Below, in pieces: positions 1 through 64,000 of a stretch of 64,000 nucleotides of DNA. The notes under the pieces were generated by a model. The model saw only the letters and a program-made list of their open reading frames with translations. It was not told the DNA's origin and made no database searches. Location of the stretch: assembly GCF_008831285.2 (NCBI RefSeq), contig NC_045138.2, positions 29,793,934-29,857,933 on the forward strand, written 5' to 3'. The DNA is from Nymphaea colorata (taxonomy: Eukaryota > Streptophyta > Magnoliopsida > Nymphaeales > Nymphaeaceae). Position numbers and translations under genes: made by a program. Position 1 is the first letter of the stretch, and each line of letters starts with the position of its first letter.

Positions 1-330
1 ATATATAAGCAAGAAAATTGAACAAAGAATGATCTCTCTTCTTTCAGGCATTTCAACAAACAGTTGGACTACAACTAAAATTAATCATTTCATCAACAAC
101 CTTTCCCCTGTTTTCCACAACAATGAATATACATCTCTCAACGATCATTGCCATCTCAAACAAGCCATTATGAACTTAAAAAAACCACCAAAATTTTAAT
201 TATCAATTTGCTGCTGCTACATCAACTATCAAGAGAAACAGAAAGGGTATTGAAGAAGATGCCTACATGCCACAAAGTTTGATCTCGCGAAATGAAATTT
301 CAAAAAAACAAATAACATGCATACCGTCTG
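1..330. other. Intergenic stretch at left edge
   Basis: AT-rich sequence with short homopolymer runs. I see no supported gene. The homology shared with the second F-box block begins just to the right of this stretch. Confidence 0.5.
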
Positions 331-928
331 AATCTCCCAGAAAACACTAAGGATTGGATGAAAATCGGCGCCCTCAACGGAAAGGAAGATTGACGTGAAC
401 GCGGACTGAAGCCACGGGGCTCGCACTGCAAGGTTTCGTTCGGGCAAATAAGGCTGTGAATGGATCGGATTGTTCAAAGGTACTCGATCCAGATACCATC
501 ACTCGGATAAATCTCTAGACTGGGGCGCTCATTTGGACCGGATTCGTTTTTTTCGCTCAAATTGGATTCTCTTCGGGTTCGTCGGGCTTTTGAAGTTGCT
601 TCGATCAATACCCAAATGAAACCCAATCGCTTCTCTCTCCCCAATATAAGAAAGGATCTGGGGACTAACTCAAAAAAAATCTTCGTTCAAACCGATCAAG
701 AACTGGAACTTTCTCCACATTTTGATTGCAAGGTTAATGGAAGATTTGATGAATACAACAGAAAAAGGAAGCTTGTGTTTGAGCTAATCACGTGAATGGG
801 AGCAGTAAAAGATCTAGGAGCAACAACGTCGAAAGCGAAAATCTAAAAAACAAAAGGGACCAGATCAGACTATCGATTGATCGGAAGAGTTTACATGTTG
901 GGGGGTTGGAGTAGTTTAGTTTGGCTTT
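331..928. repeat. 3' flank of F-box block A, shared with block B
   Basis: This stretch matches 12805-13409 nearly base for base with scattered substitutions and small indels, and lies just downstream of the last exon of F-box copy A. Open frames persist in both copies on both strands: a minus frame ending at 229 and a plus frame at 562-795. The similarity does not drop at their ends, so I treat it as duplicated flank rather than as genes. An unrecognised terminal exon cannot be excluded. Confidence 0.6.
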
Positions 929-3678
929 TCAATCGAGTTCCCAGCCGGGGAATTCCAGTAGCACGGTAAGACGGTCCGGCCGGGTTGCCCGATGTTCCTC
1001 CACCGCCAGCCTCAATCGAACCACAAGATCCCAGGAGCGCCGCGCTTCCGCCGATGGGCTGATGATTATGGACGTCAGTCCCGGCGCCGCCTTGAGGAAG
1101 TACCGGACGAGCTCCTCGTCCCTTTGATAGCCTCCATACTGCTGCATAGTCAACGTCCTCAAATATGCGAGTGCAACTCTGACCTTCCTTAGCACGAACC
1201 GTGGATCCATTCCGTCCTCTGACGGGTTCATCTCGAACTAATAAAAATACAAAAAAAAGCACATGAAACCACGTTATATATATATATATGTATATAATTA
1301 GTTAAACCAATATTATTTTGAGATTGGTTTTAATATTTGAGATTGGTTTTTCAAGTATCTTTAGTTTGTAGGCCTGTCAATATTAGTCTTTGTGGAGAAA
1401 ATTAAGGAAAGAGAGACAGAGCAAGGAAAAAAGGGGAGGCCTCCAAGTGAACCTAGTTTTAACTCATTAATTCTCTCTCTCTATATGTGGACATGTGCGC
1501 AAATGTGCCTTAAAAAAGTTTTGTGCATGAAACCTGACTTTAGGAATTTGGGTTGCAAATCCTTTTCTTTTTTACTTGATATCAACATAAAAATGCGTTC
1601 AACATAAGATCAAAATTTAGAAAATAAACTATTAACTGATTCTATTTCTCTGCCACTAATAGATACGTCCAACTGAGCCAAAATTTGAAGTAATCACCAA
1701 TTAACACTTTCAACTTGATAAACTAATTGTATGAATCACATCTCATTCAGGTTAGGAACAAAAGGAAACAAAGAATAAATGAAAATACAGAACTAGCTAG
1801 ATTAATGTGCAAATAGAGTTCATAACACATGTATGCATGTATATGCATACCTCGATTTGGAAGTCACTAGATTCTTTATTGTGCATTTCAAAAATTTGGT
1901 TCATATTTTCAGATATGTAGGTTTACCAGCCAGATGGGAACTTGTTCGTTTTCATTGATAATAATTGGATTCAGATTCGATTCAGAAACTCAACTTTAAT
2001 GCTTCTCATATTCGAACATCGTTCGAGAAGTGTGCCAAGCCCGCGTAACTCCTCTACTGTGAGCCTTGCTCCCTGCACCACCATTTCCTCCACACCCGAT
2101 AAGTGGTTCCGGAACTCCGGCAACAGGTACAGATAGCACCACCTCCCGATAACCTTCCATGAAAGGGAAATCAACAACGGACAAGTACAGAATAAATACA
2201 TAGACGATTGAATTCATTCATATATACATCGCAGTTTGATTGAAGCTATACGTAAGTATGAACTCCACATGAAACGATAATGAATTAAAGAGCAACCGAT
2301 GCAGTAATGAAGTTGGTAAGGATCAAATATGATATTTGCAGCTTGGAATTAATGCAGAGAAACTCAGAGAAATGGAATTGCAGAGACAAGCAACAAACGC
2401 ACGATAAGTGTTCTCGCGGTGAGGATCAGCAAGCGAACAACACGAAGGCGTGAAAATGCATAGGTGATGATGAATTTTCTGCGCATCAGCATCGACGGAT
2501 GTAGAGGATTGATGTCCAGTCGAGCAGTTGGCCTTTCCTCGTGGGAGAGACGGAGAACGTCTTCGACCTCCTCCAAGACCAAGTTGGGCATGTTGAATTC
2601 GAAGGGAGGACGGCCCCTGAGGAAGAACTTGATCAGGTGTGGAGCTTCCACGGGGAGTTCCGCGCCGAGGCACGAACAGTCGGAAATGGAGAGGGTGTGG
2701 AGCAGGGGGAGGTCGCGAAGCAGGGACTGGAGAAAGAGGAAGGTGACGTGGGAGTTGGCTATGGCGAGAGTGGTGAGGGAGGGGAAGTCCATGGAGGAGC
2801 AGTGCTGATTGAAGCGGCAGCGTCGGAGTTGCAGCACCCTCAGTGATGTGCAGCCGTACTGATTGAAGTTCAACCTGTACTCCTCTTTGGATTCGGCGTC
2901 AACGTTGATGCAGATTTCCTCGATCATTAACCTTGAGAAAAAGACTTGAGCCAATAGTTGATCTCCTGCTTGATTGGAGCATCTCGAAGATTGTATCTGT
3001 TTCCAAGTATACAACATGTTGAAGAGAAAGATCATATGGTGTATTTATAATCTGCCATACTATATTTTGTCAGAATTTCAATCTCTACCAGCATTTTTTT
3101 TATAAATAAAGAAAAAGATACATAATCCCCAAGATTCATTGCTTTCCTTTTTTTGTGATAGAGAGAGATCTTAGGTCTCTTACCAATATTCGGGAGGCAT
3201 GTAGAATTCAGAAGATTTTAGATTGAATTCTTGCGAGTTAACAGTAGACCAGTACATTTAAACCATACCCTTATGCTCAGAATTCTGGAAAAGTACCTTT
3301 TAATTGATTAAATTTTGTAGTGAAACTGCACTAAGAAATTCTGCAGCGGCGTTGCATCCGATTCCTAGCTAGCTACAAAATTTACCTAATGCTGAAACGT
3401 TCAAGCGGCTTCCGACCATCCCGGATCGACAGGAGACGGGTGACTGCTTCAGTAAAGTTGCGTCTGGCCTGTTTCTGAGACGACCGGCGAAGCGAAGGAA
3501 CGGGGAAATCGGCGATGTCGAACTCCAGGGCCGGCAGTTTGGGCAACAGCCTCCTCCACCGACCTGTCGCGGCGCAGGTTCTTATCGTGGACTTGAGATC
3601 CAGATGCCTGAGAATTTTAAGCATGATGGTCTCCTTGAGATCGGTGATTCGAGTAGCCCTTTTTCTTCTCCGAGGCAT
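929..3678 (-). pseudogene. F-box/LRR protein gene, copy A (frameshifted)
   Basis: This is a copy of an F-box/leucine-rich-repeat gene, a family that usually supplies the substrate-recognition subunit of SCF ubiquitin ligases. Exon 1 (start codon 3676-3678) encodes a basic N-terminus, then an F-box core with LKETIMLKILRHLDLKS and RWRRLLPKLPALEFD. A second exon (about 2400-3000) encodes LRR-like segments such as LRVLQLRRCRF and LPLLHTLSISDCSCLG. Further exons lie at about 1975-2150 and 929-1215; the last encodes a C-terminal segment ending in FPGWELD. Against copy B, exon 2 lacks 2 bp near 2933, so the LRR part is out of frame with the start of the exon. About 180 bp of the preceding intron are also missing. 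I infer a pseudogene, although a truncated F-box-only protein could still be made. Confidence 0.75.
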
Positions 3679-4846
3679 GGGCGCTGAAGAACGTTGCAGG
3701 AATTAGGTACCTCCGCTGCATGGAGAAAAGAAGATGTATGCTTGTTCTTCTTAGATACGCTGATCAATGGTCTTCCTTCTTTCGATGAAGAAAACACAAC
3801 AAAAAACTGAAGACACTTTCTGGCTTAAAAAGGTGCAGTGCAGACCAATATGAGACTTCCTAGCTTATCCCACATTTTCTGCATAAAAAGCAGGTCCAAG
3901 AAAGACCAAAAGAAATGCATGATCCGTGATTCTCATAAATCTTGATTTGTTTTGGTAGGAGAAACTGCACAATCGAGCGCCCAAGAACCCAGCTTCTGCT
4001 ATAGCAAATGGAACAAGAACAAGTTAGATGAGCACAAGACATGCTATTATTCCAATGTTTTTGTCACACGAATGCTCTCCACATGAACAAATTCCATCGA
4101 TAGATTCATCTCCACCATGGGGATTCAAGCTGAAGGCTCTGGAAAGGGAGCGTCTACGAGCGCAATGCAACCGGAAGTTCTGATGGTTCAATGAAGGTAA
4201 CGGATAAAGGATGCAAATAACAAAGAAAGAAGAAGTTGACTCAATCTCCATGCAAGAACATGTAACCGACAAAACTGAAGAAGATGAAAATGAAAGACTA
4301 GTCGTCAGCCTGGAAGAGCATCATCCCAGAGAGAGCAAGAGTCAGAGAGGGATGCGTGTATCCTTGAAATGACGGCGTGCGTTATTCTGCACTGATGCTC
4401 GATCGATCTGCTTCCCTGGTTCTGCAATAATGGATACAAGAATTATCAGAGAGAGAGAGTACTGCTGGTGACTGTAATAGGAAAGTTAAAACGAAAGGGT
4501 CAAAATCTCCCACGGGGCTTGGCTGAGCTCTGCAATTATCTCGAGCTTTTGATGAACTTGAGATCGGCGAGGCTCATTTTCAAGTGAACTAAAGCTTAAA
4601 TATATCAATGCTCGGTTCATTTAGCTTCTCTACCAAGTTGAATTACCTTCTTGAGCAGACACATTGAAAAGCATAAAAAACCTTTCAAGATATTCAAAAA
4701 TAATAAAAATAGGTATACATTTGACACCTTGGTATAATTGGCAAATGATCAGACTGCCTCTTGCCACCAATTTGATTACAACTGACCAAGTTAGGCTGGT
4801 TCAAGTCAGTTTAGACTGATCATGTATATGTATACATATACATATA
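2865..4846 (-). repeat. Left arm of the F-box inverted repeat
   Basis: From the LRR exon of copy A through exon 1 and the roughly 1.1 kb upstream of it, this sequence is the reverse complement of 5570-7698, with small indels. The arm runs up to the first bases of the transposon-like element in the centre. It contains the start of the F-box gene, its probable leader and its upstream region. Confidence 0.8.
3679..4846 (-). other. Upstream and probable leader region of F-box copy A
   Basis: The region is conserved with upstream sequence of copies B (16261-17503) and C (5570-6734). The frame at 4024-4272 is preserved in copy B, but I do not recognise a product and the surrounding noncoding sequence is equally conserved. 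A short GA microsatellite lies near 4450. I see no firm core promoter. Confidence 0.4.
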
Positions 4847-5569
4847 TAAGGCTGGGTATTGGGCCGGGCCATCGGCAAGTACCCGATACCCATGCCTGGT
4901 TAAAGGTACGGGCCGGCCTGAATGGGCCCGATAAGCTCCAATGAGCCTGATAATTTTTTTAATATTTTTTTATTTATATATATATATATATTATTTTATT
5001 ACAATTAATTATATTTATATATTATTTTATGTTAAAAATATATTTTTTTAAATTTAATCCGGTTGGGCCCGAATCAAGCTCATGCTCCCGTTTTAATGGT
5101 CAGGCTGAACCCAAGTTCAGGCTCCAGGTGTCGAGCCGACCCTATGCCTACGTTTATTCCTACTCAGTAGCGCAAAAAGGTTGTCCCGCCACTCAACCAG
5201 TGAGTTGCCCAAGTAAGGTTGTCACGTCACTCGAACCAGTTAGTTGCCCACCTGGTGGCTGGCCTGAGCGGTGAGCCAAACTCCCTCGGGGCAATCTAAT
5301 CGGATCTCTCTAACCATGCTTCAAGAAACTTAACTGTAATGCCTTAGTAATACTTGAAGAGATTCTAGGTAGGTGGTCTGCTGTTAGTTGTGCTTCAGCC
5401 ACCAATATTTCCTGAATAATATGTTCTTTAAATCTTGCAACTCCAAGACCCTCAACCATGACACAAAGGTGAGGAAGAGAGAGAAAGAGAGCGCCAAAAT
5501 GAAAATTCATTAAAAACAAAATGTGGTGATAAGATGTCACCCAACGGCCCGGCCCAGCGCCCAGCCTTA
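4847..5569. mobile_element. hAT-like non-autonomous DNA element at the palindrome centre
   Basis: The left end reads TAAGGCTGGGTATTGGGCCG and the reverse complement of the right end reads TAAGGCTGGGCGCTGGGCCG. These imperfect terminal inverted repeats are rich in GGGCCGGGCC, as in many plant hAT-type elements. The interior holds AT-rich sequence and a further segment (about 5030-5540) also found at 17850-18277. No transposase is visible. The 8-bp flanks (tacatata and ggtaaata) are not a convincing target-site duplication, so the superfamily call is tentative. Confidence 0.55.
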
Positions 5570-7695
5570 GGTAAATATATATACACACATGATCAACCTA
5601 GCTAAACTGGCTTGAACCAGCCTAACTTGGTCAGTTGTAATCAAATTGGTGGCAAGAGGCAGTCTGATCATTTGCCAATTATACAAAGGTGTCAAATGTA
5701 TATCTATTTTTACTGTTTTTTAATATCTAGAAAGGTTTTTTATGCTTTTCAATGTGTCTGCTCAAGAAGGCAACTAAACTTGTAGAGAAGCTAAAAGAAC
5801 CGAGCATTCATATATTTAAGCTTTGGTTCACTTGAAAATGAGCCTTGCGATCTCAAGTTCATCAAAAGCTCGAGATAATTGCAGAGCTCAGCCAAGCGCC
5901 GTGGGAGATTTTGACCCTTTCGTTTTAACTTGCCTATTACAGTCACCAGCAGTACTCTCTCTCTCTGATAATTCTTGTATCCATTATTGCAGAACCAGGG
6001 AGGCAGATCGATCGAGCATCAGTGCAGAATAACGCACGCCGTCATTTCAAGGATACACGCATCCCTCCCTGACTCTTGCTCTCTCTGGTATGATGCTCTT
6101 CCAGGCTGACCACTAGTCTTTCATTTTCATCTTCTTCAGTTTTGTCGGTTACATGTTCTTGCATGGACATTGAGTCAACTTCTGCTTTCTTCGTTATTTG
6201 CATCCTTTACCCGTTACCTTCATTGAACCATCTGAACTTCCGGTTGCATTGTGCTCGTAGACGCTCCCTTTCCAAGTCTTCAGCTTGAATCCACATGGTG
6301 GAGGCGAATCCATCAATGGAATTTGTTCATGTGGAGAGCATTCTTGCGATAAGAACATTGGAATAATAGTATGTCTTGTGCTCATCTAACTTGTTCTTGT
6401 TCGATTTGCTATAGAAGAAACTGGGTTCTTGGGTGCTCGATTGTGCAATTTCTCCAATCAAAACAAATCAAGATTTATGAGAATCACGAACCATGCATTT
6501 CTTTTGGTCTTTCTTGGAGCTGCTTTTTATCCAGAAAATGTGGGATAAGCTAGGAAGTCTCATATTGGTCTGCACTGCACTTTTTTAAGCCACAGAGTGT
6601 CTTCAGTTTTTTGTTGTGTTTTCTTCATCGAAAGAATGAAGACTATTGATCAGCATATCTAAGAAGAACAGGCATACATCTTCTTTTCTCCATGCAGCGG
6701 AGGTACCTAATTCCTGCAACGTTCTTCAGCGCCCATGCCTCGGAGAAGAAAAAGGGCTACTCGAATCACCGATCTCAAGGAGACCATCATGCTTAAAATT
6801 CTCAGGCATCTGGATCTCAAGTCCACGATAAGAACCTGCGCCGCGACAGGTCGGTGGAGGAGTCTGTTGCCCAAACTGCCGGCCCTGGAGTTCGACATCG
6901 CCGATTTCCCCGTTCCTTCGCTTCGCCGGTCGTTTCAGAAACAGGCCAGACGCAACTTTACTGAAGCAGTCACCCGTCTCCTGTCGATCCGGGATGGTCG
7001 GAAGCCGCTTGAACGTTTCAGCATTCCAGAATTCTGAGCATATGGGTATGGTTTAAATGTACTAGTCAACTGTCAACTCGCAAGAATTCAATCTAAAATC
7101 TTCTGAATTCTACATGCCTCCCGAATATTGGTAAGAGACCTAAGATCTCTCTCTATCACAAAAAAAGGAAAGCAATGAATCTTGGGGATTATGTATATTT
7201 TTCTTTATTTATAAAAAAAAATGCTGGTAGAAATTGAAATTCTGACAAAATATAGTATGGCAGATTATAAATACACCATATGATCTTTCTCTTCAACATG
7301 TTATTTAATCATTGTCATTATCATGTCTGCCTCTTTCGTCCTGCATTTTGTATACTTGGAAACTGCAGATTTCTCTCTCTCTTTCTTATCTTGTTGCGTT
7401 ACTTGGAAACAGATTGATTTCTGTCACTTGTCTTATTCTATTGTATACTTGGAAAGAGACCACTCTCTCTCTCTCCATCCCTCTCTCATGTTCTGTTGTA
7501 TACTTGGAAACAGATACAATCTTCGAGATGCTCCAATCAAGCAGGAGATCAACTATTGGCTCAAGTCTTTTTCTCAGAGGTTAATGATCGAGGAAATCTG
7601 CATCAACGTTGACGCCGAATCCAAAGAGGAGTACAGGTTGAACTTCAATCAGTACGGCTGCACATCACTGAGGGTGCTGCAACTCCGAGGCTGCC

Positions 7696-7698
<3 letters not shown>
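5570..7698 (+). repeat. Right arm of the F-box inverted repeat
   Basis: This is the reverse-complement partner of 2865-4846. It opens with the counterpart of the sequence beside the left end of the central element and continues through the upstream region, the F-box exon, an intron and the start of the LRR exon. It keeps an intron segment with repeated tatacttggaaa motifs that copy A has lost and copy B retains. Confidence 0.8.
6735..7698 (+). pseudogene. F-box/LRR protein gene, copy C (truncated, inverted)
   Basis: Exon 1 begins at the same ATG as copies A and B and encodes the same F-box (LKETIMLKILRHLDLKS, then RWRSLLPKLPALEFD). Where A and B have a splice donor after ERFSI, this copy has lost about 105 bp and reads into a stop a few codons later. 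The LRR exon resumes near 7514 with sequence matching NYWLKSFSQRLMIEEICIN in the frame used by copy B, then stops in the middle of LRVLQLRGC at 7698, where an AT microsatellite begins. The donor loss and the missing 3' exons make a full F-box/LRR product impossible. A protein of about 100 residues containing only the F-box could still be translated. Confidence 0.8.

Positions 7699-7752
<54 letters not shown>
7699..7752. repeat. (AT)n microsatellite at the copy C breakpoint
   Basis: Twenty-seven AT units run without interruption and separate the truncated LRR exon from unrelated sequence. Confidence 0.95.
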
Positions 7753-7754
<2 letters not shown>

Positions 7755-8214
7755 CCGTGAAAGCTCTTGCAGAGTTTATCCTCCTGTATATGGTAACTCT
7801 TTGTTCATTCTCGGGCCTCGGATACTAAGCACCCACTGCGGCTTGTGCATCGAAATACAGGACGAGTACCTTACCTAATTGAACTACAAATTGGGCACCA
7901 TGGAATCGAGGGAAAGAAAGTTGTTCAATATACCACAATTAGGTAATGAGCATTAATGATCGCGAAGCGCATAATAGAGTCTCAAAGGGCATGATGACAT
8001 CAATATATATGTTGTGTTAATCACACAATATAGTGAAATGGATAGGCATGATGAGGATACAACATCGTGTATGTTTGGTGCATAGTAAAATATGGTTCGG
8101 CCATGGAAATTTTAAAAACTGTGGATACAAGGATACAACATCGTGTATGTTTGTGTGTGGGTGTGTGTGTGTGTGTGTATGTGTGTATAGAAATGAAGCA
8201 AAATAGTTCATAGG
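7753..8214. repeat. Fragment shared with 18.8-19.0 kb
   Basis: About 7755-7950 resembles 18797-18985, including the segments gaaagctcttgcagagttta and tcattctcgggcctcggata, with internal indels. I do not recognise a gene family. The copy here starts directly after the AT run. The rest is low-complexity sequence with a GT run near 8155-8180. Confidence 0.55.
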
Positions 8215-11200
8215 AGAAATATTTGGAAAGTGTTTGTACATTATAAATAACAGTACAGTGAATACTATCTCTAACGCCAATGGTGGCCTTACGTAGACTA
8301 GAAAAGTTTCCAGAGATGGTAAATAATTTCTCATCTTTGCTTTATAAGTTTTTTCGTGGTATTAGAGCAAGGCTTGCTGAAAAAAGCTTATACCTCAATG
8401 AGGGCCTCCAGATTACCAAAAAGGATCATTGACTTCTATGATTTCTTCGTCAAAATAAGAACTAAACCAGTTTTAAATAAGATCTTCCGTTGAAGACGAG
8501 GATGACCGTCACATAGCAGCATTAATGAAGGCACTAATGAAGCTGTTACAGGTTACGGATAATCAAAGAATGGTAACCGCCATGCAGCAGTCCACTGAAT
8601 GCCATAGGGAAAAGAAAGATCTTTATTGTCACCGTTCCTTGTGTTTAGGAGAAATATTTTGAAAAGTGCTTCAAAATACATCATGATAACAGGGCGGTGC
8701 ATAATATCAATAAGGCCCATGGTGACCTTCGGTGGGTAATGTAACACTCCAAAGTTAATCTAATCTTTACTTTTGTTTTATAACAGAAACAATTCATCAT
8801 CTAGCGAATTCCTATTTCCTTCTTAAAAGTGCGTTTCAAAGGGAAACACCGAGCTTAGCACTCCTGAGAGCAATGGTGGGGCTTCCTGGCGTACCTTCCC
8901 GAACCCAACAAGTCACCCCAAGGGCTTGAGCTCATAGAAAGAGTGATGCCGATGAAAGTTGGAAGTGCAACCGCCTGCCCGGAGACATGGACTTACCCTT
9001 TTTTTTTTTTTGCTGTAGGTTCTGACTTCAAGCAAACTTTAATGAGCAGTAATGTTAACGGAAATTAAATTTGGTAAAACAAACATGAACATATCAGCCA
9101 TCAAATCAGTCATTTTTCCAAAACAACATCTGAAGATATTCAATTTCAATTGCATGCCGTGATTATTCGTGTCTTATACCAAAAGTAGCCCTAGGGTCAG
9201 CACAAAGCAAACCTGGTGATGACCAAATCCTGATCGCTAACCAACTGGATGTCCTGCGCTATGCACATCAGCAAAACGCATTTGGTAGCAGAGAAAAGTT
9301 TCTGCATTGCCTTAGAAGGTTACTCCTCATCATATCAGCTATATATCTTACCAATAATGACATTTAACAACAGCAAGGCTGAGCACATCCCGCTGACCCA
9401 CGTCTGAAAACCACATCCCGCTGACCCACGTCTGAAAACCAGACCGGGTCAGAGAAGGATTTCTCCCCAAAAAAATTTCCAAGTACCTTGTGACACCCTA
9501 TCATTCAACGGTTTAGGTGCTTTAACCAAATCATCCCTTCCAATCAGTGTACTAAAGACCGTCGAATAGAGACCCTGAGAACTAGGAATCAAGTCTCTAA
9601 CCTGCCAAAAGAAACCCACCTATTTCTCCTCCAACAAAAACGAAGAACCAAGGATCTTTAAGTTGCTCAAACATCCCCTACCAACAATGCCAAAGGAAAA
9701 GGTTCGCTTTTTGCAAAATTCATGAACGTCTGAGATAGGATCATTTGGGAGATCTGATTAAACTATATGACACACAGGTTGGACCACTTAATGGATCTAT
9801 GAACCAGGTCTAAGCGATGGAGCAACATCACACAATCATGACCTGTTAATCCACAGACGTGAGAGAGCTCACACCTGACTCTTAACAATGAATCAACCCG
9901 TAGCCAAACCCAATAACAGAAATTTATGGGCAGATTTAGAGTTGACACAGACCTGGTCCGATCCCACTCTTTGAAAGGTCTAGGGCAGTCTCCTTGACTG
10001 TGATCCACGACCTTCCCTTCTTGCTAAGCATCAAATTCATCGGCTAAACTGACCTACATGGCAAGACAACCTCAAACTTGCAGTCAATATCAGAACGGTT
10101 GCACCATCAGAAACAAACATAAGTTACATGAGGGGGAGAGAGTTTTCTTTGATTGGGCGGTCAAGATTTATCATTATATAAGATGACACAAGTCGTGACC
10201 TCTCACCGCCATGCGGAAGCCAACTATATCCCTCGAGAAGAACAAAAGAAACCCGAAGAATTTCACCAACAAATGTCTAACAGCTCCACTTAGGTTCTCT
10301 CTCACAAGGGAAGAGCTCAGGGGTTTTATCAAACAACAAGCGTGTGATTTCACAATTTGTGTGTGTGTGTGTGTGTCAGAGAGAGTGAGAGCAAGAGAGA
10401 AAGAGGGGGGCAAAAAGCTAAACCCCTGGCACGTATTAGGAGTACTCAGGTGATTGAGAATGTACATGGACTCTCATTGAAACTTTTCTTGGCAGAAAAG
10501 GCCCCGTCCTAGATGGTATAAAAAATCAACCTCCCACACAACCCCCTACTTATGACACATGGCAGCACGATATGTATATGAAAAAAAAAAAAAGAGTAGA
10601 GGAAAAACGATCGAAATTATGATGCAGCCAAGAAGGAAACTTCGATCTCCTGCAAGGACTTCCCCTTGGTCTCCACTACGTTCCACTTCACGAACACCGC
10701 AGCTAAGATGCAGAAAAAAGCAAATATGGAGTACAAGACCTCAGCCCCAAGTTGCTCCAAAAGGCGTAGGAACTTAAAAATACCAAATCCTTAAAAACAT
10801 CTTGTTCTCATTTCAAGATAAACTCACAAGGAACTTAAAAATGTAAAGTGGTCATCCAAAAGTGTAGCTTTTCTATTGAATGGTTCAATGACAGAGACCC
10901 AGATTTTCGTAATGATATTAGAAATTTTTGCCTGGTGACTAACAATTTGCATTACATAGAATCCAAAGATACGCATGTAACTGATAAACAGACGTCAAAA
11001 GCCAATTAGTAAAGCTTGTAACTGATACAACATTGAACCTATAGGGGAATGTTAGTAAATGAACTCGGAGAAATATGGAACATGCGTATAAGCCAATTAG
11101 TAAAGCTTGTAGCTGATACAACATTGAACCTATAAGGGAATGTAAGGGAACGAACTCGGAGAAATATGGAAAAAAGTTCCTGTGTGCTTGCGGAACAAGA

Positions 11201-12796
11201 CACCAGAAATTTTTATCCAAAAGCAAAATCTACCATTCCAAGGAAGCTTCCTAGAAGAAGCATCTTTCTCCCAAGTTTATCCATCAAAAGCATAGCAACA
11301 ATTGAACCTGCACAAAAGAATACACAGGTTTTATAGATGAAGATGCAATCTGCCAGTTAATGTATTTCAAATAATGGATACTTGAAAGGAAATGCACTTT
11401 ATATTTACCTGTCAAGTTGGATAAACCAACACAAACATTTGCAAGGTTCGAGGGTACACCAGCCCTTTTGAAAACAGCTGATGAAAAGTAAAAGACAGCA
11501 TTTATCCCAGATAGCTGCTGTAATCCGAACAATATAGATCCAATCATCACAACTGTAAAGTGGAGATATCAGCACAGGGCGAACAAAATATGACTAAGCA
11601 ACAAAGTTTCAGGCACGCTTGGAAAACGGCAAGCTCATGTTGCCAACTGAAAGTTCATGCAGTCATGTTTGACATTTGATCAAGAATGGGTATTAATGAA
11701 GAGAAATTGCATAAGGCATAAATTAGACAGGTCAACAAGTAGCGTATAGACCAACAACATGGAACATTTTTCTTTGAAATAACTGCAAGGCATATGCCAC
11801 TGCAACTCAAGTCTGCAGATGTCAGTGATTTCAGTAGAACAGACATATTCTCTGTAGCTGCAGGCACGCTTGGAAAACCAATGGCACACAAGGATATTCG
11901 CTTGAATAAAATCAACAAACAGATTCCTAATTGAGATATAAAAAGACGAGAAAATCCATAGCAACTGAACCATGGAAATTCACCAAATAAAGGGGGATTG
12001 CCATGAATACCTTTGAAATGACGACCATAAAGCAACTCTGACAGCCTCACACTCTCAGCATCATCCCCCTTGTCTAAGCGTGACAATTCTGCAATTGCAA
12101 GTTTCACATGAGCTGCACTTAAGAGCCTCTCAAGCTCTGCTTCAGCTTCATTGCATCTCCCTTTCTGTATAGGATATCATATTAAGTCGCAGGAAACAAA
12201 CTAATACAATCTGGAAATGAAGAACTTCTCAAATAAGCAAAGATAAATAACACAAATGGACCGAAAGAATTTTAACTACAAGGTTCAGCTTGTAAAGCCA
12301 CAGGACTCTCGGCACAGAGTTCTATGCCAAGAGCTAATCTTGTAGCTGGGATGATAGATACCCAGAAACAAAGCCGCCACCTAGACCAAATTGACATTAG
12401 ATCAATAATTAAATTGAAGGAACATTTCATGAAACTGAAGTGAAAAAATTGTTTTCATTTGGTGGTTCAATAGAAAACAAGCTATCAATTATCTTACCAT
12501 CCAGGAGTTTCTTTTGATGGAATTCCAATAAAAAGAGCCATTATGATACCAAGACATGTTGCAATCTGAATAAAGCTGTCATATGTGCCTCTGACAGAAG
12601 AGGGAGAAACCTGCGAAAATAAGTGAGCAAAGGATACATGTTATTAAGGTAAGCTATAATAGCTACAGAAATGAACATCATTTATACCTCAGTAACATAA
12701 AGAGAAGCCACAGCTGGACCCAGTCCCATCCCTATACCAACGAAAAATCATCCAAGAAGCATACCATCCAAACGTGGTGTTGTTGCACTGCAATGA
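8215..12796. repeat. Segmental duplication, truncated copy (transporter 3' half and flank)
   Basis: The block aligns co-linearly with 28632-35101. It includes about 2.4 kb downstream of the hexose transporter and the transporter exons. It lacks roughly 1.9 kb relative to the other copy, corresponding to about 31171-33105, and ends abruptly at about 12796 inside the transporter. A 28-30 bp tandem duplication (cacatcccgctgacccacgt) is seen near 9385-9440 only in this copy. Confidence 0.85.
10617..12796 (-). pseudogene. Hexose transporter (plastidic glucose transporter 2-like), decayed partial copy
   Basis: Exons equivalent to the middle and C-terminal parts of the gene at 31018-37657 are recognisable, for example MMIGSILFGLQQLSGINAVF near 11550. 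Several lesions rule out function. The 5' exons are missing because the block ends at about 12796. A CGA-to-TGA change gives a stop in the exon near 12750. A 2-bp deletion near 12300 shifts the SPQWLYK exon, whose splice donor GT has become CT. A deletion of about 1.9 kb removes two exons and fuses half of the last exon to an intron near 10775. The terminal stop position survives as TAA. Confidence 0.88.
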
Positions 12797-13409
12797 AAAT
12801 GAAACCTCCCAGAAAACACTAAGGTTGGGATGAAAATCGGCGCCCTCAACGGAAAGGAAGATTGACGTGAACGCGGACGGAAGCCACGGGGCTCGCACTG
12901 CAAGGTTTCGTTCGGGCAAATGAGGCTGTGAATGGATCGGGTTGTTCAAAGGTACTCGATCCAGGTACCATCACTCGGATCAATCTCTAGACCGGGGCTC
13001 TCATTTGGACCGGATTCGTTTTTTTCGCTCAAATTGGATTCTCTTCGGGTTCGTCGGGCTTTTGCCTTTTGAAGTTGCTTCGATCAATACTCAAATGAAA
13101 CCCAATCGCTTCTCTCTCCCCGATATAAGAAAGAATCTGGGGACTAACTCAGAAAAAATCTTCGTTCAAACCGATCAAGAACTGGATCTTTCTCCACATT
13201 TTGAGCGCAAGGTTAATGGAAGATTTGATGAATATACAACAGAAAAAGGAAGCTTGCGTTTGAGCTAATCACGTGAATGGGAGCAGTAAAAGATCTAGGA
13301 GCAACAACGTCGAAAACGAAAACCTAAAAAACAAAAGGGACCAGATCAGACTATCGATTGATCGGAAGAGTCTACATGTTGGGGGGTTGGAGTAGTTTAG
13401 TTTGGCTTT

Positions 13410-16260
13410 TCAATCAAGTTCCCAGCCGGGGAATTCCAGTAGCACGGTGGGACGGTCCGGCCGGGTTACCCGATGTTCCTCCACCGCCAGCGTCAATCGA
13501 ACCACAAGATCCCAGGAGCGCCGCGCTTCCGCCGACGGGCTGATGATTATGGACGTCAGTCCCGGCGCCGCCTTGAGGAAGTACCGGACGAGCTCCTCGT
13601 CCCTTTGATAGCCTCCATACCTCTGCACAGTCAACGTCCTCAAATGAGCGAGTGCAACTCTGGCCTTCCTTAGCACGAACCGTGGATCCGTTCCGTCCTC
13701 CCAGGGGTTCATCTCGAACTGATAAATACAAAAAAGGAAAAAGCAGATGAAACCCGGTGTTAAACCAATATTATTTTATTTTGAGATTGGTGTTTCAAGT
13801 ATCTTTATTTTGTGGCGTCCGTCAAAATTAAAATGAAAGAGAGACAAAGCAAGGGAGGCCTCCAAATGAAACTAGTTTTTAACTCATTAATTCTCTCTCT
13901 AAAAAAGTTTTGTGCATGAAACCTAATTTTGGGAATATGGGTTGCAAATCATGTTCTTTCTTACTTGATATCAATATAAAAATGCTTTCAACATATGATC
14001 GAAATTTAGAAAATAAACTATTAACCGATTGTATTTCTCTCCCACTAATGAATCCGTCGCCAAAATTTGAAGTAATCACCAAATAACACTTTCAACTTGA
14101 TAAACTAATCTGTATGAATCACATCTCATTCAGGTTAGGAACAAAAGGAAACAAAGAATAAATGAAAATACAGAACTAATAAGATTAATGTGCAAATAGA
14201 ATTCCTAACACATGTATGCATGTATATACATACCTCGATTTGGAAGTCACTAGATTCTTTATTGTGCATTTCAAAAATTTGGTTCATATTTTCAGATACG
14301 TAGGTTTACCAGCCAAGATGGGAACTTGTTCGTTTTCATTGATAATAATTGGATTCAGATTCGATTCAGAAACTCAACTTTAATGCTTCTCATATTCGAA
14401 CAACGTTCGAGAAGTGTGCCAAGCCCGCGTAACTCCTCTACTGTGAGCCTTGCTCCATGCACCACCATTTCCTCCACACCGGATAAGTGGTTCCGGAACT
14501 CCGGCAACAGGTACAGATGGCACCACCTCCCGATAACCTTCCATGAAAGGGAAATCAACAACAGACAAGTACAGAATAAATACATAGACGATTGAATTCA
14601 TTCATATATACATCGCAATTTGATTGAAGCTATACGTAAGTATGAACTCCACATGAAACGAGAATGAATTAAAGAGCAACCGATGCAATAATGAAGTTGG
14701 TAAGGATCAAATATGATCTTTGCAGCTTGGAATTAATGCAGAGAAACTCAGAGAAATGGAATTGCAGAGACAAGCAACAAACGCACGATAAGTGTTCTCG
14801 CGGTGAGGATCAGCAAGCGAACAACACGAAGGCGTGGAAATGCATAGGTGATGATGAATTTTCTGCGCATCAGCATCGACGGATGTAGAGGATTGATGTC
14901 CAGTCGAGCAGTTGGCCTTTCCTCGTGGGAGAGACGGAGAACGTCTTCGACCTCCTCCAAGACCAAGTTGGGCATGTTGAATTCGAAGGGAGGAGGGCCC
15001 CTGAGGAAGAACTTGCGCAGGTGTGGAGCCTCCACGGGGAGTTCCGCGCCGAGGCACGAACAGTCGGAAATGGAGAGGGTGTGGAGCAGGGGGAGGTCGC
15101 GAAGCAGGGACTGGAGAAAGAGGAAGGTGACGTGGGAGTTGGCTATGGCGAGAGTGGTGAGGGAGGGGAAGTCCATGGAGGAGCAGTGCTGATTGAAGCG
15201 GCAGCGTCGGAGTTGCAGCACCCTCAGTGATGTGCAGCCGTACTGATTGAAGTTCAACCTGTACTCCTCTTTGGATTCGGCGTCAACGTCGATGCAGATT
15301 TCCTCGATCATTAACCTCTGAGAAAAAGACTTGAGCCAATAGTTGATCTCCTGCTTGATTGGAGCATCTCGAAGATTGTATCTGTTTCCAAGTATACAAC
15401 AGAACATGAGAGAGGGATGGAGAGAGAGAGAGAGTGGTCTCTTTGCAAGTATACAATAGAATAAGACAAGTGACAGAAATCAATCTGTTTCCAAGTAACG
15501 CAACAAGATAAGAAAGAGAGAGAGAAATCTGCAGTTTCCAAGTATACAAAATGCAGGACGAAAGAGGCAGACATGATAATGACAATGATTAAATAACATG
15601 TTGAAGAGAAAGATCATATGGTGTATTTATAATCTGCCATACTATATTTTGACAGAATTTCAATCTCTACCAGCATTTTTTTTATAAATAAAGAAAAAGA
15701 TACATAATCCCCAAGATTCATTGCTTTCTTCTTTTTGTGATAGAGAGAGATCTTAGGTCTCTTACCAATATTCGGGAGGCATGTAGAATTCAGAAGATTT
15801 TAGATTGAATTCTTGCCAGTTAACAGTTGAGCAGTACATTTAAACCATACCCTTATGCTCAGAATTCTGGAAAAGTACCTTTTAATTGATTAAATTTTGT
15901 AGTGAAACTGCACTAAGAAATTCTGCAGCGGCGTTGCATCCGATTCCTAGCTAGCTACAAAATTTACCTAATGCTGAAACGTTCAAGCGGCTTCCGACCA
16001 TCTCGGATCGACAGGAGACGGGTGACTGCTTCAGTAAAGTTGCGTCTGGCCTGTTTCTGAAACGACCGGCGAAGCGAAGGAACGGGGAAATCGGCGAGGT
16101 CGAACTCCAGGGCCGGCAGTTTGGGCAACAGCCTCCTCCACCGACTTGTCGCGGCGCAGGTTCTTATCGTGGACTTGAGATCCAGATGCCTGAGAATTTT
16201 AAGCATGATGGTTTCCTTGAGATCGGTGATTCGAGTAGCCCTTTTTCTTCTCCGAGGCAT
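13410..16260 (-). CDS. F-box/LRR protein, intact copy B
   Basis: This is the best-preserved F-box/LRR gene of the window and a likely SCF E3 ligase substrate receptor. Exon 1 (15968-16260) encodes a basic start, then an F-box with LKETIMLKILRHLDLKS and RWRRLLPKLPALEFDL, ending in phase 2 at ag|gtaaat. Exon 2 opens at about 15381 after tttccaag..acag and reads RYNLRDAPIKQEINYWLKSF, the linker usual before LRRs in plant F-box/RNI proteins. It continues into LRR segments (LRVLQLRRCRF, LTTLAIANSHVTFLFL, LHTLSISDCSCLG). An exon near 14355-14550 (LLPEFRNHLSGVEEMVV) and a last exon (13410-13700, MDPRFVLRKAR to FPGWELD) complete it. The exon 2-3 and 3-4 boundaries are my inference and need transcript data. 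No stop or frameshift is seen in the exons. The target protein is unknown. Confidence 0.7.
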
Positions 16261-17503
16261 GGGCGCTGAAGAACGTTGCAGGAATTAGGTACCTCCGCTG
16301 CATGGAGAAAAGAAGATGTATGCTTGTTCTTCTTAGATTTGCTGATCAATGGTCTTCGTTCTTTCGATGAAGAAAACACAACAATAAACTGAAGACACTT
16401 TCTGGCTTAAAAAAGTGCAGTGCAGTGCAGACCAAGATGAGATTTCCTAGCTTATCCCACATTTTCTTCATAAAAAGCAGGTCCAAGAAAGACCAAAAGA
16501 AATGCATGATTCGTGATTCTCATAAATCTTGATTTGTTTTGGTAGGAGAAACTGCACAATCGAGCGCCCAAGAACCCAGCTTCTGCTATAGCAAATGGAA
16601 CAAGAACAAGTTAGATGAGCACAAGACATGCTATTATTCCAATGTTCTTGTCACAAGAATGCTCTCCACATGAACAAATTCCATCGATGGATTCATCTCC
16701 ACCATGAGGATTCAAGCTGAAGACTCTGGAAAGGGAGCGTCTACGAGCACAATGCAACCGGAAGTTCAGATGGTTCAATGAAGGTAACGGATAAAGGTTG
16801 CAAATAACAAAGAAAGAAGAAGTTGACTCAATCTCCATGCAAGAACATGTAACCGACAAAACTGAAGAAGATGACAATGAAAGACCACAAATAGTCGTCA
16901 GCTTGGAAGAGCATCATACCACAGAGAGCGAGAGTCAGAAAGAGATGCGTGTACCCTTGAAATGACGGCGTGCGTTATTCTGCACTGATGCTCGATCGAT
17001 CTTGTCTCCCTGGTTCTGCAATAATGGATACAAGAATTATGAGAGAGAGAGAAAGAGCACTGCAGGTTATAAACTCAGAGCAGGGTGGCGATTCGGGTCA
17101 CTGAAATGAATCTCATCCTGGAACCATATAATTGATCAAGGAGCACCACGACACATATTTACAGTAGAGAAAATACATTTAAAGTTGATCAAATGGATAT
17201 CTGCATGTTGTGGCTTGGATTGTAATTGGCAAGTTAAAACGAAAGGGTCAATCTCCTACGGCGCTTGGCTGAGCTCCGCTATTACCTCGAGCTTTGGATG
17301 AACTTGAGATCCGCCAGGCTCATTTTCAAGTGAACCAAAGCTTAAAAATATCAATGCTCGGTTCATTTAGCCTGTCTACCAAGTTTAATTACCTTCTTGA
17401 GCAGACACATTGAAAAGCATAAGAAACCTTTCAAGATATTAAAAAATAATAAAAATAGATATACATGTGACACCTTGGTCTAATTGGCAAATGATCAGAC
17501 TGC
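16261..17503 (-). other. Upstream region of F-box copy B
   Basis: Sequence shared with the upstream regions of copies A and C. It probably holds the transcription start and a leader. No core promoter motif stands out. A GA run lies near 17040. Confidence 0.4.
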
Positions 17504-17677
17504 ATATATATATATATATATATATATAGCAAAGGGGAATTAATCTAACATGAACTTAAGAAAGTGGAAGGAGTATTTCATTGCTCAAGTGAAAATTGAA
17601 GCCCTTTGATTTCTATTTGCATTAATTAAGGCTTTGTGTAAGTCTCCAATGCTTTTCAACCAGTATATCGGTCCTAC

Positions 17678-18277
17678 TTGGGTACCGGGCCGGGCCATCG
17701 GTAGGTACCCGGTATCCGGCTCTGAAAAAAAGGATGCCGGCCTAGCTCGGGTGAGCTCGATAATTTTTTAATATTTTTTATTAATTATATATAAATATAA
17801 TATTTTATTACTACTAATTATATTTATATATTATTTTATATTTAAAAATATATTTTTTAATTTAATCGAGTTGGTTGGGCTTGGGTTGGCCTCGAGCTCC
17901 GATTTTAATGGTCAGGCCGAGCTCGGCTCGGGTTTTGAGTGTAGCCACGCCACTCGAACCAGTGAGTTGCCCACCAGGTGAGCGATGATCCAAACTCCTT
18001 CGGGGCAATCTAACCGGATCTCTCTGACCATGCTTAAAGAAACTTAACTGTAATACCTTAGTAATATTTGAAGAGATTCCAAGTAGATGTCCCGCTGTTA
18101 GTTGTGCTTCAGCCATCAGTATTTCCTTCAACCTGAATAATATGTTCTTTAAACCTTGCAACTCCAATATCCTCAACCAAGCGTGACACAAGGGTGAGGG
18201 AGAGAGAGAGTGAGGGCGACAAAATGAAAAAAAAAAAATCATTAAAAACAAAATGTGGTGACAAGATGTCACCAATC
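17678..18277. mobile_element. hAT-like element fragment lacking its right end
   Basis: The left end (ggtaccgggccgggccatcg) resembles the left end of the element at 4847-5569, and the interior from about 17850 matches that element, including the stretch near gatctctctgaccatgctta. The match ends at gatgtcacc without the GGGCCGGG-type right terminus, so this is a truncated relative. Confidence 0.5.
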
Positions 18278-18425
18278 AATAGAGACAAAAGAAGAAGATC
18301 AAAGGGACCTAAAGAGAAAAATTAGCAAAGAAAACAAAAACAAAAACATGAACACTGAACAGAAACCAGAACAAGAACAAAACAGGAGAGAGAGAGAGAG
18401 AGAGCTTAGAAGTCAAAATGGTGGC

Positions 18426-18489
<64 letters not shown>
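18426..18489. repeat. (AT)n microsatellite
   Basis: Nearly pure AT dinucleotides with a single break, about 60 bp long, in the intergenic region downstream of the truncated hAT-like element. Confidence 0.95.
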
Positions 18490-18491
<2 letters not shown>

Positions 18492-19380
18492 TAGTTAACC
18501 GCCGAAAAGGAAAATTGTGAACGAAATTATATTGGCAATTTTGCCACCATCAGTCACATCTGAATGGGTATGACGACGCATTCAAAGGGACCTAAGTTCC
18601 TAACAGTCTTTAAGATGTCCAGACTCCGTCTACAAATCTCTCGATGGAGTTAAAGGTTGCGATTTTATTTTCAAAAAGCAGGATCCATTGTGTGATTGCT
18701 AGCGAGATAACTGTGCTCCAGCAATGTATGCAATCACATTCTCTCTTTCTTCGAGGGGCGCATGGACAGACACTCATACGTTCAAGGAACAAGAAAGTGT
18801 ACCGCGAAAGCTCTTGCAGAGTTTATCGTCCTGTATAGTTTCAACGTGTTGAATGACACTGAGGATGGTAACTTTGTTCATTCTCGGGCCTCGGATAGTA
18901 AGCACCCACTGCAGCTTGTTCATCGTGAACTACAAATTTGGCATCATGGAATCAAGGGAAAGAAAGTTGTTCAATATAACCTCTCCTGAGCTTAATATTA
19001 GATGAATGAAAGCTTAAATATGATAAAACATGGTTCATTTAGCTCGTTTACCAGCCTTACTATGGAGTGAAGCACATACTATGTCATAATTGGTCTTGCA
19101 GTAGAAGCTCAAAAAAGGAAGAGAAGAAAAAGAAATAGGTTATATAGGATCTGCAAAACAACTTGCACCACTCATAATTCAGGCAACCTTTCATTTTGAA
19201 AAATGCAGAGATATGAACAGATATAGAGATACACTACGCTGGCAAATGTTTCAAAGGCAAAAGCAACATGATTAGAAGTTACTTCCACATAGCAAACCAT
19301 GTCACATGAGCACATAGCAAACTATGTTACATGAGCACGAGTTGCGGGTGCCAAAGCGATACATCCCAAAAAATTTAGAT
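18490..19380. other. Unclassified intergenic tract with duplicated fragment
   Basis: The part at 18797-18985 is the fuller version of the fragment at 7755-7950. Short overlapping frames at 18644-18989 have no recognisable domain. I cannot assign a gene or a transposon family. Confidence 0.4.
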
Positions 19381-19421
19381 GCCATGGTGCTGCGAGGATA
19401 TTTTATTATTATTATTATTAT

Positions 19422-19453
<32 letters not shown>

Positions 19454-20150
19454 ATAGAACCAGCATGCATAGATTATTATTACAATTTAGTTATTAATGT
19501 ATATAACATATTTGCATAATTGTATTACATAATGAAATATCAAAACAACATATATTATATATAATATATTATATATAGTAATTTAGTAATATGGCATACT
19601 AACAGTCTAACATAAAAGCAAAAATTTAAAATTTAAAATTAAAACTTCAAAAGAACAACACTAAACACAACTGGTCGGCTGCATAATGCTTATATAAAAA
19701 AGCTTATATTATATACTATAAGTTTATAACATGACAATGTATCACCATATCAGTCGCAAAGTATATATGCACGGTTGCATATGTACACGACTGACAATAT
19801 ATATTTGTTAGTTGAACTTTAAAACTTTTATATAGATTCAATTACTGAACAAGCATCTAAAATAAAATGTTAAAATGTATACAACAATAATACCAAAAAA
19901 AGGGCCACATTTAGACCGGATGCGGGATGACCGCACTCGACTCGAGTTTGATGCGAGTCGAGTGCGTGTCAAAAATGGAAAAATATAGTCGGTGCAACTG
20001 ACCGCACCGACTCGCATTGACTAGGCTTGGGTACGAGTCGGAACTGCACCCATGTCAGGTGTGCACCCGACTCGACGCGTCTCGAGAGCAGGAAAATAGA
20101 AAAGTTCGTGTGACTTAGATAGCAAATGATTCAAAATGCAACAATCACAT
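19381..20150. other. AT-rich intergenic DNA with probable transposon remnant
   Basis: A (TTA)n and (AT)n tract at about 19402-19455 is followed by AT-rich sequence. Between about 19910 and 20090 there are repeated ctcgactcg/gagtcgagtg words in both orientations, typical of degraded transposon sequence. No gene is seen. Confidence 0.4.
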
Positions 20151-20332
20151 TGAAGTTGTATTTAGGCTGCCTGAGTATAATCACCGACAGGACCAATCAC
20201 TGCAGCTGCAAAAGAATGCAAAGTGCAACTCCGTCCCTCCACAAAGTGGATGCTATTGTGCAATGACCGACTTTGGGCTACAAAAGATTCTTCCCAATCC
20301 TGTAGCACATTTTGTAGCACCTCAGAAACTAA

Positions 20333-20516
20333 ACAGAGCACGTTGGAAGAGGATGCTGTGTAAGCGATGCAGCACAATGGTTCAGTCAACAACTTGTGAT
20401 GGTGTAGAAAAAGAAATGAGGGCACAAGCAGAGCACGTTATCAATAGGACACTGTTTAAGCAATGCAGCGGGATAGTTCTCACTCAACAACTTGTGATAG
20501 TGTAGGAAAAGAAATG
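20333..20516. repeat. 95-bp tandem duplication
   Basis: Two imperfect direct copies with a 95-bp period, each carrying a segment like taagc(g/a)atgcagc followed by caacaacttgtgat(g/a)gtgta. They lie downstream of the pentatricopeptide gene. Confidence 0.75.
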
Positions 20517-20544
20517 CTACCCATCCCTTGAACTGGTTTTACAG

Positions 20545-20735
20545 GACCAAGGCATAAACCTCCATCATCATCACCAGTGGCACCTGCAGGAACAGCAACC
20601 TTGAAACGGTGAAAGCAATTTGTATTCCTCATGATCATGAGATGGCCAGATAGTTTCATAGAAGAACGGCAATAACCACGCATACACAAAGATTCTTCTT
20701 TATCCGGTTTGGGATGCCAACAGGAATGGCCAAGG
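20545..20735 (-). pseudogene. Degenerate duplicate of the DYW tail
   Basis: This stretch resembles 20780-20925, the end of the pentatricopeptide gene. The translated remnant SMKLSGHLMIMRNTNCFHRF corresponds to the functional gene's SFMKLASKVTGRLIIMRDTN and FHHF. The CxxCH metal-binding part is altered (CMRGYC) and no upstream repeats exist, so it is a tandem partial copy without function. Confidence 0.7.
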
Positions 20736-20753
20736 CATAAACCTGCATAACCA

Positions 20754-22688
20754 TCACCAGTAATCCCTACAGGAACAGCAACCCTCCTTGAAATGATGAA
20801 AGCGATTTGTATCCCTCATAATGATGAGACGCCCTGTGACTTTCGATGCCAATTTCATAAAAGAATGGCAGTCACCACACACACGAAGGTTCTTCATTAT
20901 CCGAATTGGGATGCCAACAGGAATGCTTATGAGGGCAAAGGAAAGTGCCAGCTTCTCACTATGGTGCTTCAGTAACTTTTCCTTGAATTCCTCCCCTATA
21001 TCATGCAGGTCGTGATCAGTCTCTACTCTATAACCAATTACCTTTATTTCTTCAGTCAAATCCTCCAGCTTTTTGTAGATCTCATCAATTCTTGAATGGT
21101 TCATATCGCCAACAACAAATGTGTGCACAGTGTCCTTGACTTCAACCCAACTCCTCCCCTTCTCCTTTTGGACTCCACTATCCTTCAACCTCTTTCTTGA
21201 TTCTGAAACATCAAACCATTTTCCATTGGCAGCATAAATATTTGATAATAAAACATGGTTCCCAGCATTTCTAGGTTCCAGTTCAAATAGACGCTGAGCA
21301 GCAATTTCTGCAAGTTCAATGTTTCCATGAATCCTGCATGAACCCAATAAAGATCCCCACATTGAAGCAGTGGGTTCAAATGGCATCTTCTTGATCAACT
21401 CATCAGCTTCAAAAAGCATACCAGCTCGGCCAAGTACATCAACCATACATGCATAGTGATTGACATTTGTTTTCACATTGCAGTCTCTGATCATTAGATC
21501 AAAATAACGCCGAGCCTCATTGACGAACCCACCTCGTCCACAAGCAGAGAGAACAGAGATGTATGTTATCTCATTCGGCTTTGCACCTGATTGTTGGGCC
21601 TTTTCAAAAACAATCATGGTCTCACTACAACGAGCATGTCGTGAGAAGCCAGAGATCATTGCATTCCATAAGACAATGTTCCTCTCATTGGCAATTGCAA
21701 ATGCAGAATAAGCTTCTTCAATGTTCCCAGACTTAGCATACATATCGACCAGAGAAGCCACTACAAAGAGGTCCAAGTTCAAACCAGATTTAATAATCGT
21801 TGAGTGAATCTGGTTACCTTCTATTAGAGCAGCTAGGCTTGCACATGCACTCAGTGCAGATGAAAGTGTAAATTTGGTTAGTTCCAGTCCCAGTTTTTGA
21901 GCTCTATGCAACAGTTCTAAAGCTTCTTCATGTAGGTCATTCTGCACATATCCAGCTATCATTGAACTCCAGGTAACATCACTCCTTTCAGGCATATCTT
22001 CAAATATAAAAGAAGAATCTTTAATTAAATTGCATTTTGCATATACATCCAATAGTGCCGTCCCAACATAAACATTAGAATGGAGTGCACTTTTAATCAC
22101 ATAAGCATGCAACTGTCTGCTTTCAACAAGAGCCATTTTTGTTGCACATGCACAAAATATACTTGGAAGAGTAAACTCATTAGGCTGTACTCCTTCCCTC
22201 AGCATCAATCTGAAAAGCTTAAGGGCCTCTTCTTTCTCTTGATTCTGGGTATAAGCACCGATCATTGTATTCCATGAAACTACACTTCTCTCAGGCATCT
22301 TTGAAAAGAGCTCTTTTGCAAAATCAATGAAATCGCATCTGGAATACATGTTTATTAGAATATTTGACATCAATATATCCATTTGCAGACCAGCTTGGAT
22401 AACCTTTGCATGGCAGATCTTCCCTTCTGATATAGATCTCCTTCTTATACAGTCCTGCATCAATTGCTGAAGATTGAACCTGACCAAATCATCATCCACG
22501 AATTTAATGCTGTTTCCTGTGGCCACCCCTTCCAAATTTCCCGAGATGGAGGTACAAACACATCTCCACTGCACAAAGACATGGATATAGAGCTGCCTTG
22601 GTCTGAAAGACAAAGGGTTCATCATCTTTCTTAGTAAAAATAAGCTGTGCTCTCTCCAAAATGGTAAAACTGACAATGATTTCATCAC
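20754..22688 (-). CDS. DYW-class pentatricopeptide repeat protein
   Basis: This single-exon frame of 644 codons encodes a PLS-type pentatricopeptide protein. Members bind organellar RNA in a sequence-specific manner, and those with a DYW domain act in C-to-U RNA editing. The N-terminus is basic and hydrophobic with few acidic residues until about residue 50, consistent with an organelle transit peptide. Repeat signatures run from about residue 85 to 430 (for example VVSWNTMIGAYTQN, VTWSSMIAGYVQN, IVLWNAMISGFSRH). E and E+ regions follow (MWGSLLGSCRIHGNIELAE, SWVEVKDTVHTFVVGD). The DYW domain keeps HSEK near residue 570, CGDCH, and the terminal CSCRDYW, so the deaminase-type zinc ligands are intact. 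The start lies only 105 bp from the stop of the upstream gene on the same strand. The RNA target cannot be told from sequence. Confidence 0.95.
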   Translation of the reverse strand: MMKSLSVLPFWREHSLFLLRKMMNPLSFRPRQLYIHVFVQWRCVCTSISGNLEGVATGNSIKFVDDDLVRFNLQQLMQDCIRRRSISEGKICHAKVIQAGLQMDILMSNILINMYSRCDFIDFAKELFSKMPERSVVSWNTMIGAYTQNQEKEEALKLFRLMLREGVQPNEFTLPSIFCACATKMALVESRQLHAYVIKSALHSNVYVGTALLDVYAKCNLIKDSSFIFEDMPERSDVTWSSMIAGYVQNDLHEEALELLHRAQKLGLELTKFTLSSALSACASLAALIEGNQIHSTIIKSGLNLDLFVVASLVDMYAKSGNIEEAYSAFAIANERNIVLWNAMISGFSRHARCSETMIVFEKAQQSGAKPNEITYISVLSACGRGGFVNEARRYFDLMIRDCNVKTNVNHYACMVDVLGRAGMLFEADELIKKMPFEPTASMWGSLLGSCRIHGNIELAEIAAQRLFELEPRNAGNHVLLSNIYAANGKWFDVSESRKRLKDSGVQKEKGRSWVEVKDTVHTFVVGDMNHSRIDEIYKKLEDLTEEIKVIGYRVETDHDLHDIGEEFKEKLLKHHSEKLALSFALISIPVGIPIRIMKNLRVCGDCHSFMKLASKVTGRLIIMRDTNRFHHFKEGCCSCRDYW

Positions 22689-22793
22689 TGGACATCAGAT
22701 AACTGGAATTTGATTATAAGCTGAACTTCAGGATCAGATATTTGGTGCTAGATGGATTACAACAAGAGGTTTACTGGAGTTTAAAGGTTAAAA

Positions 22794-24947
22794 CTAAGAC
22801 GATTTTCTTGACTTATCCTCATGTTCATCATGTGAAGATTCTAAATCTTTATTTTTTTCCATCACTTGCTGTATTCCTTCTTGGTAGCCTTGTACAAAAT
22901 TCTTGAGTGCATCTCTGTACACTGATGCCCTGGTCATGTATAACCTCTGCAAAACAGGCCTTAGAGTTTCCATTCCTCCTCGTGCTGCCACAGCTGCATA
23001 TGCCCACCATATAGGAAAATAAATTTGAATCAAGCCAGGAAAATAAAGGAAATGAATCTAAAAATAAAATGAGCAGTATGAATGTATAGAAACCTACTCC
23101 ATAAATTATGCTCCTTCATGCATAATTCAATTGTACTATCAGCAACACCTAAAACTCTAGTAAACCACCATGGGTCAAGGAAATATATTGGCACTGTCTA
23201 TGTGTTGCCAGGTCAATTATCACAAGAGGTGAGGATTAGGCATGAGTCTCATGACTAAGCGGAACAGTGCCATGCATAAAAGGGACACAAAGTTAATGTA
23301 GCAACAATCACACAACGTATACATAAACCATGAGATTTCATCTAAGACAGTCATCATAAATTTTGCATATGTTGTTTATTCCCTCAAAGCACAACCTAAA
23401 CTTCTGCATTATATGTTGTCAATTGGTCATGCTCAACCTGCTTTTGGCGACTACTAACAAGTCCGCATGTTTCCTAACTATGTAATACGCTTCTTTAAAG
23501 TAATAAACATCAGAATCACAACCATATGATTGAAAGAACTTGCAGGACCATCTCCCAAATGACATAATCAGTAGGCGATACATGAGAGGGAAAGACAAGA
23601 AAATCAAATTCATTCTTTACTTCACTAGTTTGGCATTCTGAGAGAGATACTATGACTTGGTGCTACAACTCCAACAACTATACAGCTTGAAGCTTAGTAA
23701 CACTGGGTCGTTTAGGTATGGATAAAATCTAGAAGGTTAAACCACCAGAGCGGTATCCTTTCTCTTGCAATAATTTAATCATTAATGTTCAGATGGACTG
23801 ATAGGAGACTGCCATCCCGAGCTTGATTATGCAAAAAACAAAGTCCTAACTTCAATTGGGTAAAGACAACATGAGTTATTGAGAGATGAAGTGCAAAAAA
23901 AGAGTGTGAATAGGCTGATAAACCAAGCAAGTTAACTAATGCACACGCAGGTATGCGAATAATTAATGATTACTTGGAAAATCATATGTTTCCAGGGTTA
24001 ATAGTTGCACATTCAGATTTTATTATATCCACCACCAGATTAACACTCCATAAAGCAACATTAGTTTGTGATGTATATGGTTTCGAGGTTCACAATATTG
24101 GTCTTAAGATTTGTTACATCCACCACAAGCTAAATATTTCATATAACTATTTAAAAATACTGAAAACTCGAGGAATGTCCAAGAATAAGGAAACTGAAAT
24201 ATTTACTGGAATTTAGTTCTAAAGAAAAGGAAAAGGAACACAAACTGTGCCAATCACAAGGTACACAATATGCAATTGAAGGACGAAATATCTCTTCCTA
24301 CCAAGGTCTTCCCATGTTGATGGTTCCTTTCCATGACCCTTGCTCTTTTCTTCAGGAGCATCACTGACACCTGATTTGGCATTCCCATCATCTTTTTGCT
24401 TGCGATCTTCACCAATATCCCTAGCCCAACTTGCTGCATAAAGCCTAGATGCCTCCTTCACTATCTGTTAAAAAGGCACATTTGTCAAATAGCTAATGTA
24501 AATTAAAAATGAATACTACAAACTCTTAGCAACCATCTATTGAAGCCAGCAGCTTCACATTCATATTCTATGTATCTGAATATAAGGAACATAAAACTAA
24601 AAGCTGTGATTTTACAGTTAGTGATTCATCAGAGATATATCTGTGGCTACAAAGGACAATTACTTTCAAGGTGTGCAGTTGAAGAATCAGAGTCTGAAAA
24701 TTTGTTTAGTTTGTGGAGCATGATATTTTTCTATGCTTAGATAAGGAATCACAAAACCTTGTCAAAGTCTACAAATCACAAGGAAAAACAAAAGAGCAGA
24801 AAAAAAGTAAACTTGAAACCTCAATCGCTTACATAGTACCAATCTTTCAGAGTAGCTTTGGGTCGCTTCTTCACATTTGGAGGATCAGGCAGGGATGAAG
24901 GAAATGCAATTTCTTTTAGATCATAGCGAACATAATCATACAACTTC
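22794..24947 (-). CDS. Conserved plant protein of unknown function (5' end unresolved)
   Basis: Three exons join in frame with good splice sites: 24833-24947, 24302-24464 and 22794-22993. The product starts within KLYDYVRYDLKEIAFPSSLP, passes through VKEASRLYAASWARDIGED and a Lys/Glu-rich linker, and ends with AARGGMETLRPVLQRLYMTR and GYQEGIQQVME before a charged tail and stop. The first exon must lie upstream and end in phase 2; I could not place it in 24950-26700. Frames, phases and composition all agree with a real gene of about 160-170 residues. It has no transmembrane segment or catalytic motif I can see. I recall no named function for this family and assign none. Confidence 0.75.
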
Positions 24948-26287
24948 CTGCAAACCACCTTCAGCTTCATCTGGTTTCTTCACAATTTTGTCCTTTGAAA
25001 GAAGAAACCCAGGAGCTTTACTTTGCGCTGTGCATGAAACATGGTTGACATTCATGAGAAAACCCAATCACGAAGAGAAAATTTGCTATCCAACATGAAT
25101 ATAAGGATCACATATATGAACTCCAGAAAGCAAAAAAGGTCAATCTGAAACTAGAAGACCCCTAAGATATGCATGCCTGGACTAATCTGCATCCAGGACG
25201 GATGTGGGAAAGAGCTAGTGCGGTATCCATGGTGACATTGTGTCGTATCTTAATAGAAGGGATGGTTTATCTGGATTTTCAATTTTTCTGGGCGTGTTTG
25301 AATGAAAGGGATTCAGAGACGCAAGATGGGATGGAGGCGGTAAAGGAGATAGGCCAGATGAAAGAGAAAAAAAAAAAAACAAGGAAGCCCAGTTCAACAT
25401 AAACAGGAAATAGAGAACAGTTCGAGTACTGTGAGATCAAAAGGATCAAACATTATCAAAACAGACAACAAAAAACACAAACCAATTCCCAAAATTATTA
25501 AATAAGCAAACTACTGAATTCAGAACTGAGTACAGCATAAGTAACAGAAAAAAGCAGGATGCATATCGACCTTTCAATTATCATGGTTACGTACAATATA
25601 CGCGACTTACATTAACGTAATGCAATCACCGCGATGGTGGTGGACAGTCGATCATACCTTCAAATCGGAAATCTGACGGGGCCCACACGGACTAAACCCA
25701 TGTGTGAACCAATAGCAGAATAAATGGATGAGACTAGAACAGTAATTCAGTATATAACACCTAAAAGAGTGGAAGAGAAATTAAACATGGCTCCATGATG
25801 AGGAGATGGGTACCTGAAAATCACATAAGAAACACACATACAACACAAGTAGCAACAAATGATGAAGGAATCTGGTGGCTCCAAGCACCAATGGCAACAA
25901 TTCCATTGCCAAAGATTGACTCATGCGCACGAATTCTCGATTCAAAAAAAAAAAAAGAATGAATGATCATAAATCAACTCTCGTTCGACAAGGCCATTCG
26001 TTTCTTGTTACTTGATTTCCTAAAGATAAAAAACAGAAAGAGGACGTCTTCCTGCGCCACTTCACGAGAGAAGAAGCAGCGGTGGAACCTGCCTTCCTCA
26101 GTCTCTGCTTCATCTGCTATGATGAATTTCTTAACTAGGCGAAAACAAACATCCCTCTCTCCACGACATGGTAGGACAGGATGCTCGAGCAGATAAAGAG
26201 AGGGAGATTGACAAACATCTGGCCGGCGCCAAGACTCCCGACAACAAGGCGGAAGATGACCGAAGGGCGACACACACACACGCACAC

Positions 26288-26326
<39 letters not shown>

Positions 26327-26700
26327 ACCGGTTGATGTTAAAGTTTGACGAGCTGCCGGAAAAAACTCCTTTGCATTGCCGGGAAAAGCTCCTTGGGTGC
26401 CGAACCCGGCCTCTTGAACCGCAGGCTGCTGCATATGCTGAAGAGGGACTCCTCGACGAGGGAAGTGGCGGCAGCTGTGTGAGACAGAGTGGAGGGAAAT
26501 AGTTGGGGGGAGAGAGCGCGTGAGAATAATAACCCTGAGGAAGATAAATGCGGCACGAGGGGTGAGAAAGTCAGGCCTCGTGAGGCCGGATGATTTTCGT
26601 GAATTTTTTCTTTGATTAAAATGATGAAAACAAATTAATTTTGCAATAAAAAACAAATTAAAAAATGACAAATTATATAAAAAAATCAACACTTTAGCTT
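24948..26700 (-). other. Probable first intron(s), leader and promoter of the unknown-function gene
   Basis: The unplaced first exon of the gene at 22794-24947 should lie here. Several pyrimidine-rich acceptor-like sites occur on the minus strand. A (GA)n run at 26292-26324 and a preceding CA-rich run (26270-26290) on the plus strand appear as CT/GT tracts on the minus strand, common in plant leaders. A long minus frame across this run (26135-26704) is an artefact of the microsatellite. Confidence 0.35.
26292..26324. repeat. (GA)n microsatellite
   Basis: An AG dinucleotide run of about 33 bp. Confidence 0.9.
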
Positions 26701-27022
26701 TCACTCTCCTCGTGGCAATGGCGAACGGAGTTTTTGGTAGGGGTCATCAAGTTAGGTCTGGCGTGGGCACAACATACAATTTTAAGGGCCTTCTATAGAA
26801 TCTCGAGTAGACAATAGCCACAAATGAACTAATAAGATATATAGTCCTATGTATGTAACAAATCTATGCACTGAAAATTTACTAAAATACAAATACATGC
26901 AACGGTATCCCTAAAATGGCAGAACCTTTTACACAACACATATATAAGAGGTCACCATTCAATCATGGCCATTTGATGCAATGCACCGGAAGTGTGCTGT
27001 ATGGAGAACTTGAACAGGAAAA

Positions 27023-27095
<73 letters not shown>

Positions 27096-28295
27096 AGTGA
27101 ATGGTGACTATAGCTATTTAAAGTTACTCAACCATCTAACTAAGGCCATTCATTTGATTAACATGGATGGTTGAGAGAAAAACTTGAAAAAAAATAAAAA
27201 ATTAATACTAAATAACAAAAATACCCATCTTTTTTTTTTCTTAAGCATCTATCATGATGGATCATACTGTCCTCATTAAATGGTAAGTGACTAGAAAAAG
27301 CCAAAGTCACCATTATATATATATATATATAGAACAACTGAGTTCCTGTAGTTCCCCTTATTGTTTATAGTCTGCATTGTTCCTTCAAGACGGAGACTCT
27401 TTTTTCCAGTAAAGGTGGAAAGTGTATCCACAGCAATCTTGCATTAAAAAGTACTAATTAGTAGTTATTGTTGTTGTTATTATTATTGTCGTAAATAACT
27501 GAAGGCTTTGGCACCAGTTTTGGAGCATTCGGCCCTTCGAGTTTGAGATTTGCAAGCTGCTGCCATAAAGAACTTGTTGACCCCAATCGACGATTCTCAG
27601 TGCACCAGTTCAGGGCAGGGTTGCCAAAGCAACAGATTCAAGAGGCATCATAATATGACCTAATATATACTAGAAATCAGCGAAACCAGAAAAGGACCAA
27701 TCCCAGCCTTAATTACAAGGAGAATGCCTTCACAACTAGCTATTTAATTCTTATTCCTAAATTTGCCTCAGTAAGCATTTCTCTCGTCCCATTTACGCCA
27801 AGAGAACGGCTGTAAAAAAGAGCTCTTTGAAATGTTTTCTTTGGTTTGGTTTCTTAGTCTTGATTCCTTCAGACATCGAACCTATTTAACTGGACACCAA
27901 TGAGATTTGATATGATAAAGAAAACAAGATTACTATATAAGAAAATCTAATTGGTCGTTCATTTTCAGAATGTGGGGAGACATTCGAACATGTATACTAC
28001 AGTAGGTCTGTAAAAATGCAAGGTGATGAATTGAACATTACGGTAAGCTGTGAAATAGATATGACAAGACGAGATGAATAGAAAGATGTTGGCAGCTCGC
28101 ATTAAGCGAATCAGCAGTTTGAAAGTCCCACTGTAAAAAATGCTGTGTCTTGTATAATGATCCTTGAATATATGAAACTTTTTGTAAAATTTCATACTTT
28201 CTGTTAACATAATTTTTTTTTCTCATTTCTTCCAAATATGTGGGACCATCTTGGCCTGGACAACTGCATAATGCACACACACACGTGCGGGCATA

Positions 28296-28326
<31 letters not shown>

Positions 28327-28631
28327 TTTCATAATACTTGGCCATCCGTTAAATGGTACTCTGCTACAGGAGAACTCGCAAATGCTCATGAATTGAACTA
28401 TCATAGAAGTTTGGAATGAATTTACTCGTTCTGTTACAATAGCCTAAACATTATTTCAGAATGTCGAAATAATGATATTTGTTTCCAAGAGTCGGGGAGA
28501 AGTGCAAATCTTACACGCTGCAACTGAAGAAAGTGTTGCATAATTGCGTCGAGGATTCAGACGACCATCACATAGCCACACTAATGCCATGGGAAAGGAA
28601 AATCTTTATTGTAACCATTCACTGTGTTTAG
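26701..28631. other. Intergenic DNA with long AT microsatellite
   Basis: A pure AT run of 69 bp lies at 27025-27093, with a shorter one at about 27314-27331. The sequence either side of the long run (aggtcaccattcaatcat on the left, gagtgaatggtgacta on the right) is roughly inverted, which suggests a small fold-back element. GT/GA compound repeats occur near 28270-28325. No gene is seen. Confidence 0.5.
27025..27093. repeat. (AT)n microsatellite
   Basis: About 34 uninterrupted AT units, the longest AT run in the window. Confidence 0.97.
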
Positions 28632-30455
28632 GAGAAATATTTGGAAGGTGTTTATACATTATAAATAACAGTATAGTGAATACCATCTCTAACGCCAATG
28701 GTGCCCTTCCGTAGCCTAGAAAAGTTTCCAGAGATGTTAAATAATTTCTTATCTTTGTTTTATGGTGTCTTTCGTGGAATTAGAGCAAGGCTTGCTGAAG
28801 AGAGCTTATACCTCAATGAAGGCCTCCAAATTACCAAAAAGGATCATCGACTTCTTTGATTCCTTCATCAAAATAAGAACTAAACCAGTTTTAGATAAGA
28901 TCTTCTAGCAAGTGTTGCATAACCGCGTTGAAGACGAAGATTACCATCACATAGCAGCATTAATGAAGGCACTAATGAAGCTGTTACAGGTTATGGATAA
29001 TCAAGAATGGTGACAGACTGACAGCCATGCAGCAGTCCACTGAATGCCATAGCAAAAAGAAAGATCTTTATTGTAACCGTTCCTTGTGTTTAGGAGAAAT
29101 ATTTTGAAAAGTGCTTGAAAATACATCATGATAACAGGGCGGTGAATAATATCAGGAAGGCCCATGGTGACCTTCGGTGGGTAATGTAACACCCCAAAGT
29201 TAATCTAATCTTTACTTTTGTTTTATAACAGAAACAATTCATCGTCTGGCGAATTCCTTTTTCCTTCTTAGAAGTGCATGTCGAAGGGAAACACCGATCT
29301 TAGCAACTCCTGAGAGCAATGGTGGGACTTCCTGGCATACCTTCCCAAACCCAACAAGTCACCCCCAACGGCTTGAGCTCATAGAAAGAGTGATGCCGAT
29401 GAAAGTTGGAAGTGCAACCGCCTGCCCGGAAACATGGACTTACCAGGTTTTTTTGCTGTAGGTTCTGACTTCAAGCAAACTTTAATAAGCAGTAATGTTC
29501 ATGGTAATTAGATTTGGTAAAACAAATATGGTCTTATCAGCCATCAAATTCAGTCATTTTTCCAAAACAACATCTGCAGATATTCAATTTCAATGGCATG
29601 CCGTGAATATTCGTGTCTTATACCAAAAGTCGTCCTAGGGTCTCCACAAAGCAAACCCCGTGAATCCGTGATGACCAAATCCTGATCAAATTCCACTGTG
29701 CCGCTAACCTACGGGATGTCCTGCGCTATTCACATCAGCAAAATGCATTTGGTAGCAGAGAAAAGTTTCTGCATTGCCTTATAATGTTACTCCTCTTCAT
29801 ATCAGCTATATATCTTACCAATAATGACATTTACCGGCAGCAAGTCTGAGCATTCCCCAACCATATCCCTTCCAGTCGGTGTACTAAGGACTGTCGAATA
29901 GAGACCTCTAGAACTAGGAATCAAGTCTCTAACCTGCCAAAAGAAACCCACCTATTTCTCCTCCAACAAAAACGAAGAACCGAGGATCTTTAAGTTGCTC
30001 AAACATCCGCTACCAACAAAGAGAAAGGAAAAGGTCCGTTTTGCAAACTTCATGAACCTCTCAGATAGGATCATTTGGGAGATCTGATCATTAAACTATA
30101 TCACACACACGTTGGACCACTTAATGGATCTATGAACCAGGTCTAAGCGATGGAGCAACATCACACAATCATGACCTGTTGATCCATTGACGTGAGAGAG
30201 CTCACACCTGACTCTTAACAACGAATCAACCCGTAGCCAAACCCAACAACAGAAATGCATGGGCAGATTTAGAGTTGACACAGACCTGGTCCGATCCGAC
30301 TCTTTGAAAGGTATAGGGCAGTCTCCTTGACTGTGATCCACGTCCTTCCCTTCTTGCTAAGCATCAGATTCATCGGCTAACTGACCTACATGGCAAGACA
30401 ACCTCAAACTTGCAGTCAATATCAGAACGGTTGCACCATCAGAAACAAACATAAG

Positions 30456-30460
<5 letters not shown>

Positions 30461-30511
<51 letters not shown>

Positions 30512-30512
30512 G
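30461..30512. repeat. (GT)n(GA)n compound microsatellite
   Basis: A run of 15 TG units is followed by 11 AG units. The paralogous site near 10130 has only agggggagagag. Confidence 0.95.
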
Positions 30513-30728
30513 TTTTCTTTGATTGGGCGATCAAGATTTATCATTATATCAGATGACACAAGTTGTGACCTCTCACCGCCATGCTGAAGCTAACTATATC
30601 CCTCGAGAAGAACAAAAGAAACCCGAAGCATTTCACCAACAAATGTCTTAACAGCTCCACTTAGGTTCACTCTCACAAGGGAAGAGCTCAAGGGTTTTAT
30701 CAAACAACAAGCGTGTGAATTCACAATT

Positions 30729-30790
<62 letters not shown>

Positions 30791-30793
30791 AGA
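30729..30793. repeat. (GT)n(GA)n compound microsatellite
   Basis: About 12 TG units followed by about 16 AG units and AAAGAG variants. The paralogous site near 10359-10410 has a shorter GT run and an interrupted GA part. Confidence 0.95.
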
Positions 30794-31017
30794 GAGAAAG
30801 AGTGGGGCAAAAAGCTAATCCCCTGGCACGTATTAGGAGTACTCAGGTGATTGAGAATGTACATGGACTCTCATTGAAACTTTTCTTGGCAGAAAAGGCC
30901 CCGTCCTAGATGGTATACACAATCAACCTCCCGCACGACGCCCCTACTTATGACACATGGCAGCACGATATGTATAGGAACAAAAAAAAAAAGCGAGTAG
31001 AGGAAAAACGACCGAAA

Positions 31018-34000
31018 CTATGATGCAGCCAGGAGGGAAACTTCGATCTCCTGCAAGGACTTCCCCTTGGTCTCCACTACGTTCCTCTTCACGAACACCG
31101 CAGCTAAGATGCAGAAAAAAGCAAATATGGAGTACAAGACCTCAGCCCCAAGTTGCTCCAAAAGGCGCAGGAATAGCAGCCCCACAAAGAAGTTCACAAC
31201 CTGAAACCAGCAACCACCTTCAGTCACAATAGAAAAACAGATATATCCAAAATCTTGTTGGTACGAGCAGAACCATGTTATAATCAAGCATGTTTCCTAT
31301 TTTGACATCATCACCATCTTGCCCGTTCCAACTTCCCTATCCATATTCAGAAAATGATAGGGCCAAGAGAGAAGGCAATGGCCAGTGATCGCGCAAAACT
31401 GAACATGTTCTAGCGTATTACCCGATTGATGCTTTTATCAAAAAATAGCCAAGCTTCTCACAACTTTCCATTAACAATATAATCCAACCAAATGCTATGC
31501 ATATGACTGAAAGTATACACCCTACAGTTATGCTGCACAATGACGTGGCAGAGCAGGGGAAGGACATACCCAATGCACACACATACAAACAGCCACAGCT
31601 TTAGCTCGGATGCGGCTAGAGAAAATTTCAGGCAAGAGGAGACCTGGGACAGGACCAGCTCCAAGCGCAAATGTGAACACAAACCTGGAACATCATGAAT
31701 CTCAGAGTCAACAGAATGACGTGAATCCGCTCGGAATCGTTTAAAGGACAAAGGAAAAGGAAAATATTGATCCAACTGCTGGTTTCTATTCTCCATTTGT
31801 GGTTGAACACTAACTTATTTGACTTACATTTTTCTACTTTAATATGCAGGTCAGTGTATGGTCATCAACCAAACAATATCAATAGTGAGTTGAAATAACA
31901 TGTTAGTTGTGTCAGAAATGATAAAAAAACACAAATGTCAAAATATGACCACCGTGAAAGGTTCTAGCTAGTTCATCCTTACAGTGATTGAAGAGAAATG
32001 ATGGCAGTGTGCCTAAAGCGCCAGATTGTACATTACAGTTCAGGTTATTAAGGATTAGAAAAAATCCAGGTGAATAAGAACGGCAAAAGAGAAAACTAAC
32101 TGAACTAGCAAACTAGAAAATAAATGTACTTTGATACAGCACACCATTTAAATACCACGCCCCAATTGATGTGAAGGTATGAATATGCCTCTTGCTGTGT
32201 TGTATTCTTCAGGGTCCTTTAAGGCTTGTATCATATTTCTAGCGTCCTACATTTCAACACCGAAACTTGAAAATTTTCATTTTCCCGCTACCTCAATCTT
32301 CAAAATTTTGACATATATTAGCATCCAAATGTCCAGAAAAAATAAAATTGGAAATGCAGAATATCAATTACGTCAGACAAAAAAAATTAGTGCAAAAGAT
32401 GTGACCAAAGTGTGCCCCTTCTAATGGACATTCAAAGAGTGTTCATTCACAGTTTCACAAAACATGAAGAAAGCAGACAATCAGTAGCAGGAAGTCTCAT
32501 GGAAGTCCTTGTTTCTCCCAAGTAGACCATCACCTACAGGTTAGATCCTTGACTGACAAAAAAGTGATTTACACCAACAGAATACAAGAGGATGTTAAGA
32601 GTCATGTGCCGGGAAATTGGCCCAGCATATGACATGTTTATGTTGTACCAAATATAAAAAACTTTCATGTAACAAGAAAGTGTCTCCCTTAATCTACGTT
32701 CACTGATTCCAAAAAATCAAAAGATGCCAATAGGTTCGGTTAAAGAAACCCAGATAATCTCATTGTTAAACCTCGGCAGGTGCGTGTACTTACAACAATA
32801 TTCCACCAACGGAGAGGCATGGCTCCATGTAGTCTGGCAGAGAAAATGCTGCAGCAGATGCTTGAAGACCCTGAGCTACAGCCTGTGCCAATTAAACAGC
32901 ATCCAAATGAAATTACACCCAGGCACATAAGGACAAACTTTAAGTATTTACCTAGGTACACCAAATAAAATATCATTTTTCGTTTAAGCATTTAAGGAAA
33001 TCGGCAAAAATCAAAAGAAATTCTCATGGAGAAGAAAAATGGAAATGAATTTCGTTCCATTTTGAGAAAGCCTGAAAAACTCGTGAATCAGGGCATAAGA
33101 TCCACAAAATACCAAATCCTTAAAAAGATCTTGTTATCGTTTCAAGATAAACTCACAAGGAACTTAAAAATGTAAAGTGGTCATCCAAAAGTGTAGCTTT
33201 TCTATTGAATGGTTTAATGACAGAGCCCCAGATTTTCGTAATGTCAGAAATTTTTGCCTGGTGACTAACAATTTGTATTACATAGAATCCAAAGATACAC
33301 ATGTGACAATAAGATTCTGTAAGTTTGCTCTAGAGTGAAGGTTTGCAGATAAACAGACTTCAAAAGCCAATTAGTAAAGCTTGTAGCTGATACAACATTG
33401 AACCTATAAGGGAATGTAAGTAAACGAACTCGGAGAAATATGGAAAAAAGTTCCTGTGTGCTTGCGGAACAAGACACCAGAAATTTTTATCCAAAAGCAA
33501 AATCTACCATTCCAAGGAAGCTTCCTAGAAGAAGCATCTTTCTCCCAAGTTTATCCATCAACAGCATAGCAACAATTGAACCTGCACAAAAGAATACACA
33601 GGTTTTATAGATGAAGATGCAATCTGCCAGTTAATGTATTTCAAATAATGGATACTTGAAAGGAAATGCACTTTATATTTACCTGTCAAGTTGGATAAAC
33701 CAACACAAACATTTGCAAGGTTCGAGGGTACACCAGCCCTTTTGAAAACAGCTGATGAAAAGTAAAAGACTGCATTTATCCCAGACAGCTGCTGTAATCC
33801 GAACAATATAGATCCAATCATCACAACTGTAAAGTGGAGACATCAGCACAGGGCGAACAAAATATGACTAAGCAACAAGGTTTCAGGCACAGGCATGAGA
33901 CCCGTCTATGGTGCCATTCAGAAAACGGCAAGCTAGTGTTGCCAACTGAAAGTTCATGCAGTCATGTTTGACATTTGATAAAGAATGGGTATTAATGAAG

Positions 34001-37000
34001 AGAAATTGCATAAGGCATAAATTAGACAGGTCAACAAGCAGCGTATAGACCAACAACATGGAACATTTTTCTTTGAAATAACTGCAAGGCATATGCCACT
34101 GCAACTCAAGTCTGCAGATGTCAGTGATTTCAGTAAAAAAGACATATTCTTTGTAGCTGCAGGCACGCTTGGAAAACCAATGGCACACATGGATATTCAC
34201 TTGAATAAAATCAACAAACAGATTCCTAATTGAGATATAAAAAGACGAGAAAACCCATAGCAACTGAACCATGGAAATTCACCAAATAAAAGGGGATTGC
34301 CATGAATACCTTTGAAATGACGACCATAAAGCAACTCTGACAGCCTCAGACTCTCAGCATCATCCCCCTTGTCTAAGCGTGACAATTCTGCAATTGCAAG
34401 TTTCACATGAGCTCCACTTAAGAGCCTCTCAAGCTCTGCTTCAGCTTCATTGCATCTCCCTTTCTGTATAGGATATAATATGTAACAGTTTCCACCTTCA
34501 GTCAAAGGAAACAAACTAATACAATCTAACTTCTCAAATAAGCAAAGATAAATTACACAAATGGACCGAGAGAATTTCAACTACAAGGTTCACCTTGTAA
34601 AGCCACTGAGGACTCTCGGCACAGAGTTCCATGCCAAGGGCTAATATTGTAGCTGGGATGATAGATACCCAGAAACAAAGCCGCCACCTAGACCAAATTG
34701 AAATTAGATCAATAATTAAATTGAAAACATTTCATGAAACTGAAGTGAGAAAATTGTTTTCATTTGGTGGTTTAACAGAAAACAATCTATCAATTATCTT
34801 ACCATCCAGGAGTTTCTTTTGATGGAATTCCAATAAAAAGAGCCATTATGATACCAAGACATGTTGCAATCTGAATAAAGCTACCATATGTGCCTCTGAC
34901 AGAAGAGGGAGAAACCTGAGAAAATAAATGAGCAATGGATACATGTTATTAAGGTAAGCTATAATAGCTACAGAACTGAACACCATTTATACCTCAGTAA
35001 CATAAAGAGAAGCCACAGCTGGACCCAGTCCCATCCCAATACCAACAAGAAATCGTCCAAGAAGCATACCATCCAAACGTGGTGTTGTTGCACTGCAATG
35101 ATGAGTATATGCATCACTTTAAGGAAGAGAAAATCTTCTTTTTTTTTTTTTGCTTGAATAAGCCCTGCATAACTGGTTTTCCTTATCTAATGCAAGCACT
35201 TCAAGGTCTGACTACCTGGCATATACTTCTGAAACAAAATTATCACTATTACACTGTGAAACAGATGTACACAGCCAAGAGATTCGAAACCAACTAAACA
35301 TGTCGACGGTTTCAAACATATTTTTCAAAATGTATTCATATGGGAAACATAGTGGTCATCCTAAGAAGTACCCATTAGATGTTATAGTAATGCCATTAGT
35401 GTCAATGGAATATATTCTGAACCACAAAATAAACAATTTAGGTTGGTTGATCCATGAATTACATAATCTACCCATCCCTACCCACCTCAATAACCATTGG
35501 CAACCGCCATGATACTTCTTAAAGCAGGGCAACTTGGAAATTATCTGGTCTCAGATAATTGCTGCACTGTTAGTACATAGAATTAAATAGTGGAATTCAT
35601 CAAACAGAAAGAACCACCTCCACTGCTTCTGTATAATTTATTTCATTTGGCAGCACTTCAATTGTGATTGTCGAAGATAAAGATATGCCCAAGTAAAAAC
35701 AACCCCAATTTGAAACGAACTGGAGAAGTATCCAGATCCAAGTCATGGTATGGATGTAGCATAAGCATGCACTCATAATTAGCCATCTGGGCTAAACAAG
35801 CAGATGAAAAACCTGTTTGAAGCAAAGATGCACAGAAGGCACATTTACCTCAAAAATGCTCCAATTATCATTGGTAATGCACTCAACTGGAATGCCCTGC
35901 GACGACCAACCCCATCTGCAATCCAACCACTAAGCATACATCCAAGGAATGCACCAACCAGACAAATGCTCACAACCAGACCTGTGTACCAAGTGAATAG
36001 CAGACTCAGCATGAACAAACAAAGATTAACTAAAGACAGACATAAGGATTGTAATAGAGATCACTTCCGGGCTCCCAGTGACCCACACAATAGAAAGTCA
36101 AATTCCATAGAGTGGGGAACATAAAAGTAGTAACTGCAGTGCCATCAGAACCGGTCGGTCTGGACTGAATGGATGGCAGATTGATTCAGTTCAGTGGCTG
36201 ATTCAAGAGTATCTTGTGCCAGTTTCTAGATATTTTATTAAAATATTTTAAGAATTTTTTTATTTTTTATCTTTTTTTCAAGAATTTGTTTTTAGTATTG
36301 TTTACCAATTCAGCGAAATCATGAATTGGCTGTTTCACTGAATTGAAGAACTGATTTTGACATCACTAAGTAATTGTACTCACATCTGAATCTGGATTGA
36401 TGGATGTCTTGCCTAACTAAACATCCAGCTAGCAATCGAGGGGAATAAGATCCTTCAAGTTTTTTCAAGTCTACAACTCTGAATATTTCTCCACCGTCCA
36501 CAAATTTACCGATATCAGTCCCTAAACTCCCTACATCTAAATAGAGTACAAAAAGTACATCCTTCTATGATAGCAATTTTCAGCATAGCTTCTTACCTTC
36601 AGCTAGTGTATCTCCATCAAATCCAAGATCCAAAGACATGGTCTCAAGTGTTTCATTGACAACTCTAGTAACAAAAAATGCAAAAGTTAAATTATTTAGA
36701 ACAACCGGCCCAGAACCACAAGATTTAAACAAAGAAGCAACCAATGAGGTGTGAAACTCACCCTAGATGGTAACCAAACAGGAATGAAGATACTACAGCC
36801 ACACACACATGTGAAAGAGACTTTCTCCATGAAGAGCTTGTACCATCTTGCCCCATGCTGCCCGGCAAATGAGCTTAGGTGGCCAAAAAAGGGAAACAGA
36901 TTCAGTTTCTAATTATCAATGTTATCAAAGATCTTTATTTTTTGAAATCAGTCATTCGAAAGTTCGTGAGAAATCCTCAAAGCAAGACAAATATGGGTAG

Positions 37001-37657
37001 CATATGGTCTCAACAGTATCTTAAAGCTCTTGAAATAGCAGCCATCTTTTTGTTTCCTAAAACTCATTGAACATCATCAACCTTCACAAAAACCAACAGC
37101 ACATATGATAATGATTGCTTGACGGTCATTTAGCAGCTTTGTGGCAAAAAAGAAGCAGCAGGATATAGTTAAATTTATGAAATTAAATAATACTTTTACT
37201 ACAAGATGGAGTTATATGGTCATTCATAACTTTTTCCAAATTTTATAAAGGTCTAAACATCATGGTTCTCAGTCTTTGTAGCCAACATCATTCTCAGATT
37301 GCACGCACAAATACAGACACAAACACTTTTCAAATACCGTGACATTTTTTTATATTGTCAACTGGCTCTGAAATGATGAAATTTTGATTATATCAAGATA
37401 TCATCAATACATGAAGATACCGTAAGTAACTGTAATTTCATGATTTGTGACCAAACAGAAAAACAAACACAGGAAAATCCTGATCTTTAGTTGGTAGAAG
37501 CAAAGTCTAACTGTAATGAGTTGCACCGACAAAAAATTTAAGCATTACAGAACCGCAGGAAGAAATGTAAAGATTAAAGTTCACCTGAATTTCCTGCTGA
37601 AAGTCCGTCCCACTCTGAAGAATTAGAGAAGTACCTTGGGGAGATGCGCTTGTGCAT
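31018..37657 (-). CDS. Hexose transporter, probable plastidic glucose transporter 2/SGB1 type
   Basis: This multi-exon gene encodes a sugar/H+ symporter of the major facilitator superfamily, closest in my judgement to the plant pGlcT2/SGB1 group. Coding exons (minus strand) run from the start at 37655-37657 (MHKRISPRYFSN) through 36873, 36650, 35985, 35095, 34915, 34685, 34465, 33824, 33580, 32904, 31684 and 31200. Splice phases agree at every junction checked. Family motifs are present: SSFLFGYHLG in helix 1, GWIADGVGRRRAF after helix 2, GRFLVGIGMG, the ESPQWLYK segment (PESPRWL in relatives), QQLSGINAVFYFS in helix 7, LGAGPVPGLLLPEIF, and a C-terminal VETKGKSLQEIE. No stop or frameshift was seen. 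The N-terminal start is less certain, because relatives begin a few residues earlier. A truncated, decayed copy lies at 10617-12796. Confidence 0.9.
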
Positions 37658-39600
37658 AGAAGAAACCACTCGCAGACTAGGCCTTTGTCCAAAATAGGAA
37701 AAAGTTAGCATTACCCACAATAAGTTAGGATAAGTAGAATTGAGGACAAAAGGTGCAGAAAGAATAGAACAGCTCAGAATCTAACCAAACCATGGTGATT
37801 CTCTCCCACAAGAAGCCAATTTCAAGGAATTAAGACAATATGCATATAAAATTTGTACTCTTCTTTGATTATTTCGTTGCCAATCTGGACGACCATAAGC
37901 ACTTGCTTCCGTAACCAATGCCTAGTATCTTGTCATACAACTAATGCAGTTAAGAACTTCCCAATCTGTGAGATCATGTCACCAGTCTCCTGGACTGACG
38001 CCCTGTAAAAGAAGAACGGGACACAAGCAGTTATCAGCAAAAGCTTAGAATTTAGAAACATATTCACGTGACAAGACAATGCAAAAATAATAATAATAAT
38101 AATACCAACTACGTTCAACCCTGAAGAGAAATACGGTAAAAAAGTTGGAGCCTATTGTTAGAAAAACTTCTCTGAAAATAAGATAATGAGCAGACAAATT
38201 TTGATTGGTGAAGTTTACCAACTCAACCGTGATTCCTGTTCCCAAGATAGATGAAAAAGATAATTCTGTTTCTCACAAGCCATGGTACCGGATTATGTTT
38301 CTAAGAACTAATTTTCAGCTTACGAGCCCCAAGGAAGTTAGGAACCAAACGATCACTGCACAGAATTGCACACAGAAATTGAAGAAAACTAGCAACTTCA
38401 CTTGCGTTTTCTATTTCCACCTAGGATGCAAAAGCGTCTGAGTCAGACGAGCCAAATGCACTAGATTCAGATTCCAATCGGATTTCATGGAGCCAAAAAA
38501 GTTGCAGATCCCTATCCTTAAATCCGATCCATTTGCTGGCCTGTTGATTTCCTATTCTGATTAAGCCTCAAAGGTCACTCGTCGGCGGAGAAGAGACCAT
38601 ATCACCTTGATTTCTTGTTTCCCTACTTTAAATAGTTTCAGTTAATGTTGACAAATAAAAGTTAATTTCAGCGTAACAAAATTCATGACAAGGAACACCC
38701 TTTGGAAAAAGCCTTCTAGTGGCTAGACGCAAGCCGAATTAGTGATTCTGGGACTAACAGAAATTCTAAAAGAAGGACCTTAGAAGAGAGCATTCGTTAA
38801 CATGATTTCACAATATGTTTTTCAGATAAAAATACATTACTTCTACCCCATGAAGATGAAACATATGAACACATCCAAATATCGGAACATTTGAAGCAAT
38901 TTAGTTGGAGGAGGAAATAAACGGTCAGGTCAACCGAGTGTTTTAACCAGAGTTCATCCGTCAAAGGCAAGTAAATCAAATCTAACATAAGTTCCTCCTC
39001 AACAAGAGGATCAAGTAACGAAGTCATTTTATATTTTACAAAACTGGACGAAAATAATCAGATAACCATGGAAAAGACAAGGAAATTTTTGACAGCATGA
39101 AAAAGTCGGGAAATGTAAAACCACTTCAGGATTTGCACGCTAAAAGATCATCAGAAAGATCACGAAAAGCGATCGGAGCAACCAAACTAATGCAATTTTT
39201 TAAGAAGATTTCGATCTCCTTAGATCAAACGTTCTTCGTGCGTGCTGTTAAGCAGCTACTGCAAATGAAGTAAATCAGAAAGTAATCGAAATAACTTCTC
39301 ATGAAAATGCAAAGCACGCCAAAATGCCCGAGATACTGGATTAAAACGATAGTATTAACCGGGAACGCGAGATTTGCCGTAAAAGAACATTCCAAACTAA
39401 CAAAAGATCGCCTAACGAAGAATCTGTTCCTAACTAGTGAAGAACACGCAATTTCTGGTGATTCTTCTATAGGAAAACAATAAATTTGAAAAGAAAAGTC
39501 GAAGACACAAAACGCTCACCACCGGTAGAAAGCTTTCAGATTGACGGGCAGAGTAGAACGTTTTTGGTGCCAAAGGAGACGAAGATCACCTCCAGATGGA
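37658..39600 (-). other. Leader exon and first intron of the hexose transporter
   Basis: On the minus strand a good donor (ccggtg|gtgagcg) occurs near 39519 and could end a 5' leader exon. The sequence between it and the first coding exon has no supported frame. Much of this interval (38833-39567) is present again at 51238-51965. Confidence 0.45.
38833..39567. repeat. Leader-intron region duplicated at 51.2 kb (source copy)
   Basis: Bases from acattacttctacc to gtagaacgtttttgg match 51238-51965 in the same orientation with few differences. The match includes the leader-exon donor but stops before the putative TATA box. Confidence 0.9.
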
Positions 39601-39607
39601 ATCGGCG

Positions 39608-39622
39608 ATTCATATATAAATC
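39608..39622 (-). promoter_or_regulatory. Possible TATA box of the hexose transporter
   Basis: The minus strand reads atttatatatgaat here, about 90 bp before the proposed leader-exon donor. The spacing would suit a start near 39580-39590. This rests on sequence resemblance alone. Confidence 0.3.
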
Positions 39623-39699
39623 TTCCGAACAAGCTACTTATACTTTCTGGAGTTTTCGGCAACAACAGTCTCACAGTGAGTGAAAGAGAGCAACAGAGG

Positions 39700-41681
39700 C
39701 CGCCCTGGTGACTTCAGGAGGCTTCTTCTCAGAAACAAAGGTTAAATATTGGATTCTTACGCGAGAGAGTCCGATTAGTGTATATTACAAATCAGTACCT
39801 ATATTACATTTTTTTCATGAAACTACATTAAACTTTTATTAATTCCTGAAAACAAAGCTTAAACGGTTTTACTTAGGAACCTTGTAAATACAACTCCTAT
39901 TCCGAACTTTAACTACTATGAAACTAAAACGTACGGATTCGTGTCTAATCTCAACCCAAAACCAACAAGAAAATCTCATTTTTCCGTTGTACAAATTCAA
40001 ACTGTTCACCTTATTGTATGATCCGCTTTGCTTGCAAAAAAGAAAAATTGTATATTAAACTTGCATAATTCAACCACAAATTTCTATTGACATTTCTAAC
40101 TTTATTTTTCCCTTGGCAAAACACACTTCACTAAACATTTGATGTTCATAATACTTTTGAAAGAAGAGAAGGCAAATTTTTTTTCTAGTTAAGGAAAAAT
40201 ATTGCATCGAGAGGTGTAGTACAGCTGGTCAGAAGAGTGTTAAATAAAAAACACATCGTTGATTTGATTTTCACATGTACTGCTCTCGTTAGATCAATGA
40301 CGATGGGATCACGACACTCCTTGAAGAGTGTATCGTACCACCCAAGTCCCCAATGCAATCCAGGATTTTAGAAACTCGGGAAAATAATTTAGAGATGTCT
40401 TCAATTTTTTTTTTTTAACACTAGGCTGTTAACCTAGTCCAGATTTAAGTAATTCTGAACCTAAAAAGGTGAATAGTTTGACACTTACAAAGCAAAGAAT
40501 TTTCGTAATTTTTCAACCGCGTAGGAGGGTCAAAATGCACTGACGGTGCCAAAGTAAGCACTAATTAGTAAATCATGCAAATAAGTTACGATTTTGTAAT
40601 ATTCCTATAAGATGAGGACTACCATAGGAAAAAAATCTGAATTTTTTTTTTTTTAAGTGTTGCATTTAATTTGAGCAGAGCTTTCTACGTCCGCCTCACC
40701 GTGAAGCTAACTACTTCCTCCGACCGCTGAGGACACGTGGTGGCTCGTGACTTCTGTCACGTGAGCTCCACCGTCCTCTCTCCCTTTTCATTTAAGCAAT
40801 GTAAAAACACTGAAGCGTGGTTAATCGGTCAAAAATTAAAATAATTAACAAATATGCAAAAAAATAATTTTAAAATATATATATATAATTCAATTATTTT
40901 CAAAAAACAGCTTTGCAAAACATGATTTATTTTCAAGAAAATTTATTTATTTTTTTCTACTAGGTTGCATTTGATTATCACCTTTAGTCCGATTTTAAAT
41001 TCTTCTTTTTTACATTAAAGTGTGGATTGGGGTAAATGCTAAAAAGTTGATACAATTACATGAATTTGAAATTTCTTCGGATTTGGGAAACCAAACAACC
41101 TTAGAGTTTTAGTATTTTATGAGCCGATATTTTTTATAGTAATTAAAAATAACAATTTTAAAAAAATAAAAAAAAATTGGTTGTCTTAATATGTGTTTGC
41201 CATCAAATCGCTCTTGATATTAAGGTTAGATTGCACAAAGAACATATCGCCGGTGTGTTTTAGGTGGTTCGGTTTTTATTCTCAAGTGGTTTGAGACATA
41301 AATATCGCTCTCTAAAAGTTGTCACGTGCCTAACTTAGTCGCATTCATTAGTCATTGTCACTAAGCGAACCAAGTCTTAGAAGTCTATTCAAATATCATA
41401 TCGTCGAAACTCGAAGTCATGGTAAGATTTGAGTGTACAAAATGCGAAATCAGAACTGAATTTCTGTAAGTAAACTAATTTGGACATTCGTTGCAAACAG
41501 ACACCAATTGAACCCACTAAAAAAAAGAATTTATACCTTATTTAAATTTACCCAATTATTGGATCTTATAATTTCCAATCGAAAATCTATAACAACCAAA
41601 CCATTGACGTACTTATAATAGTATTATAAAATTAAAGTAATAGTCGTGTGGATTATTATAACTACTTCTTTTAGCAACAGA

Positions 41682-41712
<31 letters not shown>

Positions 41713-43519
41713 ATATGTGCTCTAACGATATGTATTAGCAATATCGTTCAAGTAAGTTTTGTTTGAAGATAGAGTTAGATTAATTTACTTAGTTACCCAA
41801 CAAGTTGTTGAAAAATTTATAAGTTATCATTTTCATTTTATTAACACTATTATCAATATTTTACCATCTTTAAACATGAAAAAATGTAAAAAAGTTTGTG
41901 ACATAGTAATATAAGTTCTGCAGGTAGACACTTTTGTCTAAACGCCTACTGCCATCCCGTATAGAGTGTTTGCATGTATTCGATACTTTCCGCAAACAAA
42001 CAAGTTAAAATAGTGTCTTGCTTTTTATTGGACGTATATATACGTGGCAAGGATATGAGTCCTAGCAAGTACCAGCCGCTGATCTTGTCCCCGAACAGTC
42101 ACCAATGTGGACCGCATGTGTTCCACCGGTCGCTCGCAGCTGATTGTTTGGATCCGAGTTGGTTCACACCGCTATTTATGCCGAACAGAGACGAGGACAA
42201 CTTCCGTCCTATGGGCCTTTCCAAAGGTCATGAAATGAACGGGTTCATCGAATTATAATTTCAAAATTTTAGTTCATTGAAAATAAAAATTAATTTCAAA
42301 TTCTTTTGTATACTTTGAACTGAAATGCTTAAATTTTTTAATTTTTTTCTAATTTGGAGAGGCCTGGCGGGCGAGCCCCTCCCCCGCTTCCCTCTTACAC
42401 ATGCCTCGGCTGCAGGGCCCGTCCAAAGTAAGTGTGGGCAATTGCCCACATTGAGCCACAAACAATACTTATGTTTATATGAGCATCAATGCTCTACAAA
42501 GGTAACGACCCTACCTAAGGCAGGAGCCTTTAATTTTTACGTGTCCCAGCAAAGTTCATGAAGATTACACAAAGCATGCATTAAGCACTACTTTCGATAG
42601 TATTGCTAACATAATAAAAATTCAACGTCTTAAAGCCTAAAAATCTTGTCCTAACACTGCTGCCAGAGAAAACACAAACATGGACTCAAGTTGAGATCGC
42701 ATGAGTAGTAGACTATAACATCAAACGGGGCCACATGTGGATTTGTGAGGGCAGTCGCCCACACAGTTACCACAGAATCCTCTTTCCCACTTGACTGTAA
42801 TGTTGAATATAGTGACAACCTAACAAGAAGACTCTTGACAACCTAATCAGAACACTTTTCGTAGTCGAACTTCACAAGAAAAATAAAATTGGTGGCAACC
42901 TAATTTCTTTTATAAGCCGAGCAGGTCGGCACTACTAATAGGCGTTGATGAGTCGTCAGTTTAATTCTTGTGGGTGTTACTCTGTTGTACTACAAACTAT
43001 GACATGCATGACACTCGAGTACAAAGATATACCGTAGGATCACCCATGTCCCGATGTAGCTCTGGATCCCAAGGGTAAGATCGAGGAGAAGGAGAGAGGG
43101 GGGTTACATTTTCTTTACCAAATTTAGAGTAACGGGATCCAGATCTGGATTAGATGTTTAGTAAGATCTGATCCATTGACATTTCCTATTATGGAGATGG
43201 CCCAACCATAATAGTGGTCTTCTCTTCCCCCCAACCGCAGCTGGGTCAACTCTTTGGCCGTAACTCTCAATGGTATTAATGGATTGATATCTGATATGAT
43301 CTTCTATAACTCCGACACTATTAATGCCATGATATTCAATAGTACCAAACACAACTTTGAACAAAAAGAGAAAAAAAATTAACGTCCGATTTGACTTGGG
43401 TGAGTGTTGAATGTGGAGAGGGTTTAAGTATAGATGTTGCAAAGGCATGCCCGTTCATAGCCCCTCGTAGTTTGTAGCTTCCATTTCTTGCAAGCTCTGC
43501 TCTGTTTTCTTGCTTCGCC
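39700..43519. other. Intergenic region upstream of the polygalacturonase
   Basis: AT-rich sequence without a supported gene. It includes an AT run at about 41690-41712, a GC-richer tract at 42350-42460 (ggcctggcgggcgagc, then gggcaattgccc) typical of transposon remnants, and the ACGT-core words gacacgtgg and tcacgtgagc near 40731-40765, which are G-box-like. A weak TATA-like word (ttaagtatagat) lies near 43424-43436, about 90 bp upstream of the polygalacturonase start. Confidence 0.4.
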
Positions 43520-46500
43520 ATGAATTCTTCTTGCCCTCCTTCATCTCTTCTCCATCTTCCAACCAGAGTTCTTCTTCTTCGTCTTGTTCCTTTCATTGTT
43601 TTGTGTTCAAGTGGCTTTTTAGTGCTTGCTTCAGCAGATAAGGAGCCCGAGCCCGGGGCCGGCGACCACGTCCCCGTCCCTCCCGTCCGTGGAAACGTGT
43701 TCACCGTTGTCCGGCGCGGCGCAGAAGCGGATGACCAGGAAGATGATGCAAAGGTAACATTTAGGCAGGCCGTTCAAAAATATAGAGCTTGAAAGTACTG
43801 TGATTTTGTTCGGGACGTCTGAAAACAGAGCAAAGTCATCAACTGATCATCGTATCACTGCTTTTCCCGTGTGGTTGCAAGGCGTTCCGGAGAACTTGGC
43901 AAGAGGCATGCAGCGCCGAAGGGCCATCGACAATGCTGGTTCCATTGGGAGAGGCCTTTCGAGTGGCTCCTACAATTTTTGAAGGCCCCTGCTCCTCCCC
44001 CATCCACGTTCAGGTAAATTTGCATAATTAATTTTTTTATTTAATTTAGTACTAAATAACGAAAATATTTTATCACATTTTTCTCTTTATTTAAAACATA
44101 ATATTTCACCCCATTAATTTGTCTTAAAGGCCTGCTGCTCTCGTTTCAGCCATGGCAAGAGCCTCAGGAAATTTAGGTATTTAAGACATCTTTAATTATC
44201 TACGACCACATACTAATTAACAAATAAAACTTTTTTTTAGTAAAACTAACTCTATGGATGCAATCGTCCAGTTTTTCAAAGCGCATGTCGAGATCTTACA
44301 AGTCCGAAAATTAACATTGCTTTCCAAGTCTTTATTAAGTTCTATTTAAAAGTAAAAAAATGCCGTCATAGTTTTGATTCTTAAGATTTTCAATGACTTT
44401 AGGTTGTATTTGTTTCACTGAGTATCTCAAATCTATGGTGATATGAGATCTAGATTCATTGATTCAAGATCAGACCACCCCTCATCTGACCTTAAGTATA
44501 TAGTTTTTAACATGTATCATGGATTTTAAATCCATGCTACTTAGGTTTTTAGTTTGTTTAAATTGAGGATCTTCCGAAACACACCTTTTTATGCAGCCGC
44601 AGATCTAACTTCCGAGGCTATCAAATGCAACTTTAGTTCCAACAGTTAGAAACTACTGCAACTTTTTTTTTAGCTAAATTTAGCGCTCTCTTAATCACCC
44701 TGGAACATTATTAAATCGAAACCTAATTAAGAATCTAAGCCAATGCCTAGCCTGATCCATGGCAGGCCACACAGGTTATATGTTCAGGTTGTTGCCACAT
44801 GAAATCTACTTGATCGACTTCAAATAAGGTGTTGAGTGAGTTTCGTAGCACTTGATAAGACTTATACGCAGTAACATCAATGCAATTTCGTTAGAGAAAA
44901 TCAAACTACTCAATCTACTGGTTTTTGAGTTTGTGTAACATGAGAGAGAGAGTAGATTTTAGAAAGATCTCCTTCTATAGTAGTAACTATATGTGAATCT
45001 AAACTTAGGCAACCTGATTCGGTTGATGGACCTAAAGGCTACCTATTTAGAGGAAGCAGAAACGGACCAACAAAAATCTAAATCACAGGTCTGCGTTCAT
45101 AAACATACGCCAGAATCCCACATGATCCGGTGGTGCCCAAGCGCAAAAACAGAAGGTATCAAGGGCCAAAATTATTTCTTATGTGTCTAGCATTTAAGTG
45201 TTTAGCAGTTACCAGTTCAATATATATAAAAGATACTCAGCAGATTTATATATATATATATATATTCTTAGTTTGTCTTCTAATCACAGTCAATCTTTTT
45301 TCGCTAGTTTTCATAAATCAACGCTACATATAGTGCAATATTTACAGTGAAAAGGTTAGAAAGTTTGGATTTGTAAATTATTTTATAAAGATCACCATTA
45401 AGAGTCTTGGCTGTCTTAGACCATAAAATTCAGTTCAGACGGCAGATTTTGACGTATTTCTTCTCTTTTTCCAAAACTGTTTTCCCATGCATGCAGCTCA
45501 ATGGTGTATGATATATATATATTATCATCTAAAATCTTTCATTCGTCATTTTGCATCCGGCTGTGTGTTAGAGGCTGGAGGAGGCATCTGGACGGCAAAA
45601 AAAACCACATTACATGTATATGTCGAGCTGTATATGATAGATCCAGAATGGACTGATGACTGGAGATTACTCATAATAATTCCCATTTGTTTGTTCTTTC
45701 GCCTGTGCAGATTTCTGGGAATTTGGTAGCCCCAAATAGCATCGATGCGTGGGATGACGAGGAGGTGAATTATTGGCTCACTTTCAAGAACATTCAGGGC
45801 TTGACAATCTCCGGCGACGGCACGATCAACGGCCATGGCTCAACATGGTGGGCTAAATCATGCAAGACCGACCCTCGCAATGTAATGGAACAAATAAATT
45901 TTGTTTTCTGCTACCATTTTCTCTATTATTTGTAGTTAACTTGCCAAGCCAACAAGATCTCCATCCACCTGACAATGGCCGGCCGGCCAAGAATTTCCGA
46001 ACAAATTAGGAGAGCACAATGAATCGTGTTCAATAACCCAAAATTCAGTTCCCTGTCATATTCGGCCGGGAAATCTTCCCGATCTCATGTTTTAAGACAT
46101 TACCCTGCAAGTATCATGTTTTCCAGCTTCCTTCTTAATTAGTAGATGGAATCGTTAATCAAAACCAACTCTGATTCAATCCTCTTTGTGGTTTTGCAGC
46201 CTTGTGGACATGCTCCATCGGTGAGACTTCTCTCTAAACATCCAGATAATCGTTATTACAAGCTTGAAAATCTTTAAGTAATGAAGTTAAGGAGTGGTTT
46301 CAATGGGTGCAGGCAATTACTATCAGTGGGTGCACTTATGTTAGGATATCCAATCTAAGCTTAGTCAATAGCCAGAGGATGCACCTCAACGTTCAGGACA
46401 GCTCCAACGTCTTAATCTCCAATATTACCATACTGGCGCCCGGCAACAGCCCGAACACAGACGGCATACACCTGCATGCTTCACAGAACGTCTACATTGA

Positions 46501-49500
46501 TCGGTGCACTATCAGAACAGGTAACTAGATATTGTTCTTCCCCTTGCCTTGCTCATCATAGACTGCTAAGGTGAGCAAATTAATGGTATCTCCTCTGCAC
46601 ATTTTGATGATGGATGGTCACTACTATGAATATTAATGATGTACTTTTTGGTAGGCCTTGAGACAACTAAAGCAAAGAAGTTAGATCATCCCATTAGAAA
46701 TGTGATTTGGAAATTGCTTTTGTGGCTCATCACAAAGGTCCTGAACCAAGCTAGAACCTTGGAAGCATAAGGGCATGGCCTTGGGAATTTTATGCTCAAA
46801 GTGGATTTCCCCGAGTAAACCTTAACAAATAAAAATTCATTGCCTCATCTACTAAGGGGTGATAATCATACGATAGAACTAGAGAGTGTTTGATAAGAAA
46901 ACATTGAGCTATCGGAACATAAGCTCTTAAGGCACATGTTTCAAGAACATTATTATGCTTTTGTTCTAAGAAACAAGATGTGATTATGCCTATCGTTTGA
47001 TTATTATATCTAGAAACAACAACAGTAGTGACACTATGTTTCCTGAGATAAGAACATGACATTCTTGAAATATGTTTTACGAACATGTGCTTTGACAATA
47101 CAATGTTTTTCTTATCAAAAACCCACTGAAGAACTCAATGTGTGTCCTCTACCTATCCCTTTTGTCAGGTTTCAGGTATAGGTTCCCCTTTGTTGCAGAC
47201 ATGCAAACACATCCATGGACATGTAAAATTTGCACAATATTCACCTTCATATAATCACATGGATTGCTAACATTTGCTGTGCCTTAATTCTATCCATGCA
47301 GGCGACGACTGCATTTCCATTGTTACTGACTCTTCCAATATTGTAATGACAAACATTGACTGCGGACCCGGCCATGGCATAAGGTACTGTTTGATTCTTT
47401 CAATTGTTGATAAAACTTGATCACAGATGCAAACAAGGGTTCAATCCACCTGTTTAATTTGTGGATAGGAGACTTTTTCTTCGTGGACAAAGAGACCATT
47501 TTTGTGGAGAAGACCCCTTCAATTTGGAAGTTAAATATTGAAGAGATATTTATAACTACTTATAGAAAAGAACCCACACATAGAATCTCTCCACCACTTG
47601 AGCTCTCAAAAGTGTAAAAATTCCAATTATTTGCATGCCCTAAGCCAAGCAGCTCCATCCAAATCTGCCTAGTTCTTGTAAGCTCTTGAAATATAAGTCA
47701 TGTTTGCTAGCGGACATGAGATCCGCTGGGATCTCAGATCACCAAGGATCTCAGATTCATGGATCTGAAGTCCGACCCCCTCCCTCCCTTGGACCTCAAA
47801 TCCATGCTTTTCTACATTTACCGCTTATCTAAGCTCCAATGCCGAGCTCCCCTGTTTGTTTAGACATTGAATCCTCACCTCACGTGGATTTCAGATCGAC
47901 CTTGGATCTCACAACCATATAAGTTAGCCACGATACGTGATTTTTCTGAACTTACAAACGTTAACCAAATGGAAATAGTTCAATTCAAAGATAATAATAG
48001 ACTTTTCTAAGATTTTTTTCAGTATAAATGTGTTTGGCTTCCTTTAACAGATTGGCTTAGACTGTTTTTCCTTTGTAACTGGTGGGGATCTGCGTAAGAG
48101 TTTGTCGATGAAAGGCAAACATAGTTCACAGGCAAGTAGGGAACTTTGGCGCTTTAAGAGGCTATACAAAAAATGTCTTGTCAAAGATGAAGTTCCAACC
48201 AATTCGCTCTATTTGAGTTTATGTGGAAAGGGAATGCTCATGATCAAGTTATCAACTATGTTTCATTTGATTGTGGATAGCATCGGAAGTCTAGGGGCAG
48301 ATGGCAAAACGGCGGCTGTGGAAAACATACATCTGAAGAATGCAACCTTCCATGGAACAACAAACGGTGTCCGAATCAAGTCATGGCAGGTCTGATCCCA
48401 AGCTTTTCTTCTTCTTCTTCTTTTTATAAGCAAGCAAAGGTTTAGTCAGACCAACACTAGATAATGTCAATAGAGATGCACCCTGCTGATGAAACAAGGA
48501 GGTTTTGATACAGCAACCTTGCTAGGTGGACAGAGCTCTTGTTGGCCCAAACATGATGTTCTTAGATGAGCATATGAGGCCGTGTGATACATGGGAGTGG
48601 AATAACTCTTTTTCTCCTTTTAGCATGAAGATATCCAGCTGAAACGACTAGCTTCTCTCTCTCCCTCTCTCCCTAAAAAACTCATGTTGAACGATATTCT
48701 AAACATAATTGATGTTAATGTGTTCGTGACTACTAACTAGTACTCAATAGACTCTTATTCAAATTGTTTTTACTACCAAAACTGTGGTGTTATATCAGTT
48801 GCCAAATTTCGCTTGGTTTATAAAACACATCTAAACCGAAGATGTTTTCAGATGACTTTCAAGATCACATCTACACTTGCACAAAAAGCTCTTTTAATAT
48901 GAATAGACACAGAGACTAATTCCAATAGAAAACGATGGGGGACAACCAAATTTACAAACTGGTAGTGGGCTTTCTCTTAAATCTATCTGCGAATTACTTA
49001 TCAGTTTGTCTTGATGGCAGGGCGGCCATGGATATGCGAGGAACATCCTGTTCGAGCAGCTTAAATTCATAAACGTTTCAAATCCAATAGTAATTGATCA
49101 ATACTATTGTGATTCTCCTCATCGATGTGCAAACAAGGTAAGATAGCTTTTCGATTACCAACTCCAATCCAGTAGTTAGAAACAAAGGCCGAAACAACTC
49201 ACATTCTGAGCAGGAGATGAACAGACTGAGCAAACGCCAACCAGCCAATTTTAAACCTTCGTATCAACACGTTCCCTTCAGTTCAAACCTGAATCAAATG
49301 CTTTTTACCAAAGATGCATGTCTGTGCTTCTCATGATGTAGCATTCTTCTCTGCCTTGCAGACATCAGCTGTGCAGGTAAGGAATGTGGCCTACATCGGT
49401 GCGTCGGGCACATCCAATACTGAAACTGCAATCAAATTGGCATGCAGTGAGACTGTTAGTTGCAAAAGCATCTTCCTCAAAGATATTAACATATCAAGAA

Positions 49501-50018
49501 CAGCTGAAGGAAGAGAAACGACATCTTACTCACTGAATGCCAAGGGCACCACCTGCGGCACTGTTCTCCCGCCATTGCGATTCCCCTCTCTTGCAATCGA
49601 CATGGTCCACACCGAGCCTAGCACTACACCAACAATGGCTTCCCGCCATTTCGTTCGCCCAAGAAAATCCATTTACCAGCCTCACCTTGCTATCCCCCAG
49701 TCCGTGGCTCCTCTCCCCGCTACCTTTACACTTCCTGCAGCCATGGCCCCCGACGGTGGCATCCCATTCCCACCAACTATGGCTACAACTGAACGCGGCC
49801 CCTTCCTCACTACTGTGGCGCCTGCTAATGAACCTCCCCATGGCATCTCGCAGGCAAGGCCTTACAATCATCCGAACCATGGAAACCCAGGCCAGGCTCC
49901 TAGCAGAACGCCAAGATTGAACCCTCGCCATTTTGTTCACCGAAGAATGATCCGATCACACTTAGCCAATCCCCGGGATCAACCTCACCATGCTATCCCC
50001 CGAAGCCGTGGCTCATGA
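43520..50018 (+). CDS. Polygalacturonase (GH28) with proline-rich C-terminal tail
   Basis: Nine exons join in frame: 43520-43753, 43882-44013, 45711-45881, 46200-46220, 46313-46520, 47302-47383, 48281-48389, 49021-49137 and 49362-50018, giving 576 residues. The enzyme hydrolyses homogalacturonan in the cell wall. A hydrophobic signal peptide (about residues 15-37, LVPFIVLCSSGFLVL) directs secretion. All four GH28 signatures are present: NSPNTDGIH, TGDDCISI, CGPGHGISIGSLG and VRIKSWQ, holding the catalytic aspartates, the histidine and the substrate-binding R-x-K. Exon 4 is only 21 nt (PCGHAPS). The family usually ends shortly after a GTVSPxxC-like motif. Here GTVLPPLRFP runs on for about 140 residues rich in Pro, His, Ala and Arg, and the usual last cysteine is absent. 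The catalytic part looks functional. Expression site and substrate preference are not visible. Confidence 0.88.
47640..47960. repeat. Possible MITE-like insertion in a polygalacturonase intron
   Basis: The intron between exons 6 and 7 contains repeated and inverted ggatctcag/ctgagatcc words (about 47700-47920). Similar words occur at 51050-51110 and near 44420-44640. I see no clear ends, so the type is uncertain. Confidence 0.35.
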
Positions 50019-51237
50019 ACAAGATGCAGTCTCTCCTTCACTGGCTACTTGTAGTTCCATTCTTGAATTGGCGGTTCCTGGCGGGGATCGGGTAAAAGCT
50101 TCTGCGCAGGAGGACTGTGTGCGAGTACCCTTTGAGTCTCATTGATTTTAAGTTGTTTTACTCAGGTTTAACATATGGGTGTAATGCGACGTGGTTGATT
50201 TGATAGGAAATTAGGAATTATTCAGTCTTTATATCGCGGGATCATGTACACAAGGTTTTGTAGCATTTCAAGAAAATGAGAGGCAAAAACGTGGATGATT
50301 TAGTTACAGTTTAGCTACATTAATCAGAGACATTTTATCAGCTCGGCCAGTATAGTGCAAGTACACGTTTAAATTTGGTGAAAACAACTTATACCAATGA
50401 GGTTCATAGGGGCCCTTTTACGTAGACGTGCACCGGATTTTCTTGGATCGCCGGAGCTACAAAAATTTTTTGAAAGGGCACTGATTCACGAATTTTCATA
50501 TTAAAAAAGGCAGTCATGCATATAACAAAGCAAATATTTAAAGAAGTTAATGTGAAAATTTAAAAAAAAAACAACAACAAGGGCTGCATACGTGGCTCCG
50601 CCACTCCATCATAGTTTATTTATCATTTTTTATTTTTTAAAAAAAATTGCATCAAGATTAAAAGATGGTTATGAATTTTTCAAAAAAAATCGACAGGATC
50701 CCATCTTCTTTGGGCCTCTCTGAATCCCATCTCCTCTGGGTTTCAGATAAACCCTTGTAGAAAACCCTCCACAAGGGTTTCGGTTTCAGAGAAACCCTCA
50801 TCAACGAGGGTCTCTCTGAAGCCCTCAACGAGGGTTTCAGAGAGAAACCCTCATCTCTGAAACCCTTCGTTGAGTGCTTCAAAAAGACCGTTCTGGACAC
50901 AAAAGAGAGAGGGAGAAGGAGAGGCTCACCATCATCACGAACAACCGCGCGCCATGGCTTCGAGCTCTCGTCCATTCGAGCTCGCTTCGGTCGGTGAGAG
51001 AGAGAGGTTTCGATGATATCAACCAGTTTTTGAAAAGCCAGGTTTTTAAGATGTGAGGATCTGAGATCCTCGGATCTTAAATCAGTAAGATCTGGGACTC
51101 TCAAACGCTACCTAAAGTAATGTGTAGAATTCCTAGACAGGGAACAGTCAAAATCATCGCAATTCGCAAGGCAACACGATGCTATTGCAGATCGGCCAAG
51201 CCATAAAATGTGACGGTGTGGTAAGCAACCTGAAACT
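50019..51237. other. Region downstream of polygalacturonase with hairpin-rich repeat
   Basis: At about 50740-50880 the words gaaaccctc and gagggtttc alternate several times, so this stretch could fold into several alternative hairpins. At 51050-51110 there is an inverted ggatctgagatcc/cggatcttaaat tract ending in ctcaaacgctacc, which resembles a MITE end. A minus frame across it (50658-51104) is repeat-derived. No gene is supported. Confidence 0.45.
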
Positions 51238-51965
51238 ACATTACTTCTACCGCATGAAGATGAAACCTATGAATACATCCAAATATCGGAACATTTGAGG
51301 CAATTTAGTTGGAGGAGGAAAGAAACGATCAAGTCAACCGAGTGTTTTAACCGGAGTTCATCCGTCAAAGGCAAGTAAATCAAATCTAACATAAGTTCGT
51401 CCTCAACAAGAGGATCAAGTAACGAAGTCATTTTATATTTTACAAAATTGGCCGAAAATAATCAGATAACCATGGAAAAGACAAGGAAATTTTTGACAGC
51501 ATGACAAAGTCGGGAAATGTAAAACCACTTCAAGATTTGCACGCTAAAAGATCATCAGAAAGATCAAGAAAAGCGATCGGAGCAACCGAACTAACGCAAT
51601 GCTTTACGAAGATTTCGATCTCCTTAGATCAAACGTTCATCGTGCTGATAAGCAGCTACTGCAAATGAAGTAAATCAGAAAGTAATCGAAATAACTTCTC
51701 ATGAAAAGGAAAACACGCAAAAATGCCGAGATACTGGATTCTAACGATAGTATTAACCGGGAACGCGAGATTTGCCGTTGAAGAACATTCGAAACTAACA
51801 AAAGATCGCCTAACGAAGAATCTTCTTCTGACTAGCGAAGAACACGCAATTTCTGGTAATTCTTCTATAGGAAAACAATAAATTTGAAAAGAAAAGTCAA
51901 AGACACAAAACGCTCACCACCAGTAGAAAGCTTTCAGATTGACGGGCAGAGTAGAACGTTTTTGG
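51238..51965. repeat. Duplicated leader-intron fragment of the hexose transporter
   Basis: Same orientation as 38833-39567 and clearly over 90% identical by eye. It contains the leader-exon donor region but no coding sequence, and it is followed by unrelated sequence starting aaagatgatc. Confidence 0.9.
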
Positions 51966-52792
51966 AAAGATGATCGCCATAAAATGTGACGGTGTGGGAA
52001 GTAATCTGGAACTGGAAAGATGATCTAATGCTAAACATATGACGTCCTAAAAGATTTGGCTAACCTTTATACGTTCACTTTCACAACGTTCAGAATAGGA
52101 TTAAGGGAGGGATATTGCACTCATGCCATACAAATTACGAAACCAGAGAAAGTTTTCCCAGGCAAGAAACATAAAGCACCAGCCACTCAAAACCCATGTT
52201 CATGGATCCATTTGAACCTGCTTCAACTTGATGAATCCATTTTTATTACTTTAAATACACCCCAATATTGATTCTGAAAGAGTTTAATTTATGTAATTCT
52301 TCCCATCAAATCAAGTGGGTGATTTGATGGAAGGCATGACTTGGGTCTACCAAGGCACCTCTCACAACATAAGCCAAACAGATTTAGCATGTTCGTGCAC
52401 AGTTGACCGAGCTCAGTAAATCCAGATCCAATTAGCTGCTTGAAGTAAAATGCTTCAACTTGTTATAGAAAGTAGACTTGAACTCCTGAAACTGAACCTG
52501 ACCGTTTAGTAAACACCATTTAAAGTGTTGTGTCTCAGCCTTTACATCTGAGCCACAAAAGCTTTCACAAAGGTATAGAAATACCAATAGCCAATAGAAA
52601 AAGGTGAAATGAGCAACTCGGAGCATGACCTTTCCTCGTGAAACTATAAAAGAATCCTACGGTAGCAAAGAAAAATATGTTTCACAAAAAAGGCTCAGTT
52701 CAGTGACGACATATCAAAAGCATTACATACGATTATAAAATGGACATCTGCGTAAAACTTTGTGAAGTTCTTTTGGAAGGCATGGTGTCTTG
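51966..52792. other. Intergenic stretch and 3' flank of the zinc-finger gene
   Basis: No supported gene. The right part should contain the 3' untranslated region of the RanBP2-type zinc-finger gene. Confidence 0.4.
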
Positions 52793-55700
52793 CTAGTAAG
52801 ATGAATTGTTGATTCTATCTCTGCCGATGCCTCGCCTGTCTTCCCTACCTCTTCCAACAAAAGGATCTCCATTGTACTCCTTCATACCCCTTACGGGTGA
52901 CCTGCTGCGTACCCTTGAGTCCCGGACCCAGCGGTCCGGTAATGATGGTGGGGATGGTGCCCTTCTGCCACCCCGACCATAAACCTCTCTTCTGTCATCA
53001 AAGAATTCATCCCTCTCATGAAATTCATCTCTTCCACGCCACCTGCCGCCCATTCCATGTCGCCATTCACGAGGGCTTCCGTCAAATCTCCCCCTCCCTC
53101 TATATTCATTCTCAAGATGATGATAGTCTGATCGATCCCTGAACTCCCTCCCCATGCGATGATCCGGAAGTCTTTCCCCATGCCTAGGGGGTGGCATACC
53201 ATCGACAAACTCTCTGAAACCATCTCTGCTCCAACCACGAGGTGGCGATCCATAGCCATTAATTTCCCTTCCAGGACCACGATCCATTGGCGGGCCACCA
53301 ACATGTGGGGGCAGACTATGAGGGTGTGGTGGCCCAGCTGGATAATCTCCTCTGGGACTTCCTAGAGGCCCAAACGGAGCCATGTCCCTGCGAAGCTTAT
53401 TGCAGTTGTTGCAGTATGCCCTCCGTGCAAAATTAAGATTACCACACCTGCCTCCCGGAAAGGTCAGGAAAAACAGAATACCAAAGCTACATCATTAATT
53501 CACTTTTGCATTGACAGGAAAACAGCATTCCAAAATTAAACTCATCAACAAATTTTTACAATGACAGAAGACAGAACGTATGGATGTCTCAGATGAGGAA
53601 TAGGTCGTGTGCCTGTGGAAAAAAGTTTCCTGGCAGAAGCATGTGACCTAACATGAATGCCAGATTTGCTTACTGAGCACAAGCAGGAAACCATAAGCTT
53701 GATGCAAAGGCAGCCTAATTGCCAAACAAGAGCACCGTCAACCTAGTAAAATGCTGGATTTAACGTTCAAATTGGAGGTTAAAAGACAATACCCAAGGCA
53801 GGTCTACCAGTAAAATCTTTTAGGTTTCTGGCTAGTTGTGGTAAACCAATACTGTGCATCTGCAGTCAATAACACAATCGCCTACAACAGATCAAAAATG
53901 CATGAAGCAACAACCTGATTGGGAAATCTTTATTTATGTTTTCAACTCAGCATGATGCAGGGGTCATGTTGTCTTATAATGCTGAAAAGAACAAAGTGCA
54001 GATAAATGAAGAAAAATATACAGCAGCAACAAGCAGAGAGAAGCAAGTGAAACACATCCACAAACTTACGAGGGCTCACTGCAAATCCAGTCTCCCACTC
54101 TTGGAGGCACATTTGGATTATTTCTGCTCATTCCTTCACCTCGGTATGATGAAACACCAAAATCCAGCCCATCTAGACCTCTACCAAATGACCTGCCACC
54201 TCTACCTCGACCATATGGGGGTGAAAACTCCCGAAACCTGCCTGGGCCCCTACCACCCCTAAATCCACCATGGCTGCGATGAGGGGCATCCCCATGATCA
54301 AATTCAGTATCATAGCAGCGATCTACCTTTCTGTGGCGCAAAGGTGACCCTGAACCTGCACGAATTCCATATCCTGAAAAGAAAACCAGTGAGGGTAGGA
54401 AAGATAAGCAAAACCCAATTCTGGCACAAACTGCTGGTGGAAGACACTCCCGAATCAAGGCCCCCAGTTTTTGATCTCTCTTAAAGTCCAACAAACCCCA
54501 AAAGATGGACAACAGTAGACTAGAAATCATAGCTGCTTTTCAGGAAATAATTATCCACGTGGGCATGTGAAAACACTAAATCAAGGGTATCACCAAAGGA
54601 AGATAAGACACCAATATGTGCACACCAGACATATGTAAGATGCCATTGCACAAAGTGGGAAAGAACCATTCAAGACTAGCAAGTTAGTTATGATCTCACC
54701 CCTGTCCATAGGCTACATGCCTGTGTTGCAGACAAAACCATAACATCAACAAACAGCATCCACAACAAGGCCATTACACTCACCAGGAGCATGCCGGTCT
54801 AGATTACACATTAGTGAAACCACTGTCCTCTTTCCTTTTTTTTTTTTTGAGAACCTGGAATCTTTCCCGTAGTAGGAATTTGCTGTCCCATGAAGCATTT
54901 CAAAAATCTCCACATTAAATGTTAACGCACCACGCGATATTACCAATTCCCAGGAGATTAACTTATAGCAACCACAAAAAGTATAGGAAACATATGACTT
55001 GTAAGACATGTCATTCACCTAGGTAACAGTTCATGTACACCAAATACTCATGCAAACAAATAGCCATGTTTGCAAATAATAAAACAAAAGATTTTTCCTA
55101 CCCCTCCTTCCTGCCACCAGTCATGAATCACCTTCTACACAAACTGCAGGTGTTATAACCACTAAAGCTGAAACCAAACAGCACCCCATAACCACTATGC
55201 TGAAACATAAATCAGAAACCTTTCAGAGCTGCAATTAACTCTTCATCCAATCACATGGATGAGCAAAGGAACTGTTCCATACCTCTTATTCTGAACCATT
55301 CATTTCAAATAACAAAGGCCAACATCCTCAATTCATACTATGCTTTGGACCAGCAACATCTGTCATTCACTGAGATCTTTGTTGAACCATGAAAAGAACA
55401 ACACTCTGTTGGTAGTTCCACTCAAGGTGCATTAGTTTCTACAAATACCCTGGTGCTGAACAAGTGTTGGCTTGAACCAATTTGTGCAGTGATATCCTCA
55501 TGAGAAGGAAGAATCATTTTATCTTCTTGATACAATTTGTTTACCCCAACATCATTGCTGGGTCAGAAATTATTCATCCACAAGGACCCAAAACTCCCAT
55601 GCACATATGTGCATTTGTAATCTTACCCTCCAATATTTCACTTCCATATTAATACATGGAACCTGAATGTTCAACCAGTCTATTGAAGACTCCCTTTTTT

Positions 55701-57561
55701 GGTAATCCCAGTTCCAGCCTTTTTTCCCCTACCTTCCAGTAATCAGTCATTCCAAATTCATACAAGCACCCAAGAACAGACAAACAAACCCAAGAAGGAA
55801 AGTATTTTGAAAGACAGCAAGCTAATCAACTGACCATATCCACCAGAGAAGAAACAGCATTCCAAATAAATCCAATCATTGTATTATGGAAGAAACGAAT
55901 GAATAACTTCTAACTTCTAAGGCTTAAAATCAATCTAAGCAATGAATGCCCAAGCGGTAACAACGCTCAATCACCAACCAGTTCCGCATCTACTTATTTA
56001 TCCGATTGACAAGACTATTTTTCTTAGGTGCAAAAAATCCACAATACGACATCTATGTGAAAAGAAGAAATACCATCAAAGATGTTCATAGACATGAAAG
56101 CAAGGGGATCCCACTTGTCTTATTTGAACAAAGAACTTCCTTCCAACAACCTAGCACTAAAAATAGAAAAATAAGGCATGACTGCACTTTCACTTTGCTT
56201 AAAGCCCCAGCTTTCTGCCATGTCTCATTTAACCGACGAAACCGCAGCAACAAAAGGAAAGAGCAATCCCAAGCCATCTATGCATGATAGCCCCTACACC
56301 CTTGACCATGTCGTGTTTCAGAACAGGCATACAAAGTGAAAAACATCTTCATCTCTCATATAGCCACAAAAAGAAAACCTGAATATTTCATGGGCAAACT
56401 AATTATTCCTTTTGTTACAATTGCAAATCACAAAAAAAATTCCCTAATATGTATGTTCCATGAGATATCAGAACATCATCCATATTCATATTATGTCAAC
56501 GAGAAAATGGTCCTGAAGTCGGTAAAAAGGAAAAAGAATAAAAACAAATGTTGCATTTATACAGTTAGTACCAAACAGGAAAAGAGTCATATTACCATAT
56601 TTTGCTGAAATATTACATTAAATATCAGGCTATATGAAGCATGATGCCATCAAGTATTTAATAGGAAGCTGACAGAATCAAGAAAAAAAAAACAAACAAA
56701 TTCCATTTCGATCCGATAAGTCGATCAAGAGATACCAATGACTCTCCTGGAGATAAGAGGTTCCCAAAGAAAAGCAGAGTTTCTCCAGACATACAAATCA
56801 AATAAACCGAAACGAAATGGAAGGGCTCCTATAGCTGAAGACCACGAGAAGAAGAACTACTAATGGATCTCACCGGCTAAAAATAGAAGCTATCTAAGGT
56901 AATAGACCGTAAAAAGAAAGGAAAACTCCAACTTTTTCATTGATTTTTTTTTTTTCATCAGTGGGGTTCAAATCCCCAAAGGCTGCCAGCCGGCTGACAC
57001 GAATGGTGAAAACAACAATCATGTGACAAAAGATAAGCAGCGATATTTAACCAACCACTACTTGATGGCGCCACGACAAGGATCAAATATAGAGCATTTC
57101 TATGCCAAATCTTGCAAACCAAATACTCGTAAAGAGTAATGAACCGGTAACGCCAATTAGAACTATTTATACGCATCCTGTGGCTCATAGAAGAAATCTA
57201 GCAACGATATCAAAATAGTAAAATAGATGATATTCGAGGACATGACCATAAAAAGCAAAAGACTAAGAATCATACAAACATTTTGGCAGCCCAACTTCAT
57301 CAAACAGCAACCACAAAGATCAGCATCAAATCTTCCGTCCAATTGAATTGACGGAATGAGGGATAATAAAATCAAGGGATGGTATCAACTTTCGGACGAA
57401 CCTTGTCTTTCCGAGAACCTCTCGGAACGGGAGTAGTACTGCTCGCGATCCCGGCGGACTTCGCCGGCCTCGAAGTCGGCACCGCCACTTCCGACGGGCT
57501 CCGCCGGACCGACCACCATGCTGCTCAGGTTGCCCTGAGGCGGATGATCCCTCGACCCCAT
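52793..57561 (-). CDS. RanBP2-type zinc-finger, Arg/Gly-rich protein (likely RNA-binding)
   Basis: Three exons join in frame: 57402-57561, 54070-54373 and 52793-53447, for 372 residues. The start at 57559-57561 opens MGSRDHPPQG. The central part holds an RGG-like region (GGFRGGRGPGRFREF, YGRGRGGRSFGRG). One RanBP2-type zinc finger follows, split by intron 2: [20 protein letters not shown] then NNCNK, matching W-x-C-x4-C-x3-N-x6-C-x2-C. In ZRANB2/TLS-type relatives, fingers of this class bind single-stranded RNA. The C-terminal half is Pro/Gly-rich and then Arg/Asp/Glu/Ser-rich (RDRSDYHHLENEYRGRGRF, RSRSPVRGM), as in splicing-associated proteins. Intron 1 is about 3 kb. A role in nuclear RNA processing is inference. 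The finger ligands are all present and no defect was seen. Confidence 0.88.
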
Positions 57562-60406
57562 CCCTCCCTCGACCCCTCTCTCTCCCGTTCTCTCCGTTAA
57601 CCCTAGAGGTATACCACTGTTAACCTGAAGGTGGTACAGGTGGATGGGCTTCTGTTGATGGCGACCGATGTCCTTGTGCTTCGCATAAATGACCTGTGTG
57701 TCCCTTAGTCGTGTCATGCCGTGGTTCCAGACATATATTATTTTTTTAATTCATAAAATCAACGTCTACGCTTTCAATTTATCGTGAAATTATCGATTTA
57801 TCAGTTTTAATATTCATAAAATATTAAATAAACAGAATTGGTTTTGAGTAATAACCCAAATTTTACTGAAAAATAAAAATTTATTTCAGTCGCCGGATCT
57901 AAGAATTGAGAAACCATTTTTAAGAAATAAAATATCAAAACAATGTAAAAATATGACAATGTGGCCTTGCACTTCAGTTCCGGGACAAAGAGGAATGCTT
58001 TTGCTTTTTTCACGTTTTTTTGTTTTTAACGCGTCGATATTTTTCCATGCAGCTGCAAAAGAATTGGACTTGTGGCCCGAATCCGATTCATCTTATTGCA
58101 AAACGGACGTCGAGTAGGATCCAAATTTGGAACCATATCTGGTATTAAACCGGGAAGAATAAGTACATACACGAGGAACCATATCATCTGGAGCAAATTC
58201 AAATTCGATGGGATGTTGTTTTATCGGGTAGCTGCTCATATCTGGATCAGACCAATCAGTTCAAACTTTTTTCTGCCCGTGCTTTAACAATCTCTACAGT
58301 GTTGGGTACCAATACGACATAAAAATTTTGAATCTGGATCAAAGAACTAATTGATACTGATGTCCCAACTGAGCTGGAGTTTGAATTCGGATTGGATATA
58401 CCATGTTATGTCTCATGTCCAACCCGCTTGTGGGTAAAATTTCACCTGCTCTCTTTTGGGGGTTAAACGGGTGAAATTTCACCTCGTTTGATGGGTGAAA
58501 TTTCACTCGCCCGTACAGATTTCCCCCTCCCCACAAGATTTCACCCACCCATCAAACGGGCCCTTACGAGTTAGGATACTAACTGGTTTGGAGCACATGC
58601 TTCTGACCCGATTTAAACCCGACCTTCTTCAGTGGATCGTAACGCAGAAATGGGAACGGAAGACCGTAAGAAGAAAATCCAATTCAACACAGATGATATT
58701 AAACTTAATAAAATGATACGAAAATAAGAGGTACCACAAAAAAGTCCTATGCAACATAATGCAATGTCTTGAAAAGATTAGAAAACATAAACAAAAAAAA
58801 AAAAGGGCAAGGCAAATTGAGAAGCGATATAAATGGTGAGGATTCGACTCAGATCCACCATTTTTGGAGTCTGACCCAATTGGATGATATAAAAGTTAAA
58901 ACAGGATTACGTTTCAATTTTGGACTTGGAAGCTTGATTGTGTAAGGCTCGGTTCTAATCCGATCGGCATAAGATCCAATCGAAGTCCTCATATGGTATT
59001 TTGATCGACATATCATATACCGTTGCATTATCGGCCTATTTTTTATTTTTAAAAATAAATAATAACTTGAAATATCTTAAGTTGATTTTAATTTTTTTTT
59101 TTAAATTAAAGATGTAGCTTCAAGGGAAAAATGCAAGAGAAGAGGCTTGGGCTCCGTTTGACTCTCGCGGCCAACAACCTAGAGGCTTTAGAATGACTGA
59201 TTCGAGAACGGCCAGGATATCCGTTACGGTTGTTTATTATTTAGTTATATCAGTTAATTTAACGTCGATGCATGTTCACGAGTCAGAAATAATTAGCTTC
59301 AACGGATAACGGATGCTAGTAAATAAGGGCATAAAAAATTAGTGTTTTCGCAAAATAAAATAACTCTCTAGTGAATCGCTCGGCACCGTATTATTATCTT
59401 GTTATGGAAAAAGAATTTAACCGTTTTCCTTTTTTTGTTGGCATGATTCGTTCGTTCTTAATTTAAGTTTATCAGCCAGTCTCTCTCTCTCTCTGTTTTC
59501 TATAGGGCCCGTTGACAACAGTAATTATATATTAGCGTTTCATGTATCTGCCTGCCTGGAAATTAAGAGAGATTTGTGTAGCTCTTTTTCTACAGCCAGA
59601 TACATGGAACAACAAAATACAACATAGTCATTGTTGCCGAACACCCTCCTAGATGGACACATGCAAACAAAAGCGCCTTCTTTCCCATTCCGCAACCAAA
59701 CCTCTCGCCGGCTCGCAATTTGAACATCACTTAGAAACTAATATGCTTTTTTGGTTATACATAGAAGCGGTTTAGAATCGCATTAACTAACTATAACACA
59801 ATAACACGAGGTCGAGCTACACCAATCAAATCTTTATCAATCAACCGATGCAAATGACCAAGTGGATTCCACAAAATAAAAGGGCTCCCCGCTCCTCCAT
59901 TAAAGGTAAAAAACTCAGGACAATTCTCCACTCTCAAATCATACACCACCTACACCAAAGTAACTTGTAGATCTTCCATGAATTCCAACCTGTGTTCGGC
60001 GACTGCAGAATCTGGTTATGGGTGGACGCAAACTGGAGCATTTACACAACGGATTTACATACAAAGCACATTCTGCATCTCGCTGTGACCCCAATCCCAC
60101 GTGCCTGATAATCACTGAGTTCTCTAAATACGATTCTGCATCTTATAAGATTAACAAAACCAACTTCAAAGGGCCCCTAGCGTTCTATTGTTTATTTGTA
60201 AAAATCAGGCATGGAAGGCAAAGATTGAGCCATAGAATTTGAAAGAACATATAAATACATTAATAATGATAAGGAAAAAATTGGCCCCAAAACAAGGGCA
60301 TCAATGGTGGACAACATTTGCTTATACTGCGTTAGAGCCTGCTGAGAAAAAAAACATCAGCAGAAGGTATCAGGTGATTATAACAATGCTGATTTAGAGT
60401 CAGCTT
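57562..60406. other. Intergenic region between zinc-finger and CRC-domain genes
   Basis: AT-rich sequence with no supported gene. A fold-back repeat at 58425-58565 is listed separately. The remaining sequence shows only short AT- and CT-rich tracts. Confidence 0.4.
58425..58565. repeat. Small fold-back repeat (MITE-like)
   Basis: The word gggtgaaatttcac recurs in direct and inverted orientation (about 58434-58450, 58470-58485, 58493-58508 and 58545-58560), and one end is atcaaacgggccctta. The pattern fits a short MITE, but I could not define target-site duplications. Confidence 0.45.
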
Positions 60407-63400
60407 TCATGGCTCAGTCGTCTCTACCTTTAAATGTTTTTCACCATTTTCGGCAGAAATCTTCAAGGGCAAACCATTACCATACACTGCGCTTGCCGGA
60501 ACCGCTGGAGGTACTGGATTCTCTGTTTGGGAAAGTTCAGCACTAGCTGATACTGCAGCTCTTGCTGCCACACTCCCACCCATTTCTTGTTGATTTAGAC
60601 GAGGCTCTGCCTTCTCTAATTGCATAGAATACTGTGTTTCTGCAAAAAAAAAACAGTTTCATGTTTGGGCAATCGTTACATCTTCTAGCAAACCCCAGAG
60701 AAAGCTTCTATATATTTCACAGAGAATTTGCTACAAATGCGCCAGCAACTGGCTTTCACAAGGATCCCACCTTTTATGAGAAAATGCATCTTTTGATAAA
60801 GCAGTGTAATTTTCATTCCCACTGTAAAATGGGCTCCCACATCAATGAATGTGGTCCAATTGCATTTTTCTCATAGTGAACTTTGTTTCAGCCATGTGAC
60901 AAGAGCTCTTGTTTCATGTGAAATGGACTGAAACAAATACCACTAAGCATCATACAAAAAATATTAGTAAGACATGAAGCCTAGACACAGTTCAACAAGC
61001 ATGTGATCCTTTGTGGACCTACAAGATTCTGTACGACCATTAAAATTTGCTAGGTTTACCTCTCATCCTTCCAACTGTTATGAGCTTCTGCAGGCAGTCT
61101 CGGAACTCAGTTAGCACACGCCTTTCCTGCTCTGCGTAAAGTTCTGATGGCCTATCACTGCTTGGCAATCGTGGTGCCATCCTGCTTCCAAGACCTGGCA
61201 CTGCAGATGGCGATGCTGCAGCCATGAACATGGTGTCTTGCTCATCACACATGAGTGCGAGAGTTCCTGGTGACATAGGCCTGCTTTTTTGTGTCTCGGC
61301 ATCTTCCAGGCCCGACTCATTTCCACCACTCTTATCTGGTTGACTTGCATTTGAACCCTCTGCCGTTTTGAAAGAATCACTATGTGCTCCTGCAGCCAGC
61401 TCCTGGGATTTTTCAGACTGACCATCTACCTCTGTCTTCCTTTCCTTTTCGCCATGTCTTCCTATTAAAATTAGTTAAGAATCAAGCAGATTAAAAAAAA
61501 CACAAAATTAAGGATTGACAAGGTAAGGACTCAAGGCTATGCTTCAACTGACTTGCAGATTGTCTATAAGCAATAGCACCATTTTACAAAAAATGGAGCT
61601 TTAGTGAGTGCTGAAAGCAATGATTTCTATCAGTATGCATACCTCTGAGCAATGGCATAAATGTGATTATAAGATCCTAGTACGGTAAAATTTCAACAAG
61701 CTAAAGAATTTTATGTGGCAAAAAAGTTTTGATGTCATACATATTATATAGTCAACTTTCTTGTTGCTAAAGGTAGTTTATAGAAAATATGGAAATATTC
61801 AGGTTTTATTTGTTGAATATGCCATGACGAGATTGCCAAGAATATTGCCAATTAGTCACCAAAGAAAATCTTATTCCTGGAACAGAGATGCACTGAGGAT
61901 ACCTGTGAATGTTTTAGCAGCTTCTCCTGAAACTACTACCAAGAGTTTGCAGAATTCCTTCACATCCTCTGGCTGGACGACATCCGCTAACAAGGACCTA
62001 ATCACAGGATAACGCAGCCAGCATATTAGAAAATTTTACACAAGATAGGAACTTCAGACATTCTATATATCAAAATCACCTCTTCCAAAACAAAGCAAAG
62101 GAGAAAAAGAAAAGGAACGTGCATTGCCTGTAAGCATATCTTGAGGAACCCAATGCTACAGGAGCAGCAGCACGAGCAGCAGGTAAAGAAGATATGGAAG
62201 ACGAAGTAGTTGAGTGTGATGCCTTAAGTTGATTTAGCTGAACATCAATAACAAGAAAAAAAAATTGAATTAACAATTTGCTTCAACTTCGAGCACCAAC
62301 TGACGTTCTTTCATTGCATACTTAAATAATGAGAAAATAAGCAACATAATCAGAGGGCAAACTTAGTGAGAAAATAAGTAGTGCCCCGACTTCTGGTCGG
62401 AAAAACCAGTTGCATTTGCCAATTCGTTATTTTCTGTTCCAATGCCAATTCGCTATTTTCTGTTCCTATACAACTAACAAAACTTCTCAAGATTTGAGGC
62501 ACATGACATATGGATGGTGATTTTAGATTCACTAAATATACAGCAAGTAGAGTCAGTAGAGTCCTCAACATGGATCCAGGGTATCAAAAATAGATCCACG
62601 TTAGAGCTATTGGTTCCCATCACCCTGAATGAAGCCACTACGCTAACCTACATTTAGAAGAAATAATTCAATCAACATTTAACACAATCAAAAGATCCAA
62701 CACTCGGACAAAAATCACCAATGAGGATGTGTTCCTCAGAGACCCATTTCCGTGTTATGGACGTAAGAGGGAGGACGTTTGGTGCCTCCTCCTGTTTACA
62801 GATTGCTGGACAGAAACTGATTGGAAACACAAGATGCCATCCTCTCTTATATCCCAACAATTAAACTGCCCGAGTGTTCCTAAGGGTGCAAGCAGAAACA
62901 TTGACAATTTTGTGGCTGGTAAATGAAAATTAATGAACTTCAAGCTACATTTCTGGAAAACAATAGGAGATTCAAAAACCTTTTGGCTGGTTAGCACTAG
63001 CAACATCTCAGTCTTGGCTCTACCTATTCTCTAGAGGAATAAGGTTTCCCTCCATGCCACTGAAAACATCCCCAACAAGACATAGTGCTGAAGACCATAC
63101 AATTGTCCACATTTCAAGATCCAATCAAAAGAATGCCAAAAAGAAAGAAAGGACAGACACATCCTCAAGTGGTGCCGCTGCAAACATGCCTGAGGAAATT
63201 GAGCAAGCCTTTGATTAGAAGGATCCTTAAGTGCCATGCTATAGAACGTTTCTTGGTTTCTCCTCTTCTTGTTCAGTGGAGGGGAAGCAAAACCTGAGGA
63301 CCCAATAGCTCCAGTAATGGCAGCATTAGCAGCTTGCTGGATGTAACTCAAGGCCACATTTGGATCAGAATGACAGAGAGCCCTTCTCTCATCACTGCCT

Positions 63401-63549
63401 TCAAAGTTCTTGCAGTCCATACATTTGCAGTTTTCAGAGCACAAAACACCAGCTTGGAAGCACTCGCAGTACTTCTTGAGACATCCTGACTTTTTGCAAT
63501 GGCAGCCTTTGTTATGTTTTCCTACCAGAGGCAGTTCACCTGTTTCTTC
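60407..63549 (-). CDS. CRC-domain (CPP/TSO1-like, TCX5/6 type) DNA-binding protein, C-terminal part
   Basis: Five exons are visible: 63190-63549, 62128-62237, 61903-61997, about 61062-61461 and about 60407-60638. Upstream exons lie beyond the window. The first visible exon carries the second cysteine-rich half of a CRC domain: [40 protein letters not shown]. The first CXC half should be upstream, off the edge. In the family this domain binds the cell-cycle gene homology region, and plant TCX5/6 proteins work in DREAM-type repressor complexes. Downstream motifs also fit: RYAY joined to [20 protein letters not shown], then [16 protein letters not shown] and [20 protein letters not shown]. The first two visible introns begin with GC rather than GT (cag|gcatgt, acag|gcaatg), and the reading frame is exact only with those sites. 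The stop is at 60407-60409. Assignment to the subfamily is firm; the symbol is not. Confidence 0.88.
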
Positions 63550-64000
63550 CTAGAACCACATCAATCCATGCAATGTGTCAGCAAGGTACAAAGAAAAACA
63601 GAGGAAAAAAATGTGTCTGCTGTAGCCTTAGCTCAACACAAATAATATTGATCATGCACCAACAAGATGAATGTGCAACTGAAGTCTGAAGTTTTTCATA
63701 TGTTAAGTACAATATGAAACAGATGTTTGCGACTCCAGATATATCATCAGGATATTCTATATGCGACTTAACAATAGAAAGGTAATAGCGAAATTTGTTT
63801 CAGACTAAATCAAAAGGATACTCAAGATGCATATCATTGGGGGATACTCAAGATGCAAGTTAACCACAGAAATGTAACAGTCAAATTTATTTCAGCCAAA
63901 TCTCTACACTCGAAATGCCATTACATGCAGAAGCAAGTACTCACAAGATCCATAGTTTGATGCCAGCTATAGAAATTTTCTGCATTTAATTTCCATCCAG
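63550..64000 (-). other. Intron of the CRC-domain gene at window edge
   Basis: On the minus strand this lies upstream of the acceptor ttctag|gaagaaac. No coding exon is recognised. A near-duplicate gatactcaagatgca occurs twice (about 63818 and 63843). Confidence 0.5.

Follow-up and report, generated by a model that had tools for sequence, protein, structure and literature searches.

The inverted repeat at positions 2814 to 7697 of a 64,000-nucleotide stretch of the Nymphaea colorata genome (contig NC_045138.2 of RefSeq assembly GCF_008831285.2, positions 29,793,934 to 29,857,933 of the forward strand; hereafter, the window) reflects, we are fairly confident, the inverted duplication of part of an F-box/LRR/FBD gene within a small tandem cluster that is decaying, and no regulatory role is evident for it. 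The locus looks like ordinary gene-duplication debris and is probably neutral. Two direct copies, A and B, each comprise the gene, a MITE-like repeat, and flanking sequence. Beside A lies an inverted copy, C, which duplicates the stretch extending from within LRR exon 2 up to and including the initial ~24 bp of the MITE-like repeat and which ends in a (TA)n run. The features on which this reading is based are as follows.

929 to 3678, minus strand: gene copy A, of the F-box/LRR/FBD type, with exons as in B.
2814 to 4870, minus strand: arm A of the palindrome, reaching from within LRR exon 2 through intron 1, F-box exon 1 (3678 to 3386), and the upstream region into the MITE-like repeat, of which it takes in the first ~24 bp.
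4847 to about 5156, plus strand: MITE-like repeat of ~310 bp, with family ends TAAGGCTGGGCAC... and ...GATGCCCAGGCTTA.
5223 to 5541, no strand assigned: rest of the centre, a flank shared with B (17946 to 18273) at 83%.
5546 to 7697, plus strand: arm C, the inverted partial copy, with an exon 1 ORF from 6735 and the LRR exon cut at 7697.
7698 to 7752, no strand assigned: (TA)n run where arm C breaks off on its outer side.
10620 to 12796, minus strand: sugar-transporter copy, the nearest recognized inward-pointing gene, with Sugar_tr pieces only between profile positions 126 and 452.
13410 to 16260, minus strand: gene copy B, with exon 1 at 16260 to 15968 and the FBD exon from 13410 to about 13720.

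Comparison of the window with itself by BLASTN, together with a repeat search, recovers A and C as a head-to-head inverted repeat whose matching segments are 3388-4870 with 7025-5546 (94.7% identity over 1487 columns), 3013-3290 with 7302-7024 (97.5% over 279 columns), and 2814-3016 with 7697-7494 (99.0% over 204 columns). The preliminary description had placed this repeat at 2865 to 7698, close to the extent found here, and had both arms covering the F-box exon and its upstream region. The arms are about 2 kb each, long and highly complementary as expected of a hairpin locus, and their match scores 2314 bits, against 33.7 bits for the best minus-strand score in 50 triplet-block shuffles of positions 2700 to 7800. 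Within the core (2814 to 4757), A and C mismatch at 63 of 1842 ungapped sites, and each arm has a private deletion (~197 bp in A and ~98 bp in C); the innermost part of the arm (4758 to 4870) aligns less well, with 20 mismatches in 113 positions. Perfect runs between the arms reach 191 bp, and 941 of the 2037 21-mers of arm A are unchanged in C. Copy A had been presented simply as one arm of the palindrome, which is correct for 2814 to 4870 but incomplete, since A also has LRR and FBD exons like those of B and is frameshifted.

The second homologous copy reported near the palindrome is confirmed by the same self-comparison, and it proves to be a tandem duplicate of the A region in direct orientation, larger than first described: positions 331 to 5541 match 12803 to 18273 in pieces, with B forming part of this duplication. 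The 10-kb stretches that adjoin the window contain no other copy of the F-box segment. B was also said to be intact, and it is the only one of the three copies whose frame is open in exons 1 and 2 with no disabling change seen there; the first stop comes after 308 codons, of which the last few are probably intronic. Its matches to PF24758 (LRR_At5g56370; E value of 1.2e-07) and PF08387 (FBD; E value of 4.4e-05) lie above the curated Pfam cut-offs, and its match to the F-box profile PF00646 lies below the cut-off (E values of 0.015 for the exon 1 ORF and 0.085 for exons 1 and 2), such that the predicted product is a protein of the F-box/LRR/FBD type with a subthreshold F-box match.

The other two copies have fared less well. 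Relative to both B and C, A has a 1-bp deletion near 2933, as a result of which its frame stops after codon 120, and the ~197 bp that it has lost come from intron 1; as judged from these lesions, A is a probable pseudogene. The ~98 bp missing from C at 7024/7025 include the exon 1 splice donor, so that exon 1 reads through about 100 codons and then reaches a stop. The frameshift in A, together with the lost donor and the truncated LRR exon in C, marks both as decayed copies. Their first exons are nearly identical, with only 2 differences in 291 sites, a similarity that might point to conversion or constraint; both differences change an amino acid, however, and thus provide no sign of constraint.

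The centre of the palindrome (4871 to 5545) spans 675 bp, which agrees with the ~0.7 kb of the preliminary description, but it is not the single element proposed there, being composed of the MITE-like repeat and the flank shared with B. A genome search with 4840 to 5575 returned at least 42 matches, a figure that includes the locus itself and two matches for B (one of them to the flank only) and that is a lower bound because 40 of the 616 first-look candidates were scored; the matches listed fall on 13 of contigs C1 to C14, with none on C10. Aligned across 29 sequences (the present copy together with those of 28 loci, the one beside B among them; L001 and L002, which are this locus and B again, were left out), the repeat is a multicopy element with inverted ends TAAGGCTGGGCA and GATGCCCAGGCTTA, a structure resembling that of a MITE. 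The flank at 5223 to 5541 has no match besides B among the matches listed from the same 40 of 616 scored candidates. The GGCTGGG...-type ends at both edges of the centre led us to consider one terminal-inverted-repeat transposon extending over 4847 to 5569, which we rejected because the family alignment places the far end of the repeat at ~5156 and because 5223 to 5541 is the flank shared with B. For the right edge of the centre, the best reading is that the initial ~24 bp of the repeat recur there in inverted form; the assignment is not certain, since the 3' end of the repeat is similar too.

At the inner junction, the flank ends in CACC and is followed by 4 unassigned bases and then by the inverted first ~24 bp of the MITE-like repeat. 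Directly past the (TA)n run that closes C, positions 7754 to 7932 match the B flank at 18801 to 18978. Where C would stand, the B copy has 527 bp of other sequence (18274 to 18800), within which lies a (TA)n run of its own at about 18427 to 18490.

Distances among the three copies are similar, and the pattern varies along the arm. Jukes-Cantor distances in the core are 3.3% between A and B, 3.5% between A and C, and 4.3% between B and C, and the core holds 19 changes specific to A, 40 to B, and 41 to C, with polarity taken from A, B, and C alone; these private differences include indels as well as substitutions in each of the three. Between 3900 and 4299, A is nearer to B (10 differences in 400 sites) than to C (26 in 399), whereas between 4300 and 4757 it is nearer to C (19 in 456) than to B (33 in 456), and this shift in affinity along the arm suggests interlocus conversion, which may obscure part of the history. 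A segment at 4758 to 4845 and several indels are common to A and C against B, a pattern that fits C having been copied from A, although these shared features could equally represent changes in B, and the shared segment belongs to the diverged innermost part of the arm (4758 to 4870). That C derives from A, like the succession of events, is inferred from a comparison of A, B, and C with one another.

The inverted duplication was probably made by break repair. A break or stalled replication fork at the microsatellite could have been mended when a flipped stretch of 2 kb was copied or joined in, through fold-back or template switching; thereafter, A would have been frameshifted and C would have lost its splice donor and 3' part, with B staying intact. 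Two more specific routes were rejected: a fold-back primed by pairing of the MITE ends, because the junction lies ~390 bp beyond the far end of the MITE-like repeat, and a structure of the DUP-TRP/INV-DUP type, because the sequence after C is flank of the first unit rather than the beginning of the next direct copy. Tandem clusters of F-box/FBD genes undergo birth and death of copies, and the present cluster resembles them in its tandem copies, truncation, frameshift, and single open copy; it differs in the inversion of one copy and is in other respects an ordinary cluster. Transcription from such a locus, if any, would be divergent and in the sense direction, out of the palindrome, and a hairpin precursor would not be expected by default.

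The alternative that the palindrome is a hairpin-RNA locus, in which RNA entering from outside, or from one arm across the centre, folds into double-stranded RNA whose Dicer-like-cut siRNAs act on B or related genes, we consider unlikely. The length of the arms and the perfect runs between them favor it, as does their similarity to B, in which 985 of the 2037 21-mers of arm A and 879 of the 2132 of arm C are found unchanged (over exon 1 of B, 168 of 273 perfect 21-mers are shared with A and 173 of 273 with C). Double-stranded RNA would therefore form readily if one RNA spanned the arms, and targeting of B is possible in principle. Endogenous inverted-repeat siRNA loci are described as occurring in plants, and the inverted-duplication model, as described, permits arms that are convergent or divergent (PMC3237417). 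The arms are, however, head-to-head with their own upstream regions inside, for which reason native transcripts should run outwards, each in sense; on this analysis the orientation weakens the hairpin idea, and RNA entering the arms would need an inward start. The limited search for a gene that might provide one recognized no intact candidate: the tandem-duplication junction (12796/12803) truncates the sugar-transporter copy at its 5' end, and the coding part of this copy ends near 10620, ~2.9 kb from C; no intact inward-pointing gene was recognized on the right side among 6 ORFs compared with Pfam; and the 10 kb before the window on the left side contain only 4 ORFs of ≥100 amino acids, as counted by length. 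Among the titles listed for 15 of 25 papers from a literature search, none deals with small RNAs of this locus.

The precedents point in the same direction. The Arabidopsis PAI1-PAI4 locus of the Ws strain is described as a tail-to-tail repeat fused to a heterologous promoter outside it, with a minority of transcripts reading through to give double-stranded RNA and with the repeats methylated (PMC3203196), and soybean GmIRCHS as a tail-to-tail inverted repeat of pseudoCHS, 1,087 bp in length with a distance of 78 bp, that lies behind the promoter of a DnaJ gene and for which double-stranded RNA is reported (PMC13051633). With PAI1-PAI4 the present locus shares an inverted duplication of a protein-coding gene and homologues elsewhere that are possible targets of silencing; it differs in its head-to-head orientation, in having no known outside promoter, and in having no C-to-T footprint of the methylation type. 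It is like GmIRCHS in being a pseudogene inverted repeat near functional family members but differs in its head-to-head arms and 675-bp centre and in being known from sequence alone. Both precedents are thus tail-to-tail and externally driven, which counts against the hairpin reading. On the other side, the soybean CHS1-3-4 inverted repeat, with an intervening sequence of 5.71 kb, is tied to silencing by a route described as unclear (PMC13051633), so that the presence of a spacer, or of a promoter not yet known, need not disqualify a locus. In the model for the origin of MIRNA genes by inverted duplication, foldbacks come to be processed to miRNAs (PMC3237417), and the present locus is similar in its inverted copies of a family member, its pseudogenes, and its nearby MITE-like repeat. 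It is dissimilar in that no Rfam miRNA family matches at the gathering score anywhere in the window, which leaves the reading as a MIRNA gene without Rfam support, with no known precursor recognized. The 15 Rfam hits at E values up to 1 within 2800 to 7760 were rejected, as they fall below the cut-offs and all overlap the (TA)n run, which is of low complexity.

DNA that has long been methylated loses cytosines at CG and CHG sites. Such a footprint is visible in this genome, given the excess of C-to-T changes in the MITE-like family: relative to a consensus drawn from a GC-rich, gappy alignment, changes occur at 312 of 1137 CG, 243 of 1093 CHG, and 204 of 1511 CHH sites, i.e., at 555 of 2230 CG and CHG sites combined. 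In arms A and C together, the corresponding figures are 4 of 539 CG and CHG sites and 10 of 953 CHH sites, a total of only 14 events; the ratio in the MITE-like family predicts ~10.4 CG and CHG events there (P value for 4 or fewer of 0.022). In B, 4 of 275 CG and CHG sites and 7 of 474 CHH sites are changed, and ratios of observed to expected CpG are 0.77 for A, 0.72 for B, and 0.71 for C. Outside the arms, A and B differ at 96 of 2379 sites, with T or A in A against C or G in B at 33 and the reverse at 21, a comparison that is unpolarized. Since there is no C-to-T excess at CG and CHG sites, it is unlikely that A, B, or C has long been densely methylated, and the lack of a footprint in the arms also speaks against the hairpin reading, although for the arms this proxy is built on few events and does not bear on recent methylation or on purely posttranscriptional siRNAs.

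A variant in which transcription starts in the upstream region of one arm and proceeds inward through the MITE-like repeat would yield a hairpin folding over promoter and 5' sequence and not over coding sequence. We regard it as very improbable; if true, its siRNAs would act at the promoters of B and related genes to silence them, with a geometry unlike that of the published tail-to-tail coding hairpins.

It is also quite unlikely that the locus acts through protein, with short F-box-only polypeptides from A (120 amino acids) and C (about 100 amino acids) competing with B for the SKP1 adaptor. Exon 1 is open and nearly identical in A and C, and both lose the LRR part; however, the F-box matches are weak and all below the Pfam cut-offs (the exon 1 ORF of C has an E value of 0.073, and that of A has no match at an E value of 0.1), and both exon 1 differences between A and C are amino acid changes.

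PacBio RSII-type reads can give false palindromes. The N. colorata genome (409 Mb in 14 pseudo-chromosomes) is described as having been assembled from PacBio RSII reads (PMC7015852), yet an origin of the palindrome in a chimeric or unsplit long read, or in collapsed haplotypes, is highly unlikely in view of the substitutions and private indels that separate the arms, where a palindrome made by a read would be expected to be near-identical, and C ends in an unrelated (TA)n run followed by flank that matches that of B.

Were small RNAs to be found, the locus would be a head-to-head natural RNAi locus with a geometry unlike that of PAI1-PAI4 and GmIRCHS. If it is instead the ordinary product of partial inverted duplication that we favor, it would provide a well-dissected case of a route, involving a MITE, a microsatellite, and a template switch, by which plant tandem clusters may gain inverted gene copies. 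It would also indicate that hairpin-RNA loci are poorly predicted from a palindrome alone and that orientation and an outside promoter need to be checked first.

Self-comparison of the window resolves positions 331-12796 and 12803-35101 as the two units of a large imperfect tandem duplication, the second of which alone carries a stretch of about 9.6 kb (18979-28628) that separates its two paired parts:

331-7932 versus 12803-18978, first paired part
8211-12796 versus 28629-35101, second paired part
20754-22694, PPR-DYW gene, inside the second-unit-only stretch
10620-12796 (-), sugar-transporter (Sugar_tr) gene copy, 5' end missing

The Sugar_tr copy, truncated at that end by the duplication junction, lies immediately downstream of the F-box gene copy B and on the same strand. 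A separate direct repeat pairs 38829-39567 with 51233-51965 (94% identity over 739 columns in the self-comparison).

Across 3900-4757, copy A shows a mosaic of similarity, B-like in 3900-4299 and resembling the inverted partial copy C in 4300-4757, a pattern that suggests conversion between copies.

In the MITE-like family (4847-5156 and the aligned genomic loci L003-L030), the C-to-T excess is clear at both CG and CHG, which makes the family useful as an internal methylation yardstick for the N. colorata genome.
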